Shown in pieces: positions 1 through 64,000 of a stretch of 64,000 bases of DNA. The notes beneath the pieces are model-generated. The model was not told where the DNA came from and made no database searches. It saw only the letters and a list, made by a program, of their open reading frames with translations. Every line of letters begins with the position of its first letter. The first letter of the stretch is position 1. Origin of the DNA: Oribacterium sp. oral taxon 102 (GTDB lineage: Bacteria > Bacillota > Clostridia > Lachnospirales > Lachnospiraceae); NCBI RefSeq assembly GCF_013394775.1, contig NZ_JABXYT010000001.1:2399501-2463500 (forward strand), read 5' to 3'. The position numbers and the translations under genes are program-made.

Positions 1-1
1 G

Positions 2-505
2 CAGTATACCATTCCATACAAGACCTTCATGTGTACGGTCGGTCCGGATACCCCGATCGGAAGCTTCAAGATTTACCAGCAGTATCGCTGGCATTTCATG
101 CACGCGGACTGCTATACACAGTTCCTGTCCCGTTTCAACGGGCATTTCCTGATCCACTCCCTGCTGTACACGAAGCCGGATCTCTACAGCTTTACGGCAG
201 CCAACTATAACTATATGGATCAGGCGCAGTCCGGCGGCTGCGTCCGCCTGAAGGCCTCCGACAGCGCATGGGTTTACAACAACTGCAAGGGCGGAACGCC
301 TGTCACGGTTTATGCCGATCGCTGGGACAAGGGCCCGGTGGAGAAGGATGCCATCGAGCAGGCGATCCCGCTGGCGCAGAACTACGATCCGACCGATCCG
401 GTGATCCTGAGCCAGCAGTCCGCGGCAGATGCTGCCGCTGCCGCAGCCGCACAGGAGGCCGCCGAACAGGAAGCGGCGAATGGAGAGGTCGAGCCAAACG
501 CCTGA
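2..505 (+). CDS. L,D-transpeptidase (YkuD), C-terminal part
   Basis: This is the 3' end of a gene that begins before the window; the frame is open from base 2. The protein resembles a YkuD-fold L,D-transpeptidase, which forms 3-3 cross-links in peptidoglycan outside the cell. Visible motifs are an HFLIHS stretch with the conserved histidine and, about 40 residues later, SGGCVRL with the catalytic cysteine. The usual motif is S-H-G-C, so a glycine stands where histidine is common. After the domain comes an alanine/glutamate-rich tail of about 30 residues, which could be a spacer or disordered end. A strong intrinsic terminator follows 15 bases after the stop. The family call is fairly firm; the N-terminal domains are not visible. 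Confidence 0.85.
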   Translation, partial: QYTIPYKTFMCTVGPDTPIGSFKIYQQYRWHFMHADCYTQFLSRFNGHFLIHSLLYTKPDLYSFTAANYNYMDQAQSGGCVRLKASDSAWVYNNCKGGTPVTVYADRWDKGPVEKDAIEQAIPLAQNYDPTDPVILSQQSAADAAAAAAAQEAAEQEAANGEVEPNA

Positions 506-520
506 ACCGCCTGATACAGT

Positions 521-560
521 AAAGGAGGGAGCCATTTTCCATAAACGGCTCCCTCCTTTT
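521..560 (+). terminator. Rho-independent terminator after the L,D-transpeptidase
   Basis: A perfect 13-bp stem (521-533 with 547-559), GC-rich at its tip side, closes on a 13-base loop and ends in a short T run. It lies between the transpeptidase stop and the next start codon, only 20 bases before that ATG. Confidence 0.85.
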
Positions 561-579
561 GAAAAGAGAGGATATCCCT

Positions 580-1611
580 ATGAAAACCGCCGTTATCATC
601 CCGAACTACAACGGATACCGCTTCCTGCCTGCCTGTATGGAGGCGCTGGACAGACAAAGCAGACAGGACTTCCTGACAATCGTCGTCGACAACGCTTCCT
701 CCGACGAGAGCCTGCATTGGCTCTCTCATTGGAGCGCGGAGGCACCCGACCGGCGTCTCCTGCTCCGAAATCCGAAGAATCTCGGTTTTTCCGCCGCAGT
801 CAACCTCGGCATCCGCCGTGCGGCTGCGCAGAATCTCTCCTATGTCCTGCTGCTGAACAATGACACCTCTGTCCTTCCGGACTTCCTCGAACGGCTCGAG
901 TCGGAAATGGAACAGGATCGCACAGAGCAGCTCTTCGCCATCAGCTCCCGCATGGTCAAAATGCACGACAGCTCCGTGATGGACGATGCCGGCGACCAGT
1001 ACACCCTCCTCGGCTGGCAGTTTCAGCGCGGTCTGGAGGAGCCGGTACAGGACTGGAACCGTCCCGCCTTCGTCTTCTCCGCCTGCGCGGGCGCGGCGCT
1101 CTACCGGCTTTCCGCCCTTAAAAAAACCGGGCTCTTCGACATCGCGCACTTCGCCTATCTCGAGGACCTCGACATTTCCTACCGCGCCAGGCTTCTGGGC
1201 TACCGCATCCTCTATCTCCCGACCGCAGTCTGCCGCCACGTCGGCTCCGGAACCAGCGGAAGCAAATACAACAGCTTCAAGGTTCGGCTCTCCGCACGAA
1301 ACAGCTGGTATCTTCCCTACAAGAATATGCCAAATGCGCAGCTCCTGCTGAATGCGCCCTTCCTCGCACTCGGATATCTGGTAAAGCTGCTCTACTTCCA
1401 GAGGATGGGCTTCGGAAGAGACTACCGCGCCGGGCTCCGGGAGGGCTTCCGAAACGCAGGAAGGCTGCAGCGGGTTCATTTCTCGGATATCCCTCTCCAC
1501 CGCTTCCTACGAATCGAATGGGAGCTCCTCTTAGCTACAGTAGAATACCTGCTCCGTATGAGAAAGAGAGCAATGCGGAGGACAGCGAAAAAAAAGGAGA
1601 GCTCCGCCTGA
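580..1611 (+). CDS. Glycosyltransferase family 2
   Basis: The 343-residue protein has the GT-A fold of family 2 glycosyltransferases: the N-terminal AVIIPNYNG strand, VVDNASSDES nucleotide-binding segment at about residues 40-50, and LLLNNDTSV, which carries the NDD-type acidic metal-binding motif. A later YLEDLDISYR segment matches the ED acceptor-side acid of rhamnosyltransferase-like members. Such enzymes add a sugar from a nucleotide-sugar donor to a cell-surface polysaccharide or glycolipid. The ATG at 580 is preferred over the in-frame TTG at 559 because AGAGAGG precedes it at good spacing and the TTG lies inside the terminator stem. It stands alone; donor and acceptor cannot be deduced. 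Confidence 0.88.
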   Translation: MKTAVIIPNYNGYRFLPACMEALDRQSRQDFLTIVVDNASSDESLHWLSHWSAEAPDRRLLLRNPKNLGFSAAVNLGIRRAAAQNLSYVLLLNNDTSVLPDFLERLESEMEQDRTEQLFAISSRMVKMHDSSVMDDAGDQYTLLGWQFQRGLEEPVQDWNRPAFVFSACAGAALYRLSALKKTGLFDIAHFAYLEDLDISYRARLLGYRILYLPTAVCRHVGSGTSGSKYNSFKVRLSARNSWYLPYKNMPNAQLLLNAPFLALGYLVKLLYFQRMGFGRDYRAGLREGFRNAGRLQRVHFSDIPLHRFLRIEWELLLATVEYLLRMRKRAMRRTAKKKESSA

Positions 1612-1751
1612 ATCACCGCTTCGCCAAGGGCGCATTGCTTTATTCATGATTCACGTGCCGTTGGCGCGTAATGCTTCTGATTTAATCCGTGTTTTCTCAG
1701 GCCTTCGGGCAGGCTCCTCCTGCTCCTCCCCTATGGCACGTTCCAAACGGT

Positions 1752-2558
1752 TTATTTCCTGCCGAGCAGCATTGCCGAGCCGGAGAGCCCGAGCCACGCC
1801 GCCTCTCTGCGGCTCATAAACGTCCCGTCTGTCGTATCGACCAGCCGCACCTCCGCATAGCCCATATCTCTCAATTTTCGAACAAACGCATCCATATCTC
1901 CGTATTTCGCCCTCGAGAAAATATCATGAATTGCGAAGCTTCCGCCCTTTTTGAGCACACGCAGCGTCTCCAGAAGAATCGCCTGCCTGTCCCTGACGGG
2001 AATGTTGTGATATACATAGTTGCTGAATACCGCGTCGAAGCTCTCGTCCGGGAAATTCAGCCTGCACGCATCTCCCTGCCGAAAGGTCACATTTCCGGTG
2101 CCCTCCGCTGCAGCATTCCGCTCGCATAGCCCCTTACTGAAGGAGCCGTAGTCCACTCCCCAGCGATCCACTCCCAGAATCTCCGCTGCCGGATTCCGTT
2201 TTGCACAGGCGATGGCGAGCGCGCCGCTGCCGCAGCCGATGTCCAGCCCCCTGCCGCCCTCCGGAATCTCTACGCGCGCCGCGATCCCATCGATGATCTG
2301 TGCCGACATCCTGCGGCTTCCCTTATAGTCAAATGCCCGATAGAGGCAGCTCATCCAGATAAAAAGCACCATAAAAAACACGGAAAGCAGCACGAAAATC
2401 CACAGCAGCGCCGTTCTCCATCCACCCTGCGACATTCTTCCTGTGATGCCCGCAACCCCCAGCGCCGCCAGGAAACAGCAGAATATCGCTGCCAGCAGCC
2501 TTTTCGGCACCCAATTCTTATAATCCGCTCCCTGTCCCGCCGTATTTTTCTCCGTCAT
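1752..2558 (-). CDS. Membrane-anchored class I SAM methyltransferase
   Basis: The 268-residue protein starts with two hydrophobic segments (about residues 21-41 and 50-70) followed by a Rossmann-type methyltransferase domain. Motif I reads GLDIGCGSGALAIA near residue 100, an acidic GVDRW follows motif I as expected for SAM ribose binding, and FDAVFSNYVYHNIP is motif IV/post-IV. It probably methylates a small molecule or lipid at the inner membrane face; the substrate is unknown. AGGGG precedes the start. The gene is alone and convergent with the glycosyltransferase. Its promoter carries a dyad, described separately, suggesting single-gene repression. Confidence 0.82.
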   Translation of the reverse strand: MTEKNTAGQGADYKNWVPKRLLAAIFCCFLAALGVAGITGRMSQGGWRTALLWIFVLLSVFFMVLFIWMSCLYRAFDYKGSRRMSAQIIDGIAARVEIPEGGRGLDIGCGSGALAIACAKRNPAAEILGVDRWGVDYGSFSKGLCERNAAAEGTGNVTFRQGDACRLNFPDESFDAVFSNYVYHNIPVRDRQAILLETLRVLKKGGSFAIHDIFSRAKYGDMDAFVRKLRDMGYAEVRLVDTTDGTFMSRREAAWLGLSGSAMLLGRK

Positions 2559-2588
2559 ATTATGCCCCTGCTTTCTGTGAAGAACCTA

Positions 2589-2638
2589 GTTAGTTATTAC
2601 TAACAGTTTAGTATACTCTCTCTTTTCCTGCGCGGCAA
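2589..2638 (-). promoter_or_regulatory. Promoter with overlapping dyad operator for the methyltransferase gene
   Basis: On the minus strand TTGCCG (2638-2633) and TATACT (2615-2610) are separated by 17 bases, a good sigma-A promoter. The perfect dyad GTTAGT-N4-ACTAAC at 2589-2604 covers the expected start of transcription near 2603. A dyad of this shape and place is typical of TetR- or MarR-type repression. The cognate regulator is not recognisable in the window. Confidence 0.55.
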
Positions 2639-2700
2639 GGAGATTTTACTGCGGAGACAGGGGCACAAAAGTGAGAACTCTAAGGTCTGGATTACATAAC

Positions 2701-3390
2701 TCATCCCTCTCTTTCCCCATCCTGACATAGTACAAACAGATTCTTCCTCGTCCGCAGTATGCCCTCCCGCTCCATCCGCTTCAGCTCATGGGACAAGGCG
2801 CTCCGATTCACGCAGAGATAGTCCGCAAGCTCCTCGCGGTTGAACGGAATCGTAAAGCTGCTGCAGCAAAGCCGCTCCGCCTGCATAGTGAGATAGGTCA
2901 GGATACGGCTCCGCAGCCCCTTTTGCGACAGGATGGCGATACGGTAATACCTGCGCATATTATCGTGCGATACCAATGTCATCAGCTGCCGATATACGGA
3001 CATCTGTATATCCGGATTCAGCTTCCGCTCGAACAGCCAATTCATCGGAAAACGAAGCAGCCGTACATCTGTGGCTGCGATCGCATCGTAGGGAGAACGG
3101 CGCGTTCTGGTGCAGATCAAATCTGCGGCGATGACAGCAGGCGGCCGCAGGATCCCCATCAGATTCCGCCTCCCGTCGGGATGAATCTGCGAAATCTGCA
3201 CACGGCCCAGAAGAAGCACCGCAAACCAGTCCACCGTATCCTGCCCCAGAATCAGCGTTGTCTTCTCCGGATACCTCAGTATATTCCCTGCGGGGAGGAT
3301 CTGCTCTGCGATGACAGAGTCCTCCAGCTCACAAAAAAGCTTGCAGCGCCGGAGTATTGGGATGATTTCATTCATAACGATCTCATTCAT
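2701..3390 (-). CDS. Crp/Fnr-family transcriptional regulator
   Basis: The 229-residue protein has a cyclic-nucleotide-binding-like beta roll (about residues 15-120), a long dimerisation helix (about 125-150) and a C-terminal winged helix. The recognition part reads REELADYLCVNRSALSHELKRME, typical of the Crp/Fnr class. No FNR-type cluster of four cysteines is visible, so an oxygen-sensing iron-sulfur role is not supported. AGGTG precedes the start. The gene is divergent from the molybdate-type ABC operon, and a perfect dyad lies between them, so I infer it controls that operon and perhaps itself. The ligand is unknown. Confidence 0.85.
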   Translation of the reverse strand: MNEIVMNEIIPILRRCKLFCELEDSVIAEQILPAGNILRYPEKTTLILGQDTVDWFAVLLLGRVQISQIHPDGRRNLMGILRPPAVIAADLICTRTRRSPYDAIAATDVRLLRFPMNWLFERKLNPDIQMSVYRQLMTLVSHDNMRRYYRIAILSQKGLRSRILTYLTMQAERLCCSSFTIPFNREELADYLCVNRSALSHELKRMEREGILRTRKNLFVLCQDGEREG

Positions 3391-3403
3391 AGAAGCACCT
3401 AAA

Positions 3404-3447
3404 AAGTTGTTTTGACAACTTACATCTTATCTGTAAAATGCTATAAT
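3404..3447 (+). promoter_or_regulatory. Crp/Fnr-type dyad and promoter of the ABC transporter operon
   Basis: AAGTTGT-N4-ACAACTT (3404-3421) is a perfect inverted repeat with the 4-base spacer of Crp/Fnr sites. A consensus TATAAT lies at 3442-3447 and has no good -35 box. If transcription starts about seven bases after TATAAT, the dyad centre falls near -41.5, the class II activator position. The same dyad sits just upstream of the ribosome binding site of the divergent regulator gene, so autoregulation is possible. Confidence 0.65.
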
Positions 3448-3696
3448 GTCCATAAATTATTCTATAACGCACTGTCGGATACAGCATCTATGAGATCGTT
3501 CGTTTCTGCCGGATATCCGATTTCCGTGGGCAGGGAATATTCTATCATTCTCTTCCTTCAGGGAATATCGGCGGGATGCGGGCGGTTCCGTAAATGCTGT
3601 CGTCTTGTTGCGGCTGTAGTTTATGTTTCCACCTGAAGAACGCCGGATCGAGAGATCGGTCTGTGTTCAAAAATAGAAAAAGGAGTGTAAAATCCA
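3448..3696 (+). other. Long leader before the ABC transporter operon
   Basis: Nearly 250 bases separate the predicted start of transcription from the first start codon. The stretch contains several short inverted repeats (for example around 3512-3535 and 3648-3662) and no convincing coding frame. A molybdenum-cofactor or other metal riboswitch would be plausible here from context, but I cannot match any known motif, so this is only a possible structured leader. Confidence 0.25.
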
Positions 3697-4563
3697 ATGA
3701 AAAAAACAAGCAAAATCTCTGCGTCGCTTCTCGCGGCATTCCTCTGCGCCGGTCTTCTGGCAGGCTGCGGGCAGGCATCCGGCGGCGCATCCTCTGCGGC
3801 AGAAACGCCTGCACAGACCTCTGCCGCAGCAGCGGAAACAACCGCCGAAGCCCCGTCTGCTTCCGAATCGCAGCCGGAAAAAACAGATCTCAGCGGCAAG
3901 AGCCTGCTGATTTACTGCGGTGCCGGCATGCAGAAGCCCTTCCAGGAAATCGCATCGGCATTTCAGACGGAAACAGGCTGTGAAATGAACGTCACCTACG
4001 CGAATGCAGCACAGATCCAGACGCAGATCCAGGAATCCAAGGAGGGCGCCTTCTTCATTGCCGGCTCCGTGGAGGAGACAAAGCCGATCGCAGATTTTGT
4101 GGAGAGCAGTAAAAATCTGGTGAAGCATATTCCTGTGCTTGCCGTGGCATCCGACAATCCGAAGGGTATCACCGGCATCAAGGATCTGGCGCGTGAGGAT
4201 GTAGTCACCGTGATCGGCGATCCGCAGTCCACTCCTATCGGAAAGATCGCACAGAAGGCATTTTCCGACTTCGGTGTCAGTGATACCGTCCATCTGGGTG
4301 CGACGACTGCCACCGCTCCGCAGCTCGCGACTGTCGTCGCTCTGGGAGAAGCAGATGCCGCTATCATCTGGAAGGAAAACTGCAATGCCGAAGGTGTAGA
4401 GGTTTGTGAAACGGCTGACATGGACAAATATGTCAAGCTCATTCCGGCAGCAAGACTCTCCTTCGCAGCAGGCGACCAGACCGCTGATACCTTCGCGGCA
4501 TTCCTCGACACAGATACCGTCCATGATATCTGGACATCCTACGGCTACGAGCTGGCAGAATGA
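3697..4563 (+). CDS. Molybdate/tungstate-type ABC transporter substrate-binding lipoprotein
   Basis: The 288-residue protein has a lipoprotein signal peptide with lipobox LLAGC (lipidated Cys24), then an alanine/serine/threonine-rich linker to about residue 65. The mature part begins LLIYCGAGMQKPFQEIASAF, the pattern of ModA-like binding proteins, and continues with the two-lobed fold typical of oxyanion binders. It should capture the substrate outside the cell and hand it to the permease encoded next. AAGGAG precedes the ATG. The last four bases overlap the permease start. Molybdate, tungstate or another metal ligand cannot be separated from sequence alone. Confidence 0.85.
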   Translation: MKKTSKISASLLAAFLCAGLLAGCGQASGGASSAAETPAQTSAAAAETTAEAPSASESQPEKTDLSGKSLLIYCGAGMQKPFQEIASAFQTETGCEMNVTYANAAQIQTQIQESKEGAFFIAGSVEETKPIADFVESSKNLVKHIPVLAVASDNPKGITGIKDLAREDVVTVIGDPQSTPIGKIAQKAFSDFGVSDTVHLGATTATAPQLATVVALGEADAAIIWKENCNAEGVEVCETADMDKYVKLIPAARLSFAAGDQTADTFAAFLDTDTVHDIWTSYGYELAE

Positions 4564-5363
4564 GACACCCTGATCGAAGAGGCTTCCAGATCCTCTGCGG
4601 AATCCTGACAATTTTCGCGATTCTGCTGATCGGAAGCAATATTCTGATTATTACATTCCGGGGGATGCGCAGTCTTCCGGAATGTGTTTCTCATCCGGAA
4701 ACTCTCTTCGCCATAAGGCTGAGCATAAGGAGCGCCTGTATTTCCACGCTGCTCTGCTTTCTGCTCGCTGTTCCCACTGCATATACCCTGACGCGTTCCC
4801 GCCTCCCTCTCCGGCCGCTGATCGGAATGATCCTGGAGCTGACGATGTCCCTGCCCTATATCGTACTGGGGCTGAGTCTGCTGATCCTTTTTTCCTCCCC
4901 CGCCGGGAAATGGCTGAAAGCCATGGGCTTCCCCGTCGTTTTCAGTCAGAACGGCATTATCATGGCGCAGCTGGTGGTGAACCTCCCCTTCGCCATCAAC
5001 CTGGTCTCCGCCGCCTTTCAAAGCGTAGATCAAAAGCTTGAATATGTGGCGGGACTTCTGGGCGCACCTCCTGCCCTTCGCTTCTTCACCATTCTGCTGC
5101 CGCTGCAGAGGAACAGCCTGATCAGCGCGCTGATCCTCGTGTGGTCCCGTGCGCTCGGCGAATTCGGCGCAACGCTCATGCTGGTGGGCGTAACTCGTAT
5201 GAAGACGGAGACGCTCCCCGCCAGCATTTATCTGGACGTCAGCACCAATGAACTGAGCGGGGCGCTTGCCAGCGCCTTTATCCTGCTCCTGATTTCCGCC
5301 GTTTCCCTGGGGTTAGCCAACTTCCTGACCCGGGTAAACAGAAAGCAGACCCGTTATGTCTAA
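4560..5363 (+). CDS. Molybdate-type ABC transporter permease
   Basis: The 267-residue protein has about six membrane segments and the inner-membrane permease motif SRALGEFGATLMLVG near residues 195-210, which docks the ATPase and is close to the ModB form. Its start overlaps the binding-protein stop as ATGA and its end overlaps the ATPase start by eight bases, so the three genes are translationally coupled. It forms the transmembrane channel of the importer. The EFGATLMLVG form favours the molybdate/tungstate/sulfate permease class. Confidence 0.87.
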   Translation: MRHPDRRGFQILCGILTIFAILLIGSNILIITFRGMRSLPECVSHPETLFAIRLSIRSACISTLLCFLLAVPTAYTLTRSRLPLRPLIGMILELTMSLPYIVLGLSLLILFSSPAGKWLKAMGFPVVFSQNGIIMAQLVVNLPFAINLVSAAFQSVDQKLEYVAGLLGAPPALRFFTILLPLQRNSLISALILVWSRALGEFGATLMLVGVTRMKTETLPASIYLDVSTNELSGALASAFILLLISAVSLGLANFLTRVNRKQTRYV

Positions 5364-6129
5364 AGCCTCCTCTACCATCCTTGATTTTCAGGCGCTGACT
5401 GTACAGCGCGGCGATTTCCTGCTGGAGCAGATCTGCTTCGCTGTGCAGGAGGAGGAAATCTTCGCCATCATCGGAAAGACCGGCGCAGGGAAAAGCGTTC
5501 TGCTGGAGGCTACAGCGGGGTTTTTCCTTCCTAAAAGCGGCGCCGTCTTGTATCAGGGCATGCCTGTGCACGAGATTCCTCTCCATGCACGGCGCATCGG
5601 GTATCTCTATCAGGATTACAGCCTTTTCCCGCACATGACGGCGGAGGAGAATATCGCCTACAGCCTGAGAATGCGCCGCATTCCCAAAGCAGAGATCCGG
5701 CGGCAGATCTCGGAAATAGCGGAGCGCTTCGGTATTCTGCCCATTCTGCAGCAGTATCCCGGTGTTCTCAGCGGCGGAGAGCAGCAGCGCGTGGCGCTGG
5801 CGCGCGCACTCGTGATGCACCCTCAGCTGCTGCTTCTGGACGAACCGTTTTCGGCACTTGACCCGGTTACGAAGCGTATGCTATACCAGATGTTACTGGA
5901 TATCCGCGCGGAATTTCATTGTGCGATTTTGTTTGTTACGCATGATTTCGCCGAGGCTGAGCAGCTGGCAGATCGGGTCGGCATCCTGATCTCCGGGAAG
6001 CTGCGCGGCATCACAGACAGCCGGAAGCTGTTTAGCGCCGACTGGGACAGGGATGTCCGGGAATTTCTCGGACTTACAGATCAGGAAAAGAAAAAGGAGG
6101 CTGCTCATGACAGCGAAAGAATTTTATGA
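5356..6129 (+). CDS. ABC transporter ATP-binding protein (ModC-like)
   Basis: The 257-residue ATPase shows Walker A GKTGAGKS (40-47), Q-loop glutamine in YQDYSLFP (about 86), signature LSGGEQQ (138-144), Walker B LLLLDEP (157-163) and the switch histidine in FVTHD (about 196). It powers the importer encoded by the two preceding genes. It has no C-terminal TOBE/MOP domain of full-length ModC (about 350 residues), so the usual molybdate-sensing regulatory domain is missing. Its end overlaps the next gene by 23 bases. Confidence 0.88.
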   Translation: MSKASSTILDFQALTVQRGDFLLEQICFAVQEEEIFAIIGKTGAGKSVLLEATAGFFLPKSGAVLYQGMPVHEIPLHARRIGYLYQDYSLFPHMTAEENIAYSLRMRRIPKAEIRRQISEIAERFGILPILQQYPGVLSGGEQQRVALARALVMHPQLLLLDEPFSALDPVTKRMLYQMLLDIRAEFHCAILFVTHDFAEAEQLADRVGILISGKLRGITDSRKLFSADWDRDVREFLGLTDQEKKKEAAHDSERIL

Positions 6130-6880
6130 AACTCTAAGGCAGCGTTTCTGCGCTGTCTTAGATGCCTGTCCTCCGGAAAACGGACGCAGGATGCGGGATG
6201 AAACGGTCGCCGTCGTTTGCCGGACGCTGACACCGGAGGAGGCAATCGGACACACAAAACGAAGAGACTTCCCGATTTTAGAAGGAAAGGACGTCATGAT
6301 ACAGGCAGAGTTCCGCGGCGCCCACGGACAGGCATTCACCGATGCCCCGCTCCTCTTCACAGGTACACTTTCCGAGGTTCTCGCCATGGATATCGCAGCG
6401 GATCCGCACGCCCGCAGTCTTTTCATCGCGGTACTGAACGCAGTCATGGCGTCGCTTGGCAGCTGCCGCGGCACGGTTCACTGCCGGACGGAGGGACCGG
6501 AGCTCTGCGCGAAGGATATGCGCCGCTTTCTGGAAGCAAATTATCCGGACGTCCGATACATCGCCTTGATCGGCTACCAGCCGGCGCTTCTGGATATGCT
6601 TACGAACAGCGGCTACGAAGTGCGCGTACTGGATCTGAATCCCGCCAACATAGGACAACCGCGCTACGGCGTCATCGTAGAGGACGGCCGTGCCGCCTAC
6701 GCGGATGTGGTGAACGGCAGCACGGATCTGATCCTCTGCACCGGCAGCACGGTCTGCAACGGCACCATCACAGATTATCTCGGGCTTACTACCGAGGTCC
6801 TGTTCTTCGGCACGAGTCTGTCCGGCGCCGCCGTTCTGATGGGACTCCCGCGGGTCTGCTTCGCGGATCTCTATTCCTGA
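6107..6880 (+). CDS. DUF364 / DUF4213 putative heavy-metal chelation protein
   Basis: The 257-residue protein matches the DUF4213-DUF364 layout: an N-terminal alpha/beta domain (about 1-90), then a Rossmann-like domain with YIALIGYQPALLDML (about 145-160), the acidic RVLDLNPANIG and, near the end, DLILCTGSTVCNGT and FFGTSLSGAAVL. The family is annotated as putative heavy-metal chelation, with partly characterised structures but no agreed reaction. The ATG at 6107 is chosen for the AAAGGAGG just before it. It overlaps the ATPase gene and ends the operon, so it likely handles the imported metal or its cofactor intermediate. That role is inference. Confidence 0.75.
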   Translation: MTAKEFYETLRQRFCAVLDACPPENGRRMRDETVAVVCRTLTPEEAIGHTKRRDFPILEGKDVMIQAEFRGAHGQAFTDAPLLFTGTLSEVLAMDIAADPHARSLFIAVLNAVMASLGSCRGTVHCRTEGPELCAKDMRRFLEANYPDVRYIALIGYQPALLDMLTNSGYEVRVLDLNPANIGQPRYGVIVEDGRAAYADVVNGSTDLILCTGSTVCNGTITDYLGLTTEVLFFGTSLSGAAVLMGLPRVCFADLYS

Positions 6881-6898
6881 ACGCCTGCGGCGTTTGCG
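6879..6898 (+). terminator. Possible weak terminator after the DUF364 gene
   Basis: A short inverted repeat AACGCC-N3-GGCGTT lies right at the stop codon, followed by only a few T residues. It is the only hairpin candidate between this operon and the convergent rho gene. Confidence 0.3.
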
Positions 6899-6953
6899 TT
6901 CAAACGATTGTCACGATAAAGACATCGGAAGTATCTATGTCGATTGCCCCCGA

Positions 6954-8726
6954 TCAGCTCTGCCTGTTTATCTTCACGAGGAGCTTCGAGCCTCCCTTCC
7001 CACTGCTCCCGCTCACCGTCCCCGAGGAGATCGGCTTACGGTTCACGAGAAACTCGCAGAGCTCCCTATTGTTTTCTGTACGGTCAAAGAGCGTCAGAAG
7101 CTCCTCCACAGAGTTTTTCCGGTCTTCATTCAGAAGCTCTCTGTGTATGATGTCCGACGCACTCTGCTCCAGCTCCGAAAGCAGGAGATCGTCCCGCCTC
7201 GTCCCGGATTTCAGGACGTCGATCGCCGGAAAGATCCGACGCTCCTGCAGCTCGCGGTTCAGTACGAGCTCCATATTTCCCGTTCCCTTGAACTCCTCAT
7301 AGATGACGTCATCCATGCGGGAACCGGTATCCACCAGCGCTGTCGCAAGAATCGTAAGACTGCCGTGCTCTCTCATGTTCCGCGCTGCGCCGAAGAAACG
7401 CTTCGGCGGGTGCAGTGCCGCCGGATCCAGTCCGCCGGAGAGCGTCCTGCCGGAGGCGGTCACCGTAAGATTGTAGGCACGCGCCAGTCTCGTGATAGAA
7501 TCCAGAAGGATCGTCACATCCTCCCCCTGCTCCACGAGCCGCTTCGCGCGCTCGATCGTCATTTCCGCGACCCGCCGATGGTTCTCCGGTGTCTCGTCAA
7601 AGGTGGAGTAGATCACCTGTACACGTCCGCCCTCGACCTCCTCCTTCATGTCCGTGACCTCCTCCGGTCTCTCGTCGATCAGCAGGATCAGGAGGTGCAT
7701 CTCCGGCTCATTCCGCACGATTGCTTTCGCGATCTGCTTCAGCAGGGTCGTTTTTCCCGCCTTCGGCGGAGACACGATCATACCGCGCTGCCCCTTCCCG
7801 ATCGGTGCCAGCAGATCCAGCACCCGCAGCGCTGTCGGCGTTTTCTCCCCCTCGACCTCGAGGTGCAGCCTCTCGTTCGGGAAAATCGGCGTGAGCTTCT
7901 CGAAGCTCACCCTGCGGGATGCCTTGAAGAGCGGCAGCCCGTTCAGCGTCTCGATGTACATCAGCGCACCATAGCGCTCCTGCGGGTTCCTCGACTTCGA
8001 GAAGCCCTGAATCATGTCTCCCGTCCTGAGCCCATAGCGACGGATCATCTGCGGATTCACATAGACATCCTGCTCACCGGGCAGGAAATTCTCAGAACGG
8101 ATAAAGCCGAAGCCGTCCTGCATCACCTCCAGTATTCCATGCACCGACTTGGAATCGGGATCATGTCCCTGCGTGACTGCGCCCTCCTCTGTCCTTGCTG
8201 CGGGATTCTGTGCCGTTTCCTGCATAGGAATGCCGCCCTGCTCCGGCGCATGCTCCTCCGGCACGCTCTCCGAGCCCTGCCGCTTTTCCTCCTCCAAAGC
8301 TGCCGCAAGCGCCTTGCCTGCGCTGCGGCGACGCGCTCTCTGCTTCTCCTCTGACAGCGTCTCTATTTCCACACTCGTTTCCGGTGTTTTCTCTGCCGCT
8401 CTCTCCTGCGCCGGTTCGCCGTGACTCTCTCCTGTACGATATGCTTTTGTTGTTTCTGTTTTGGCTCTCTCCTGCACCGGATCGCTGCGGACTTCTCCCT
8501 CCGCTGCCGCTTTCCTGCGCCGTCCCTCTGTACTCTCTGTCCCGCCCGTACGTTTGCTTCGCACGGAGCTTCGCTTCGGACGCTCCGGTCCCACGTCTTT
8601 CGTTTCCGCGCTCCTTCCTGTCTTTTCCTCCGCTGCGGTGCGCTGCTCTGCCTCTGTCGCCTTTTTCGGACGTCCCCTCCGCCGAAGCGGTCTCTCCGCA
8701 TCCCTCTTCTCTAATTCTTCACTCAT
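6954..8726 (-). CDS. rho: Transcription termination factor Rho
   Basis: The 590-residue protein is a Rho helicase that releases RNA from stalled polymerase. Residues 1-190 are a charged, low-complexity, Arg/Glu/Ala-rich extension, a feature of many Gram-positive Rho proteins. The cold-shock-like primary RNA-binding domain starts near [15 protein letters not shown] (about 196-210). Walker A reads [11 protein letters not shown] (319-329), Walker B is in [13 protein letters not shown] (about 345-357), and [11 protein letters not shown] and the catalytic-ring segments follow. The ATG at 8726 begins MSEELEKRD; an upstream TTG or similar start would add residues outside the family pattern. The promoter is shared face to face with the gene at 8921. 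Confidence 0.96.
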
Positions 8727-8830
8727 TCTGTTACCCTTACATCCTCTGGGAAATCTGTGATTCAAAACTATATGCCGAGGGTGAAGAGAAGAACTCTCTT
8801 CCATCCCCCGGCTGAAGACATTCTTTTACA

Positions 8831-8879
8831 GAGTATAGCAAGTTCAGCCTTGTATCGCAAGCGCGATTTTGCTATACTC
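8831..8879. promoter_or_regulatory. Interleaved divergent promoters of rho and the 8921 gene
   Basis: An 11-bp perfect inverted repeat (8831-8841 with 8869-8879) gives the same TATACT -10 box on each strand. Plus strand: TTGTAT (8850-8855), 17 bases, TATACT (8873-8878). Minus strand: TTGCGA (8860-8855), 17 bases, TATACT (8837-8832). The two promoters point away from each other but their -35 regions overlap, so polymerase should hardly occupy both at once. Confidence 0.65.
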
Positions 8880-8920
8880 ATTGGCAGATCTGTAAGGAAA
8901 CTGCGAAAATACAGAGGTAA

Positions 8921-9583
8921 ATGATGACAAGACAGATACCCGCACAGCGTCAGCCCCTTCGCTATGATGCCTATGGGAGACCGCTGCGCAATAGAAAAAA
9001 GAACGGAGCCCTGCGCTTTCTGCTGGGCTTTCTGCTGCCCTACCTCGTGATCAACGGCATCCTGCTTTTTCTGGTGATCACGAAGCCGACGATCCGCGCC
9101 GAGGAGCCTGATACCACAGATTACCAGCATGCCGCCATCCGCTTCGAGATAGATTCGCTTCTGCCGATGCGCTCTGTGAAGGCGACCCTCGAGGGAGATC
9201 CCATAGAGCTGACGAAAAAGGGAAGCGTCTACAGCGCAGAGCTGGAGGCAAACGGCAATCTGACGATTTCCGTGGAATCCCTGAATCGCATGACCGATGT
9301 AGAGCATATCTCCATCAATATTCTGGATGAAACCGCCCCGAGCATCGAGGAGAGCAGTGCCGTGATCGGAGCAGGCTATGTCGAATTTCAGGTCAGCGAC
9401 TCCCAGTCCGGCGTGAATTTCGACAGTATCTATGCGACCGACAGTGACGGCAGCCATCTGAAGCCGACAGACATCCAGAGGACGAGCGGCAAGATCACCT
9501 TCTCTATGAAGGGGGATAGCCTGAATGTCTATGTGCAGGATCTGGCAGGAAACCAGCAGACAGTGAATTTCAGCGTGAGCTGA
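8921..9583 (+). CDS. Single-pass membrane protein with extracytoplasmic Ig-like domains
   Basis: The 220-residue protein has a basic N-terminal tail (about 1-28), one membrane segment (about 29-53) and a beta-rich outer part. Two sections inside the outer part look like Ig-like or cadherin-like repeats, one with the LDETAPSIEESS transition and VEFQVSDSQSGVNFDSI, a pattern seen in bacterial Ig-like surface domains. It is probably a type II membrane protein facing outward. I do not recognise a specific family or function. A second ATG lies one codon later. It is separated from rho only by the divergent promoter and from proS by a bidirectional terminator. Confidence 0.65.
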   Translation: MMTRQIPAQRQPLRYDAYGRPLRNRKKNGALRFLLGFLLPYLVINGILLFLVITKPTIRAEEPDTTDYQHAAIRFEIDSLLPMRSVKATLEGDPIELTKKGSVYSAELEANGNLTISVESLNRMTDVEHISINILDETAPSIEESSAVIGAGYVEFQVSDSQSGVNFDSIYATDSDGSHLKPTDIQRTSGKITFSMKGDSLNVYVQDLAGNQQTVNFSVS

Positions 9584-9637
9584 ATCCGTTTCCGAAACGG
9601 TATGGGATACCGCTTCGCCCCCCCCTAAGATAAATGA

Positions 9638-9679
9638 AACAGCCTGAATCCTCTTCTGTGTGGATTCAGGCTGTTTTTA
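9638..9679. terminator. Bidirectional terminator between the membrane protein gene and proS
   Basis: A perfect 14-bp stem (9638-9651 with 9662-9675) with a 10-base loop is followed by a T run on the plus strand. It lies between two convergent genes and can end both transcripts. Confidence 0.85.
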
Positions 9680-9704
9680 TAAGTCCCTCTCAGACGGCAC
9701 AGGT

Positions 9705-11141
9705 TTAATACGCCCGCCCCCAATATACCATCTTCTGCGCAGGTTTTCCGCAGACAATACAGCTATCCGCGAGCTTCTCCTGCTCGAACGGGATACATCG
9801 GGAGGTAATGCCGGAGAGCTCCTTCAATCTGTCCTCGCATTCCCTGCAGCCGCACCACATCGCCTTGACGAAGCCCGGTCTCGTATTGACAGACTCGATC
9901 ATCTCCTCTATCGTATGCGCTTCGGTGGTTCTCTCCTCCTGGAAAGCCCTTGCCTTTTCCAGCATATCCCGCTGGATTCGCTCAAGAAGCATCATAACCT
10001 CCTCCGGAAGCGTCTCGAAGGCGGCAGGAAGCTTCTCTCTTGTGTCTCTGCGGACGAGCACCGCATGTCCATTCTCGATGTCCTTCGGGCCGATTTCCAG
10101 CCGAAGCGGAATACCGCGCACCTCGCAGTCCGCAAATTTGAAGCCCGGCGACTTCTCGGAAGCATCCACCTTCACGCGGATCCCCGCTGCCCGAAGGCTG
10201 TCCCGAAGCGCGTACGCTTTCTCCAGAACCCCCTCCTTCTTCTGCTGAATCGGGACAATCATCACCTGCACCGGAGCGATCCGCGGAGGCAGCTTCAGTC
10301 CGGAATCATCGCCATGCACCATGATGAGCGCGCCGATCATCCGCGTGGTCATCCCCCATGAGGTCTCATGCACCGGCTTCAGCGTATTGTCCCGATCCAG
10401 ATACTGTACACCGAATGCCTTCGCGAAGTCCTGACCGAAATTATGAGAGGTTCCGCACTGCAGCGCCTGCCCATCATGCATCAGCGCCTCGATCGTATAG
10501 GTCGCCACCGCGCCCGCGAACTTCTCCTTCTCTGTCTTCTGCCCCTTCACCACAGGAATCGCCAGTACATTCTCCGCGACATCCGCATAGACTGAAAGCA
10601 TCTGGATGGTTCTCTCCTCCGCTTCCTCCGCCGTAGCGTGTACGGTATGCCCCTCCTGCCAGAGGAACTCTCTCGTCCGGAGGAAGGGACGGGTCGTCTT
10701 CTCCCAGCGCACGACAGACACCCACTGGTTCAGAAGCTGCGGGAGATCCCGGTAGGATTTCACAACCTTCGCATAGTAGTCGCAGAACAGAGTTTCCGAG
10801 GTCGGGCGGATGCACATCCGCTCCTCCAGTCTCTTGGAGCCGCCCTCCGTCACCCATGCCACCTCAGGCGCGAAGCCCTCCACATGCTCCTTCTCCTTCT
10901 GGAGCAGCGACTCCGGGATCAGCATCGGCATCGCGCAGTTCTCCACACCCGTCGCCTTGAATCGGGCATCAAGCTCCTTCTGTATATTCTCCCAGATCGC
11001 ATAGCCTGCCGGCCGGATCACCATGAAGCCCTTGACAGAGGAATAATCCGTAAGCTCCGCCTTCTTCACCACATCCGTGTACCACTGCGCGAAATCCTCC
11101 TCCATAGGAGTGATCTGCTCCACCAGTTTCTTGTCCGCCAT
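9705..11141 (-). CDS. proS: Proline-tRNA ligase, eukaryote/archaeal-type
   Basis: The 478-residue enzyme charges tRNA-Pro with proline. It has the short ProS architecture without the editing insertion of E. coli ProS: class II motif 1 region around [20 protein letters not shown], motif 2 in [24 protein letters not shown] and motif 3 in [17 protein letters not shown]. The C-terminal zinc-type domain shows the CGCRECED and CIVCGKP cysteines. The ATG at 11141 has AAAGGAAAGG before it; the frame continues upstream only through low-quality sequence. No T-box anti-terminator element is evident in the leader. Confidence 0.95.
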
Positions 11142-11235
11142 AACAACAGCCTTTCCTTTTGTGCCCTCAGGCAAATTCTGGAGCGGCATCTCTCGCTGAA
11201 CCATTCAGCCTTGCCGCCCCGCCGATCCTTTCCTT

Positions 11236-11270
11236 AAAACAAAGGAGCCTCTCCATCGGAGAAGCTCCTT
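11236..11270 (-). terminator. Terminator of the selenium-type cluster, upstream of proS
   Basis: On the minus strand AAGGAGC (11270-11264) pairs with GCTCCTT (11248-11242), with additional GGAG/CTCC pairing inside, followed by a TTTGTTTT tract. It lies just downstream of the DUF3343 gene and before proS. Confidence 0.75.
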
Positions 11271-11302
11271 GATTATACCCGGATTCCGGAAAAGCCGCAA
11301 GC

Positions 11303-11566
11303 CTATTCCGAGGAACGGTAGCGGAGCCGGTAGCCCTCCCTGCAGAGCTCCACCAGCTGTTCAATCTCCCCGTGCGGATCGGAAATTTCCAGCAGCTCCG
11401 GCTCCTCCGGATAATCCGCAGTGAAACGAACCGCCGTGCCGCAGGAAGAGCTGAGATCCCTCGGAACCGGCTGCATCCGCGCTGCCCTTCCCTCCCGCAA
11501 TCTCTCTCTGTGAAAACGCACCGCACCGAAATGGTTGTAAAAGGTAGCGATATACTCCCGCTCCAC
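11303..11566 (-). CDS. DUF3343 family, putative Se/S carrier-like protein
   Basis: The 87-residue protein fits DUF3343: an N-terminal strand YIATFYNHFGAVRFHR, then a PVPRDLSSSCGTAVRF segment with the conserved Ser-Cys-Gly. Family members sit beside YedE/YedF genes and are proposed to carry selenium or sulfur on that cysteine; direct biochemical proof is limited. It is the last gene of the cluster, two bases after the YedF-like gene, so the two are translated together. Confidence 0.8.
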   Translation of the reverse strand: MEREYIATFYNHFGAVRFHRERLREGRAARMQPVPRDLSSSCGTAVRFTADYPEEPELLEISDPHGEIEQLVELCREGYRLRYRSSE

Positions 11567-11568
11567 TT

Positions 11569-11778
11569 CTACTGCCTCGTAAGGGTCACTCTGTACTCTC
11601 CGCCCTCTTCCTTCTTATACTCCGTCCGATAGCCCGCATTCGCCGCGAAACGGCAGACATTCTCCACGCAGGGCATGTTGTCGGTCAGGATCTCGTAATG
11701 CTCCTCCCTGGTCTTCTCCACGGCATTCTTCAGAAGAATCACCGGCTGCGGACAGGAAAGTCCTCTCGCATCAATCAT
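11569..11778 (-). CDS. yedF: TusA/SirA-like sulfurtransferase (YedF-type)
   Basis: The 69-residue protein starts MIDARGLSCPQPVILLKNAV, the TusA-fold signature with the Cys-Pro-x-Pro motif whose cysteine (Cys9) carries persulfide or perselenide. It resembles the N-terminal domain of YedF proteins linked to selenium metabolism; the C-terminal DsrE-like domain of longer YedF proteins is absent, and the adjacent DUF3343 gene may take its place. A short gap separates it from yedE. Confidence 0.85.
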   Translation of the reverse strand: MIDARGLSCPQPVILLKNAVEKTREEHYEILTDNMPCVENVCRFAANAGYRTEYKKEEGGEYRVTLTRQ

Positions 11779-11801
11779 TTGCTCTCCCTTCTGTCCCTCA
11801 T

Positions 11802-12872
11802 TCAGGACTCCTGCTTTCTATAGGTATTGCTTACGGCAATGACGGCAACTGCCAACAGCCCGATCAGCACCGCAATCTTTCCATTCGCCGTCGGTCCCTT
11901 CCCGGAAGCCGCCAGTCCGAAGTTATGACAGAATGCCGCTCCGACCAGAAGTCCCATATAAGCGACCGCCGAATCGGTATTGCCCTCTCCTGCCATGACC
12001 ATCTGCCGAAGCGGGCAGCCGCCGAGAAGACAGCAGCCGAAGCCGGCAAGCGTCATGCCGAGGAAATTCCAGAGCGCATCATTGTGCGCTACCGGCTGCT
12101 CCAGGAATCCGAGATGGAACTTCCCTAAAGCCAGATTTCCGATCAGCGCCGTAACGAAAATCATCGAGAAGCCGATCAGCAGCTTCGGCTCACGGAAAAG
12201 GATCATATCCCGGAAGCCGCCGACCATGCAGAGCCGCGTATACTGCGCGATCGCTCCCACGAGAAGACCGGCTCCGAGAGAAACCAGCAGCGCTGCATGC
12301 TTCGCGCCCGGACCGGCTCCCTCCGGCGTGAAAAATACAAATGCAGGAGCTGCTGCAAGAAGCACGAGCAGTACCAGCTGCAGAACCGGCAGTGCCAGCC
12401 CCTCCGCCTGAGGCTGCCGGTAGGTTCGCCGCAGGGAATAGCCCCTCTTCAGGAAGAAAACGCCGGCTAAAATACCAGCCACGAAGCCCAGCAGCCCTGT
12501 CAGCGCATTCAGATCTCCGCCCGCGAGACGAAGCACCATGCGAAACGGGCAGCCCAGAAACATCAGACAGCCGACCATCACGAAAAATCCGAGGATAAAC
12601 CGCGTCATCGGGGATGATCCGCCGCGGGGCGAAAACTCTCCGCGCAGCATCGAAAGCCCCATCGCACCGAGGATCAGACCCGCAATCTCCGGACGGATAT
12701 ACTGCACCGGCTCCGCCCTGTGCAGTCCCAGCCCCCCCGCAGTATCGCGAATGAAGCAGGCAAGACAGAAGCCCATGTTTGCCGGATTCCCCAGCAGCAC
12801 CAGCGCCACTGAGATCAAGCCTATGACCCCTCCGGCGATAGCGATGTAAATACGCTCCGCTTTGAAATTCAT
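11802..12872 (-). CDS. yedE: YedE-type selenium/sulfur membrane transporter
   Basis: The 356-residue integral membrane protein has about ten hydrophobic segments in two related halves, each with the small-residue and cysteine motifs of the YeeE/YedE family: GFCLACF, MFLGCPFRM, LCMVGGFRD and LGGCPLRQM. YeeE imports thiosulfate; the YedE form that sits with YedF and DUF3343 is annotated as selenium-related. It probably moves a selenium or sulfur species inward and passes it to the YedF-like protein. An extended -10 promoter lies upstream. Confidence 0.87.
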   Translation of the reverse strand: MNFKAERIYIAIAGGVIGLISVALVLLGNPANMGFCLACFIRDTAGGLGLHRAEPVQYIRPEIAGLILGAMGLSMLRGEFSPRGGSSPMTRFILGFFVMVGCLMFLGCPFRMVLRLAGGDLNALTGLLGFVAGILAGVFFLKRGYSLRRTYRQPQAEGLALPVLQLVLLVLLAAAPAFVFFTPEGAGPGAKHAALLVSLGAGLLVGAIAQYTRLCMVGGFRDMILFREPKLLIGFSMIFVTALIGNLALGKFHLGFLEQPVAHNDALWNFLGMTLAGFGCCLLGGCPLRQMVMAGEGNTDSAVAYMGLLVGAAFCHNFGLAASGKGPTANGKIAVLIGLLAVAVIAVSNTYRKQES

Positions 12873-12924
12873 ACTCCCTCCTTCGTCCCCTATGAAAGGA
12901 CATTAAAAAAACAAATTTATTTTT

Positions 12925-12940
12925 TGTATTATAACATGGA
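12925..12940 (-). promoter_or_regulatory. Probable yedE promoter, extended -10
   Basis: On the minus strand TGTTATAAT gives a perfect -10 (12933-12928) with the extended TG one base upstream, about 55 bases before the yedE start codon. A clear -35 box is lacking, as often with extended -10 promoters. Confidence 0.45.
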
Positions 12941-13164
12941 TAAATAGAAAGTATTATTGTATTATAGAGAAATAAGGAGAATACCATAGTGAAACCGCTA
13001 TAAATAAATCAAACCTCCTCTGCTTTTTCTGAGGAAATCCTGATTTATTTTCAGCATGAGCCACCGGCAGGCAGCGCATCGGATTTATGGCAGCTGTCCG
13101 GATACACTGCTCGCAATGCATCAAAACATAAACGATTGCTTCCACATTACAGGAGGACATAGCT
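12941..13164. other. Intergenic region between yedE and the 13165 gene
   Basis: The stretch is AT-rich near yedE and contains no convincing gene. Several TATTAT-like boxes could serve as the plus-strand promoter of the small membrane protein, but none has a clear -35 partner. I found no recognisable riboswitch. Confidence 0.3.
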
Positions 13165-13518
13165 ATGACAAAGGAGGAACGTGCGGAGAAATGGTTTCGC
13201 GCTATCGCGAATGCAGACGCGATCCCTATAGAAAAGAAAATAGAAATCTGCAGCCGCACAGCGATCAGGATGATCATTCTGTTTTTTCTGGTTCTCACCG
13301 CGGAATGCGTCCTGCTGTTCACGGTAAATGATGGGAAAATCTTTAATCGTATGGCAGATTTTACAAACAGCTTCACGGAGGGCCCCCACTCCTACAGGAG
13401 CATGGCTCTGCTTGGAGCCGCTGTCTGGTCACCGCTTATTCTCCTGCCTTACATCGCTTCCGTTCTGCTCCGAAGAAAATGGATCTCCTCCGAAGCGAAA
13501 AAGCTGTCCGGAAAATAA
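13165..13518 (+). CDS. Small two-segment membrane protein
   Basis: The 117-residue protein has a soluble charged N-terminus (1-28) and two hydrophobic segments (about 33-52 and 81-100) ending in a basic tail. AGGAGG precedes the ATG at good spacing. It lies divergent from yedE and 71 bases before the aminotransferase gene, so it may belong to the same selenium/sulfur locus. I do not recognise the family. Confidence 0.65.
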   Translation: MTKEERAEKWFRAIANADAIPIEKKIEICSRTAIRMIILFFLVLTAECVLLFTVNDGKIFNRMADFTNSFTEGPHSYRSMALLGAAVWSPLILLPYIASVLLRRKWISSEAKKLSGK

Positions 13519-13589
13519 GCACCGCAGCACGGAATCGAGAGGGATCGGGGAAGGCTCAATAAACAATCTATGATACAGAGGAGGACAGG

Positions 13590-14753
13590 ATGAAAAAATG
13601 CTATCTGGACAATGCCGCGACTTCCTTTCCGAAGCCGCCGGTGCTCGCCGACAGCATATACCGCTATCTTACAGAGATCGGCAGCAACATCAATCGCGGC
13701 GGCTATGAGAGCGCTTATCAGGCAGAGGATGCTGTCTTTACCTGTCGAGAGAGGCTCTGCCGTCTCTTCCACGGCGACGATCCGAAGAATGCAGTCTTCA
13801 CCCAGAATGTCACCATGTCGCTGAATCTCCTGCTGAAGGGGCTGCTCCATCCGGGCGACCATGCACTGGTGTCCTCTATGGAGCACAACGCCGTGATGCG
13901 TCCGCTGACGCAGCTCGCGAAGCAGGGCGTCGAGTTCAGCCGGATTCCGGCAGATCGGAACGGAAGGATGGAGCTTTCCGCGCTTCCCGCGCTGAAAAGA
14001 GCGAACACCCGTCTGCTCGTCTGCACCCATGCCTCCAATGTCAACGGTGCAATACAACCCATAGAGGCGCTCGGGCGTTTCTGCCGGGAGCAGGGCATCC
14101 TCTTTCTTCTGGACAGCGCACAAAGCGCCGGAGTGCTCGATATCGATATGGCACGCGACAGCATTGACGGACTCTGCTTCACCGGCCACAAGGGACTGCT
14201 GGGCCCGCAGGGCATCGGCGGCTTCCTGCTCCGGGAGGGGCTTGCCGGGGAAATCGAGCCCCTCCTCTCCGGCGGTACCGGCAGCCTCTCCCACACAGAG
14301 GAGGTGCCAGACTTCATGCCGGATCGCTTCGAGGCGGGGACGCTGAACCTGCCGGGGATCTACGGGCTGAACGCCTCTCTTACCTGGCTCGAGCAGACCG
14401 GTCTCGCGACGATCCGAAGCAGGGAGACGGCACTCTGTGAGCGCTTTCTCCTTGGTATCCGCGGACTTCCGGGACTTCGCCTGATCGGACGGGAGGGCGG
14501 CAGCACCGAATACCTCGCGGTTGTCTCCCTGCAATTCCCCGGCCGGGATCCCGCGGAAATCGCCTACCGTCTCGACAGCGAGTTCGGTATCGCAACCCGC
14601 GTCGGCCTGCATTGCGCTCCCATCGCGCACAGAACGCTCGGCACTTATCCGGAGGGCACGCTGCGCTTCTCCTTCGGTTACTTCAACACAGAAAAGGATA
14701 TTGACTATGCAATTCAAGCAATTAGAGGCCTTTGCGAAGGTCACAGAGCTTAG
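13590..14753 (+). CDS. Cysteine desulfurase / selenocysteine lyase-type class V aminotransferase
   Basis: The 387-residue PLP enzyme starts CYLDNAATSFPKP, has the lysine that binds PLP in FTGHKGLLGP (about residue 200) and a loop cysteine in VGLHCAP (about 341), the nucleophile expected for removing sulfur or selenium from cysteine or selenocysteine. It matches the cysteine-desulfurase subfamily often found with YedE/YedF genes rather than IscS. AGAGGAGG precedes the start. The last 47 bases overlap the LysR gene. No selD, selA or selB is present here, so a role in selenium recycling is inferred from context. Confidence 0.85.
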   Translation: MKKCYLDNAATSFPKPPVLADSIYRYLTEIGSNINRGGYESAYQAEDAVFTCRERLCRLFHGDDPKNAVFTQNVTMSLNLLLKGLLHPGDHALVSSMEHNAVMRPLTQLAKQGVEFSRIPADRNGRMELSALPALKRANTRLLVCTHASNVNGAIQPIEALGRFCREQGILFLLDSAQSAGVLDIDMARDSIDGLCFTGHKGLLGPQGIGGFLLREGLAGEIEPLLSGGTGSLSHTEEVPDFMPDRFEAGTLNLPGIYGLNASLTWLEQTGLATIRSRETALCERFLLGIRGLPGLRLIGREGGSTEYLAVVSLQFPGRDPAEIAYRLDSEFGIATRVGLHCAPIAHRTLGTYPEGTLRFSFGYFNTEKDIDYAIQAIRGLCEGHRA

Positions 14754-15597
14754 AAGCTTTTCCCGCGCCGCCGAAGAGCTCTATCTCACACAGCCCACCG
14801 TCAGTGCGCATGTCAAGGCGCTGGAGGAGGAGATCGGCTGTCAGCTCGTCTCCCGCAGCACCAGAAGCCTGTCCCTCACCGAGGAGGGAAATACCCTCTA
14901 TCCCTATGTCCGCAGAATCCTAGACCTGAAAAATACGGCGCTTCAGAAGCTCCGGCAGGAGCAGCGGCAGATCCTCCGCATCGGCGCATCCACCATTCCC
15001 TCCGGCTACATCCTCCCCCGTCTCCTGAAGGAATACCGGAAGCTGCATCCCGATATCTACTTTAATGTAGTGCAAGGGAACAGCGGAACGATCGAAGAAA
15101 TGATCGGCGACAACACGCTGGATATTGGCTTCGTCGGAATGGACAGTACAGAAAAGAACATCCTCTCTTATCCGTTCTGCGAAGACAGCCTTCTCTATGT
15201 CGCTCCCGCCACAGAATATTACCGGAGGCTCTTCGACCGCAGCCCTTCCCTGCAGGAGCTCCTGCAAGAGCCCCTGATCCTCCGCGAGGCGAACTCCGGC
15301 ACTCTCCACGCCCTCGACAGCTACCTTCTCGAGCAGCATGTCGATATGAGCAAGCTGAACATCATCGGGAACGTCAACGACCTGGAAGCGATCAAGCAGA
15401 TGATCCTGAATCAGACCGGTGTCTCCATCCTCTCCGGCTTCTCCGTCTCCGATCTGCTGGCGCGGGGGCAGCTCCTCGCCTACCCGCTGCACACGCCGCA
15501 CCCGCGGCGCTTCTACATCATTCAAAAAAAGGATAAAAGCCTCTCCCCGACAGAGGAAAGCTTCCTCGGATTCTCCCGGAGCTTCTATACGCTATAG
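14707..15597 (+). CDS. LysR-family transcriptional regulator (CysB/CysL-like)
   Basis: The 296-residue protein has the N-terminal LysR helix-turn-helix (MQFKQLEAFAKVTELRSFSR, then AAEELYLTQPTVSAHVKALE) and a periplasmic-binding-protein-like effector domain from about residue 90. The ATG at 14707 is inside the previous gene by 47 bases, so the two are coupled. It probably senses a sulfur or selenium metabolite and controls the neighbouring genes; the ligand is inferred only from position. Confidence 0.9.
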   Translation: MQFKQLEAFAKVTELRSFSRAAEELYLTQPTVSAHVKALEEEIGCQLVSRSTRSLSLTEEGNTLYPYVRRILDLKNTALQKLRQEQRQILRIGASTIPSGYILPRLLKEYRKLHPDIYFNVVQGNSGTIEEMIGDNTLDIGFVGMDSTEKNILSYPFCEDSLLYVAPATEYYRRLFDRSPSLQELLQEPLILREANSGTLHALDSYLLEQHVDMSKLNIIGNVNDLEAIKQMILNQTGVSILSGFSVSDLLARGQLLAYPLHTPHPRRFYIIQKKDKSLSPTEESFLGFSRSFYTL

Positions 15598-15657
15598 CAT
15601 GGAACGCAGCCCCTTCTTTCCTTCTCCGTCCATGATGCCAAGGGTTCCGCAAACAGC

Positions 15658-15718
15658 AAGCCGCGCTGCCAATTCGAGACAAAACGAAGAATGTATCACG
15701 AGAATGGCAGCGCGGCTT
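15658..15718. terminator. Long hairpin between convergent lysR and gntP genes
   Basis: A perfect 13-bp GC-rich stem (15658-15670 with 15706-15718) encloses a 35-base loop that can pair further. T runs are weak on both sides, so this is a probable rather than certain bidirectional terminator. Confidence 0.45.
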
Positions 15719-15721
15719 GGT

Positions 15722-17056
15722 TTAATGAACAAAAATCAGCGATAGAATGGTAACCACGATGATCGTGGTAATACCCATAACGCCGGTCATACCGGTCTGG
15801 CATTTATATGCCTGCGAGGTATTCATATCGGAGAACTGAGAAACAACCCAGAAATAGGAGTCATTTGCATGAGAAACCGTCATTGAGCCCGCACCGATCG
15901 CCATGATGACCAGAGTTTTGGCAAGCGGAGAAGTAAAGCCCATAGATGCCATCAATGGAGCCATCATTGCAGATGTGGTGATCATAGCAACTGTGGAAGC
16001 TCCCATTGCGCACTTCAGCAAAGCGGCGATAAGGAAGGGAAGCAGAACGCCCACTCCAAGACCGAGCAGAGAGCTGCTCAATGCATCCGCGATGGGAAGC
16101 TGCTGTATGACGGCACCGAAGGAACCCCCTGCACCGGTGATCGCCAGGATACCTGCAGAATTGGTAACGCCCTCCGTAACCCACTTCAGCGTGTTCTTTC
16201 TCTCCGCTTCCGGAATCAGCGTCATGGCGAGGAATACACCGAGCACCAGCGCAATGACCGGATTTCCGATGAAGGAAATCGCATTCTTCAATACACCGCT
16301 GCCAAAGGGCGCCGCCGGGAAATCCGCAATGGATTTCAGCGCGATGAGAATAATAGGCAGCAGAATCGGAGCAAAGCTATGCAGCGCCCCGGGCAGATGC
16401 CCATACTTCTCAAGCAGCTGCTCTACGGTGCACTCCGGATTCGCCGGGATATCAACCTTACCGGCAACCTTGCGCGCATAGATGTATGCGGAAATGGTGG
16501 CCGGGATTGAAATAAGCAAACCAACCAGAATCGTCAACCCGAGATCCGCTTCCAGGGTACCTGCCATCGCAATCGGTCCGGGGGTCGGCGGGACCAGACA
16601 ATGCGTCGCATACAGACCGCCGGAAAGCGCTGTCGCCATGACCGCCAGGGAAATATTAGACTGATCCGCCAGTGCTCTCGCGATCGGGCTCAGGATCACG
16701 AACCCGGAATCACAGAATACCGGTATGCCTGTGATATAGCCGGTGATCGCCATAGTCAGAACACTGCGCTTCTTCCCTACCAGCTTCAGAATACTGTTTG
16801 CCATCGTCAGCGCCGCACCGGTTTTCTCAAGGATCGTACCAATGATGGTGCCGCACAGGATGACGATCCCGATGCTGCCCATAATGTTGCCGAATCCGCT
16901 CTTCACCGTAGAGATAAGCTGTTCTGTTCCCAGCCCGCAGGCCAATCCGACAATGACAGAGATCAGCAGCATGACGATGAACGGATGCATGTTCCACTTC
17001 TGGATCGCCAGAATCATCAGCAGAACTGCGACAAAAATGATAATAAAGTAATACAT
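15722..17056 (-). CDS. GntP-family sugar-acid permease
   Basis: The 444-residue transporter has about twelve to fourteen hydrophobic segments and the GntP hallmarks GTIIGTILEKTGAA, TGYITGIPVFCDSGFVIL and the THCLVPPTPGPIA loop. GntP carriers take up gluconate, glycerate, idonate or D-serine with protons. AAGGAGG precedes the ATG at 17056. The gene follows a CdaR regulator and an MBL hydrolase on the same strand, suggesting a hexaric- or glyceric-acid pathway, but the substrate cannot be fixed. Confidence 0.9.
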   Translation of the reverse strand: MYYFIIIFVAVLLMILAIQKWNMHPFIVMLLISVIVGLACGLGTEQLISTVKSGFGNIMGSIGIVILCGTIIGTILEKTGAALTMANSILKLVGKKRSVLTMAITGYITGIPVFCDSGFVILSPIARALADQSNISLAVMATALSGGLYATHCLVPPTPGPIAMAGTLEADLGLTILVGLLISIPATISAYIYARKVAGKVDIPANPECTVEQLLEKYGHLPGALHSFAPILLPIILIALKSIADFPAAPFGSGVLKNAISFIGNPVIALVLGVFLAMTLIPEAERKNTLKWVTEGVTNSAGILAITGAGGSFGAVIQQLPIADALSSSLLGLGVGVLLPFLIAALLKCAMGASTVAMITTSAMMAPLMASMGFTSPLAKTLVIMAIGAGSMTVSHANDSYFWVVSQFSDMNTSQAYKCQTGMTGVMGITTIIVVTILSLIFVH

Positions 17057-17068
17057 ACCCACCCTCCT

Positions 17069-18244
17069 TTATTTTTTTTCAGAATGCCATTCTTCTAACA
17101 TTCTGATAAAGAGCTCTCGCCCAAACGCACTCGTTCCCTCGAGTTTCAGCGCCTCATACAGATGTCCCAGTCTGTACTGTAAGGTATTTTTATGAATGTG
17201 CAGCAGCTCCGAAGCCGTCCTGACGCTCCCGCCGGCCCGGTAGTAAACCGCAGCCGTTTCCAGCAGCAGCTCCATCTGTTTCCGCCCGATACTCTCAACC
17301 GCTTTTTCATACAGCTCCCTCGTATATGCCTCCCCGCCATGTGCCAGAATCCGGTTGAGAAAATAACGAACACGAATATCGGGATCTTGCATCCGCAGAA
17401 GCCCTCCATGCTCTCCCGGAAGCCTTTGCAGCAGCTTCGCTTCTTTATATCCTTCCGGAATGCTCTCCATTCCATTGCACCTGCTGCTTACAGATACCCG
17501 GGCATTCTGCGCTTCTGCATAGGTCTTCAGTCTTTCCTCAAAGCTCTGGTCCCACGCCTTTCCCTGCAAAGAATGAATCCAAATCAGATGACTATCCTTG
17601 ATTGCATAAATGTCAGTTTCAGCATAGGTCTCCAGGCTCCAAAGTAAATGATGTACCTTCTCCACATCTGCCTGCTCCGGATTTTCCGAAGCCAGCCAGG
17701 CCTTGGAGTCTGCGATCAGCACCTGCACAGGGTACCGAAGCCTGACTCCAACGGCAGCCTGAATCTGCAAAATCGTCTCGATATTATCCGGATCCCCCAG
17801 CAGATACAAGTCCAGCAGCCTGCCCCGCATATCTCGCATATAGGCTTTTTCCCGATTTTCCAGCTGTGTCTTCAAAAACTGGGTAACATACACTCGAAGC
17901 AGATTGGCGGCATCCCTTACCTCCGCTTCCTCCCCGAACATCCCGACCACAGCAAAAACCTCCCCCTTTTCATCTGTGATCGGCATATTAAAGCCCTCCC
18001 GGGAGCCGGCGTATCTCTCCAGATCCTCCTTATGGATCTGCACCGGCTTTCCGGTTCGAATGACTTCCCATGCTCCCTGGTGAAAATCCCCCACCCGGCT
18101 CTTTTCGGTAGATGCCACAATGATCCCGTTTGCATCCATAATATTTATGATTCTTCCACTAACCAGCTGGGAAGTAGCCTCCACAAAGTCCTGTACCAGA
18201 TGGGTAAACTCATGTATATCCAGTCTGCTCATCTCTTCCCTCAT
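17069..18244 (-). CDS. CdaR-family (sugar diacid) transcriptional regulator
   Basis: The 391-residue protein has the sugar-diacid-recognition domain (about 5-140, with ANGIIVASTEKSRVGDFHQG), a GGDEF-like middle and a C-terminal PucR-type helix-turn-helix reading RTASELLHIHKNTLQYRLGH. CdaR proteins activate glycerate, galactarate and glucarate genes. The start at 18244 overlaps the MBL gene stop by one base (TGATG), giving coupling; an ATG at 18232 with AGGGA before it is also possible. It should control this operon, gntP included. Confidence 0.87.
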   Translation of the reverse strand: MREEMSRLDIHEFTHLVQDFVEATSQLVSGRIINIMDANGIIVASTEKSRVGDFHQGAWEVIRTGKPVQIHKEDLERYAGSREGFNMPITDEKGEVFAVVGMFGEEAEVRDAANLLRVYVTQFLKTQLENREKAYMRDMRGRLLDLYLLGDPDNIETILQIQAAVGVRLRYPVQVLIADSKAWLASENPEQADVEKVHHLLWSLETYAETDIYAIKDSHLIWIHSLQGKAWDQSFEERLKTYAEAQNARVSVSSRCNGMESIPEGYKEAKLLQRLPGEHGGLLRMQDPDIRVRYFLNRILAHGGEAYTRELYEKAVESIGRKQMELLLETAAVYYRAGGSVRTASELLHIHKNTLQYRLGHLYEALKLEGTSAFGRELFIRMLEEWHSEKK

Positions 18245-19068
18245 CAATCCTCGATCAAACAATCCCCTGCACCAAGATACTCTGCATTCAGTTCCGGAAA
18301 CTCTCTCACAATCTCTCGAATTCGGCTTCCGGAGCAATGATTAAAGCCGATGATTCGGGTGCCGAAGCGTTTCATTGTCTCCAGGGTCTCACGAATCCTG
18401 GAATCGTCCGCCTCCATCAGGTGTGTTCCGCCTGCGACGATGCGGATCGGCTGCCCGCAGCGCTGCTGTACGGCTGTCAGGATATTCAGAATACCAGGAT
18501 GACTGCAGCCGACTATTACCATCAGTCCATCCCTCAGCTGCACTATCAGACATAGCTCGTCCGCAAACCGATCCGGAACCATGCCATTCTCCGTTCGCAG
18601 TACAAACCGCTCCGGAATGGTCTCGAAGTCCCATCTGCGCTCGAATGCTGTCATAACCGTCATGGACGCATTCAGCTTTATTTCCGAAGAACAGACTCTG
18701 TGCCGAATACCCTTCCTCTGCAGAAGATCCGCATCAAAGCCGGTTCCCAGGTATGTATAACGGCTTCCCTCACCGGCGTACTTTTCCAAAAAATACCCCT
18801 CTCCTGTTACCAGAGGGCAATGCATCCCTGCCTCCTCCAAAAAGGGGTAGCCTCCGGCATGATCATAATGTCCATGGCTTCCCACTGCATATTCGACAGA
18901 ATCCGGAGCAATATTCAGCCTTCTCATATTCTCCAGAGTATGGATACCGGAGCCAAAGTCAAAAAGCACACGATGCCCATTCTGCTCAACAAAAAAGGAT
19001 AACCCATGCTCATGAGCAAGTCCAAGATGCTCACTGGGCTTGTCATCCAGAATGGTAATGAGTTTCAT
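18244..19068 (-). CDS. MBL-fold metallo-hydrolase (COG1237-like)
   Basis: The 274-residue protein has the metallo-beta-lactamase fold with metal ligands in SHGHYDHAGG (about 64-73), VGCSHPG (about 191-197) and a late GFNHCSG histidine. The overall pattern is that of COG1237 proteins, annotated as dihydropterin-aminobenzene-5-phosphate synthases, although most have no proven reaction. In an operon with a GntP carrier and CdaR, hydrolysis of a lactone or ester is a reasonable inference. GAGGAGG precedes the start. Confidence 0.8.
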   Translation of the reverse strand: MKLITILDDKPSEHLGLAHEHGLSFFVEQNGHRVLFDFGSGIHTLENMRRLNIAPDSVEYAVGSHGHYDHAGGYPFLEEAGMHCPLVTGEGYFLEKYAGEGSRYTYLGTGFDADLLQRKGIRHRVCSSEIKLNASMTVMTAFERRWDFETIPERFVLRTENGMVPDRFADELCLIVQLRDGLMVIVGCSHPGILNILTAVQQRCGQPIRIVAGGTHLMEADDSRIRETLETMKRFGTRIIGFNHCSGSRIREIVREFPELNAEYLGAGDCLIED

Positions 19069-19092
19069 AAGAGCACCTCCTCTGATGCATCC

Positions 19093-19149
19093 ATTATATA
19101 ATTTATTATATACTCATTAAAAATAAATTTCATTGGTATAGATACCAAT
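19093..19149 (-). promoter_or_regulatory. Promoter and GntR-type operator of the MBL-cdaR-gntP operon
   Basis: The 18-bp palindrome ATTGGTAT-AG-ATACCAAT (19132-19149) resembles operators of FadR-branch GntR repressors of uronate and gluconate genes. Just downstream on the minus strand lie two TATAAT boxes (19110-19105 and 19098-19093), the former 17 bases from an ATGAAA box that abuts the palindrome. Neither regulator encoded nearby is a GntR protein, so the binding partner would be elsewhere. Confidence 0.55.
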
Positions 19150-19200
19150 ATATCTCCCTCTTCCCTTGCCATTCTGGTTCTTGTCCCAATTTCAAGGTCC

Positions 19201-19280
19201 ATATCCTGAGGTGAAACCAGAAATTCCAGGTCTGAGCAATTTATGTTGCTCAAACCTGGAATAAAATCACTTCAGGATAT
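19201..19280. repeat. 80-bp nested imperfect inverted repeat
   Basis: An outer 14-bp arm pair (19201-19214 with 19267-19280, one mismatch) encloses an inner 16-base arm pair (about 19223-19263) with an eight-base loop. On the minus strand the inner hairpin follows the GH28-like gene and is succeeded by a TTTC tract, so it can act as a terminator. The nested outer arms are longer than a terminator needs and resemble a mobile-element end or MITE. Confidence 0.6.
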
Positions 19281-19317
19281 TTTAAACGAATTGTTCCGCA
19301 ACCATAATTCGTTTAAA
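19281..19317. repeat. 11-bp perfect inverted repeat beside the nested hairpin
   Basis: TTTAAACGAAT (19281-19291) pairs perfectly with 19307-19317 across 15 bases. It directly adjoins the 80-bp hairpin and the 3' end of the GH28-like gene, marking the edge of the AT-rich locus. Confidence 0.5.
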
Positions 19318-19325
19318 TATGAATA

Positions 19326-20681
19326 CTATAAAAAATATACGTCATCCGTTAATTCTTTAATAAGATGGAGATCTCGGAAATTCATCACATGTTTGTTGCA
19401 AACAGTAACATTATCAAAATATATATTTGTTGGTCTTGATACTTCATGTTTCATTTCAAATCCTCGGATAATTGAAACAGGAAATTTATCTCCAAGCACA
19501 CTTATATTACGAAAATAAACGTTTGATATTTTACCTCTTGTTGTATCAGAAGAATACTTTGAATCCAGCACTTTAATATCTACAAATTTTTCTTGCGCGT
19601 CTTCAATTACTATATTTTCATAATGGATGTCATGTACAAAAGCTCTATCCGCATCGTGTATTGTGAGGCATCCTCCAGACTGATTCCCCTCATATTCGCA
19701 ATGTAATATGCGGCAATTATTGAAATAGATATGAGAAATTTCGTCGCAAGTTGTCTCATATCCTATTTCTAATGCATTTCCAAATTCTGCATTCCAAAAT
19801 AGGCAATTGTTCACTACTACATTGTGAGTATTTTGATTTCCTTGTGAACCCATATACCCAGATGCTTTAATAGAGATACAATCATCATTTGCTCTAATAA
19901 AGCTGTTTTCTATCAGCACATCATTACATCCAACTATATCAATTCCATCCCCTGTTATTACTTTTCCTAAAATGTTTACATTATTGATATGTACATTTTT
20001 GCAGCCAATTGGAACAAGATGCCATGAACCGCCATCCAAAAGAGTAATCCCTTCTATGTCTATATTATTCCCGCCAACCAATGCAATTAACCTTTCCCCG
20101 CCATTACCTTCTTCTTCATGCCAATTTCCTCCGTAAAGAATCCCATTGCCTATAACCTTAATATCATCTGCACCATTTGACGACAGATATCCACTAACAA
20201 TGGCTCCATCTTCTATATAAACTGTATCGCCACTATTAAGCTGCACATTACCTATATTATAGATATTTCCCTTTCTAAAGTAATAGCTTATATTTTCAGG
20301 CTTCTCTATCCGTCTGGATACTGTAATATAAAGGGCATTTGTCAAGTCGTCATCCGGTTCAAGTACAGCTCTGCCCTCTTCAGGAAATGTAATCTTAACT
20401 TCTCCTCTGTTTTTAACGTAATATTGATTTTCTTTTATTCCTTTAATTTTGATATCTGAAGCCTTCAAAAACAAAACGTCTATGATTATTGTGGCATCAA
20501 AGCTTTCAACAACTACATTTACAAACGAAAAAAATTTATTAGTATATACTTGTTCTTTTTTCCCATTTGAAGATACAATAATCTCCTCAGATTTATCAAT
20601 ATTATGCATTTCTGAAAGAGGCCACAACGGAATGTTGCTTGCCTTTTTCGGTATAAATTCCTGCTTAATAAACTGTTTCAC
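19326..20681 (-). CDS. GH28-like right-handed beta-helix glycoside hydrolase
   Basis: The 451-residue protein resembles family 28 (polygalacturonase-type) hydrolases: many beta-helix rungs, ITGDGIDIVGCNDV and RANDDCISIK with the paired aspartates of the active site near residues 240-275, and repeated NVHINN-like rungs. It has no signal peptide, so it probably acts inside the cell on imported oligosaccharides such as galacturonides. The GTG at 20681 is preferred because GGGGG precedes it; a GTG at 20735 is also open and would overlap the LacI gene. It is the last gene of the sugar-uptake operon. Confidence 0.8.
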   Translation of the reverse strand: MKQFIKQEFIPKKASNIPLWPLSEMHNIDKSEEIIVSSNGKKEQVYTNKFFSFVNVVVESFDATIIIDVLFLKASDIKIKGIKENQYYVKNRGEVKITFPEEGRAVLEPDDDLTNALYITVSRRIEKPENISYYFRKGNIYNIGNVQLNSGDTVYIEDGAIVSGYLSSNGADDIKVIGNGILYGGNWHEEEGNGGERLIALVGGNNIDIEGITLLDGGSWHLVPIGCKNVHINNVNILGKVITGDGIDIVGCNDVLIENSFIRANDDCISIKASGYMGSQGNQNTHNVVVNNCLFWNAEFGNALEIGYETTCDEISHIYFNNCRILHCEYEGNQSGGCLTIHDADRAFVHDIHYENIVIEDAQEKFVDIKVLDSKYSSDTTRGKISNVYFRNISVLGDKFPVSIIRGFEMKHEVSRPTNIYFDNVTVCNKHVMNFRDLHLIKELTDDVYFL

Positions 20682-20706
20682 TCGTAGCCCCCATATATAA
20701 TTATAA

Positions 20707-21732
20707 CTAAAATATATAATTTGATGTTGATTCACCTATGATAATATGCGGTTGCTTTTTGCATATCGTACCATTAGACTCACCTCTCATAAGTGACAAG
20801 AGCTCCTTGACTGTTTCATCTGCTAAATAGTTAATATCTACCGTGGCTGTAGTAATAGATGGCACTGAATATCGCGCAAGAGATGTTCCATCCATTCCAA
20901 TTACTGATACATCAGATGGCACATGAATATTTTTTTCCTTTAAAGCTCTCATTGCTCCAAATGCTAATGTATCGGAAAATGCCACTAGCGCTGAAAATTC
21001 AAGATTATTTATACTGTCTGCGACTGCGCTGTATCCCATCTCTATAGAAAAGGATGATTCTGTATTTCCTGCTAAAAAAATGAGGGATTCATTAAGATCA
21101 ATACCATGATCCTCCATAGCCTTCCTGCATCCCTGTTTTCTCAGCTTACACATAGCAGAATCAGGATCTGCCATCAAAAAAGCAATTTTCTTATGTCCTT
21201 TTAAAATGAGATACTCTGTCGTCAGATAACCAAGAGAAAAATCATCGCTTCCAACAACTGAGCCATTTTTAAACCTCATCGAATCATCAATGGAGCCAAT
21301 AGAGCTTAAAACAAACGGCACCGGAAAATGCTTTAACTCTTCAATTGACTGTGTAAAATCACCTCCAAGAAATATGATTCCATTTGGGTTTTTTTCACAA
21401 TTTAATTTTTTTGCCCAGAAAACAATATCATTTACTCTATCTGCAGGCGCTAGTATTATCGAATAATCCGACTCTTCAAGTCTCTCTGAAATCATGTCAA
21501 TAATAGGTGAAAAAAATGTATTAGAAATGCCTTTGACAATAATGATTACTGAATGGGTATCATTCAGTTTCATCAGCCTGGCGCTTTCATTAGGTATATA
21601 GTGCAATTCTTCTGCTGCAGCAAGAACCTTATTTTTAGCATTCTCACTTACATTGGATTTACCGTTTAATGCGCGTGATGCAGTTCCAACAGACACACCA
21701 CTTGCCTTTGCTATATCAACTATAGTGATCAT
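20707..21732 (-). CDS. LacI-family transcriptional regulator
   Basis: The 341-residue protein has the LacI DNA-binding head (ITIVDIAKASGVSVGTASRA and the hinge helix to about residue 60) and a periplasmic-binding-like sugar-sensing core. It lies inside the carbohydrate locus, and a perfect LacI-type operator sits at the promoter of the binding-protein gene at 25.8 kb, so local repression is likely. No strong ribosome binding site is visible before the ATG. Confidence 0.92.
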   Translation of the reverse strand: MITIVDIAKASGVSVGTASRALNGKSNVSENAKNKVLAAAEELHYIPNESARLMKLNDTHSVIIIVKGISNTFFSPIIDMISERLEESDYSIILAPADRVNDIVFWAKKLNCEKNPNGIIFLGGDFTQSIEELKHFPVPFVLSSIGSIDDSMRFKNGSVVGSDDFSLGYLTTEYLILKGHKKIAFLMADPDSAMCKLRKQGCRKAMEDHGIDLNESLIFLAGNTESSFSIEMGYSAVADSINNLEFSALVAFSDTLAFGAMRALKEKNIHVPSDVSVIGMDGTSLARYSVPSITTATVDINYLADETVKELLSLMRGESNGTICKKQPHIIIGESTSNYIF

Positions 21733-21778
21733 ATTATTTCATGTACATATAAAGTAAATACAGTAATCATATTTGATA

Positions 21779-22636
21779 TTAATCTGCCATATCAAGTACA
21801 TAATCCGGCGTATAGACAATAGAAGCTTTTCTATATTTACTAATAATAGTTTTTTCTGTGGTCATATGAGATAAGTCGAATGAACTACTGCTCGCTTCTC
21901 CTTTATATATCATCTCAGATAATTCCCATAATTCATCAATGTATGTTGTCCCTATTGGACGAAGATAATGCCCAGGATATATTATATCGGTCTTTTCACG
22001 AAAAGACATTAGTTTATCCAGAGATTTATGAAATTTTTCAACCGTAGCACTATTTAGCCCATTGAAAATCAAGATAGGGGTGCTGACAATTGTATCTCCT
22101 GAAAACATGTATCTGTCTTCCTTGTCAAAGAGTACAATTGAACCTTGTGTGTGCCCCGGAGTTTCAATTACTTCCAATGTTCTCCCTCCAAGATCAAACA
22201 CATCTCCTTCACTTATATTATTATAAGTGAATTTTCCATAACGGCGTTTCATATTGTATATCTTCTGACCGTAAAAACCCGGCTCATTAAAACTTTTTTT
22301 AAAGAATTTTGTAAGATCTTCATCGGAAAGTCTCTCTATGTGAGAAATATTATCATCATACTCATTCATAAAGATAGGATGATCTGTGAATTCATCATTA
22401 CCCCCTATATGATCGGTATGACCGTGAGTATTAATTACTATGTAAGGCTTGTTTGTCAACTTATCTACAATGCCACGGAGGTTACCTTGTCCCACCCCGG
22501 TATCAATCAAAGCAGCTTGTGTCTCACCTTCAATCAGATAACATTGCGCTATTCCAAATTCATCAATAGCCCATGTTTTATATCCCACAAGTTGAACTGC
22601 AAATCCTTCTATATATTCAATATTCAAATTATCCAT
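21779..22636 (-). CDS. MBL-fold metallo-hydrolase
   Basis: The 285-residue protein has the beta-lactamase-fold metal site: THGHTDHIGG (about 70-79), TPGHTQGSIV (about 159-168), FSGDTIV and the late YPGHYLRPI. It differs from the 18.2 kb MBL protein and is closer to glyoxalase II-like hydrolases. It sits between the LacI gene and the sugar permeases, so it may act on a pathway ester or lactone; this is inference. GGAG precedes the start. Confidence 0.87.
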   Translation of the reverse strand: MDNLNIEYIEGFAVQLVGYKTWAIDEFGIAQCYLIEGETQAALIDTGVGQGNLRGIVDKLTNKPYIVINTHGHTDHIGGNDEFTDHPIFMNEYDDNISHIERLSDEDLTKFFKKSFNEPGFYGQKIYNMKRRYGKFTYNNISEGDVFDLGGRTLEVIETPGHTQGSIVLFDKEDRYMFSGDTIVSTPILIFNGLNSATVEKFHKSLDKLMSFREKTDIIYPGHYLRPIGTTYIDELWELSEMIYKGEASSSSFDLSHMTTEKTIISKYRKASIVYTPDYVLDMAD

Positions 22637-22651
22637 TTCTGTTTCTCCGCA

Positions 22652-23479
22652 TTATCCCTTCACAGCTCCGGCAGTAAGACCTTCCGTAATGTATTTCTGG
22701 GCTATTACATATATAACTACTACAGGAACTATTGCAAGTACCAGCCCGGCAAGGAGAAGATTCCATTTGGATCCGGATGTACTCTTAAACATATAAATCA
22801 TAACTGTCAAAGTTTTTTTGTTCTTTCCCAAGTAAAGACTTGGCATAAGGAAGTCATTCCATGTCCATAAGAAGAAAAGAACATTAAGTGTTATTGTTGT
22901 TGACTTCAAGAGCGGAAATACAACAAGAGTCATACTCTTTAATACACTGCATCCATCTATTTCTGCCGCTTCTTCAAGTTCTTTTGGAATACTTTTTAAA
23001 AATCCATAATAAGTAAACACCCCAAAGCAGCAATGAAATCCAGAATACAGAATAATAAGTGCAATGTACTTATTATTTAGTCCAAGTTTGTTAAGCTGCA
23101 CGGAGAGAGCAATCATAATAGAATGAAATGGTATAATTTGACCAAGGGTAAAAAACAGGTATAATAATCTTCCTAATTTTCCTTGTATATGATATATACC
23201 ATAAGATGCCGTAAATGAAATAATAGTAGCTACTGCCATTGTTCCAATAGTAATTATTGCAGAATTTCCAACTGCTCTAAGGAAATGCATTTGTACTACT
23301 GCATTTACAAAATTATCCAGATAAAATGATTTAGGCCATGCAAGGAAATTTGAAACCATATCATTGTATGGCTTAAAAGCATTAATCAGAAGAAGCAGGA
23401 ATGGAGAGCAAAAAATAATTCCGAGGGCGAGAAAGACCACGGTTATAATAGCATTGTGCTCGATTCTCTTTTTCTTCAT
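22652..23479 (-). CDS. Carbohydrate ABC transporter permease (MalG/UgpE-like)
   Basis: The 275-residue protein has six membrane segments and the family 1 sugar permease loop EEAAEIDGCSVLKSMTLVVFP (docking motif). It pairs with the permease encoded upstream, whose stop it overlaps as ATGA. AAGGAGG precedes the start. No ATPase is encoded in the locus, so it presumably uses a shared MsmK/MsiK-type ATPase. Confidence 0.92.
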   Translation of the reverse strand: MKKKRIEHNAIITVVFLALGIIFCSPFLLLLINAFKPYNDMVSNFLAWPKSFYLDNFVNAVVQMHFLRAVGNSAIITIGTMAVATIISFTASYGIYHIQGKLGRLLYLFFTLGQIIPFHSIMIALSVQLNKLGLNNKYIALIILYSGFHCCFGVFTYYGFLKSIPKELEEAAEIDGCSVLKSMTLVVFPLLKSTTITLNVLFFLWTWNDFLMPSLYLGKNKKTLTVMIYMFKSTSGSKWNLLLAGLVLAIVPVVVIYVIAQKYITEGLTAGAVKG

Positions 23480-24357
23480 GCTTCTACCTCCTTTCTACTC
23501 GTTAAATATAACTGTATGCAAGTGATAATTGCTACAATTATAAAAAGAATAACCGACTTTGCAGATCCATATCCTAAATTATACTTTACGAATGCCTCCT
23601 GATAAATATTCATAGACATAGGCTGTGTCGATCCAGAAGGGCCTCCCCCTGTCAAAGCATTCGCTATATCATATGCTTTAAATGAAGATGCTATTGATAC
23701 AAATAGGTTAATCGTGATAGACGGCATTAAAAGAGGAATCTGTATTTTAAATATCTTATTCAGTCCTGTGCATCCGTCCATTTCACTTGCTTCGATAATA
23801 TCCTTGGAAATGGTTTGAAGCCCTGCCGTATAGATCAGCATAAGAAATCCTATATTTTGCCAAATAGAAACGGTAATTATAGTTATCATTGCCATTCTTC
23901 TTGTCCCGAACCAGCTGGCATTGGCAAGCCAGTCCCAAGTTATTGCTTTGCCAATTGCCGGCATTACCTGTGAATATATAAATACCCATATAAAAGATAT
24001 AAGAACTGTACTTATAACATTTGGAATGAAAAATAATGTTCTGATTGCCCCACGGCGATACAGTTTTTCATTTAAAAAATATGCAATAATAAATCCAAGA
24101 ATATTACTCCCAATGATTGTCCATACTCCGAGCTCTATATTTACTCCAAACGACTTCCAAAAAGCCGTATCAGAAAATATTTTAATGTAATTTTGCAGCC
24201 CAATAAAAGCCTTTCTATTTGTCATGAGATTCCATTTCAAAAATGAATATCCCACAGTGCTTATAATAGGAAAAATTTCAGCAAAAATATATATGCACAG
24301 TGCCGGAAGAATCAGCAGAAGATAATATTTTAATCTCCTCTTATATGTCTTTCCCAT
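23476..24357 (-). CDS. Carbohydrate ABC transporter permease (MalF/UgpA-like)
   Basis: The 293-residue protein has six membrane segments and the EASEMDGCTGLNKIFKIQIP docking loop of sugar permeases. It partners with the downstream permease and receives substrate from the lipoprotein encoded just upstream, from which it is separated by a hairpin that may reduce its expression relative to the binding protein. Confidence 0.92.
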   Translation of the reverse strand: MGKTYKRRLKYYLLLILPALCIYIFAEIFPIISTVGYSFLKWNLMTNRKAFIGLQNYIKIFSDTAFWKSFGVNIELGVWTIIGSNILGFIIAYFLNEKLYRRGAIRTLFFIPNVISTVLISFIWVFIYSQVMPAIGKAITWDWLANASWFGTRRMAMITIITVSIWQNIGFLMLIYTAGLQTISKDIIEASEMDGCTGLNKIFKIQIPLLMPSITINLFVSIASSFKAYDIANALTGGGPSGSTQPMSMNIYQEAFVKYNLGYGSAKSVILFIIVAIITCIQLYLTSRKEVEA

Positions 24358-24379
24358 CGAAATACCCCGTTTCTTGCAA

Positions 24380-24417
24380 AAATATAGCCGAGGAAATCAA
24401 ATTTTCCCGGCTATATT
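24380..24417 (-). terminator. Attenuating hairpin between the binding-protein and permease genes
   Basis: A stem of roughly 15 bp with one bulge (24380-24396 with 24402-24417) ends in a T-rich run on the minus strand. It lies after the sugar-binding protein stop and before the first permease. Such partial terminators commonly give more binding protein than permease. Confidence 0.7.
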
Positions 24418-24425
24418 TTAATAAT

Positions 24426-25772
24426 TTACTGATTTGCTTCTACGTACGACGCATACTGATCCTTCAAATCAGATATGAACTGATCTCTGTCCTCAGTCCC
24501 TGCAAAATAGCCTTGGAAAAGATCACCAGACATGACATCAAAACCATTTACATACTGCTGATATATCCAGTTGCAAGTCATATTATCGTCATTATACTTA
24601 TTATAATCTTCATTTGAAGGGCTATCATACAGACCATCAAAAGGCATTGCCGGCGGCGCTGCTCCTGGCGCACTGCAGTTAATTACAATATAGCCGTTCG
24701 GATCATCAGGATCTGACAGATATTTAAGAAGCTGCTGTACTGCCGGATAATTTGATGTATTTGCATTTACGCAATACGTAATGCCTACATCTACTCCTAA
24801 TTTATTCTGAGAAGGATCCTTAGATACCGGAACTGCAAATACTCCAATATTCTGCGGCTGATCCATGGCGTAGTTAACTTCCGTACTAAACTCTCCAGTA
24901 AACTGCATTGCTGCGGATCCGGTAGCCATCGCATTAAATCCTGCAGTGGAATCAAGATCCATCCTATTACTTCCGGAATACTCCTTGATGATATCTGCAA
25001 AATCAAGCACCTGCGTCATCCAATCCTGATCAAATGTCTGACTTCCATCATTAAGACCAGAAACAAATCCTGCTTCATTGTCAGCCACAAAAGGAGAAAT
25101 AAGCATGCTAAGAAGATGCTTTAACGTCCAGGACTCTTTCCAAGTTGCCGCAATAGGAGTAATTCCTGCATCCTGCAATGCCTGACAATCCTTTTTGAAC
25201 TCATCCGGAGTAGTCGGAACTTCTGTTATTCCAGCCTTTTCGAACAAATCTTTGTTATAAAACACTCCTAGATATTCATAGTTTGCCGGATATCCATAAA
25301 TTTTTCCATCATACGTTACAGAGGCAAGAGATCCCTTATAAACCTTATCTACAAATGGTTCTCCACTCAGATCCTTAATGCTTCCATTCTTAGCATACTG
25401 CTGAACCTGGGCATACGGGGTAAGAATAAACACATCCGGGTATTCTCCTGTCGCTGCGCAGCTGCCAAGGAAATTGGAATAATCTCCTGACTGCATCTCT
25501 ATCGTAAGTGTAAGGCCATCATCTTTGTGCTCTTCATTGAAGGCCTCCATCATCCTGTCCAGTTTGTTTCCCCATTCAGCTGACCAAACGACCATTTTTA
25601 TTTCATAGGGATCTCCCGTATAAGCAGTATCTGCAAATGCTGTTGTCGCTGCTGAAGAAGAATTGTCTGCCGCCACGGATTGTGCTACGGTTGAGGAATT
25701 TGAATTTCCACACGCTGCAACAGTCATTGCTGTTGCAGCAGCTAATATAACTGATAGTACCCTTCTCTTCAT
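24426..25772 (-). CDS. Sugar ABC transporter substrate-binding lipoprotein
   Basis: The 448-residue protein has a lipoprotein signal with Cys21 in VAAC, a serine-rich linker and a family 1 extracellular binding fold (KMVVWSAEWGNKLDRMMEAF and later segments). It captures an oligosaccharide at the cell surface for the two downstream permeases. TAGGAGGG precedes the start. Its expression is probably controlled by the palindromic operator just upstream. Confidence 0.92.
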   Translation of the reverse strand: MKRRVLSVILAAATAMTVAACGNSNSSTVAQSVAADNSSSAATTAFADTAYTGDPYEIKMVVWSAEWGNKLDRMMEAFNEEHKDDGLTLTIEMQSGDYSNFLGSCAATGEYPDVFILTPYAQVQQYAKNGSIKDLSGEPFVDKVYKGSLASVTYDGKIYGYPANYEYLGVFYNKDLFEKAGITEVPTTPDEFKKDCQALQDAGITPIAATWKESWTLKHLLSMLISPFVADNEAGFVSGLNDGSQTFDQDWMTQVLDFADIIKEYSGSNRMDLDSTAGFNAMATGSAAMQFTGEFSTEVNYAMDQPQNIGVFAVPVSKDPSQNKLGVDVGITYCVNANTSNYPAVQQLLKYLSDPDDPNGYIVINCSAPGAAPPAMPFDGLYDSPSNEDYNKYNDDNMTCNWIYQQYVNGFDVMSGDLFQGYFAGTEDRDQFISDLKDQYASYVEANQ

Positions 25773-25790
25773 AATGCCCTCCTATAATTG

Positions 25791-25841
25791 TGGAAACGTT
25801 TCCATTTGTTATAAAATACCACTGAATTTTTAGATTTTCAA
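25791..25841 (-). promoter_or_regulatory. Promoter with LacI-type operator for the sugar-uptake operon
   Basis: On the minus strand TTGAAA (25841-25836), 17 bases, TATTTT (25818-25813) form the promoter. The perfect 14-bp palindrome TGGAAACGTTTCCA (25791-25804) lies over the expected transcription start, a standard repressor position. The central CG and flanks fit LacI-family operators, and it also overlaps the CcpA cre consensus, so carbon-catabolite control is an alternative. Confidence 0.75.
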
Positions 25842-25968
25842 TTTAAATAATTCACAATTTTTACATTTAATTTTTGAATATATTAGCCATTCTTTGTCAT
25901 ATCAACTATATAATCATGGCAATCTCTTATGTGGACTTCCAGAAATCATGCCGGAGAGCGCATGAAAA

Positions 25969-25993
25969 CTGCCCAGAGAATAACTCTGGGCAG
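25969..25993 (-). terminator. Hairpin downstream of the IS3 fragment
   Basis: CTGCCCAGAG pairs perfectly with CTCTGGGCAG around a five-base loop and, on the minus strand, is followed by TTTT. It lies after the transposase fragment and fits a terminator or IS end. Confidence 0.55.
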
Positions 25994-26056
25994 GAAAACT
26001 TTTTGTTTTTTCGATTATCTGCTTTATGGGATGCGCACTAATATCAAAGGTTTGCG

Positions 26057-26540
26057 CTATTCTAATTCAGATCTGGCGGACGTCTGGGGGCTGATCATTT
26101 TATGGTATTCCATTGGGGGCATGATTTTTAGATTTCTCTGTACGCGTTTTGTTGAATAGCAGATCATGTATCCCTTAATCATTATAAGAAGTTCTTCTTT
26201 CGTCCTGAACTGATGTCCATAGTACATCTTACGTTTCATAATTCCCCAGAAGCCTTCCATAGGCCCGTTGTCGATGCAATGGGCTACTCTTGACATGCTT
26301 CGCGTCATTCCTGCAGTTACGATTTTCTTCCGGAATTCTTTTGATGTATATTGGCACCCTCTGTCGCTATGGAGAATAGGGCTTGCTTTCGGATTTCTTT
26401 TTATAGCTTTTTCAAACGTTGTGAGTACGAGCGAATTATCATTGCGATCACTATTAGCATAAGCAACCGGCCGCTTATCGCACAGATCCAATATAACGCT
26501 CAGATAAATCTCCCCCTTATGTTTCTGGCGTCATCCGACC
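26057..26540 (-). pseudogene. IS3-family transposase fragment (OrfB C-terminal half)
   Basis: The frame gives the end of an rve-type integrase catalytic domain: ILDLCDKRPVAYANSDRND, then SDRGCQYTSKEFRK and a glutamate region MEGFWGIMKRKMYY. The N-terminal half with the first catalytic aspartate and OrfA are missing, so it cannot be active. It marks the start of the degraded accessory tract and is not the same element as the one at 34.5 kb. Confidence 0.8.
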
Positions 26541-26635
26541 GTCGGTTGACTCAGACTATTTCCACTTCGGCACCCCCTGTCAGCGGACAGCCGTTTGTAC
26601 TCGTTCCATTCCCATATGCCTTCATGCTCAATTCC

Positions 26636-26860
26636 TCACGGCTGCTGTACAAACAAACCCTCTGCCGATGCCAGAGTCCTTATTATTTCGAGCAGCTCCT
26701 CATCCGGATTAAACACTGTCAAGTGGGTATCGTCAGCCTCTGATAAAATCATGGAATCTCCCACCATGATATACACATATTGCTCATTTATAATCCCCGC
26801 AATCTTCTCCGGAGCCGAATTCAATTCAACTTCTATGGTCACATCCAGATAGCAGTTCAA
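26636..26860 (-). CDS. Small acidic protein of unknown family
   Basis: A 74-residue frame with TTG as its first start, rich in Asp/Glu, reads cleanly but has no visible ribosome binding site. I do not recognise it. It follows directly on a fragment of an acylphosphatase-like gene and may itself be a piece of a longer decayed gene. Confidence 0.35.
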   Translation of the reverse strand: MNCYLDVTIEVELNSAPEKIAGIINEQYVYIMVGDSMILSEADDTHLTVFNPDEELLEIIRTLASAEGLFVQQP

Positions 26861-26862
26861 CT

Positions 26863-26979
26863 TCAGACTATCCGTACATAAGTTCCTCGTTCGATTGCCA
26901 TGATGACCTGGTCAATCTTTTCTTCCTCTCCCTGGATTTTCATGGTCACGGTGCTGTCCCATTCATTTCTGCACCAGCC
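26863..26979 (-). pseudogene. Acylphosphatase-like fragment
   Basis: About 38 codons reading GWCRNEWDSTVTMKIQG and following match the C-terminal half of the acylphosphatase fold (Gly-Trp-x-Arg-Asn motif). The N-terminal half is absent. It is fused directly to the end of the cyclophilin-like pseudogene at a shared GGCTGG. Confidence 0.6.
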
Positions 26980-27629
26980 GGGTGAAATTCCAGGTATTCT
27001 CGTCGTAATAAATCGTGATCTGATTTCCCTGGTACAGGATAATGTCGCCGGGCACGGTGATGATCTGCTCGTCATTTCTCGGCAGTTCCCAAGGAAAGGG
27101 GCCTACCTTTTCAAAACTGCCGTAATCATGAAGCTACAGTTTTATCGTTTCCGAATTCAGTTTCTCCAGGAAGGCCCTCCGCAGAGGAATTGTTCGCAGG
27201 CGTTGGGTAGAACTGTTTCCCGTTAACTTCCATGACCAGCACTGCTGTCGGCTTCATTGGATCCGCCTCTGCCTCATGAAAATCAACCGTTTCCACTTGT
27301 TCTTCTGAATTCTCCGTCACGATCTCACCTGTCCAGTCTATAATCCCGCCAAACTCATAGATTTTTGTATATCCCATCTTAAAGTGCTTTTCCACTGCCT
27401 GCTTGCTGCGATTCCTGCTGCGGCAGTAGATCAGGATAATCCGATTCTTGTCCGGCAGTTCCGTCGGCGATTCGTCATCAATGCTCTCGTTTGGGACCAG
27501 GATTGCTCCCGGTATGTGCCCGGCATCATACTTGTCCTGCCTGCGGACATCCACGATGACATGCCCGTCATCCTTCTCCATCATCCGGGCAGCCTCTTTC
27601 TGAGAGATCTGGTGGTAACTGTTTACCAT
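26963..27629 (-). pseudogene. Frameshifted rhodanese plus cyclophilin-like protein gene
   Basis: The first 110 codons encode a rhodanese domain with the active-site loop IYCRSRNRSKQA (catalytic Cys). A cyclophilin-like domain should follow (AVLVMEVNGKQFYP), but an extra base near codon 155 shifts the frame and a TAG appears soon after. The shifted frame then reads PFPWELPRNDEQ, IILYQGNQITIYYDENTW up to a stop at 26965, the pattern of cyclophilin-like 2 proteins. It was probably a sulfur-transfer/redox protein; now only the rhodanese part could be made. Confidence 0.7.
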
Positions 27630-27646
27630 GCCGGACCATCCATAAC

Positions 27647-28255
27647 CTATCCTTTACCGGAGCATTCGGAAAGTAAAAACAAAGCCATCAGCAGAAGTTC
27701 TTCCGGCTTCACGCCTGGACAGATCCATTCGTTCACCAGCTGTTCCGGCATGATCAGCGGTATCCGGTCATGAATGAAACGAATCTCTTCGCCCGATTCT
27801 CTGGTCAGGATCACGAAATGCGGCAGACCATCTTCAATCCTGTACAAGCCACAGAGCCATGATACCGTAACGCCTCTGGGCTGAATCATGTACTTATCGC
27901 CTGTATGCTTCTTGCCATCGTTTTTAAGCTTGTGCTCCCATTCGTAGTGCCAAGAAGCAGAGACAATACAGCGGTGTTTATGCCAGTCCTCTCTGAATGT
28001 CGGCTTTTCCGCCGCTGTCTCCGTTCTGGCGTTCATCAGCAATGTTTTTCCGGCATAGCCCCATTTCATCGGGAAAACCGCCCTGCTTCCGCTCCGGTTC
28101 GGTGCGATCACCGGCACGACATCCGTCGGGCGCATTTCTCCGTAGGATTTGACAGCACACGTCTGCTGCCATTTCCATACCAGCGGAGATCGGTTCATCT
28201 CTTCTACAATAGGGCGAAGCTCCGGAGATTTCTCCGTCCAGAATCGAGTACACAT
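27647..28255 (-). CDS. SOS response-associated peptidase (SRAP/HMCES-like)
   Basis: The 202-residue protein has the catalytic Cys2 in MCTRF, NARTET, the CIVSASWHYEWE block and HDRIPLIM, all diagnostic of SRAP proteins, which form a stable link with abasic sites in single-stranded DNA to protect them. The C-terminal end (after about residue 180) looks slightly off the family pattern. It lies one base from the Tag gene upstream, so the two DNA-repair genes are coupled. Confidence 0.85.
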   Translation of the reverse strand: MCTRFWTEKSPELRPIVEEMNRSPLVWKWQQTCAVKSYGEMRPTDVVPVIAPNRSGSRAVFPMKWGYAGKTLLMNARTETAAEKPTFREDWHKHRCIVSASWHYEWEHKLKNDGKKHTGDKYMIQPRGVTVSWLCGLYRIEDGLPHFVILTRESGEEIRFIHDRIPLIMPEQLVNEWICPGVKPEELLLMALFLLSECSGKG

Positions 28256-28256
28256 C

Positions 28257-28862
28257 TCATATCACCTCGTGATCACGCCGTTTGTTCACGGTCGGGTAAT
28301 TCGCCACGATATGCTGATAGCAGGGGCATTCTTTGTCATGGTCGTTGATAGTGCCGCAGGCTTGCAGGTGTGAATAGATCGTCACCGCTCCCACGTATTT
28401 GAACCCGCGCCTCCTCAAGCCCTTGCTGATCCGGGCCGATAATCCGTTGCTCACAGGAATCGGGCCGCTTGCGTGACCCTGGTACAGGATAGTCTTGCCT
28501 CCGGCAAAGCCCCAGATATAATCGCAGAAAAATCCGTATTCCTCCCTGACTTTCTGATAGCACTGGGCGTTATTGATCATTGCCCACACCTTGCGCGGGG
28601 AACGGATCATACCTTCCGTATTAAGGATCCTCTCGATGTCGGATTCATCGTAAGCAGCAGCCTTATCAAACTCAAAGTTGTCAAAACCTTGCTGGAAGAT
28701 CTCCCGCTTCTTCAGCATAAGCGCCCAGGAGCACCCGCACTGCAGGCATTCTAAGGTGAGATGCTCGAACATACGCCAGTCATCGTGCACCAGGATACCC
28801 CATTCATGGTCATGGTACTGTCTGTCCAGTTCGTCGATAGACGCCCATCCGCAATAGCCCAT
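28257..28862 (-). CDS. tag: DNA-3-methyladenine glycosylase I
   Basis: The 201-residue protein matches Tag: Cys4 in YCGW, HDHEWG near residue 17, W-rich lipid of the binding pocket and the zinc-site His/Cys in DHDKECPC near the C-terminus. It removes 3-methyladenine from alkylated DNA. The gene precedes SRAP by one base. It appears intact in an otherwise decaying tract. Confidence 0.9.
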   Translation of the reverse strand: MGYCGWASIDELDRQYHDHEWGILVHDDWRMFEHLTLECLQCGCSWALMLKKREIFQQGFDNFEFDKAAAYDESDIERILNTEGMIRSPRKVWAMINNAQCYQKVREEYGFFCDYIWGFAGGKTILYQGHASGPIPVSNGLSARISKGLRRRGFKYVGAVTIYSHLQACGTINDHDKECPCYQHIVANYPTVNKRRDHEVI

Positions 28863-28863
28863 A

Positions 28864-29528
28864 CTATATCTCCATTCCCGGCAGGATCACCAGACTGTCT
28901 GGCTCCACATGACAGGGGAGCGGTAAAACGCGGACACCTTCCATCTTTGCTTCTTCCAGAGCTGTTCCGAAGTCCGGATGTGTGGCAATATTCGGCCTTA
29001 CTTCCGTGATCCCATCCATCTAGATCACAAAAGCAACAATCGTATAATATCCTTCAAACACAGCACGTGTCAGTTCCCGGATGTGCTTTACGCCGCGCTC
29101 TGTCGGTGCATCTGGAAAATACCCGATGCCGTCCACTTCCAGCGTGCACCCTTTCACCTCCATCAGATACTGTTCCATGCCACGTTCCATGTAGAAGTCG
29201 ATTCGTGAATTACCACAGCAATACTCTGGGATTACACGATCAAAGTCCTGTGCTTCCATCCACTCCTTCACGACCTTATTCGGAGACTGACTGTCGATAT
29301 TGAACAGGATGCCATTGGATTTTCGTACCGCGATCAGGTCATATCTGGTCTTTCTGCCCGGAGTCCCCGGCTCCGTGAGATATACCTCTGCCTCTGGGAG
29401 AAGCAATTCCTTGCACCGGCCAGTATTCTTCACATGAACTGTTTCCGTATGACCCGCAATCTCCACATGTGCAATAAATCGGTTGGGCGGTCTCTGAAGA
29501 TTCCCTTTTTGATATTCTAGTAGCGCAT
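28864..29528 (-). pseudogene. sfsA: SfsA DNA/RNA-binding nuclease, broken by a nonsense codon
   Basis: The reading frame shows the SfsA pattern: NLQRPPNRFIAHVEIAGH, VHVKNTGRCKELLLPEAEVYL, RIDFYMERGMEQYLMEVKG and FPDAPTERGVKHIREL. A TAG at 29020-29022 stops it after AFVI where the family has Gln; the same frame then continues MDGITEVRPNIATHPDFG to a true stop at 28866. The N-terminus is also damaged: an 8-base insertion near the expected ATG at 29528 shifts the frame. SfsA is a putative nuclease linked to sugar-fermentation regulation. Confidence 0.8.
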
Positions 29529-29531
29529 CAC

Positions 29532-30059
29532 TTATTCGTTTACAATCTGAATCTGGCAGGAACGCATAGTCTCCAGTGCCGCAAGATGCTTCTCCGGAGT
29601 CACGCCGGCACAGCAACTGGCATCCACGCTAATCTTTACCTCCGGCACCGTGGTCTTCAGGAGCAGTGCATTAGAAACCACACAGATGTCGGTGCAGAGG
29701 CCGATCAGTTCCAGCTCGATCTCTTCCGTATCCGCAAGTGCCTTCAGATCTGCCGCAAGTGCAGTGCTTCCAAAGGTCGGCTTCTCATAGATCTTTGCAC
29801 CGGTCAGGAGTTCCGCGATATCCGCACGGATCTTCCAGCCATCAGAGCCCTTGATGCAGTGCGGAACGGTAAGATACTTCCCTTCCTGTGTCTCCATGTA
29901 GTCTTCACCATGGGTATCCATGGTTGCGATCACATCCGCCGCCGGATAGGAATGAATCTTCTCTTTCACGGCATCAATGATAGCCTCAGCCTCTTTGGTG
30001 CCCAGCGCAGTATCGATAAAATCGTTCTGCATGTCAATAACGATCAGTATCTTTCTCAT
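29532..30059 (-). CDS. Isochorismatase-family cysteine hydrolase (nicotinamidase-like)
   Basis: The 175-residue protein has the catalytic triad layout: Asp9 in VIDMQNDF, a lysine in the IYEKPTFGS region (about 94) and the nucleophile Cys in GLCTDICVVS (about 124). Such enzymes hydrolyse amides; the pattern with IDMQNDFIDTALG resembles nicotinamidase-type members. It appears intact and is convergent in strand with its decayed neighbours. Function by family only. Confidence 0.85.
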   Translation of the reverse strand: MRKILIVIDMQNDFIDTALGTKEAEAIIDAVKEKIHSYPAADVIATMDTHGEDYMETQEGKYLTVPHCIKGSDGWKIRADIAELLTGAKIYEKPTFGSTALAADLKALADTEEIELELIGLCTDICVVSNALLLKTTVPEVKISVDASCCAGVTPEKHLAALETMRSCQIQIVNE

Positions 30060-30068
30060 CTCGTGTCC

Positions 30069-30281
30069 TCATTTCTTTAATGCTTCTCTAAGGCTATTCG
30101 GAATGCCCCGCGATCCCCGGACGGCGTAGATGCCATACTCTGATTTCAGGATATCGAACGTGAACCTATCCGGAGTATATCGTTTCTGCAGCCTGATCTT
30201 CATCAGGGCTTTGATCGTCAGATCCCTGTCCTGATACTCGAACGGGATATCCGTCTTTGTCACCTTGCATCTGTACAACAC
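30069..30281 (-). pseudogene. Unrecognised 3' gene fragment
   Basis: A 70-codon frame, basic at its end, with no start signal of its own and directly fused upstream to the YjbR-like pseudogene. I do not recognise the family. It is probably the tail of a gene whose front part was lost. Confidence 0.4.
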
Positions 30282-30289
30282 CGCGCCGT

Positions 30290-30642
30290 CGCAAGATACC
30301 CTGCGTCGATCATGCCGCAGACCTCCTCGAATGGTACAGTGCCGTCCAGCAGGATGGAAATCCAGTTCCCTTTGGAGATATTATCCCCGGAAGTATCCCA
30401 GCTGCTTCACCAGGATATCCACATACAGCGGATCATCCAGCTTCACATTCAGAATATCTACCCATTCGTCACCGGGAAGCCCCAGGCTTACTCCGAGGAA
30501 TATCCATAATCAGGCCGAACCACTTGCGGTTATCCTCATGACGGAGCACGGCGTAGTCCGGATACCGCCGCCAAAGGTACTCCGGTTCCGCCTTATATTT
30601 CTTTTTCACATACGCATAGATTTGTTCACGAATCGATGGCAT
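30290..30642 (-). pseudogene. YjbR/MmcQ-family (DUF419) gene with frameshifts
   Basis: Starting at the ATG at 30642, the reading begins MPSIREQIYAYVKKKY and matches the YjbR fold (RYPDYAVLRHEDNRKWFGLI). An extra base near 30500 shifts the frame in KLGLPGDEW, and a second shift occurs at about 30400 before ISKGNWISILLDGTVPFEE. Two frameshifts make it non-functional. Function of the family is unknown. Confidence 0.7.
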
Positions 30643-30652
30643 GACATTTTCC

Positions 30653-30975
30653 TTATTTCCCGAAGTATGCTACAATTTCCTGCATTCGTGTCATCTGATC
30701 CACGAAGCAAGGACATCTGGAATTGCAGTGTCCGCAGACAATGCAGTCAGACGCGTTTTTGCTCAGTGCCAGATAATGCTGCTGCACCATATCATCGCCG
30801 ATTTTCGCAAGGTCATAGAATTTATTGATCGTGCCGATATCCAAGCCTGCGGGATATGGCTCACAGTGATTGCAGTAAACGCATTTTCCATTGGCCTCAG
30901 GCGGCGCGAATGTACAATGATGCTGTAATCCAGAGCCTTCTCCGGCTGATCATATAATCCGGAATCCAGATCCAT
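30653..30975 (-). pseudogene. Aldo/keto reductase C-terminal ferredoxin-domain fragment
   Basis: The frame encodes the C-terminal part of an AKR with the 4Fe-4S-type cluster CIVCGHCNSRCPCF after INKFYDLAKIGDD. A one-base shift near 30905 separates it from the VNPPEANGKCVYCNHC segment. The barrel domain is missing; upstream it is joined to the start of an unrelated small gene. It cannot be functional. Confidence 0.65.
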
Positions 30976-31067
30976 GCCACAATTTTTTCTTTTTGCTTTG
31001 TCTTCAGCTGTCCATAGCTCTTATTCATCTGCAGCAGCCTGCCGTCGACCATCTTGTGCTTACTCAT
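30976..31067 (-). pseudogene. 5' fragment of an unrecognised small gene
   Basis: From the ATG at 31067 (AAAGG before it) about 35 codons read MSKHKMVDGRLLQMNKSYG and then run into the aldo/keto reductase fragment. It looks like the front of a helical small protein spliced to a foreign 3' end by a deletion. Confidence 0.4.
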
Positions 31068-31201
31068 ACATTGAACCTTTTGGGAACCTTTATCTTGGGT
31101 CTGTCATCCAACTGGCAATTCATGTGCATAAATCAGAGTTCAACCTATTACCCATAAATTTTCCTCAAGCCTTCCTCACAAATATCTATAACTTGTGTAT
31201 T

Positions 31202-31744
31202 CTATCCAATCTGCACAATAACACCCTTGTGATCGGACAGTCACTTGTCATCGTTCCACTCCCATAGCCAAATACTCTTGCCTCCAATGAAATCCACAGA
31301 GGTGGCGATATGGTCAATGCATTCCGACAGACCCGCCGTCAGAATCTCTTTGTTGTTGTCCGCAAGCTGCCGTGATAAGTCTCCTTTATAATTCGGATCA
31401 CGGTTCCCTCTGATGCCGATAATTGTCCCGTATACAAGAAGATTTCCGTATCCCGTAACCAACTATACGCATACAGCCGTGGCTTCATCAAAGGTTAAAT
31501 GCATCTGAAAGCACTTGTAATTCGTATAAATGGAAACTCGGTTCTCCGTGTCCGCATAATGTGTTGGAGTGGTGATGCCTTTTAAGGATGCGGTTTGAAA
31601 GCAGCACTTATAGTCTGGCTTGAGCCGTTCATCGGTTTCTGTCAGCACAAGGATATCCACCGGAGCCATATCGCACAGACTGTGGATTTCATCAAGATTC
31701 CGCCTGTGCTTCAGACGCTCAACATTCTAAGTTGCGCTTCTCAT
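31202..31744 (-). pseudogene. Endonuclease/exonuclease/phosphatase-family gene with three nonsense codons
   Basis: From the ATG at 31744 (GAGGTAGGAT before it) the frame is colinear with an AP-endonuclease-like protein: NVERLKHRRNLDEIH, DILVLTETDERLKPDY, then KGDLSRQL and the final SDHKGVIVQIG with the catalytic Ser-Asp-His. It is interrupted by TAG in place of Trp near codon 6, TAG near 31463 in place of Gln, and TGA at 31238-31240 in place of Arg. All three are single transitions. A recent pseudogene of a DNA-repair or phosphatase enzyme. Confidence 0.75.
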
Positions 31745-31811
31745 ATCCTACCTCGCCAGTTGCCCTATCGTTCATACGGATGCTTTTGCCAAAGCTACTA
31801 TTCGGATATGT

Positions 31812-32804
31812 TTATTCGATGACATCCAATCCCATCTTGCGAATTTCTCTTACCAGCTCGTCTTTGTCCAAGGATCCATCTGCAAAGGTCTTCTGCATCT
31901 CTGGACCAAAAGAAATGGCAGTCAAGCTTTTCCCATGATACATTTTGACCAACTCATTAGGCTGCCACCCTGACAGACACCAGAGATGGCTGCTGTTGTG
32001 AAAATCCATGACCAACTTCGAGAGTGCATCTACTTTATCGAACGTCATTTCTACGCCAGCTTCTTCCAAATCATCTATGAGCCATTGCAGGCTTTCCACC
32101 GGATTCTGCCTTCCGAGATGATCTCCGCGTTTAAGGAACCGCATAATTTTTTCAGAAACCGCACCGGAACAATCCTCGAGAAATTCTTTCAAAGCCGACG
32201 GTCTCTTTTTCAGCCATTCAACCTCAAAGCGCTCGCTGGCATTCAGAAAAGAAAATTCTCCCAGTTTCATGCCCTTATGCTCATTCGGCACTGCTTTTCC
32301 ATGTTTCGGAGCGCATTCATCTGTAACGGATGTAAGATTGGAGAGAAACGCTACAAGCGCGGTCTCCTCTGCAGAAGGAACCGGCTCCGCATAAGAAAGA
32401 AACTGGACTGGCATGCAGTAGGGTTTGTTGTCCAGTTCCTCCATCAAACGATAGAAGAGGTGAAACTTGCCGTACCCGCTGGACACAAGTTCTTTGGATA
32501 CAATAAATCTGTCCAAATCATTACGAGTCTCCGCGCTATACAGCTCGTCAACCTCAAAAACATAGTAAGAGTGCTCTTCCCGGCGCACAATGCCGGAAAA
32601 CGTAAGAAGATCCTTCCTCCGCAGTTTTGGTGCATCGGTTAGTGCTCCATAGATATGCCATACATCCCGGAGAGCAATTGCCCCGTAGAGATTCGCGCAT
32701 GCGTTGAAAAAGCTCTGCAAGAAATCCCGGACTTCCGTAGAGAAATCAGCCTGCTGATACAGCTTTTCTATGGACTTCTCAGATAATGGCTTGGGGTATG
32801 ACAT
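31812..32804 (-). CDS. Hypothetical protein
   Basis: The 330-residue soluble protein has no signal peptide or membrane segment and many acidic and aromatic residues. I do not recognise the family. GGGAGG precedes the ATG, which supports a real gene. It lies 23 bases after the end of the 32.8 kb gene and both seem to be one unit. A nucleic-acid or stress role could be guessed from the neighbours, but nothing in the sequence shows it. Confidence 0.55.
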   Translation of the reverse strand: MSYPKPLSEKSIEKLYQQADFSTEVRDFLQSFFNACANLYGAIALRDVWHIYGALTDAPKLRRKDLLTFSGIVRREEHSYYVFEVDELYSAETRNDLDRFIVSKELVSSGYGKFHLFYRLMEELDNKPYCMPVQFLSYAEPVPSAEETALVAFLSNLTSVTDECAPKHGKAVPNEHKGMKLGEFSFLNASERFEVEWLKKRPSALKEFLEDCSGAVSEKIMRFLKRGDHLGRQNPVESLQWLIDDLEEAGVEMTFDKVDALSKLVMDFHNSSHLWCLSGWQPNELVKMYHGKSLTAISFGPEMQKTFADGSLDKDELVREIRKMGLDVIE

Positions 32805-32827
32805 TCTCGCTTCCTCCCTTCCTGTTA

Positions 32828-33600
32828 TCAGGTTCTATTCTTCACAATCTCCCGGAATTCATCCCGCACGATGAAATAGGATATCAGATTGATAATGAGG
32901 TCGATGACATCCGGCTCATCCAGTCTCAGGAGATAGTCTGCGGTAATGCTTCCCAGATAGTATTTTTCACCATCCAGAATCTTTGGATAGCGTTTGGCCA
33001 CCATGTCGCACAGCTCAGATTTTTTACCGCTTCCCATCTTACCAACTGCGATCCTGCCGTTGTGGTAAAACCTGATCGTCTTTCCATCGGAAACGGCATC
33101 CTTATCCACCAGCAGCTGTAGTGCGTGATGGAATGTTTTCTCATCGTCGTGCTCCACACAGATACAGATCAGCGGATGCCTGTCCAGCCTCATCTTTCCG
33201 TTTTTATCTGTCCAGGATGCTTTCCAGTATGTCACAAATCCTATGGAGAAAATCTCTGTGTTGCCTTCGGTATTGAGCGACCCGTTATCCACTACCGCCA
33301 CACATTCACCGGTAAGCATTGCTTCATATTCCGGCAGATCCTCAATCTGAATATATTGATTGGCGTTGGTGGCGTATTTATAGCAGAAAAAGCGGTCACC
33401 ATTGATCAGCAGGGTATAATATGCTTCCGAGGGCATCGCTGTAATTCAATGTCTGATTCAGCGCTTTTTCATCGAGCAGCACCGTTTCCGCCTTGTACGC
33501 TACAACTGTCAGCAGAAAAGCATTGTCGTCCTTGTTTTTACCAAGGATCACGATGTCTGCCCGATCCCTGGATTTCCGTGCATAATGGGAAAATGGGAAA
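32828..33600 (-). pseudogene. Hypothetical gene with a probable frameshift
   Basis: The last 202 codons (from 33436) are one open frame. The preceding 120 bases read cleanly in another frame (RDRADIVILGKNKDDNAFLL and on to ALNQTLNYS) and flow straight into the MPSEAYYTLL start of the main frame, so a one-base shift near 33440 has probably split one gene. I do not recognise the protein. A separate short gene starting at 33436 cannot be excluded. Confidence 0.45.
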
Positions 33601-33827
33601 GATGCTCCTCAACCTGCAGCATGGACGCAGGAACATTGAGCGTATTCAAAAGATAGGCTATGACCTTCAGCCGAACAGCCCCAGTCTTGTTGACAATCTG
33701 CTCCCGCCCGCGAACGATACGGTTCACATAAGAAAGGGATACATCTACTTTTCCGCCACTGCTGTCTGCGTGGTTCCACTCTCGGTACACCGTGTCTTCC
33801 GATTCAGTTCAATGGTGTTCAGAAGCA
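33548..33827 (-). pseudogene. XRE-type helix-turn-helix protein, frameshifted
   Basis: From the ATG at 33827 (AAGGGA before it) the frame reads MLLNTIELNRKTR and TTQTAVAEK, then shifts; the other frame continues VDVSLSYVNRIVRG and REQIVNKT, completing the HTH. A single base change in the AAAAG stretch explains it. The gene probably regulated the two unknown genes downstream. Confidence 0.6.
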
Positions 33828-34000
33828 TATCGTTCCCTTGCTCAATTCTCAACTCATGACTTAAAAAACGCAACACAATTTTCTTTGGATTTCCATAGGA
33901 AAAACGCTCCCTTTGTACCGGCTCAAGAGCCAATTGTACCGAGGATCGCCGTAATGATAACATAAGCGCTTCTAAAATCCCGTTTTAGAAAAAAATCTGA

Positions 34001-34446
34001 TTATTCAATTTCCCAGATCACGGTCACAGTATCCGAAACCTCTATATCATCCGGTTCTATATCCATATCGTAGCTTGCATCGCCGGCCGCAATCGGTGCT
34101 GTAAGGCACCCATCCGCCATCAGAACGCCTGCCTTCTCCTTCGCGTCGGTAACCGCCTTTCCCAACAGTTCTTTCTTCACCGCCTACCGGATCAGAGACG
34201 GTATAGCTAAGGCGGAACTCCAGTTTCACAGAGCAGTTGGCCAGTGCATACAGCACCTTGCCCAGCCGATCATTATCTGAGAGGAATTCCACTTTCAGCA
34301 TATGACGAAATTTATAGCCAACAAAGCGCTTCTTATATGTGCCCCTTTCCTTATAGCTTTCATATTCAACATCCACATTGAAACTCAGTGTTTTCAAATC
34401 AGACCGTTCAAAGCCAAAACCACCGAGGATATCTTTCTGGTATTGT
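34001..34446 (-). pseudogene. SIMPL-domain (DUF541) protein, truncated and frameshifted
   Basis: The reading shows the SIMPL pattern: GFGFERSDLKTLSFNVDVEYES, VGYKFRHMLKVEF and FRLSYTVSD, then a shift after which KELLGKAVTDAKEKAGVL continues to DTVTVIWEIE. The front of the gene is missing and ends near the IS3 element inserted next to it. Family members are often periplasmic or cytoplasmic oxidative-stress proteins of unclear role. Confidence 0.7.
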
Positions 34447-34474
34447 TAATATCACTTGTTCTGGTCAAGCGTTT

Positions 34475-35615
34475 TTGTAACACTTATGGCTTAAATTTCA
34501 TAAAGTTCCGGGCCTCGAACAGAGTTTTATATCCGTTGTATGAATGTGGACGGGCATGGTTGTATGTGACATAAGCGTATTCCTCAATGTTTCTGTACAG
34601 TTCGTCCTCCGTTTTGTAGCTGTGCTCATTGATCAGGTCGTTCTTCAGTGTATTGAAGTGCCTTTCCATCGGGGCGTTATCGTATGGATACCCGGCTTTG
34701 CTCATGCTTTGGGTGACTCGCATACGTTCACAGTATTCGACGAACTCCTTTGATATGTATTGACTTCCCTGATCGCTGTGCAGAATCAGTACGCCTTTGA
34801 TTTCAGGCTGTGATTCTATCGCTTTACGAAGGGTTCGAACTGCCAGATCTGCAGTCATATTCCTATCTGTGATGCTTGCAATAACGCTTCGATCGTGAAG
34901 ATCCAGCCAGGATTGTGCAGTTGTAGCATTTTTCTCCGTTTTCTAAAAACAAGTAGGTGAAATCGATACACCACTTTGTATTGATCTCATTGCTGTCAAA
35001 ATCCTGCTCCAGGATGTTGGGGAATACCTTATGAGCTGTCTCCTTACGGTATTCAGGGCGTTTACGGCGGGTGACAGACATAATCCCAGTTCCATGTTCA
35101 TGTATTTATACACTGTCAGGGGGCTCAAAACAATGTCTGCTCGTTTCAGGTAGGCCCGCATCATACGGTAACCATCAACGCCATTGTGTTTGTGATAGAT
35201 TTCTTCAATCTGATCCTTGATGCGTTGTTTTTCTTCCCAGTAAGCCGCCTTGCGATGCCTTCTATAGCTATAGTATGCATTTGGATAGATATCCAGTCTG
35301 TGCAGCAGCCAACGGATGCCGAAAAGATCTTTATAATTGTCGATGAATCGGTAAGCCGTTAACCGATTTCCTTCGCAAAGAATGCCGCTGCTTTTTTTTA
35401 GAAGAGCACTTCCTTTTTGGATTCTTCCAGCTCACGACGAAGCCGATAGTTCTCCTTCATGAGATCTGCCTCATTAAAAGCAGTCGGATTATTCTGGCTT
35501 ATGGATTGGCATTCTTTGCTGGATTTTACGCTTAAATTCTGGTTCATACTTTTGCGACATAATGATTTGCTCCTTTACTAAGCTTATTATACTCATTAAG
35601 CCACGGGTGTTACAA
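34475..35615 (-). mobile_element. Degraded IS3-family insertion sequence
   Basis: Terminal inverted repeats TTGTAACACTTATGGCTTAA (34475-34494) and, at the other end, 35596-35615 match at 18 of 20 bases. The element is about 1.14 kb, a little short for its family. No target duplication is visible at its borders. It separates the decaying tract from the phosphorothioation locus. Confidence 0.8.
34484..35576 (-). pseudogene. IS3-family transposase (OrfA/OrfB remnants)
   Basis: OrfB is split: 34484-34858 encodes the catalytic end (LHSDQGSQYISKEFVEYCER, then MERHFNTLKNDLIN and TYNHARPHSYNGY), and upstream pieces in other frames hold the front of the domain. OrfA is present only as a start at 35576 and pieces in several frames. 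Frameshifts and stops make the transposase inactive. Confidence 0.8.
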
Positions 35616-35617
35616 TT

Positions 35618-36145
35618 TTAGTATACCACCTCACTATTATCCAAAGCGGAAGATAGGACATTATGAATCCAGTCGTTAAAAATAATCGCTGTTTCATATC
35701 CTGGCTCCCCATGCTTTCTTGTGGTCCACTTGCACCGGTTTATTCTCGTCAAAAAATCAGTTGTTGCTCGACCGCACAGTATATCAACTAACCTTTCAGC
35801 ATCTTCCTTTGAATTAATGCACAATTTGTCATCCTGATTGAGTTCAATTCCAAACTTAGCACTAACCTTTGACCTGAAGGAATAACTATTAGCGATTTTT
35901 CTCGCCGTTTGTTCATTGTATGCTACCAGTCGGCGTGGACATCTCCCAGAAGTCGCATACTGCTCAAACACAGCACCATCTGACAGAAAATCCATATTTA
36001 TTAAATTACTGACCACTTTTCTCCCTTGTATTTTGAAAGAACGTTCAAGATTGAATAATTTCTCTCCTTCTTGATTCATCAAAAACAAATCTTTTGATCC
36101 AACAATTAGGATCTCAAAGTTGTGCGGCAAATTTAAAATTTTCAA
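35618..36145 (-). CDS. Uncharacterised protein downstream of dndA
   Basis: The 175-residue soluble protein contains YATSGRCPRRLVAYNEQTARKIA and the start GFEILIVGSKDLF-like strand. I do not recognise it. It is in line with the dnd genes, 150 bases after dndA, and its last codon lies two bases from the IS3 element. It may be a ninth locus component or a neighbour trimmed by the insertion. No strong ribosome binding site is seen. Confidence 0.5.
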   Translation of the reverse strand: MKILNLPHNFEILIVGSKDLFLMNQEGEKLFNLERSFKIQGRKVVSNLINMDFLSDGAVFEQYATSGRCPRRLVAYNEQTARKIANSYSFRSKVSAKFGIELNQDDKLCINSKEDAERLVDILCGRATTDFLTRINRCKWTTRKHGEPGYETAIIFNDWIHNVLSSALDNSEVVY

Positions 36146-36299
36146 TTTTTAAAAAGCAAAGGCTTTTTTATCCCAAATGCATTTTTTCATAACAGAAACC
36201 GGCTTGTGAATAGAAGTCAGCTTCACAGGAATGCTTTTTTTCTTGAATATCGATTACACTACAGATAAATCGTAATCCATGCATATTCCTTCCTCATAC

Positions 36300-37451
36300 T
36301 TAAATCGCCAAGCTTATTATGACACTCAACATTTTCTTAAAGTTGTCAAGAATATTTCTTTTATTTACTCCAGATCCCCAACTGATCCGCACAGAACTCT
36401 CAATCTTTTCAACCGGAATTCCCATGGCTGCCAGCACGTAACTTGGGTCATAGCTTCTTGACGTACATGCTGAACCATTAGAAATAGCGCAGTACTGCTT
36501 TGTTGACAGCATCAGAGCTTCTGAAGAAACTCCATCGAAGCAGATATTCAGGGTACTATCTATGCAATATTGAGGATCCCCATTCAGCTCATATCGAACC
36601 CCTTCTTTCTTTAAGAGATTCAGCATCTCATCTCGAATCGCTTTATTTTCTATTGCCTCTTCCTTATACTCAGCCTGAGCCAGTTCACAGGCCTTTCCCA
36701 TACCAGCAACAAGCGCAACTGGAGTCGTTCCGGGGCGTAATCCATGTTCTTGCTGTCCCCCAAAGTAAACATTCTTAACCGGTGGAAGCTTGTAATTGCG
36801 CCTTCTTAGAATGAGTGCTCCTATTCCCTGGGGACCTCTAAACTTATGCGCACTCATAGACAACATGTCATAATGCAGGTCACGGATCTGATCTACCAAT
36901 TTGCTGCAGCTTTGGGTAGCATCAACATGGAAAAAAACATCTTTATCAGCCAATGCATCGCCAATTTCTTTTACGGGTTGAATCGTCCCAGTCTCATTAT
37001 TCACATGCATGATTGAAACAAGGAGTGTGTCCTCTCTGACACGACTAAGCACATCTTCTGCCGATACTCTACCGGAAAGATCCGGAGATACATAATCAAC
37101 ATCAAATCCTTGGGACTCCATGTATTTCACTGTATTAAGCACTGATTTATGCTCTATTGCAGTTGTAATGATATGTTTTTTTCCAGTCGATTCAGCATAG
37201 TCTTTTAAGCCTTGGATCACGATATTATTGCTTTCTGTTGATCCACTTGTAAAAAAGACCTCTTCCGGAGTCACACCAAGTAGTTCAGCGATTTGTTTAC
37301 GTGCATTCTCTGTAACTTTCCTTGCCTGCTCGCCAAAATCATGGGTTCTGCTATCGGCATTACCTGGATCGTTGCGATAGACTTCAATCATAACGTCAAG
37401 GACTCTTGGGTCGATTGGCGTGCTTGCATTATAATCAAGATAAACGCTCAT
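36300..37451 (-). CDS. dndA: DNA phosphorothioation cysteine desulfurase DndA
   Basis: The 383-residue IscS-like PLP enzyme starts MSVYLDYNASTPIDP and has the PLP lysine in MSAHKFRGPQGIG (about 205) and the persulfide cysteine in NGSACTSRS (about 330). It supplies sulfur to DndC for replacing a bridging phosphate oxygen in DNA. It overlaps dndE by four bases (ATGA), which places it firmly in the same operon, last rather than first as is common. Confidence 0.93.
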   Translation of the reverse strand: MSVYLDYNASTPIDPRVLDVMIEVYRNDPGNADSRTHDFGEQARKVTENARKQIAELLGVTPEEVFFTSGSTESNNIVIQGLKDYAESTGKKHIITTAIEHKSVLNTVKYMESQGFDVDYVSPDLSGRVSAEDVLSRVREDTLLVSIMHVNNETGTIQPVKEIGDALADKDVFFHVDATQSCSKLVDQIRDLHYDMLSMSAHKFRGPQGIGALILRRRNYKLPPVKNVYFGGQQEHGLRPGTTPVALVAGMGKACELAQAEYKEEAIENKAIRDEMLNLLKKEGVRYELNGDPQYCIDSTLNICFDGVSSEALMLSTKQYCAISNGSACTSRSYDPSYVLAAMGIPVEKIESSVRISWGSGVNKRNILDNFKKMLSVIISLAI

Positions 37452-37834
37452 TTCCGCTCCTTCACGGCCAGCGAAATTAAATCGTCGAGGCTCTTAATAA
37501 ATCCTGTACCGCTTAGATGTGCTATTCCTCTTTCAAGATTTAGATGAAAGTACTTCTGCAATGTTGCATCATCTGCCGGCAACCCCATTTCAATGCACCA
37601 GGCACGGAGCAAAGCATCATATAGATCGCTGTATTCCCCGCCAAATGTATACCAGGACATTTCCAAGTTGCTGTCTGCCGGTATCTCAACATCAGTCGGG
37701 ATCGTCTTCTCACTAAGTGAATAGCATAAAGCCCAACGGCATAATATATTCCAGTTTTTGATGCCTGTCTTTCCCTTCAATCGGGATAATTTTTCTTTCG
37801 ACCGCTGTGATAAACGGATCTGCTTCATTATCAT
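37448..37834 (-). CDS. dndE: DNA phosphorothioation protein DndE
   Basis: The 128-residue protein matches DndE: basic start KQIRLSQRSKEKLSRLKGKTG, then NILCRWALCYSLSE and the DndE tail with GTGFIKSLDDLISLA. DndE binds nicked DNA and is essential for modification. It overlaps dndD and dndA by four bases on each side. Confidence 0.93.
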   Translation of the reverse strand: MIMKQIRLSQRSKEKLSRLKGKTGIKNWNILCRWALCYSLSEKTIPTDVEIPADSNLEMSWYTFGGEYSDLYDALLRAWCIEMGLPADDATLQKYFHLNLERGIAHLSGTGFIKSLDDLISLAVKERK

Positions 37835-39783
37835 TTTTCGTCACCCACAAAATATCCCCTCAGAATAGTTGTACTCTTACTCTCATCATCATAGCAGAGT
37901 GTGAACTCATCCCCAACATTTTCCTTCATCAGCTGGTAGTAGTTCTGATCAATCTCAGAGTCGGTTGAAAGAATGATTGTCTGCTCACTCGCCTGAGGGA
38001 AATAAGTCTGAATCAATGATTTACGATGATTCGAATCCAACCTTGAAAGAGGAGTATCTATAATAACTGGAAGCTTTTTCTTTGAACAAATTGCCAACCC
38101 CCAAAGGATTGAGATTACCATCAGCTGATTTTCCCCTGCAGACAAAGCAGTCTTTTCTACTTCCACGCCATCCTTATTCAGATAAGTAAGATCCAGCGTT
38201 ACCGGATCCATTGTGATCTGATCAATCAGGTTCTTCTTATTAGCCAGTTTCTTATAGCAGGATGTTATCGTTTCTCCTAAAAGACCTGTCTTTTTTCTCT
38301 GCAGACGTACTGAGAACTCATTCAGTACCCTTACCGCCATCTCGGAATATTTGATGTCACGCTTCTTATCATCATCTGCTTCGAGATTGTCAAGCAGCAC
38401 AGAAACATTTTTATTGAACTCAGACGTTGCCTTCATCAGCTCGCCGTTAGCAGTACTCCTCTTCTGTTCAAGAATAGCCAGATCTGCCTCAGTATCTCTG
38501 ATTTGCTGCTCCATAAGGCGGATATCGGTATAGACCTTTTTGAGTTCCTCTTCATTGATATCAATGGAAAGGTAGTTCTCAATCTCATCTGATTTCTTAC
38601 TCAATTTGCTCTGTCGATCCAGCTCCTGCGCAGCACTCTCTACAGTATTAGACAGGCCACCATCTATTAACTGACGTGCCTGAAGCAATGAATTGTCTGA
38701 AAGATTATAGACTGGTTTAACTAAATTGTTCGCAGAGTCAGTATCAAGGTAATTTATAAATGAAGATACCTGTTCCGCATCTTTATTTTTCTTTATGTAC
38801 TTGGTAAATACGCTATTCACATATGTAACTGCCTGTTTCCTTACAGCTACCTCTTTTTCTTTCACAGCTTGCTCAATGATATTATTCAGAAGATCCCTTA
38901 CCAATATCAGCGGAAGTTCTCCTGCCGCCAACTGAGAAAGATTTTCTCTGCTCTGCTGTCTTTGAGCCTGTACCTCTGCTCTTTGAGCCAGCAATCCATC
39001 TCTTTTACCGACAACATCTCCGCCTCGGGCAGAATAATCCAGTTTCTTTTGTTCGCACTGTTCTTTTAATGTTGCGAGCTTTGCATCCTTCGTAGTAATC
39101 TCTGCTTCTACCTGGCTGAATTTTTCCTCAGCATTTTCTTTCAGGGTTCGAAGCCTATCAATTTCTTTTGTTTCTGCTGATGCACTTACGGCTTTCTGAA
39201 GCTTTCTTATGTTCCTATGCATATCGCTGTTCAGTGTATCCAGGATAGAAATCCCCAGCATAGCTCTGATTGACTCTTTAAGCTGAGAATTCGTATTATC
39301 AACCGCAAGCTCTGCTATCTTTTCGCCATCAAAGAAGAAGAAATTAGAAAGTGCACTGGGAAGAATATTCTCAACAAACATTGACCAGTTTTCAGTAAGA
39401 AATGAATTATAGGATCCATTCTTCAGAACATGTATCTCTTCTGTTGTGCGGACTTTATTTACTGCAGACCATTCTCTCCTGATCATGTAAAGATCTCGGT
39501 CCGCATTATTTAGATCAAATTCCAACTCCACATAAGTTTTCTTGGTTCCATCAGAAAGGTTTACAAATGAGCGCAAATACTGTCCATATATATTAAATGA
39601 GCTTTCTTTATACGCAAAGGAATTAGCGCCATAGAGAGAAAGCAATACAGCTTCAAGAAAAGTAGTTTTCCCTCGTCCATTCAAACCACCGATCAGGACA
39701 ATTGGCTTTTTCCCTGAGAATTCAAATGTGTTTGTAGATGCATACACGCCAAAATTATGCATCGTTAAGCGTTTAATAATCAT
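37831..39783 (-). CDS. dndD: DNA phosphorothioation ATPase DndD
   Basis: The 650-residue SMC/Rad50-like ATPase has Walker A GGLNGRGKTTFLE (32-44), a long coiled-coil middle (about 200-470), ABC signature LSAGENQLMVIS (about 540-551) and Walker B KLPVIIDTPLSRLD (about 565-578). It is proposed to alter DNA structure during modification. It overlaps dndC and dndE by four bases each. Confidence 0.94.
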   Translation of the reverse strand: MIIKRLTMHNFGVYASTNTFEFSGKKPIVLIGGLNGRGKTTFLEAVLLSLYGANSFAYKESSFNIYGQYLRSFVNLSDGTKKTYVELEFDLNNADRDLYMIRREWSAVNKVRTTEEIHVLKNGSYNSFLTENWSMFVENILPSALSNFFFFDGEKIAELAVDNTNSQLKESIRAMLGISILDTLNSDMHRNIRKLQKAVSASAETKEIDRLRTLKENAEEKFSQVEAEITTKDAKLATLKEQCEQKKLDYSARGGDVVGKRDGLLAQRAEVQAQRQQSRENLSQLAAGELPLILVRDLLNNIIEQAVKEKEVAVRKQAVTYVNSVFTKYIKKNKDAEQVSSFINYLDTDSANNLVKPVYNLSDNSLLQARQLIDGGLSNTVESAAQELDRQSKLSKKSDEIENYLSIDINEEELKKVYTDIRLMEQQIRDTEADLAILEQKRSTANGELMKATSEFNKNVSVLLDNLEADDDKKRDIKYSEMAVRVLNEFSVRLQRKKTGLLGETITSCYKKLANKKNLIDQITMDPVTLDLTYLNKDGVEVEKTALSAGENQLMVISILWGLAICSKKKLPVIIDTPLSRLDSNHRKSLIQTYFPQASEQTIILSTDSEIDQNYYQLMKENVGDEFTLCYDDESKSTTILRGYFVGDEK

Positions 39784-41306
39784 GCGTCTACATCCTCGTA
39801 CTCTGTTCTCGCAGCATATGAGGTACCATGCTCACGAACATACTCTTCAAGAAACTTTTCATCGTATTTACCACCAACGTCCTTCTGACGATTAACCCTT
39901 TTTAAATAGAACTTCGTGGCGTCTTCTTCATTTTTATAAAAAGTCTTTCTTACACAGCCATCTAATTTTTCAATGATTCCCTTACGTTCTGCCATACCAT
40001 TTGCTTCAACTTCAACGTCGATGAGACTAGCCATTAACTCAGGCATCAGTTCCTCGTCTCCATATAAGTCATGGCAGGTATCCATCAGAATATCCCATTC
40101 TTCTTTTCCAAAAGACTCGGAACCAATCCATTCAGGATCTACAAACTCTTTTCCGATAACTTCCTTATAGATTCTGGGTACAGCGTCATCGAATTCACGC
40201 TTCTCATTTACCCAGATTCTTCTAATGACTCTCAACTCCAGAATCGTAATCAGTTCCAGATTCTTAAAGTCCTCCGGACCGTGCTCCTGAATATTTTTCT
40301 GCATCGTCAAAAGTTCACGTAGCCACTTCTCCCGCACTTCTTTCTTATATGGGCCGTGATAAAGCTGTCCGTAGCTTCCCTGCAATGAGCCATTCATTCT
40401 TCTGAAGCTGCGGCGTTTTCGATCGCCATCCTCTGATCCGAATTCATTTCTGAAATTTAGAAGCGGCGTCATCCAAGCCTTCTCGTCATCATTTGCTATC
40501 ATTGCTTCCATGGACTTATCTTTTTCGACCATGGTGCATACCCAACATCCAAAGCGGCTTTTCCCGCAGCTCGGGAGATTCTTTTCTGCCTGCAAAGGAC
40601 ATTCATTATCAGCTGTGGCACCACGATACAGAGTCAGCAGATCCATGTTGGAATAACCCCATGGATTTTTGTACTGCATCAGGAATACCCATACATCATC
40701 ATCGGTCCAATCTTCCAAAGGAGAAAAGACAAGCTCGTTCTCCAGGGTCGGATTAGGACTTAAGAGTTTACGAACCCTTTTCTTCTCATAAAAGGCTATC
40801 GTCCGAGCACGGCGAGAACTTTCTGCCTTTCTTGTTCCTAATACAAGAATGATCTCTCCGTGCTCCGCTATGCGGTCCTTAATAAACTTATTCACCGGCT
40901 GAATTTTCAGGCGGTCCGTACACCATCTATACTTAAGTCGCGGGAACGGATACCCCCTTCCAATCAAGTTCACCCAGAAGGTATTATTGACTTCCGGAGT
41001 AAGGCGATGCGTAACAAATGGTAGATGATTAGCTCCAGCCTCGGCCTCCATCTTCTCCAGGGATTTTTCTACCCACTTTGATACAAGCGGCGATTCAACC
41101 AATGTATCTGTATTGATAATATGGATTGGCTTAAGCCTCTTTTCTTCAGGTAACTCTTTTATCGCAAGCCAGACAAGTTCAAGGGTCGCTGTGCTGTCCT
41201 TTCCCCCTGAATATCCAATAACCCACGGAATAGAGTCTGCAAGATAAAGATTCCTAACCGTCTCCATCATTCCTTCAATTGTTTCCTTCGTGATACTACT
41301 AGACAT
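39780..41306 (-). CDS. dndC: DNA phosphorothioation sulfotransferase-like DndC
   Basis: The 508-residue enzyme of the PAPS-reductase/PP-loop family has IGYSGGKDSTATLELVW (about 32-48) and a cysteine cluster around CPLQAEKNLPSCGKSRFGCWVC (about 240-263) for a 4Fe-4S centre. It accepts sulfur from DndA and activates the DNA phosphate. Its stop overlaps the dndD start as ATGA. The core catalytic gene of the system. Confidence 0.94.
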   Translation of the reverse strand: MSSSITKETIEGMMETVRNLYLADSIPWVIGYSGGKDSTATLELVWLAIKELPEEKRLKPIHIINTDTLVESPLVSKWVEKSLEKMEAEAGANHLPFVTHRLTPEVNNTFWVNLIGRGYPFPRLKYRWCTDRLKIQPVNKFIKDRIAEHGEIILVLGTRKAESSRRARTIAFYEKKRVRKLLSPNPTLENELVFSPLEDWTDDDVWVFLMQYKNPWGYSNMDLLTLYRGATADNECPLQAEKNLPSCGKSRFGCWVCTMVEKDKSMEAMIANDDEKAWMTPLLNFRNEFGSEDGDRKRRSFRRMNGSLQGSYGQLYHGPYKKEVREKWLRELLTMQKNIQEHGPEDFKNLELITILELRVIRRIWVNEKREFDDAVPRIYKEVIGKEFVDPEWIGSESFGKEEWDILMDTCHDLYGDEELMPELMASLIDVEVEANGMAERKGIIEKLDGCVRKTFYKNEEDATKFYLKRVNRQKDVGGKYDEKFLEEYVREHGTSYAARTEYEDVDA

Positions 41307-41316
41307 AATTCTCCAA

Positions 41317-42396
41317 TCACTTAACTATGATCTTCTTAAAATTCTCTTCCGCGGATTTTTCGTCGTCCGAAAGAGGAATGCCGATCTTCTCTTTTATCGT
41401 ATTCGCAATCAAAATTGCTGCATGTTTATTTGTGATAATCCGGCCATTTTCTCGGATTGCCCGCATCTGCCATTGCTTGGCATTTCGCTTCCAGTTGATT
41501 TTCCTAAGACCCTCCAGCTTTCCTTCGATATTAGATTCAGAATGTTCAAAGAAATAACGCCCGACTCTTCCCAGAGCCTGAATCACGATCCCTTGGGTTG
41601 CAATATAGTTCTCTCTCAAATCGACTTTGGAAATCTCCTTTGACTGAAGTTCATTCCACTGAACCATGTTATTAGCCACGGAATCCCAGAATCTTTGTAG
41701 AAATGCTTCATCGCGCTTCTTATTCTGAATATCCCCAGTTTGGAATATATATTTATTCGCCGTATAGAACGTGTTTAACGTAAATAAGTTCGAAGAGTAT
41801 TTGCCTAAAATATCCTTTTCCTTATCCGTGTAGGCATTCAAAAAGTCATTTGCGTTAACCACATTCCGGGTAATCACAGCAAGCGTATCTCTAGAATCGT
41901 ATAACTCAGAAATAGAATTTGAAGTTTTGACAGCGTTTTTATTTAAATCTGTAAAAATCTGCTGGCTTCTCGCCAGTCCCTTGTCTTCAAAAAAAACAAT
42001 AGGAATGGTCTCATTATCCAGAGTTTCATCTTCCTTGAGTGCTTCTAGTATAGCGGCTTTCCTGTGCTGACCATCATTAATCAGGAATCTGGCATCCATT
42101 GAAACCTCAAGAACACCGGTATCCCTGTTCTCGTTATTGGGCCTGAATGAAAACTTTCCATCAATGGAAGTAGCCAGGGCTGAAAACACATAATTATCGC
42201 GATTATCAAGAATATATCTGCTTATAACAGGAACCCTCGCCTCATTCAGTTTCCGCTGTGCACGGTATTCTGGTAAAACATATTCCTCATCGTTCGGGAA
42301 CAAACGTGAAATCATTTTTAGTGGAACCATCGCGATGTAGTATTCTCTTCTTGCTTGTATGCCTCGCACTACCGGAAATTTGTATACGTAATCCAT
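41317..42396 (-). CDS. dndB: DNA phosphorothioation regulator DndB
   Basis: The 359-residue protein contains the DGQHR motif in INDGQHRKAAI (about 108-118), diagnostic of DndB, which regulates dnd expression and keeps modification at the right level. GTGAGGAT precedes the start. A promoter and a 34-bp perfect palindrome lie within 50 bases upstream. Confidence 0.93.
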   Translation of the reverse strand: MDYVYKFPVVRGIQARREYYIAMVPLKMISRLFPNDEEYVLPEYRAQRKLNEARVPVISRYILDNRDNYVFSALATSIDGKFSFRPNNENRDTGVLEVSMDARFLINDGQHRKAAILEALKEDETLDNETIPIVFFEDKGLARSQQIFTDLNKNAVKTSNSISELYDSRDTLAVITRNVVNANDFLNAYTDKEKDILGKYSSNLFTLNTFYTANKYIFQTGDIQNKKRDEAFLQRFWDSVANNMVQWNELQSKEISKVDLRENYIATQGIVIQALGRVGRYFFEHSESNIEGKLEGLRKINWKRNAKQWQMRAIRENGRIITNKHAAILIANTIKEKIGIPLSDDEKSAEENFKKIIVK

Positions 42397-42407
42397 ATCA
42401 TCCTCAC

Positions 42408-42454
42408 AAAGAAGCAGTATACTTAAGTATACTGCTTCTTTACTCTTTATTCAA
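42408..42454 (-). promoter_or_regulatory. dndB promoter covered by a 34-bp perfect palindrome
   Basis: A perfect 34-bp palindrome with central TTAA spans 42408-42441. On the minus strand TTGAAT (42454-42449), 17 bases, and TATACT (42431-42426) form a promoter whose -10 lies within the palindrome, and the predicted transcription start (about 42419) is inside it. It ends 12 bases before the dndB start. Self-binding by a repressor, possibly DndB, fits; an RNA hairpin acting as an attenuator of read-through from dptH is the alternative. Confidence 0.7.
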
Positions 42455-42481
42455 CCTGTTATTGTATTTTGCAAGATGCGC

Positions 42482-45400
42482 TTATTCTTCGCCTTTGATA
42501 AGCTTCCAAAAAGGCAAATCTTCAAGGTATATTGGTTTGCCAGTTCCAATTCTAACAATACTGTTATGCATCTTAAGTTGCTTAATGTCGTTAAATAGTT
42601 TTTGCTCCTCCTTACTCTTTGGTTCTGTGTTAAAAACGAAATCTACATTAGAAGGATTAAAATCTGCTACACAGTGAACTACCCAGGTAAGAATATATTT
42701 TGCGTAATTATCTTCTCCTGTTTCAAAATGTTTTAAGAACTGCGTCGACAGTATCGTACCAACACCAAATTCACGTCCCTCCTTAAGGATCCTTTTTAGC
42801 GCTGGAAAATCCTTACTCATAAAGTTATCCGCTTCATCAACTAATATGAACTTTGTGAGTTGACGAAGCTTGCCGTCTAATTTACTTGAACCATATGTCT
42901 GCATCTGAGAATAGAACAGATTCAACGTGATGGCCACTACAAGATCCTGTATATCGTCCTGCCCAGCAAATCCGGACAAATCCACCACCACCACACCATT
43001 TAATAAATCGTACAGTGACTTTGTTTTATTTGCATCCGGTTCGAATATTTCAAAATCATGCAGTTTTGACATTGCAGCAAACAATGAGTCGTTTTTCTTA
43101 ATGTCATCATCATCCATGTAGATGTTAAAAACATCCTCGAATGTTGGTGGTGTACTTGACCACGTTGATGCATTTGCCGGAGTAATTCCTTTACTCTGAT
43201 ATGCAGCTGTCATGCACTGCATCAAGATGCTGTCTTGTTTAGGGCCAAGGTTAAATACCGTTGATAATGTTTCTTTGAAAGCATTGGCTGTATGTATTGG
43301 TAATAGGTTCTTTTTGCCTCCACCTTCGATCAAGCTAAGTGGATTAAACGGTAAATGATACGGAGCCACAATAAGCGGATGAACCGCATCTACAAAATCA
43401 GGTTTTGTATCGTTATAGTCGCCTTTATAATCGAAAATAAGTATTCCAAGCGGAGCTCCATCCACATTATTCGAAGCATTACGATACAATTGGGTAATCA
43501 AAGACTTCGTAAACTGAGTCTTTCCTGTTCCCATCGTTCCGATAATACCTGTATTGGTATGGAATACCTGCCGAGTATCATTTGGATACCAAAAAACAGG
43601 TGAACCATCCATCCTGTTATTACCGAATTTAACTCTAATTCCATTTCCAAGTTTGACAACATCAGATTTGTCTGTCTTTGGCTCCGGAAGTTCTGGTTTC
43701 TCCGGCTCGTCTGGTATCTCTGGTTGTTCGGGTTTTGTTGCAAAAGGTTCCGGCTGATCTGACAATATAGGTTTTACCGGGTCATCTTTTTCATCATATG
43801 GCGTTGATTTTATACTCTCCCCATTTCCGTTCAGATCATCTACCTGCATTTTCCCAAGTGGCACAATTCCACTACCAGGATTTCTTAGGATTTCAGAAAT
43901 ATTGTTCACATCTTTAAGTATCAGATTATATTCATCAGCTTCGGGCAACTCCAAAAAGTTAATTGCATCTTCCTTAAAGGATGTTGTGCGTTCCAAGAGT
44001 CCTTTCTTAAAAGATAAAACCGCCCCTTTCCCAAGAAGATCTCGGATGTTAGTAGATACGGTAAACTCTTCGTTTAAAAGCTGCTCTCTGAAGGTATCCA
44101 GTACAATATTCCAATCCTGTGAATCATCCACATGATAAACCTGCATTTTTTTGCAGCTATTAATAACCAGCTGCATCATAAAATTACGATTCACTTTATA
44201 CATGATGGAATCTTTGTCTTCATCCGGATTAAAAGCATTCTGCAAGCCATCCGCTGTATGCGCAGCTTGTTCAAATGCCTTTGAGATAACGGATGGTGCA
44301 TTATTCCCAGTCTTCACTTCCGTCGGATAAAAATATACCCTCAGTTGGCCTTTGTTCTGATGTATACCAACAAAAAGCAAATCGTCGCTCGTTGAACCTT
44401 TTTCAAATCCAAGATTCTTTGCTGATAAAATCCCATCATTCTGTGACAGACCTACCCCTCCTGACACTCTGAGCATCTCCTCCATAGAGATCGGCACCCA
44501 TAGAATATCTGAATGCTTCAGATAGGCAAGCATCAATTTAATAGCTGCAATAATGCTTATTTTCTCGCGAGAGAAGGTGGAATCCTTATTTACTCCTACC
44601 ATCCGTTTTGAAGAAACCAGTCTGAGTAACCAGTCACCATTTATGGCATTAAAAAGATTAATTATTCTTCCAACGTCAGAAGGCTGTGCCATCACTCCTT
44701 TATCAGCCAGGTACTCCTGAATGACATTGGCATATTGTTTGGATTTATGAGTAACAGTAATCGCATCATATCCGCTGCTTGAAGTGTACTGATCGCTATA
44801 ATGAATAATCAGAAGATCATTCCCGGCTTCTTTTTCACAGAAGAAATCCAGATCAACCTTTGGATCTACGAATACTACCCAATTTGAAGACTGATAAATA
44901 TAATTCATTTTGTCTTCGGCATCATCGTTGATCTGAGTAGAAATACTTACACCTGGCTGATATGGATTTCCGGAGTCGCTCACCTGACTCAGTGAATTTA
45001 TCAGTTCTGCCAATTTCTCCAATTCGGACTTTTTGGCATATTTAGATCCAAATCCGGTACGATACTTCTGACCATATCTGCTCGATGGAACACCTGATAA
45101 TAATCCGCCAAGAGAAACGCCTGTTGCGATTTGATCCATCGTGGCGATCTCAGAAGTCACCTCAGATTCCATCTCGTAAAAAGTAATATGGGCATATTTA
45201 TAATTATTCCCACTATCCTCGATAAAGAAACAATGAACGTTCTTAGCGATAATTCCTTCAAGATTATTCATTGCTGTGCCTGAATCAATAGATAGTTTCT
45301 GATCATCCAGGAACCTTTTTAGCTCAATTCTATTCTTTAAGAAATTGAATGAATTATCCAAGGTATCATTTGAATAAACCCTTATTTCGAATTTAAGTAA

Positions 45401-47836
45401 TTTATCTACATCGGGAGTACGCTTTACGGCATGACAATAGTACTGAGCTATGCCTTGAAGAATTTCTCTACAATCGCCCATATTAATGAGATTTATCTTT
45501 ATTACACGGTTATTTATCTCATCAAATATATAGCGGAAATGACTTGTGAATTCCTCAACTTTATCTTCCACCAATTTTGCTACGTATCTCCGCCCGCCCA
45601 TATATTTGCGATTCTTTGCCGGGGCATAGTACTTCCATTCAAGAGAATATGTTTGGTCAGAGACCTTATAAACAGTTCGCTTTCTCTGAATGTATGGCAA
45701 TAAATATATAGAATTCAGCCTGTCAATGACGACATCAGACGCATGTTCCATATCATGCTCATTTAGTAACAACAGTTGATAGGCAACATTCAACGGATGA
45801 AACGGTGTTAAAAGAATTTCCGATGCATCATTTCCAACAATAAGCATTCCAAGCTGCAAAGCATTCTGCTGCTCTAGCGTCAATGTCATACGCTCTTTTA
45901 GTTGGGCGAATTCATTTATAAATGCATTGAGATATTGTTCAGCTGCGCTCTTGAGTTCTTCATCTCCAATATATGCCAATGTTGGAGTAGTCTCTTTTCC
46001 TTTAAATGCATCAAGATAATTTAAATAAGATGACTTCAAGGCTGAGCTAAGTTGCAAGTCGACTACTTGAATCTTCGGATTTTTATTATCTTGATCATCA
46101 TTTATAATGCCAGTTGACACCCTGCAATTGATCATCGTATTTTCAATATTCAGTTCCCTTGCCAAGTGTCCTTTAACAAAGTATTCCTGTGAATCCCTCT
46201 GGATTTGTCCATCACCAGACAAGTTAAAGCTATTGTGGTATGATAACTTGTCTCTCAGTATTCTCCTTCCAGTAATTTCTTGGCTTTTTGCTTCATCAGG
46301 ATAAAGGACAAACGGCACAAGAACTCCTGCAAAATTTATATCCAGACTGATTCCATTTCCATAATTGGAAAGTTCATCCTCTGTTGAGGTTAGCGTCAGC
46401 CGAGTTCTATAGTCACAGTCATATTGCTTGTTATCTTCCAGCTTCTCTGGAACAACCGTCTCGCCTGTTTGGTTAAAGCTTAAATCTGTTCCAATCCCTA
46501 ATAATTTGATCCTGCATTTTTTCTTATTCTTGTTGGAATCTATTACAAAAGAAGTTTTGATCGTCGGCATCATGTACTGCGCCGAAATATTTAGGATACA
46601 AACTTTTAATACATAGGTAATCTTGTTTGTCTCATCAGAGATAGTTATTCTATGAAACCCTGTCTGCTCATCCTCGAAACTAAAAATAAATGCATTTTTA
46701 TCGCGTTCGCAGGCATTTGCATCAGAATTCACTCCAGAATTTAGAATCCGAATGTTACAATCCACTTTCAAGTGAACAACAGGATAACTGTCCGCATTAA
46801 AAATCAAGATATTCTTCGTGCGTTTTTTTGCCTTCTGAGACCCCTCGTTTCGAATAAAGAGTTCGACGTCATCAACATATTGATTCAGCTCCATATCCCG
46901 GTAGGCATAAATATTTTCTTTTTCAATTAATAATGGCTTATCCTTCTTAGCTTGCTTACGCTCCATAGCAGCAAGTACCTGTGCATATGTTAATAATCTG
47001 CTCCATTGTTCGGTATTCTTATTCTTTCTGGAAATAATGTTGTTAATGAATCGATCATCAAAGTCAGCAGATAAATCAGTCTCTACATTCCCAAAGTGCA
47101 CACTTCGGTCTATTCTCTCGAAAAGTTCATGATCTCTTCGAATCTCCTTCTTGATCTGATTCTCCCCATAGGTATCAAATTCAGTTTTTCCATTGATATA
47201 AAAAAGACGGAATCCCGGAAATACGCTTTCATCTATACTTCCACTGCTCATAATTGCCAGCAACTCTTTATATTCGTAAAGTGAAGCTTTATCGCTAAAT
47301 ACGTCTTCTTCCCTACGATCCAGCTCATACTTGAGAATATTTTTTTCCACCAAAGACAACGTTGTACTCGTGGAAATCATTTCTCTTATTTCAGAAACCA
47401 AATTGTCAGCATAAAAGGGCATGCCTTTTGCGGACATATCTCTAGATCCACTAAGAGCGCTGTCAATTGGTCTTGCAGTCACCATCAGCAACGGTTTTCT
47501 CTCTTCATTTGCAGCATTCCGGAGTGATGCGCCAAGAAAATCACTCGTCATATTGGGATCCTGTGCGGCAACAATCACTTCGTTGTCTTTTACACGGATT
47601 GTAAATGTCGAATACATGGAACCATCCATGCAATAATAAGAATACTTGCCCTTGTTTCCGTTTTTATCTAATAACGTCTCTAGCGCATGGCTTACTTTTT
47701 GAACCATGTCGTCATCGTCAAGTTTTAAGCAGAAACTCTCTCCTGGTAGTAGCATTCCAGCACCAGATTGCTCCTGGAAATACTGATTTATTCTGTTTGC
47801 AATAAACTCATAAAATTCGTTTAACATACTGTGCAT
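42482..47836 (-). CDS. dptH: Phosphorothioation-dependent restriction ATPase DptH
   Basis: The 1,784-residue protein is the DptH restriction subunit: a long N-terminal part of unknown fold, a proline/glutamate-rich linker (about residues 1370-1405), then an FtsK/HerA-like ATPase with GTMGTGKTQFTKSL (about 1435) and ILIFDYKGDYND. It is required, with DptF and DptG, to cleave unmodified DNA. Its start overlaps dptG by 29 bases. The largest gene in the window. Confidence 0.92.
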   Translation of the reverse strand: MHSMLNEFYEFIANRINQYFQEQSGAGMLLPGESFCLKLDDDDMVQKVSHALETLLDKNGNKGKYSYYCMDGSMYSTFTIRVKDNEVIVAAQDPNMTSDFLGASLRNAANEERKPLLMVTARPIDSALSGSRDMSAKGMPFYADNLVSEIREMISTSTTLSLVEKNILKYELDRREEDVFSDKASLYEYKELLAIMSSGSIDESVFPGFRLFYINGKTEFDTYGENQIKKEIRRDHELFERIDRSVHFGNVETDLSADFDDRFINNIISRKNKNTEQWSRLLTYAQVLAAMERKQAKKDKPLLIEKENIYAYRDMELNQYVDDVELFIRNEGSQKAKKRTKNILIFNADSYPVVHLKVDCNIRILNSGVNSDANACERDKNAFIFSFEDEQTGFHRITISDETNKITYVLKVCILNISAQYMMPTIKTSFVIDSNKNKKKCRIKLLGIGTDLSFNQTGETVVPEKLEDNKQYDCDYRTRLTLTSTEDELSNYGNGISLDINFAGVLVPFVLYPDEAKSQEITGRRILRDKLSYHNSFNLSGDGQIQRDSQEYFVKGHLARELNIENTMINCRVSTGIINDDQDNKNPKIQVVDLQLSSALKSSYLNYLDAFKGKETTPTLAYIGDEELKSAAEQYLNAFINEFAQLKERMTLTLEQQNALQLGMLIVGNDASEILLTPFHPLNVAYQLLLLNEHDMEHASDVVIDRLNSIYLLPYIQRKRTVYKVSDQTYSLEWKYYAPAKNRKYMGGRRYVAKLVEDKVEEFTSHFRYIFDEINNRVIKINLINMGDCREILQGIAQYYCHAVKRTPDVDKLLKFEIRVYSNDTLDNSFNFLKNRIELKRFLDDQKLSIDSGTAMNNLEGIIAKNVHCFFIEDSGNNYKYAHITFYEMESEVTSEIATMDQIATGVSLGGLLSGVPSSRYGQKYRTGFGSKYAKKSELEKLAELINSLSQVSDSGNPYQPGVSISTQINDDAEDKMNYIYQSSNWVVFVDPKVDLDFFCEKEAGNDLLIIHYSDQYTSSSGYDAITVTHKSKQYANVIQEYLADKGVMAQPSDVGRIINLFNAINGDWLLRLVSSKRMVGVNKDSTFSREKISIIAAIKLMLAYLKHSDILWVPISMEEMLRVSGGVGLSQNDGILSAKNLGFEKGSTSDDLLFVGIHQNKGQLRVYFYPTEVKTGNNAPSVISKAFEQAAHTADGLQNAFNPDEDKDSIMYKVNRNFMMQLVINSCKKMQVYHVDDSQDWNIVLDTFREQLLNEEFTVSTNIRDLLGKGAVLSFKKGLLERTTSFKEDAINFLELPEADEYNLILKDVNNISEILRNPGSGIVPLGKMQVDDLNGNGESIKSTPYDEKDDPVKPILSDQPEPFATKPEQPEIPDEPEKPELPEPKTDKSDVVKLGNGIRVKFGNNRMDGSPVFWYPNDTRQVFHTNTGIIGTMGTGKTQFTKSLITQLYRNASNNVDGAPLGILIFDYKGDYNDTKPDFVDAVHPLIVAPYHLPFNPLSLIEGGGKKNLLPIHTANAFKETLSTVFNLGPKQDSILMQCMTAAYQSKGITPANASTWSSTPPTFEDVFNIYMDDDDIKKNDSLFAAMSKLHDFEIFEPDANKTKSLYDLLNGVVVVDLSGFAGQDDIQDLVVAITLNLFYSQMQTYGSSKLDGKLRQLTKFILVDEADNFMSKDFPALKRILKEGREFGVGTILSTQFLKHFETGEDNYAKYILTWVVHCVADFNPSNVDFVFNTEPKSKEEQKLFNDIKQLKMHNSIVRIGTGKPIYLEDLPFWKLIKGEE

Positions 47837-49223
47837 CCCCGCTATCGCTCTTTTTATCCAAAAGATTCAGCTTTGTGAAGAACTCCTGAAGCAATGCCTT
47901 TGATGTGTTGTCCAGGTAGATTCCTCTTGTTTCATATTCTTTAAACAAGTCCACCAATCTGATGCGTTCCTTATCTTGTATAGATATTTTGGTTAGAAAA
48001 ATAATGTCGCTTTCTGTTAAATTGAAAACCAATCCACTTTTACGCCTGTTCTTGAGCCATCTATTTCTATAAAATTCAGTTAATTTCTCAACATAGAAAT
48101 CATTTGCCCTTTTTCGTTCAGTATTCTGGAATTGAACAAGCACACAACCAAATAAATGTCTAATAGCTGAATCCGTTTCACTGAAGCTTTCCTCATTCTG
48201 AACCTGATCAAACTTTTTGTAATCACCCACTGCATCTATATATTGATTTTCAATCTTCTTGACCTCTGATGCAGTGGCATGATCATCTAATAGGCCTCCT
48301 TTAACGTAATCCGCAATCTTTTTGTAATCCAGCATCTCATTTGGCTCTTCTGTTTGGTTCAAAAGCTCCAACGTGACTGCGTGGCTGAATATATGTGACA
48401 CATTTTCTTGGAGTTTTCGCCATCCTCCGGTGCAGCATTTTCTATTCGCACTTACCTTCTCCCAATCAAGAGCAAAATATATTTCTACTGGAGCATTCCG
48501 ATTAGCGCTCCCAAAGTGATCGAGCATAATGCAGGTTTGCGAGGTATAGTACAAGTAATATAGAGAAATCAGATTAGAAAGGTCTTCTGGGGAAGTCATT
48601 CCATTTTCCAACATATAACGAAAATCACGTTCGAACTTTATTGAAGCGTCATCAAAAATCCTAAAATATACAGGATCATTTTTAGTAGAAACGCTTTGTT
48701 CTGTTCCCAGACACTCTGTCATCAATCTTTCCAGCGCATTATATGGATAATTCTTCATCGCTATCTTAATGGCTTCTAAAACATTGTCATCGATATCAAA
48801 TACATCTCGAAGAAATTGTGCCAGTCTTACGGCGCTTTTGTTTTGAGAATCTCCCTGAAATGCATATAGCCCGATGTTATCCGCAATGAACTCATTATCC
48901 TTATAAAAAAGAGAACTTATTATTTTTTTTAGAGGCTCTTCATCTTTGGACTCAACATCTACCTCATCAAGTATCTTTTTCCATACATGTTCAAACGAAG
49001 TATCAGGGGAACTTACTCTTAGTGATTCCTTAATAAAATCAGCAATCGCCTCAGCCATATTTACAACTAGAGGTGATGCGGTTTTTCCACTAGCTTTATA
49101 AGGGAACAGATGAAATCTCTGATCTTGTGTATGTGTGATCCGAAGGGAGTCAGCACTCTTCTCTTCGGTTGATTTCCAATTGAATTTTTCCTTAAATGCT
49201 TCTTCAGAAATGATATATTTCAT
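47808..49223 (-). CDS. dptG: Phosphorothioation-dependent restriction protein DptG
   Basis: The 471-residue protein matches DptG in position and pattern, an alpha-helical protein with no obvious enzymatic motif. It overlaps dptF by four bases and dptH by 29. It is needed with DptF and DptH to restrict DNA lacking phosphorothioates; its precise job in the complex is not known. Confidence 0.87.
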   Translation of the reverse strand: MKYIISEEAFKEKFNWKSTEEKSADSLRITHTQDQRFHLFPYKASGKTASPLVVNMAEAIADFIKESLRVSSPDTSFEHVWKKILDEVDVESKDEEPLKKIISSLFYKDNEFIADNIGLYAFQGDSQNKSAVRLAQFLRDVFDIDDNVLEAIKIAMKNYPYNALERLMTECLGTEQSVSTKNDPVYFRIFDDASIKFERDFRYMLENGMTSPEDLSNLISLYYLYYTSQTCIMLDHFGSANRNAPVEIYFALDWEKVSANRKCCTGGWRKLQENVSHIFSHAVTLELLNQTEEPNEMLDYKKIADYVKGGLLDDHATASEVKKIENQYIDAVGDYKKFDQVQNEESFSETDSAIRHLFGCVLVQFQNTERKRANDFYVEKLTEFYRNRWLKNRRKSGLVFNLTESDIIFLTKISIQDKERIRLVDLFKEYETRGIYLDNTSKALLQEFFTKLNLLDKKSDSGDAQYVKRIL

Positions 49224-50944
49224 CGGATCACCTCATACTTATAGCCAAATTTCGTTCTTAACAGTGCTGAATGTTCACCATTCTCAGATAACACAAAGAC
49301 TTCGTTATTGGCATTTCCAGTATTCAAAATTCTGTTAACGAAGCTAATAAAATCTGCATGATTGCTTCTATCGCTTGCTGTATGCACGTAGCCATTGTTT
49401 AATCTAACCAATAACTTATAAAGCTGAAAATCAATATTTAAGAAAACCGGTTGCTGATTTTCCGACTCATATCCGATTAGAAGTTCTGGAGAAAACCTTT
49501 GAAGTTCCTCTGCATTATTTTCGGCTGGTATGCATTCCAGATTCTCTTCAAATTCAACCTCTTCGTATAGCGAATATTTGTTATTCCGTAAATCCAGACA
49601 GACATGATGTTTTCCGTCTGTTCCACACCACTGCATTACAGCTTTTTGAACTGCATTGTATATTGAACCGAGTTTTTTTCTTTTCCCGGCATTAAAAATA
49701 TATAAGTCGTGTATGTAATATTGATATACATAATCATTGAAATTATTATTCTCCATAGCGTTGATTCTGATCAAGGTTTTAAAAAGTTCGGCTTTAATTT
49801 CTCTGTCCTGATTAATAGTTTTTATACATTCAGGTTGCAGAATGTACTCCCCGTATTCTCTATCTTTAAAATTTTCCTTCAGAATATGAGAGCAATCAGT
49901 TGCTACGTAATACTCAACAGCAAAGTCATCCCCTGCCTCATTTCTTTCTAGGAGGGGATCATTTTTCTTTACAATGTTCATTAGCTTCGAAACACCATCT
50001 TGATCAAAAATCAGATTAGGTGTCATATCAGCCACAAATAATTTCATCGCACTTTCTGTATTGGAAAGGGAATCATTGAGTTTATTGTAAGTGAAATCTT
50101 GCGGGACAGTAATATCATAAAAATAATTCAGAATTTCTCGTGTAGTGAGTATCTCCTTTTCTTTGACAATTGCCCTCACAAGTAAATCCGCCACAGATTT
50201 ACGAATAATTTCTTTTTGCATGAACATATAGTTGTAGCGAACCGGGCACTTCTTCTGAAGAGGGCATTGCCCACATCCATGCTGAAATGCCTGAAGAAAT
50301 GGACTTTCATCCTCAGATCCAAATATCTTTTCCAAGATCTCCTCAATATATTTTGACCTTGCGCCTGCAGAGGACAGGGTAAACAACTGGTAGTCTGCAA
50401 AACTCACATGCTGGAAATGGCTCGATTCCTCATAATGGTTATCTACGACATCATTGGTAAGAATGCTATGACTTTCAACATATTCTTTGAGTCTCGTAAA
50501 TCTTTGGCCAAATTCCGACTCAATGAAATTATTTAATACACCCAAATTAATTGCCAGGATCATGTTTTCACCCGGCATCTCAAGTTTTTCATCTGAAAAA
50601 CCGTCCAGCACTTCATTCAGTGTTTCAACGGCAGTCTTACTTGGCGAACTACTTTCCGTGGCATCATTATGAATTCGAAATCCATCAAGCAAATTCTCCT
50701 CATTGCAATTCTTTAAATACGAAAGTATATGAGATTTACCATCTCCAGCACTGCCGCATAGCAGAAACAGGCTCTTGATTTCACCAGTCCTTACATCACG
50801 AAGAATACTTTTCAGATCATCCTCCACATTTCTGCGGATATGCATATATCTTTTAAATTCATCGAAGCTCTTCTCACTATCGATAGAATCGCTAGACGAT
50901 TTTCTAAGTCGATTCAATTCGTCAACTAATGCACAAACTCCCAT
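49220..50944 (-). CDS. dptF: Phosphorothioation-dependent restriction ATPase DptF
   Basis: The 574-residue protein has Walker A CGSAGDGKSHIL (63-74) and the zinc-like cluster CGQCPLQKKCPV (about 223-234), the signature of DptF. It is the first gene of the restriction part; AGAGGGAG precedes its start, 18 bases after the small XRE gene. It probably powers the restriction complex. Confidence 0.92.
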   Translation of the reverse strand: MGVCALVDELNRLRKSSSDSIDSEKSFDEFKRYMHIRRNVEDDLKSILRDVRTGEIKSLFLLCGSAGDGKSHILSYLKNCNEENLLDGFRIHNDATESSSPSKTAVETLNEVLDGFSDEKLEMPGENMILAINLGVLNNFIESEFGQRFTRLKEYVESHSILTNDVVDNHYEESSHFQHVSFADYQLFTLSSAGARSKYIEEILEKIFGSEDESPFLQAFQHGCGQCPLQKKCPVRYNYMFMQKEIIRKSVADLLVRAIVKEKEILTTREILNYFYDITVPQDFTYNKLNDSLSNTESAMKLFVADMTPNLIFDQDGVSKLMNIVKKNDPLLERNEAGDDFAVEYYVATDCSHILKENFKDREYGEYILQPECIKTINQDREIKAELFKTLIRINAMENNNFNDYVYQYYIHDLYIFNAGKRKKLGSIYNAVQKAVMQWCGTDGKHHVCLDLRNNKYSLYEEVEFEENLECIPAENNAEELQRFSPELLIGYESENQQPVFLNIDFQLYKLLVRLNNGYVHTASDRSNHADFISFVNRILNTGNANNEVFVLSENGEHSALLRTKFGYKYEVIR

Positions 50945-50961
50945 TATGAATTCTCCCTCTA

Positions 50962-51165
50962 TTAGCTTCTGGTGAAATTAATAATGTCACCAAAATCGCA
51001 TCCGAGCTTATCGCAGATCTTCCCCAACACTTCAAGCGATACAGGCTCACCTTTTCCCATCTTGGCTAGTGTACTAGTGCTGATTCCCACTTTCTGAACC
51101 AGATCCATTTTCTTCATGTTCTTATCAATCAGTAATTTCCATAAACCGTTATATGACACAATCAT
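50962..51165 (-). CDS. Small XRE-type regulator of the phosphorothioation operon
   Basis: The 67-residue protein is a YozG-like Cro/C1 helix-turn-helix: MKKMDLVQKVGISTSTLAKM and KGEPVSLEVLGKICDKLGC. The ATG at 51165 is chosen for the GGAG before it and the usual family length; an upstream start would add 34 unusual residues. Being first in the operon, just before dptF, it likely controls the locus. Confidence 0.8.
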   Translation of the reverse strand: MIVSYNGLWKLLIDKNMKKMDLVQKVGISTSTLAKMGKGEPVSLEVLGKICDKLGCDFGDIINFTRS

Positions 51166-51267
51166 GATGACGCTCCATTTATCAAATGATGGAAATACAA
51201 AAGCACATGCATATATTAGCATTAATTTATGTAAATTCATATATAATTCTTCGCAACCGCAAAACAT

Positions 51268-51732
51268 ATTTTGGCTATATCAGATCAAAGGTATCAGACC
51301 AAAATGCACACCTGGCATGACTTGGTTATACCGAATGACGAGTAATACCGAACCCTTACTGAAATGCTTTAAAAACGTGGATTTTATGAAATGAATTCGG
51401 TATTACTTTTTATTGGTTTTCGCTACGAAGAAGTGTTTTTGTTCAGTGATAGACAGATATTTCGATATTACTTTTCATTTCAAGCCATAGAGCCCGCGGA
51501 TCGATTCTTCATTCGTTATTTCCTGTACTGGCTTTTTGTTGCCCATAATTCTTAAAACTTCGTCTGAGATTCATGGATTGTGCTTTGTTGAGTTTTAAGC
51601 ATTGCCTTCTTTTTTGAGATGAGTTCGATTAGTTGAGGCAATTGATACACTGGGGCAAGGCTGATGATATCGGCTTTTCCCCTTATCCGCGTTATATCGT
51701 GGCATTTGTGCATGTCAATACAGAGTCAGGGG
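51268..51732. other. Non-coding stretch between the XRE gene and the IS256 element
   Basis: No gene-sized frame with a ribosome binding site is seen. It holds a 12-bp perfect inverted repeat at 51341-51407 and AT-rich sequence. It may be the remains of an insertion end or an attachment-like site. Confidence 0.4.
51341..51407. repeat. 12-bp perfect inverted repeat
   Basis: AGTAATACCGAA (51341-51352) and its reverse complement (51396-51407) enclose 43 bases. The arms are identical to the letter. It lies near the start of the phosphorothioation locus and could be a recombinase or mobile-element end. Confidence 0.55.
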
Positions 51733-51821
51733 CGAAAGTATGAAAGTTTTTCTGTAAAAACGGAATAAGGAATTCCTTCAGGCTCTCCTGTGATATACAC
51801 TAATCACAGGAGGCCTTTACT

Positions 51822-53066
51822 ATGGCAAAAAGAGAAAAGAAACCCGTCCACAAAGTCGTGATGACCGAAGGCAAACGCCAGATCATCCAGCAACTCCTAC
51901 AGGAATACGACATTGAGACTGCCGAGGATATCCAGGATGCTCTCAAAGACCTGCTCGGCGGTACCCTCAAGGAGATGATGGAAGCCGAGATGAATGAGCA
52001 CCTCGGATATGAAAAATTCGAGCGCTTCGACTCCGACGACTACCGTAACGGCTACAAGGAAAAGACTGTCAACTCCAGCTACGGTTCCATGCGAATCGAC
52101 GTCCCGCAGGATCGCAAGTTCACGTTTGAGCCCAAAGTCGTCAAGAAGCGGCAGAAAGACATTTCTGACATCGATCAGAAGATCATCTCCATATATGCCA
52201 AGGGGATGACCACCCGTCAGACCTCCGACACGCTCATGGATATCTATGGTTTTGCGGCCTCTGAGGGCTTCATATCGGACGTGACGGATAAGATCCTGCC
52301 CCAGATCGAGGACTGGCAGAACCGGCCCTTCGACGACATCTACCCCGTCCTCTACATCGACGCAATTCACTACTCCGTCCGGGATAATGGGATCATTCGG
52401 AGGATGACGGCTTACGTCATCCTCGGGATCAGCTGCGAAGGAAAGAAAGACGTCCTGACGATCGAGGTCGGCGATAACGAGAATGCCAAGTACTGGCTGG
52501 CCGTCCTCAACAGCCTTAAGAACCGTGAGGTTAAGGATATCCTGATCATCTGCACTGACGGGCTGACTGGGATCCGCGAGGCGATCCAGACGGCTTTCCC
52601 GAAGACAGAATATCAGCGCTGCATCGTCCGCCAGGTTCGGAACACTTTAAAATACGTGGCAGGCAAAGACCGCAAGGCCTTCGCCAATGACCTCAAAACG
52701 ATCTATAATACTCCCAACGAGGAACAGGAGCGCGCCAACCGGGACCGGATCACAGAAAAGTGGTCGGAGAAATATCCGAACGCCCTGAAACGCTGGGAAC
52801 GCGACAGGGATGTCATCACTCCGATCTTCAAGTTTTCCGCAAATGTGAGAACTGTCATCTACACGACGAACGCGATCGAGAGTTTGAACGCCACATACCG
52901 CAAGCTGAACCGTCAGAGAAGCATTTTCCCCAGTGCCCAGGCTCTTCTGAAGGCCCTGTATCTGGCCACCTTTGAAGCTGCGAAAAAATGGAGCATGCCA
53001 ATCCGGAACTGGGGGCAGGGTTACGGCGAGCTGTCGATCATGTACGAAGACCGGCTTCCCGAATGA
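51822..53066 (+). CDS. IS256-family transposase, full length
   Basis: The 414-residue DDE transposase has the IS256 pattern: LKDLLGGTLKEMMEAEMNEHLGY, catalytic Asp in LYIDAIHY, the second Asp in IICTDGLTG and the Glu in TTNAIESLN. The frame is intact and the length is normal for the family. ACAGGAGG precedes the ATG. It may be active. Confidence 0.95.
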   Translation: MAKREKKPVHKVVMTEGKRQIIQQLLQEYDIETAEDIQDALKDLLGGTLKEMMEAEMNEHLGYEKFERFDSDDYRNGYKEKTVNSSYGSMRIDVPQDRKFTFEPKVVKKRQKDISDIDQKIISIYAKGMTTRQTSDTLMDIYGFAASEGFISDVTDKILPQIEDWQNRPFDDIYPVLYIDAIHYSVRDNGIIRRMTAYVILGISCEGKKDVLTIEVGDNENAKYWLAVLNSLKNREVKDILIICTDGLTGIREAIQTAFPKTEYQRCIVRQVRNTLKYVAGKDRKAFANDLKTIYNTPNEEQERANRDRITEKWSEKYPNALKRWERDRDVITPIFKFSANVRTVIYTTNAIESLNATYRKLNRQRSIFPSAQALLKALYLATFEAAKKWSMPIRNWGQGYGELSIMYEDRLPE

Positions 53067-53232
53067 TACGATAAACAGCCGAAACGAGCGGATTTCTCCG
53101 CCCGCTGTTGACATGTCAACCTGTATCCGTTATAAAATAAGCAACCATCTGAAGGCCGATAACGCTGCTTTTTGTAATCCCTCAGGCATAAATCCTATCA
53201 CAGGAAATCCTATTTACAGAGATTCCTTCACA

Positions 53233-53291
53233 CACTCGATATGAAAATCCGAGCGCTTCGACTCCCACGACTACCGTAACGGCTACAAGGA
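53233..53291 (+). repeat. Repeated piece of the IS256 transposase 5' region
   Basis: About 55 bases here match bases near 52003-52061, in the N-terminal coding part of the transposase, with only a few differences, and then run directly into the right terminal repeat. It looks like a remnant of a second copy of the same element, or an internal duplication at the end. Confidence 0.65.
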
Positions 53292-53310
53292 AAAAACTTT
53301 CATACTCTCG

Positions 53311-53694
53311 ATTATTTATCTTTTCAACATCCATTTTGCCATTTCTAATCACTTCAATATACACCCTCAAAGCAGCTCTAAATTCTGTTACCACCTTTGG
53401 CTCATGGTTTTTACTTTATTATAAACCCAAACACCAGTGCCAACAGCTGCTACACCTGCTACAGTAATTATGGTTCCTTTTTTATGCTGTTTTACAAACT
53501 GCAATGTTTTAACACCAATGCCCTGTGCCTGCTCTGCTGCTGGTAAGTCAATCGGCTTAAGGTGCTTTGCTATTTGTCCCTTATTAGGACCGATTGCCCA
53601 TCTTACTACGCTGCCAATTCTACGATATACTCCAGTCGCCAATCCTGTAGCTATATCATCTAGAATAAAAAAAGGCATCTTGTGCAATTGCCAT
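53311..53694 (-). pseudogene. Small membrane-type protein gene, frameshifted and cut by IS256
   Basis: AGGAGG at 53702-53708 fits an ATG at 53694 that starts MAIAQDAFF, but an odd T in a run of seven T residues (53667-53673 on this strand as A) shifts it; the downstream frame continues LDDIATGLATGVYRRIG. It has a hydrophobic segment (VAAVGTGVWVY) and then a second shift near an A run. The frame ends where the IS256 terminal repeat begins. I do not recognise the family. Confidence 0.6.
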
Positions 53695-53777
53695 ATAATG
53701 TACCTCCTAGTTTATTTTCATACTGGGCTTTGTAAATTTCGCGAACAAATTCTATTACTATTTCTGTATAGCTTATT

Positions 53778-54398
53778 CTATTCTCTTACAACCACGTTGG
53801 GATTATGTAGAAATTCTCCCATTTGAACCGGGATATCATCAAAACACCATCTATAATTTTTAAACTTGAACCCCATTTCCAAAACCTGTTCAAGAATAAA
53901 ATGCTCCATATCCTCATCTTTATTAAAATAAATTCCGCCGACTTTCTCACTTTTTTGCTTGGTATAGATCCTCATAAGCTCAGAAATATTTTTCCCTAGT
54001 ATCTTGCTTAAAAATAACAAAGTTCCTGCTGAATAGTTATTCCTGATGCACTGATAAATTTGTTCGTTTATTTCATCATCTGTCATTGTATTAAAGTAAA
54101 AATCATTATTTAAAGATGTGTTTTTCCACGGTATCTGTTCTCCTTGTGTCATTTCAATAACATCATTACGAACTTCCTTGAACATATCCTCTATTTTAAT
54201 ATTAGGTCTAATTATATTCGGCAATAAACATTTCGTATAAACACTGTTTCCCCCTTCTGCCGAATCCGCTCTTGCAACTTTATTTGGTGCTGTAGCAAAA
54301 GCAATTAGTGTACCATTTCCAGCCGCTATTTCTGTTAATCCATTTCCCACAAAACCTTTTGCAAAATCCACGGATGACCTGCATGCATCTAATATCAT
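53778..54398 (-). pseudogene. Caspase-family (C14) protease, N-terminally truncated
   Basis: The 206-codon frame encodes the C-terminal part of a caspase-like protein with the catalytic cysteine in MILDACRSS and TLIAFATAPNK, followed by the small-subunit-like part EDMFKEVRNDVIEMTQGEQ and a soluble tail. The first half with the catalytic histidine is missing; upstream codons end at a TGA and belong to another sequence. It may once have been a caspase-type immune effector beside the small membrane protein gene. Confidence 0.75.
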
Positions 54399-55116
54399 AA
54401 TTTTTCAATCTCTCTCTTTGGCATTAGCCTCTTCCTTCCTACATACATCCATTCCACTGCCTACAAACACCCAAAATGGTCGAATTGCCGGATTGGTTGT
54501 CATCACTTTCCGTTTTCTAAAAATCATCCAAAAATACCTGACATCTAATTCACTGTCTCAAATCGTGACATCTAATACGAGGTCACAACCTGACACATAT
54601 TTTGCAGTGGATATGTTTCCATATAAAATAACCGGGCCTTTCCAGAAGTCAGGCTACTAATCCCAACTTCCGAAAAATCCCGGAAACACGCCGCTTTCTG
54701 GCACTTGATTTTATTTTCATGACATCAGTACTACCGTCTCCACATGGCACGATACCTTCTGATTGATGTCAGGTTCTGTTCCCGTTCGCGGAAACATATC
54801 CTGTCAAAACGGGAACAAGTCCACACCTCTGATATCGCGCATTCACAGCTTCAAACAGATACAATCTGTGACAAAATTGACATTCAAATCAAGGTCTTGA
54901 CCATTGAAGTCTATGGGAACAAGTCTGTATAAGGCCTTTGCTATCTATATAATGCAAGGCAATTTTACACTGCTGCTCCCTGCCATTGTCTCGACAGTTG
55001 AGACAGTGAAAGCCGCTCAAGTTCTACACAATCCATCCGCTCTGACCGCTGATTGGTCATACACTCGCAGGGAGTTGAGTTGCCGGATTTCACCGTCTCG
55101 ACCTGGCATCCGGTCC
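54399..55116. other. Decayed intergenic region with IS-end repeats
   Basis: The stretch has no gene with a ribosome binding site. It contains TGACATCTAAT twice (54539-54549 and 54566-54576) in direct repeat, a further similar AGATGTCA context and a GTTCCCGTT...AACGGGAAC inverted pair near 54778-54810. This resembles ends of an IS21-type or similar element left after deletion. Confidence 0.4.
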
Positions 55117-56151
55117 TTATTTCTTTGTGTTTTCTTCCAATTCCAGCAGATACTTATCAAAATCAGACATGAACAATCTATCCTGAATCACACGGTATTT
55201 TTCAAATTCTGTCTCAGCATGAAGCTTTGCAATTTCTGCGGACACCTTGCCTGCGTCCTGTAAAATGCCATAATCAAACATTTCGATGAAGCTGTTGAGT
55301 CTTTTCTCCCAATCCTGCATCGTAAGTGGAATATGCCGCAATGTCATGTTTTCAGCAAAATCCAAATATGCCGTAACCATACGATTCAGCTGCTTCATTT
55401 CATCCTGGCTTAGATAATTCTTAGCAACTGTAACATCGCTTTTCTTAATCTTTCCTTCCGGTGCATCTGCCCAGGTGGTTAATCCCATATGCTCTTTTGT
55501 GTGATCGGCTCTTTCCACGATCAGCTCAGCTGCTGTATGCCCATGCACTGCGTAATGCATTTTATTCTGAACGGTCGCATAGAATCTTCTCGTCGTTGCA
55601 GAATTTTTATCATAGTCAATGGCTGTCGCATACAAGTCAGTGATCTTCTGATAGAACTTTCTTTCGCTGGCACGAATCTCTCGAATGCGCTCTAATTGCT
55701 CATCGAAATACTTTTCTGTCAGATACGTTCCTCGTTTCAGCCGTTCATCATCCATGACCCAGCCTTTGATGGTGTAGTCCTTGGCGATCTGGTTTACCCA
55801 TTTACGGAACTGTACGGCCCGCTCGGAATTGACCTTGAACCCTACGGCAATGATCATCTCCAGGGAGTAGTGATTTGTGCTATAGCTTTTTCCATCTGCG
55901 GCAGTTATCCGAAATTTTCGGATAACTGAATCCTCCTGCAACTCACTATCACTGAATATTTTCTTGACATGATAGTTTATGGTCCGAACATCCACATCAT
56001 ACAAAGAGGCCATCATCTTCTGTGTCAGCCATATATTTTCATCCTCGTAGCGCATCTCAATGCTGTCCTGCTGATCTCCCACTGAGGCAACATAGGTCAG
56101 ATATTCCGCCGCGCTGGAGCGGATGGTTATTTCATCTTTTTTCTTTGCCAA
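55117..56151 (-). CDS. rhuM: RhuM-family protein (KilA-like antirepressor/effector)
   Basis: The 344-residue protein starts MAKKKDEITIRSSAAEYLTYV and contains the RhuM pattern IWLTQKMMASLYDVDVRTINYHV, an HTH-like block, and TWADAPEGKIKKSDV and DFAENMTLRHIPL near the end. RhuM proteins are common beside restriction systems, and their function is unproved. It lies 275 bases after the res gene on the same strand, so a link with that system is possible. Confidence 0.82.
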   Translation of the reverse strand: MAKKKDEITIRSSAAEYLTYVASVGDQQDSIEMRYEDENIWLTQKMMASLYDVDVRTINYHVKKIFSDSELQEDSVIRKFRITAADGKSYSTNHYSLEMIIAVGFKVNSERAVQFRKWVNQIAKDYTIKGWVMDDERLKRGTYLTEKYFDEQLERIREIRASERKFYQKITDLYATAIDYDKNSATTRRFYATVQNKMHYAVHGHTAAELIVERADHTKEHMGLTTWADAPEGKIKKSDVTVAKNYLSQDEMKQLNRMVTAYLDFAENMTLRHIPLTMQDWEKRLNSFIEMFDYGILQDAGKVSAEIAKLHAETEFEKYRVIQDRLFMSDFDKYLLELEENTKK

Positions 56152-56426
56152 ATAGAATGCCTCCCTTCTTCAAATCACTAGATTCAACACTTTTTCTTAT
56201 GACTACATAGGTCATGCAAATGGCTTCGAAGGCCACAAACACATCATAATCATCGTCGTTTTAATGAATATTACTGATCAGACTAAAGATTTACAAGGCC
56301 ACCCTAAATATTTGCCAACTGTTGCAACCATGCCTAACCACACTGATAGTCCAGTATCTGGAATAATCTATTGTGTAAGAGCTGCAACAATGGCTGCAAC
56401 TCACTTGTCATAATGAAATTTCTCCT
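56152..56426. other. Gap between res and rhuM
   Basis: No gene is supported. The stretch reads a few short frames in both directions and no strong promoter or terminator. It looks like a decayed remnant. Confidence 0.35.
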
Positions 56427-59306
56427 TTACTCAATAACTCCATCGGTGTCAAAGATATGGTCAAGTTCATCCGTATTTATTGCATGAATAACTTTATCGC
56501 GGATGGCCGTCTTAGACATATCTAATCTCTTGAACTTTGGGTTTCCAGCAGCATCTTTGCTCATACGAATAAGCTGAATTTTTCCCACCCCCGGATTCTG
56601 CTTTGCATACTCTGCAAATCCCTTTGCTTTTCCAAGATTATCCTTGAAATCAGGATTGTGTGGTTCAAGAATATCAACAACATAACCTTGTACACTGTCT
56701 TTTCTTACTACTATAAAATCTGGATAAGTCGGCTTTATTTCACCATTAATTTCATAAGGGATACAAAGCCCCCACGATCCTCTAGAAGGATTACGAATCC
56801 AGCATACAAAATCCCCTCGTTTTTCTTCCTCTTCAATAACCCCGGCTTCCCATGTATTCAACTTCATAGTTGCAACACCGGTTATATCACTGACGAAGAG
56901 ATGATCCCTGTATTCTTTTCCTCCCAATTCATGTGGTACCTGAATTGTCTCCGGCAAACGGAAATTGTGCTTACTCACTGGATCGCCATCAGAAACAATG
57001 CTGTCATACTCTTTACGGATTTTCTCTGAGTCTATAGTTGCAATATATCTACGATAATCGTCATTCAGTCCATGAAAGCGTGCCTCCGCATAGGAATGCA
57101 ATCGATTCATACACTCTTCATCTGCTACGAAAAGGATAACATCGACTTTAAATGATGTCAGATCAGGCAAATCCATGTACTTGTTTCCATAGGCCATACC
57201 GATACCTTCTCGACCCAGCTTAACGTCGGCAATCTGGAATTGCCGTTCAATATCAGTATCTGTCGTTGTGAACAAATCATGCACTGAATAATTATCCACG
57301 GTTTCTCCAAAAGCATCGAAAATCTGAGTTGCCAACTTGAACTGCTTGACCTGCTGAACAAGATCATCATATTTTCCATCTGCCTTGAGGCCTTCCACAT
57401 AGCTGTGGATCATCTCAACAATCTCATCCTGAACCTCCCGGATCGCCTCACGATGCAATCTGGACATTGTAAGAAGGTGGGCCATCCTGTACAAAGATTT
57501 CAGGTAGTTATTGATCCGAAGTGCTTTAACATTATAAGAAAGCAGACCAGCATCATTAATAAATTTCATAACTTCTTCACGGTCAAACAGATCTTCCTCT
57601 TCAGGCGTTTCTGCCTGTTTTGCCTGATAACTTTCCACAGTGCCAGTTTCGGATGACGTTTCCAAACCAGAAGACTGTGGTGTGACTGGTGCAGACTGAA
57701 CAGAAGCTTTTGTATTTGTGCTCGACTGAATCTGGCTCTGTTCCGCCGTTTCTGCTTGCTGCGCTTGTCTATCAGTGGCTTGAGGCATTTGTATCGGAAT
57801 CATATCGCTAGCTGACTCTATTGGTCCAGCCGACTGCTGTTTGTCTGCGCTCTGCCCAGAGAACACCTCAAATAGAGTCAGCTGTCCCGGCATCTGCTGC
57901 TCTTCCTTTTTCTTCTTTGGTCTAACAGTCAGCGTTTCAAATTTCTTTCCGGACAAAGACTCACCATAAATATCGGTCGGAATGTCTCCACCTTCTGTGC
58001 TCTGCAAGGCTTCCACAACGTCTTTGACAGTATTCTCATTGAAGTACGGCAAATAGAGATGCACGTCGTTCAAAACATCATCCACCTGAATATGCATCTG
58101 CATCGGCGTTCTTACCATTCGGCCGAGAAGCTGCGCAATGTATGTAGCATCATTAGCGTGTTTAAAGGACATCATGGTCTCTGCTCGCGGGCAATCCCAT
58201 CCAGTAGAAAGATTCTCTTTGAAGAATACCACGCGGATATTTCTATCCTCAGCAATATTGGATGGTTCCTCATAACACACATCGAGTCCATTAGCAGTTA
58301 ATGTGGCCGTCGTGCCACCGAAGGTATGAACTACCTGTCCACTTTCCAGCTTAAAGCCGGTACGTTCCTCGATCTTTGCAATACAGTCGTCCAGATTGGT
58401 ATCCGTCAAAGCATCACCGGTTCCATTTAAAACCTGAATGATTAGGATTGGATTCACATAGGCGTAATGCTGTTCAAAGCAATACTGCGTCCAATGCTCC
58501 CACTTTTCTTTCCAATCATCTGCAGCAGCTTGCAAAATGGCCATATCATTATTGACTGTGCCTTCCTCCGGATAGGTGATAATGATTCTATCCTTCAAAA
58601 GCCCAGAAGCTCGCACCTCATCCGCCGTCACGATAGACTTGTGAATTGTAGAGGATGTGCCTTCGACCAGTGTATTGAACCTCTGTGTAGTAGCAGACAT
58701 GCCTATGACAACAGGCATGGGCGGAATTCCGTCCTCATCACTACCCTTAATGAACTTCTGCATGATCGTGGTGGCCTTACTGGCCTCACGTCCCTGCATA
58801 CCTCTGTGCGCTTCATCGATAATAAAGTACAGCCTGTCGCTCTTCTCCCGAACAGTATTTGCAATCGTCTGCCAAATTGTATAAGTCCTGCCATCTCCAT
58901 TTTTCGTTAGCTTCGATGTAACAGAGAGCTTTTGCGTATTTAAGAAATAAATATGTCCGTCCTCGAAGTTCTCTTTGTCAAAAGAGTCCTCTGCCACCGT
59001 TACACACTGTGAAAGACGGATTTTATCAGCCTTAGAATCTATCTTCATCTTAGACTGCTCATTCAACTGTGGAGAGTCTGAAAGCCAAACGATGATTGCA
59101 TCCGGCTGCTCCATATATTGTTCATCGCCGAAAAGAATAGACTCAATCATCGCAGACATGATGATGGTCTTTCCAGCTCCGGTCGGTGCAGTGAAAGAAA
59201 CCACCTGTGGCGCATGTGTTCTATGATAACTGCCCATTGCCTCCGCCGTCTTCATGCGGATATCAACAAGCGCTCTTTTCTGAAATGGGAATAATTCTAC
59301 TTTCAT
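56427..59306 (-). CDS. Type III restriction enzyme Res subunit
   Basis: The 959-residue superfamily 2 helicase has Walker A TAPTGAGKTIIM (40-51), DEAH in FIIDEAHRGMQ (about 161-171), motif VI in LLGRMVRTPMQ (about 392) and a C-terminal nuclease with YPDFIVVRK (about 857-865) and VVDILEPHNP in place of the classical E-x-K. A glutamine/serine-rich low-complexity linker lies at about residues 475-570. It pairs with Mod for ATP-dependent cutting at unmodified sites. The gene starts two bases after mod. Confidence 0.9.
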   Translation of the reverse strand: MKVELFPFQKRALVDIRMKTAEAMGSYHRTHAPQVVSFTAPTGAGKTIIMSAMIESILFGDEQYMEQPDAIIVWLSDSPQLNEQSKMKIDSKADKIRLSQCVTVAEDSFDKENFEDGHIYFLNTQKLSVTSKLTKNGDGRTYTIWQTIANTVREKSDRLYFIIDEAHRGMQGREASKATTIMQKFIKGSDEDGIPPMPVVIGMSATTQRFNTLVEGTSSTIHKSIVTADEVRASGLLKDRIIITYPEEGTVNNDMAILQAAADDWKEKWEHWTQYCFEQHYAYVNPILIIQVLNGTGDALTDTNLDDCIAKIEERTGFKLESGQVVHTFGGTTATLTANGLDVCYEEPSNIAEDRNIRVVFFKENLSTGWDCPRAETMMSFKHANDATYIAQLLGRMVRTPMQMHIQVDDVLNDVHLYLPYFNENTVKDVVEALQSTEGGDIPTDIYGESLSGKKFETLTVRPKKKKEEQQMPGQLTLFEVFSGQSADKQQSAGPIESASDMIPIQMPQATDRQAQQAETAEQSQIQSSTNTKASVQSAPVTPQSSGLETSSETGTVESYQAKQAETPEEEDLFDREEVMKFINDAGLLSYNVKALRINNYLKSLYRMAHLLTMSRLHREAIREVQDEIVEMIHSYVEGLKADGKYDDLVQQVKQFKLATQIFDAFGETVDNYSVHDLFTTTDTDIERQFQIADVKLGREGIGMAYGNKYMDLPDLTSFKVDVILFVADEECMNRLHSYAEARFHGLNDDYRRYIATIDSEKIRKEYDSIVSDGDPVSKHNFRLPETIQVPHELGGKEYRDHLFVSDITGVATMKLNTWEAGVIEEEEKRGDFVCWIRNPSRGSWGLCIPYEINGEIKPTYPDFIVVRKDSVQGYVVDILEPHNPDFKDNLGKAKGFAEYAKQNPGVGKIQLIRMSKDAAGNPKFKRLDMSKTAIRDKVIHAINTDELDHIFDTDGVIE

Positions 59307-59308
59307 GC

Positions 59309-61516
59309 TTACCTCCCCGTATTGATTCTGAAATTATCCAGATAGTCCCTATAAAGTTGATAGCAGTTTTTGCCATCATAAGTACGGATCATCGACCGGT
59401 ATGCTGTTTCTGAATCCGTCACAATGAAAACTGTCTGGATTTCCGGATGCTGACTTAACTCCGCATCGAACTCGGAATAATATATTTCATCTACCAAAAC
59501 ACCCATCTTGTTCTGTGGCAAAATTAGCATGTTCGGAAGATCATCGTTTTCAAGAGCCGGACACTTGCCAACAGCTCCGCCCTTCATCCAGAGCACCGGA
59601 AGGAGCTCTCTGAACTGTCTGCCAAGAGCTACGGAAGTCTTGTCGAGGAAGCTCAATTTGAAGAAGGCTGCGTTTGCCTTAAATCCATCAGCCATTTTTA
59701 TCTCACAAAGTTCTGGATACATCTGCCTTTTACCTTTACGATAAACAGTTGCCTTTGTCGGCTTCCCTGTGGTTTTCGATACAACAGCTATGGATTCATC
59801 TACTTCATAGCAGTCACTCTCAAATCCATAGTAACCCTCTAAAGGTTTTCCCTCGATATCTCGGCCTGTCATGCTGGCCACAGTACGAGGCCATGTCACA
59901 TGCCGAGCAATTCCAAGGGAATCCCACTGGGGATCACCGGGCTTCAGTCCCTTCTGTGTCAGCTCTTTTGCCTCATCTACTGAGACTTCGTTGTTTGTGA
60001 CTAAAATGCATCTTCTATTTCCATCATCAACCGCATTAAGCAAATTGACAGCATGAAGCGTCGTTCCAGATCCCGCAAAAAAGTCAACAACAAGAGCGTT
60101 CGGTTTATTTGCCAAGAAGAAACGAATAGTATCATGAACTGCATATATCGACTTTGGGAATGTGAATCTACTTGTTCCAAAGAACGATTTAAGAAGGTTT
60201 GTCCCGCCAGTACTTGCATCGTGTGACCCAATCCGCCACTGTGTTCCCGTAACAAGAGAGCGCACTTCGGTATCTGAAATTATAGAGCCATCTTCGCGAT
60301 ATCCTGTAATCTCATAAACCCCTGACGTTACTTTAGCAATTTCACCTTTTTTTAGATAATAGACCGGAATGCTGTTATCCTTCTTCTTGCCGAGCATTAC
60401 AAAACCTTGCTTAATTAGCTCACGCAAATTAGTATTTGCAATCTGCCAGTTTCCTTCTTCTCCGTCTCTGCGAAGAGGCCATACTGCAAAGGTTCCTTCT
60501 GGCGCTACAACCTCCTCACGGTTCGTTCCATAATAAGGTTCTCCGACGGAATGAATCTTCTTCCCGTCATTAAAAACAAAAATGGGATAGAACTGATTTA
60601 CGCTATCTTTTCGCAAATAATTTGATCCAGATCTTATCAGCATAGACCAGCGAAGGTGTGTAACCCTTGTATCGTTTTCATTGACATTTACACGCCACTC
60701 ATCGCTTAGAGGCAGTCTATTAACCTTTGAACTTCCAAACTGAATAACAAAAATGTATTCATCGACACGTGCAAAGCCATTATCTCGTGCCACGCCTCTC
60801 GAATTTGTAAGAGTTGATATCATCTGAATACGTGCATCAGGGAACATTTCTTCGAGCAAGCACCCAAGATGCAAATACTCCTTCTCATCAATAGTGACGA
60901 GTAATACAGAGTCTTGTGGATTCAACAGTTTCTTTGCGAGCTTCAGACGCTTCTCCATCATGGAGAGCCATTTGCTATGGCGATAAGCGTCAGAACTATC
61001 CACATAATCGTTATTATATTTCCAGTCCTTTGCGCCGGTATTGTATGGCGGATCAATATATATGCAGTCCACCTTTTCTGCGTAGAGATACTCCAAAAGC
61101 TGTAGGGCATGGTAATTGTCTGCCTCAATCAGCGTATGCCAAAGACCGCTATCCGGAGCGTTCTCCACGGTATCCAAAGGTTTAAGTGTCGGGTAAATCG
61201 GCTCACCAAACTCAGCCACTACTACAAGATCATCCAGCTTGAAGGTCTTCTGCTCGTGTGTCTCGCGGCGGTCGCAGAGTACCTCATCACCGTCCATCTT
61301 TACGACAGTATAGATGTCGCTCACATATCCGGTCTTCAGCGCGACCTTGGAGCCGACACGAATTGGCACGTCATAAAGCGGCGTGCACTCCGGCAGATGC
61401 TCTTCAAACACCAATCCGAACTTCTTCTGCTTCAGTAATTTATCTGTCTCCTGCAGGATTCTCTCCTTGAGCGCCGGATCGTCAATCTGCTGGATCAGGT
61501 CTTGTAATAAAGCCAT
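59309..61516 (-). CDS. Type III DNA adenine methyltransferase Mod
   Basis: The 735-residue protein is a beta-class amino-methyltransferase: DPPYNTGAKDW (catalytic motif IV, about 153-163) comes before VDFFAGSGTT (SAM-binding motif I, about 478-487), as expected. It recognises the site for the restriction pair and methylates adenine. It starts nine bases after the radical-SAM gene, so all five genes of the cluster are co-transcribed. Confidence 0.93.
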   Translation of the reverse strand: MALLQDLIQQIDDPALKERILQETDKLLKQKKFGLVFEEHLPECTPLYDVPIRVGSKVALKTGYVSDIYTVVKMDGDEVLCDRRETHEQKTFKLDDLVVVAEFGEPIYPTLKPLDTVENAPDSGLWHTLIEADNYHALQLLEYLYAEKVDCIYIDPPYNTGAKDWKYNNDYVDSSDAYRHSKWLSMMEKRLKLAKKLLNPQDSVLLVTIDEKEYLHLGCLLEEMFPDARIQMISTLTNSRGVARDNGFARVDEYIFVIQFGSSKVNRLPLSDEWRVNVNENDTRVTHLRWSMLIRSGSNYLRKDSVNQFYPIFVFNDGKKIHSVGEPYYGTNREEVVAPEGTFAVWPLRRDGEEGNWQIANTNLRELIKQGFVMLGKKKDNSIPVYYLKKGEIAKVTSGVYEITGYREDGSIISDTEVRSLVTGTQWRIGSHDASTGGTNLLKSFFGTSRFTFPKSIYAVHDTIRFFLANKPNALVVDFFAGSGTTLHAVNLLNAVDDGNRRCILVTNNEVSVDEAKELTQKGLKPGDPQWDSLGIARHVTWPRTVASMTGRDIEGKPLEGYYGFESDCYEVDESIAVVSKTTGKPTKATVYRKGKRQMYPELCEIKMADGFKANAAFFKLSFLDKTSVALGRQFRELLPVLWMKGGAVGKCPALENDDLPNMLILPQNKMGVLVDEIYYSEFDAELSQHPEIQTVFIVTDSETAYRSMIRTYDGKNCYQLYRDYLDNFRINTGR

Positions 61517-61525
61517 AACGCCACC

Positions 61526-62290
61526 TCATTCTTCCGTTATTGTTTTTTCCTTAATATGATAATCCATGCCGTGCTCCTGACAGAAGGAAACCACCTCTGC
61601 CGCACACTCATTGTAAAAATGCTTATGCCCTTCGTAGGCGTTTGCTATCTTACTATAGTTCGTTCTCCCGAAAATGATCCGATCTGTAAAAGATACCGCC
61701 TCAAGTAGTTCGTGCAGATTCTGTTCAACCATGTTCGGTGTTGGATACGGCTCCATGCTTACCCACGTCTTGCAACCAGCATCGTGAAGTGCTCTCAACG
61801 CTGCCAGTCGTTCTGCACAGGGAACGGCACCCGGCTCCATTTGCTCCCGGTACGCTTCATCCAGAGTAATCAGAGTGATCCCATGTTCATTTTCTGAAGA
61901 AAGCTCAGCAAGTTCTATAGGTAGCAGTCCTTTCGTCAGAGTCGTGCATTTGATACCCGCCTCGTTTAGTTTTCGGATGGCCGCAATGCTCATCTGCGAC
62001 ACCTCTGGATATCCTTGCATGAATGGATCTGTTGTAAAGCAAAGATGGACAGACTGAATCTTATCCCTCAGTTTTGGAATTTCCTTATCGAGCAATTCAA
62101 GCGTATTTGAAACGAGCACCGGTTCAAGCCAGCCCTCATAATCCTTAATCTGCCCGAAGCGCTTTTTCAGCAGGAATGCATAACATGGATATTTACATCC
62201 ATGCGCACAGCCCTGCACATGATTCATTGTGTAGTCACCATACTCTACCCCTGTTTGATAAAGCATGGATTTTCGTTTTATTGTCTTCAA
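61526..62290 (-). CDS. Radical-SAM three-Cys-motif protein
   Basis: The 254-residue protein resembles SPL/DUF5131-type radical-SAM enzymes. The cysteines near the start are Cys28, Cys32 and Cys36 in CAHGCKYPCYAF, spaced CX3CX3C rather than the classical CX3CX2C, the form seen in proteins that occur with TcmP partners. Other parts are a TIM-barrel-like core with LCFTTDPFMQGYP and TWVSMEPYPTPN. It probably modifies a base or RNA in company with TcmP; the substrate is unknown. It is 18 bases from TcmP and nine from mod. Confidence 0.82.
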   Translation of the reverse strand: MKTIKRKSMLYQTGVEYGDYTMNHVQGCAHGCKYPCYAFLLKKRFGQIKDYEGWLEPVLVSNTLELLDKEIPKLRDKIQSVHLCFTTDPFMQGYPEVSQMSIAAIRKLNEAGIKCTTLTKGLLPIELAELSSENEHGITLITLDEAYREQMEPGAVPCAERLAALRALHDAGCKTWVSMEPYPTPNMVEQNLHELLEAVSFTDRIIFGRTNYSKIANAYEGHKHFYNECAAEVVSFCQEHGMDYHIKEKTITEE

Positions 62291-62308
62291 GGTGCTTTCA
62301 TCCTCCGC

Positions 62309-63169
62309 CTACTTGTTCTTTAATATGTAGTCTGCCATCCGCAGTGCAAGTCCTTGCGCTTTCGGACTCTCACTCGCGATGGCAAAGCAGAATAGGAACA
62401 TCGGCGAATTCCTTCTGTTCCTGAAAATCCGTGCATGCTTTGACACGCATGGAAAGATTGTCCCAAGCCGAGAGAAGATATACTCCTTTATGTGATCTGG
62501 ATTTGCGTCCTTAACCATCCGATCGTCCTCGCTCTGTCCGGGCTCCGGAAATAGGTCAAAAAGCGTCATCTGGGGATCTTTCTTATAGAATTCCTCCCGC
62601 CATCCGGAATCTCCAAGCAATCGATCTATGCAATCCTCCCATTTATCGTACTTTCCGTTTTTCGGCAGCATCCGTTCAAGTGCTGAGAAGGGGAACAGGT
62701 ACCATACATCTATCGATTTCGTCTGCGCTACATTTTCAAGCGTAGTCCAATTTACCTGCGTCGCATATGGGTCTAAGAACAGCAATCCTCTGTTATATCT
62801 CCAGTCTATGCTGCTAATAATCTCCGCGAGCTTATCATTCGCATCGCCACAGTAAATCGTAACAATTCGCCTCATCTGCGGGAACTCGGCGTTTATCATA
62901 TCCTGAAGTTCTCCCGCCTTCTGAGAGTCCGCTTCTATAAAATAGTAGTGATCGAACTTCTTCTCAGACGCCAGTGCACGCTTAGCGGAGCCCACAAGAT
63001 ACTGCCCGCCGTCGCCGGTCTCGATCTCGCCGGTTCCAGCAAAGGCGTCTATATAAATCTTCTTGAACTTCTGGTTTTGCAGTGCAATCAGGTATGCGTC
63101 CAGATAGCTGGTAAAGATATTCAGCTTCTCCTCCGTCCAATTGCCACCAAATTTCTGCGACGTTGCCAT
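62309..63169 (-). CDS. tcmP: Three-Cys-motif partner protein TcmP
   Basis: The 286-residue protein matches TcmP: KIYIDAFAGTGEIE (about 37-50), a Rossmann-like methyltransferase motif I, and LLFLDPYATQVNW (about 133-145), the DPY motif. TcmP proteins occur with radical-SAM proteins carrying three cysteines and may be base methyltransferases or their partners; no reaction is proven. The ATG at 63169 has GAGGTG before it; a TTG at 63178 is alternative. It lies 18 bases before the radical-SAM gene. Confidence 0.85.
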   Translation of the reverse strand: MATSQKFGGNWTEEKLNIFTSYLDAYLIALQNQKFKKIYIDAFAGTGEIETGDGGQYLVGSAKRALASEKKFDHYYFIEADSQKAGELQDMINAEFPQMRRIVTIYCGDANDKLAEIISSIDWRYNRGLLFLDPYATQVNWTTLENVAQTKSIDVWYLFPFSALERMLPKNGKYDKWEDCIDRLLGDSGWREEFYKKDPQMTLFDLFPEPGQSEDDRMVKDANPDHIKEYIFSRLGTIFPCVSKHARIFRNRRNSPMFLFCFAIASESPKAQGLALRMADYILKNK

Positions 63170-63204
63170 AAACTCCAATCACCTCGTCTATCTGAAATTT
63201 TATC

Positions 63205-64000
63205 TCATGAAGAGAAGGAGATCACCGTTTCCTTCTTTCCTGTATCAGGGTGCACAATCTGCTCGACCTTGGCACCAAAGCCCTTTAGTTCATTCTTCAC
63301 TTCATCTCGGAACCCTTCTGAAGGGAAGATCGGATGATTGTCGAGCAGTTCCCACAGTTCATTTATAGGCACCTGCTTACGCCCTCTAAACGACCGATCC
63401 AAATACCTCGCTATATCAACTACATGTAAGCAGGAATCATCCTCTTCAATCACAATCTCGCCATTGAAGTCAAAGGATAGCTGCCTGTTTTCAGCTGAGT
63501 GCTTGGTGGAGGATTGTGCTCCGAACACTTTCCATGCACTCTTCTTGTAGAGTCTGAAGCCCACTTTGCTGCTCGTGCAGTGAATCAGGTTATACACGAG
63601 CGAGTTTTGCGTGTTATAGAAAGGAAAGGCCGAGACGTAATATCTGCGGAAGCCCTTCAAGGAATCTATGATTTCTTCTACTCTTGCTTCATAGGCTTTC
63701 TTATCGCTTCCGTAAGGTACCAGCTTCTCGAAATCCTCCAGATAAGTGTTCTCGTACTTTTCTTTTGTAGTTTTCTTCTTGGCGCTTGTTATCGCCCGCA
63801 CCGGATCTGAGACCATGTGGTTGATCATGACTTCTCCCCAGTTGCGGAAGAATGGCAGAAGCGCCTCCCAATCAATGGTCGCATCATATGGATCGTAGAG
63901 CAGAAAATAATGCAGATGCCCGGTTCCATATAACTGTGGCCCGATAGTAAGAAGCAGCTCATGTGCATCACCGCATGAAGTTACGATCTTAAAATTCCGC
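63205..64000 (-). CDS. Second TcmP-like protein, 5' end beyond the window
   Basis: This frame runs off the end of the window. It has KIVTSCGDAHELL and LLYDPYDATIDWEALL with the DPY motif, colinear with TcmP, followed by a DNA- or RNA-binding-like tail (to residue 265 of the visible part). It is 35 bases upstream of tcmP, so the locus carries two paralogues, perhaps subunits of one enzyme. The N-terminal part and start codon are not visible. Confidence 0.75.
   Translation of the reverse strand, partial: RNFKIVTSCGDAHELLLTIGPQLYGTGHLHYFLLYDPYDATIDWEALLPFFRNWGEVMINHMVSDPVRAITSAKKKTTKEKYENTYLEDFEKLVPYGSDKKAYEARVEEIIDSLKGFRRYYVSAFPFYNTQNSLVYNLIHCTSSKVGFRLYKKSAWKVFGAQSSTKHSAENRQLSFDFNGEIVIEEDDSCLHVVDIARYLDRSFRGRKQVPINELWELLDNHPIFPSEGFRDEVKNELKGFGAKVEQIVHPDTGKKETVISFSS

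Follow-up and report, generated by a model that had tools for sequence, protein, structure and literature searches.

The window, a 64,000-nucleotide stretch of the 2.53-Mb genome of Oribacterium sp. oral taxon 102 (C1:2399501-2463500), carries an operon on its minus strand in which two TcmP-like proteins (TcmP2 and TcmP1) and a radical-SAM protein (rSAM) precede the methyltransferase (Mod) and restriction (Res) subunits of a type III restriction-modification (R-M) system (Table 1). All five open reading frames (ORFs) were confirmed in the window, and the gaps that separate them, 35, 18, 9, and 2 bases when the ATG start of TcmP1 is used, are exactly those given by an earlier interpretation made from the letters alone (the sequence-only reading). 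TcmP2 is complete in the genome and is truncated by the window edge alone. Upstream of it lies a Cro/CI-type helix-turn-helix (HTH) regulator (HTH_26, 83 bits), divergent from an IrrE-like protein on the opposite strand. Since this regulator precedes an intact TcmP2, the operon probably comprises six genes, the regulator included. Between positions 56000 and 64000, the minus strand showed no terminator-like site. The start called for the HTH ORF falls within a promoter-like site, and such sites were no more frequent than in shuffled sequence. The tie of the RhuM-family gene beyond Res to the operon is uncertain.

Table 1. Features of the window (positions counted from its first nucleotide)
Feature	Position	Strand	Description
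TcmP2, second TcmP-like protein	63205..64000, then 410 bases past the window edge	-	TIGR04474; RlmJ-like predicted fold
TcmP1	62309..63178	-	289 aa from a TTG start, 286 aa from the ATG at 63169; TIGR04474; PDC-M41A
rSAM	61526..62290	-	254 aa; cluster motif CX3CX3C; predicted fold resembling spore photoproduct lyase
Mod, type III DNA methyltransferase subunit	59309..61516	-	735 aa; N6_N4_Mtase; variable middle region
Res, divergent type III restriction subunit	56427..59306	-	959 aa; ResIII, REase_III
RhuM-family protein (PDC-S05)	55117..56151	-	275 bases 3' of Res
Imperfect direct repeat	54447..54746	.	Left end of the element; 87-89% identical to C1 end (80 bases) plus C1 start (220 bases)
Partial caspase domain (Peptidase_C14)	53778-54398	-	206-aa piece
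Transposase-like ORF	51822-53066	+	Resembles mutator-type (IS256-like) transposases by eye
Phosphorothioation locus	36300-50944	-	DndA/SspA, DndD, DndC, DndB, DndH, DndG, DndF
Small ORF	35618-36145		Where DndE might be expected

Both TcmP proteins belong to NCBIfam TIGR04474 (cut-off, 53 bits): TcmP1 scores 201 bits and full-length TcmP2 110 bits; the piece of TcmP2 inside the window scores 34.9 bits by itself. TcmP2 is 401 aa long as called and probably about 374 aa, judged against its relatives, and TcmP1 matches the PADLOC model PDC-M41A with an E value of 6e-88. TcmP2 is predicted to adopt the fold of RlmJ, the 23S rRNA m6A2030 methyltransferase. Motif IV of RlmJ reads DPPY, whereas the TcmP proteins carry a DPY-type motif (tyrosine in 89/98) and have an extra C-terminal region. 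The hhalign comparisons with the single Escherichia coli RlmJ sequence gave probabilities of 4.3% and 0.9%, below significance, and the link to RlmJ is therefore drawn from the predicted fold and the conserved residues. In a sequence search of the PDB with the three family profiles, the TcmP proteins gave only weak, chance-like matches and rSAM gave none.

rSAM matches the Pfam Radical_SAM family (PF04055) with 36.8 bits, above the gathering cut-off of 29.5. Members of this superfamily usually carry the cluster motif CX3CX2C, which is absent from the family of the window rSAM; all 86 complete members and all 31 further ones have CX3CX3C instead, making the family an unusual case. Among the literature matches listed, CX3CX3C is used once for a radical-SAM protein (PMC9692996), namely NifB, whose motif is given as CX3CX2C in the same section. 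A distant relative of rSAM, at locus L100, has CX3CX2C, and a nearby ORF there resembles a class I methyltransferase by eye. The fold of rSAM is predicted to be like that of spore photoproduct lyase, an enzyme with CX3CX2C. Comparison with profiles of the lyase gave a probability of 43.6% at most, and a search of the genome itself with the Pfam lyase family (PF20903) had one match, at C1:2167635, and none at the window rSAM. We considered whether C84 of rSAM could correspond to the hydrogen-donor cysteine of the lyase; the lyase relatives compared have no cysteine there and the spacing is off by one, and we do not propose this correspondence. The best NCBIfam matches of rSAM are Rv2578c, PA0069, and rSAM_mob_pairB, each of which is matched by all 48 members of set A1; the window rSAM scores 43.6-49.4 bits against them, far under their cut-offs of 360-430 bits. 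The pairing of TYW1 with TYW2, considered as a possible model for TcmP and rSAM, was dropped for lack of evidence.

Mod and Res are adjacent and have methyltransferase and helicase domains, as in known type III systems. Mod scores 74 bits against PF01555 (N6_N4_Mtase) and matches PADLOC MTase_III at 3e-189. Res is divergent, with 51.9 bits against Pfam ResIII and an E value of 6e-9 against PADLOC REase_III, and the operon differs further from known systems in that TcmP2, TcmP1, and rSAM come first. The helicase motifs APTG[AS]GKT and DEAHRG occur in all 17 aligned Res proteins, an alignment that leaves out the Res-like proteins of L062, L063, L071, and L079. A C-terminal motif of the type PDF...(I/V)D(I/V)LEPH is likewise present in 17/17; no lysine is apparent where PD-(D/E)XK motifs usually have one.

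TcmP1 and rSAM share their two-gene layout with the unvalidated PADLOC candidates PDC-M41 and PDC-M30, in which a TcmP protein (A, here TcmP1) is paired with a DUF5131-type protein (B). DUF5131 proteins are radical-SAM-like; the B gene here belongs to another rSAM family. It matches the two B models with E values of 4e-4 and 3e-3 over part of their length, whereas three true B proteins have E values of 4e-113 to 2e-110 against PDC-M41B, and it has CX3CX3C where true B proteins have CX6CX2C; TcmP, moreover, is doubled here. Against Pfam DUF5131, the window rSAM reaches 20.1 bits, under the cut-off of 28.9, and a comparison between the profile of DUF5131 and that of the rSAM family gave a probability of 66%. 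The PDC sets probably come from a 2024 preprint by Payne et al., which is cited in PMC13356809. Among the literature matches listed, no title or abstract concerned the function of a TcmP/rSAM pair, and PDC systems are described in PMC12988326 as mostly unvalidated candidates.

We examined how the pair is distributed across genome collections. The species-genome collection was searched with the window rSAM, and the best 80 of 164 relatives were used, so the loci lean to close relatives; removal of the near-duplicates L033, L036, and L083 left 77 loci. Some regions or same-looking layouts recur across collections (L103-L106 and L089-L092; L152/L015; L151/L048; L090/L013; L092/L018). Within the best 80 of 164 relatives, the complete order TcmP2-TcmP1-rSAM-Mod-Res is found at six other loci (L011, L012, L013, L014, L015, and L018), and four of these, L011-L014, have the spacing of the window, namely 26 bases when counted from the TTG start, then 18, 9, and 2. 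Further loci with part of the order end at contig edges, and the phage-like contigs L090 and L092 carry the five genes in the layouts of L013 and L018. In comparisons with L011-L015, L018, and L019, dN/dS is 0.04-0.12 for TcmP2, TcmP1, and rSAM where dS is measurable, dS being saturated in several comparisons. Given the near-identical spacing in other genomes and these low ratios, the five-gene arrangement exceeds chance; the earlier view that the five genes form one operon is supported.

A class sample of 291 genomes has a related rSAM in eight, including the genome of the window. In one of the eight, G044, the match is weak and the motif is the ordinary CX3CX2C. In all six remaining genomes, TcmP lies close to rSAM, once on the opposite strand; two of the six have recognized R-M genes directly beside the pair, as judged with a limited reference set, and in a third (L153) a restriction-enzyme-like ORF lies a few genes upstream of TcmP. 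Four other genomes of this sample have a TcmP with a DUF5131-type CX6CX2C partner, and three of these partners, when scanned, gave best E values of 2e-114 to 2e-110 against PDC-M41B or M30B. Type III genes adjoin two of these four loci, with Mod and Res upstream at L159 and a cut Mod-like ORF downstream at L158, indicating that the type III association extends to both partner types. TcmP therefore has at least two partner families with atypical cysteine motifs, rSAM here and the DUF5131 type elsewhere.

TcmP is directly upstream of rSAM in 73/77 loci. According to Mod and Res profiles seeded from loci of this same set, the first position after the pair has a same-strand gene resembling Mod or Res in 23/65 loci and the second position in 19/59, against a background of 1/378 at positions -2 to -10 and 3/175 at +5 to +10. 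When the following gene, taken from either strand if it encoded 100 aa or more, was compared with Pfam, N6_N4_Mtase was found in 20/69, N6_Mtase in 6/69, and ResIII in 4/69; among genes five or six places off (n = 53), ResIII appeared twice, and neither methyltransferase family was among the 25 families listed of 79.

We also scanned with PADLOC 30 hand-picked, mostly large neighbors from 27 loci (two each from L044, L045, and L080), and 23 of them had a match (10, 8, and 5 of 10 per batch). The partners include type I systems (L049, L060, L068, and L070), type II or IIG systems (L031, L038, L040, L044, L045, L047, L059, L064, L067, and L008), a type IV system (L062), BrxC of a BREX system (L053), Argonaute-like proteins (L045 and L069), a GajB/DRT-type helicase (L046), an HKD-Snf2 protein together with type III genes (L080), and PDC-S candidates (L044 and L056). 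The one neighbor scanned at each of L020, L032, L034, L065, L072, and L087 gave nothing; at L074 it was the third gene after the pair that had no PADLOC match, with Mod-like genes lying nearer. The genome of the window has a second TcmP-rSAM pair (L008:364-12094; C1:386000-404000), located before a IIG-like system. HTH-like and IrrE-like genes precede this pair, a protein that looks DUF262-like by eye follows, and phage genes of the DUF2800 type lie beside it.

On a tree of the 51 rSAMs with recognized partners, the seven partner labels require 14 changes, compared with a mean of 22.8 after shuffling; partners are thus retained for a time and repeatedly exchanged. The labels were assigned by hand, in part on the strength of Mod only and in part by resemblance to a scanned relative (L079 to L062; L024-L026 to L008), and loci with no recognized partner are not on the tree. 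The type III label by itself changes six times, at least three of them forced by starred branches. Distances between rSAMs correlate with those between TcmPs over 96 loci (Mantel r of 0.53, with 0/999 permutations as high), a correlation that may mainly reflect the split between two large TcmP types.

The link with type III systems is closest where TcmP is doubled. Mod is the next same-strand gene in 9/12 double-TcmP loci (10 of the 12 were scored with Mod, that of L040 being on the other strand), while Mod is found at +1 or +2 in 12/61 loci with a single TcmP. On the rSAM tree, the nine double-TcmP/Mod loci all sit within a single type III clade, alongside the single-TcmP loci L022 and L110, and are thus not independent; L040 falls elsewhere on the tree, and L016 and L020 are not on it. 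This shared clade suggests that TcmP1 may have been acquired inside a type III lineage.

The link of the pair to type III systems is real and not exclusive. According to the sequence-only reading, the functional link would be weakened if most homologues of the pair lay apart from type III systems and the packing here were unique. Of these two conditions, the first holds for most pairs of the 77 loci, and the second does not, since the packing recurs elsewhere. Hence the pair is strongly linked to restriction in general and only weakly to Res recognition.

The operon and its relatives amount to a natural experiment, combining a doubled TcmP, a diverging Mod specificity region, and a constant TcmP/rSAM pair. 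In the seven double-TcmP relatives L011-L015, L018, and L019, we measured the identity of Mod to that of the window in blocks of 60 columns. It is 85-98% in block 1, 36-86% in block 2, 95-100% in block 3, 81-85% in block 4, and 78-98% in the last two scored blocks, and falls to 29-62% in blocks 5-8, which we take to be the target recognition region from Mod proteins in general. TcmP2, TcmP1, and rSAM of the same relatives are 78-95% identical to those of the window. That the pair stays near-constant while the specificity region of Mod diverges argues against a dependence of TcmP and rSAM on the Mod site. In addition, relatives of Mod (E up to 1e-60) occur in eight other genomes, with a TcmP in G076 and G173 only; one of the six TcmP-less genomes, G099, is 65% complete.

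The operon lies on a mobile element. A second contig, C2 (37,860 bases; L005 and L006), matches C1 from window position 54447 to the contig end with 99.6-99.99% identity in pieces. The ends of C2 overlap by about 2.3 kb, so this contig forms a circle of some 35.5 kb, which carries the right-hand version of the repeat. The element was thus assembled both integrated and circular, which suggests active excision. Its genes include a serine recombinase, a phage-type DNA polymerase (DNA_pol_A), a D5-like protein (D5_N), DUF2800, a small terminase subunit (Terminase_4), and Amidase_2. No capsid, portal, or large-terminase ORF was noticed by eye in the ORF lists, and the element therefore looks like a decayed prophage or a satellite that still excises.

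We tentatively favor, at somewhat less than an even chance, a scenario in which TcmP and rSAM form a portable, site-independent module of two nucleic-acid-modifying enzymes that provides a second layer of defense or self-marking. TcmP would be an RlmJ-like, N6-adenine-type methyltransferase and rSAM, with its variant cluster motif, a radical enzyme similar to spore photoproduct lyase, and the two would share one substrate, DNA or RNA, with no need of the Mod recognition site. Expressed from genes at the head of a defense operon, whether of restriction or of another kind, the module may add a layer separate from that of its partner; here, it would stand ahead of a type III system with an exchangeable specificity region, on an excisable prophage-derived element. 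If the module does modify DNA or RNA, it would represent a new enzymatic layer common to otherwise unrelated bacterial immune systems, and thousands of proteins whose present annotation goes no further than “three-Cys-motif partner” or “radical SAM” would gain a function. The pair is of interest for the number of its partners and for its unusual cluster motif. A more specific version, which we regard as speculative and unlikely as it stands, is a plug-in hypermodification: the RlmJ-like methyltransferase and the CX3CX3C rSAM would install a new base modification irrespective of sequence, a common second mark of self and non-self for type I-IV, BREX, and Argonaute-like systems, with the doubled TcmP as the version adapted to type III.

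Alternatively, the targets of TcmP and rSAM may be rRNA or tRNA, the modification making translation resistant to the phage or stopping it during infection, with restriction a mere neighbor. We consider this improbable, given that the closest predicted fold of rSAM is that of a DNA-repair enzyme and that the partners found are mostly DNA targeting, although a fold by itself does not set the substrate. The pair could also be cargo of defense hotspots on prophage-like elements, mobilized together with restriction genes but not coupled to them in function. The mobile element with its circular form, the exchange of partners, and the six loci where the scanned neighbor lacks a PADLOC match are what such a passenger would leave; its specific placement directly before R-M genes, the conserved spacing, and the strong purifying selection are not, and we rate cargo status as no likelier than an action on RNA.

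The sequence-only reading had proposed that the pair makes a second modification of DNA or RNA that changes what Res recognizes. The predicted folds make a role in modifying nucleic acids plausible. The proposed consequence, which in its explicit form has DNA modified in or close to the Mod site, can point to the shared operon with its tight gaps and to the concentration of TcmP1 in the type III clade. The results do not support it: the pair also accompanies type I, II, IIG, and IV, BREX, Argonaute-like, and helicase genes, it is nearly constant across the divergence of Mod, and most other genomes with a related Mod lack TcmP. An effect on Res recognition is accordingly less probable than either an RNA target or cargo status. 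Least likely of all is a photolyase-like pair that mends lesions in the DNA of the element or host, as suggested by the predicted lyase-like fold and by one source that calls a homologue a DNA repair photolyase, since a near-constant TcmP partner and restriction neighbors are unexpected for a repair enzyme and the cluster motif is CX3CX3C rather than CX3CX2C.

Elsewhere in the window, the phosphorothioation locus has strong PADLOC matches for the seven Dnd genes listed in Table 1; the small ORF next to it had no PADLOC match at an E value of 1e-5. The transposase-like ORF lies between this locus and the element, and the partial caspase domain, which looks like a fragment, is found immediately beyond the element's left repeat.
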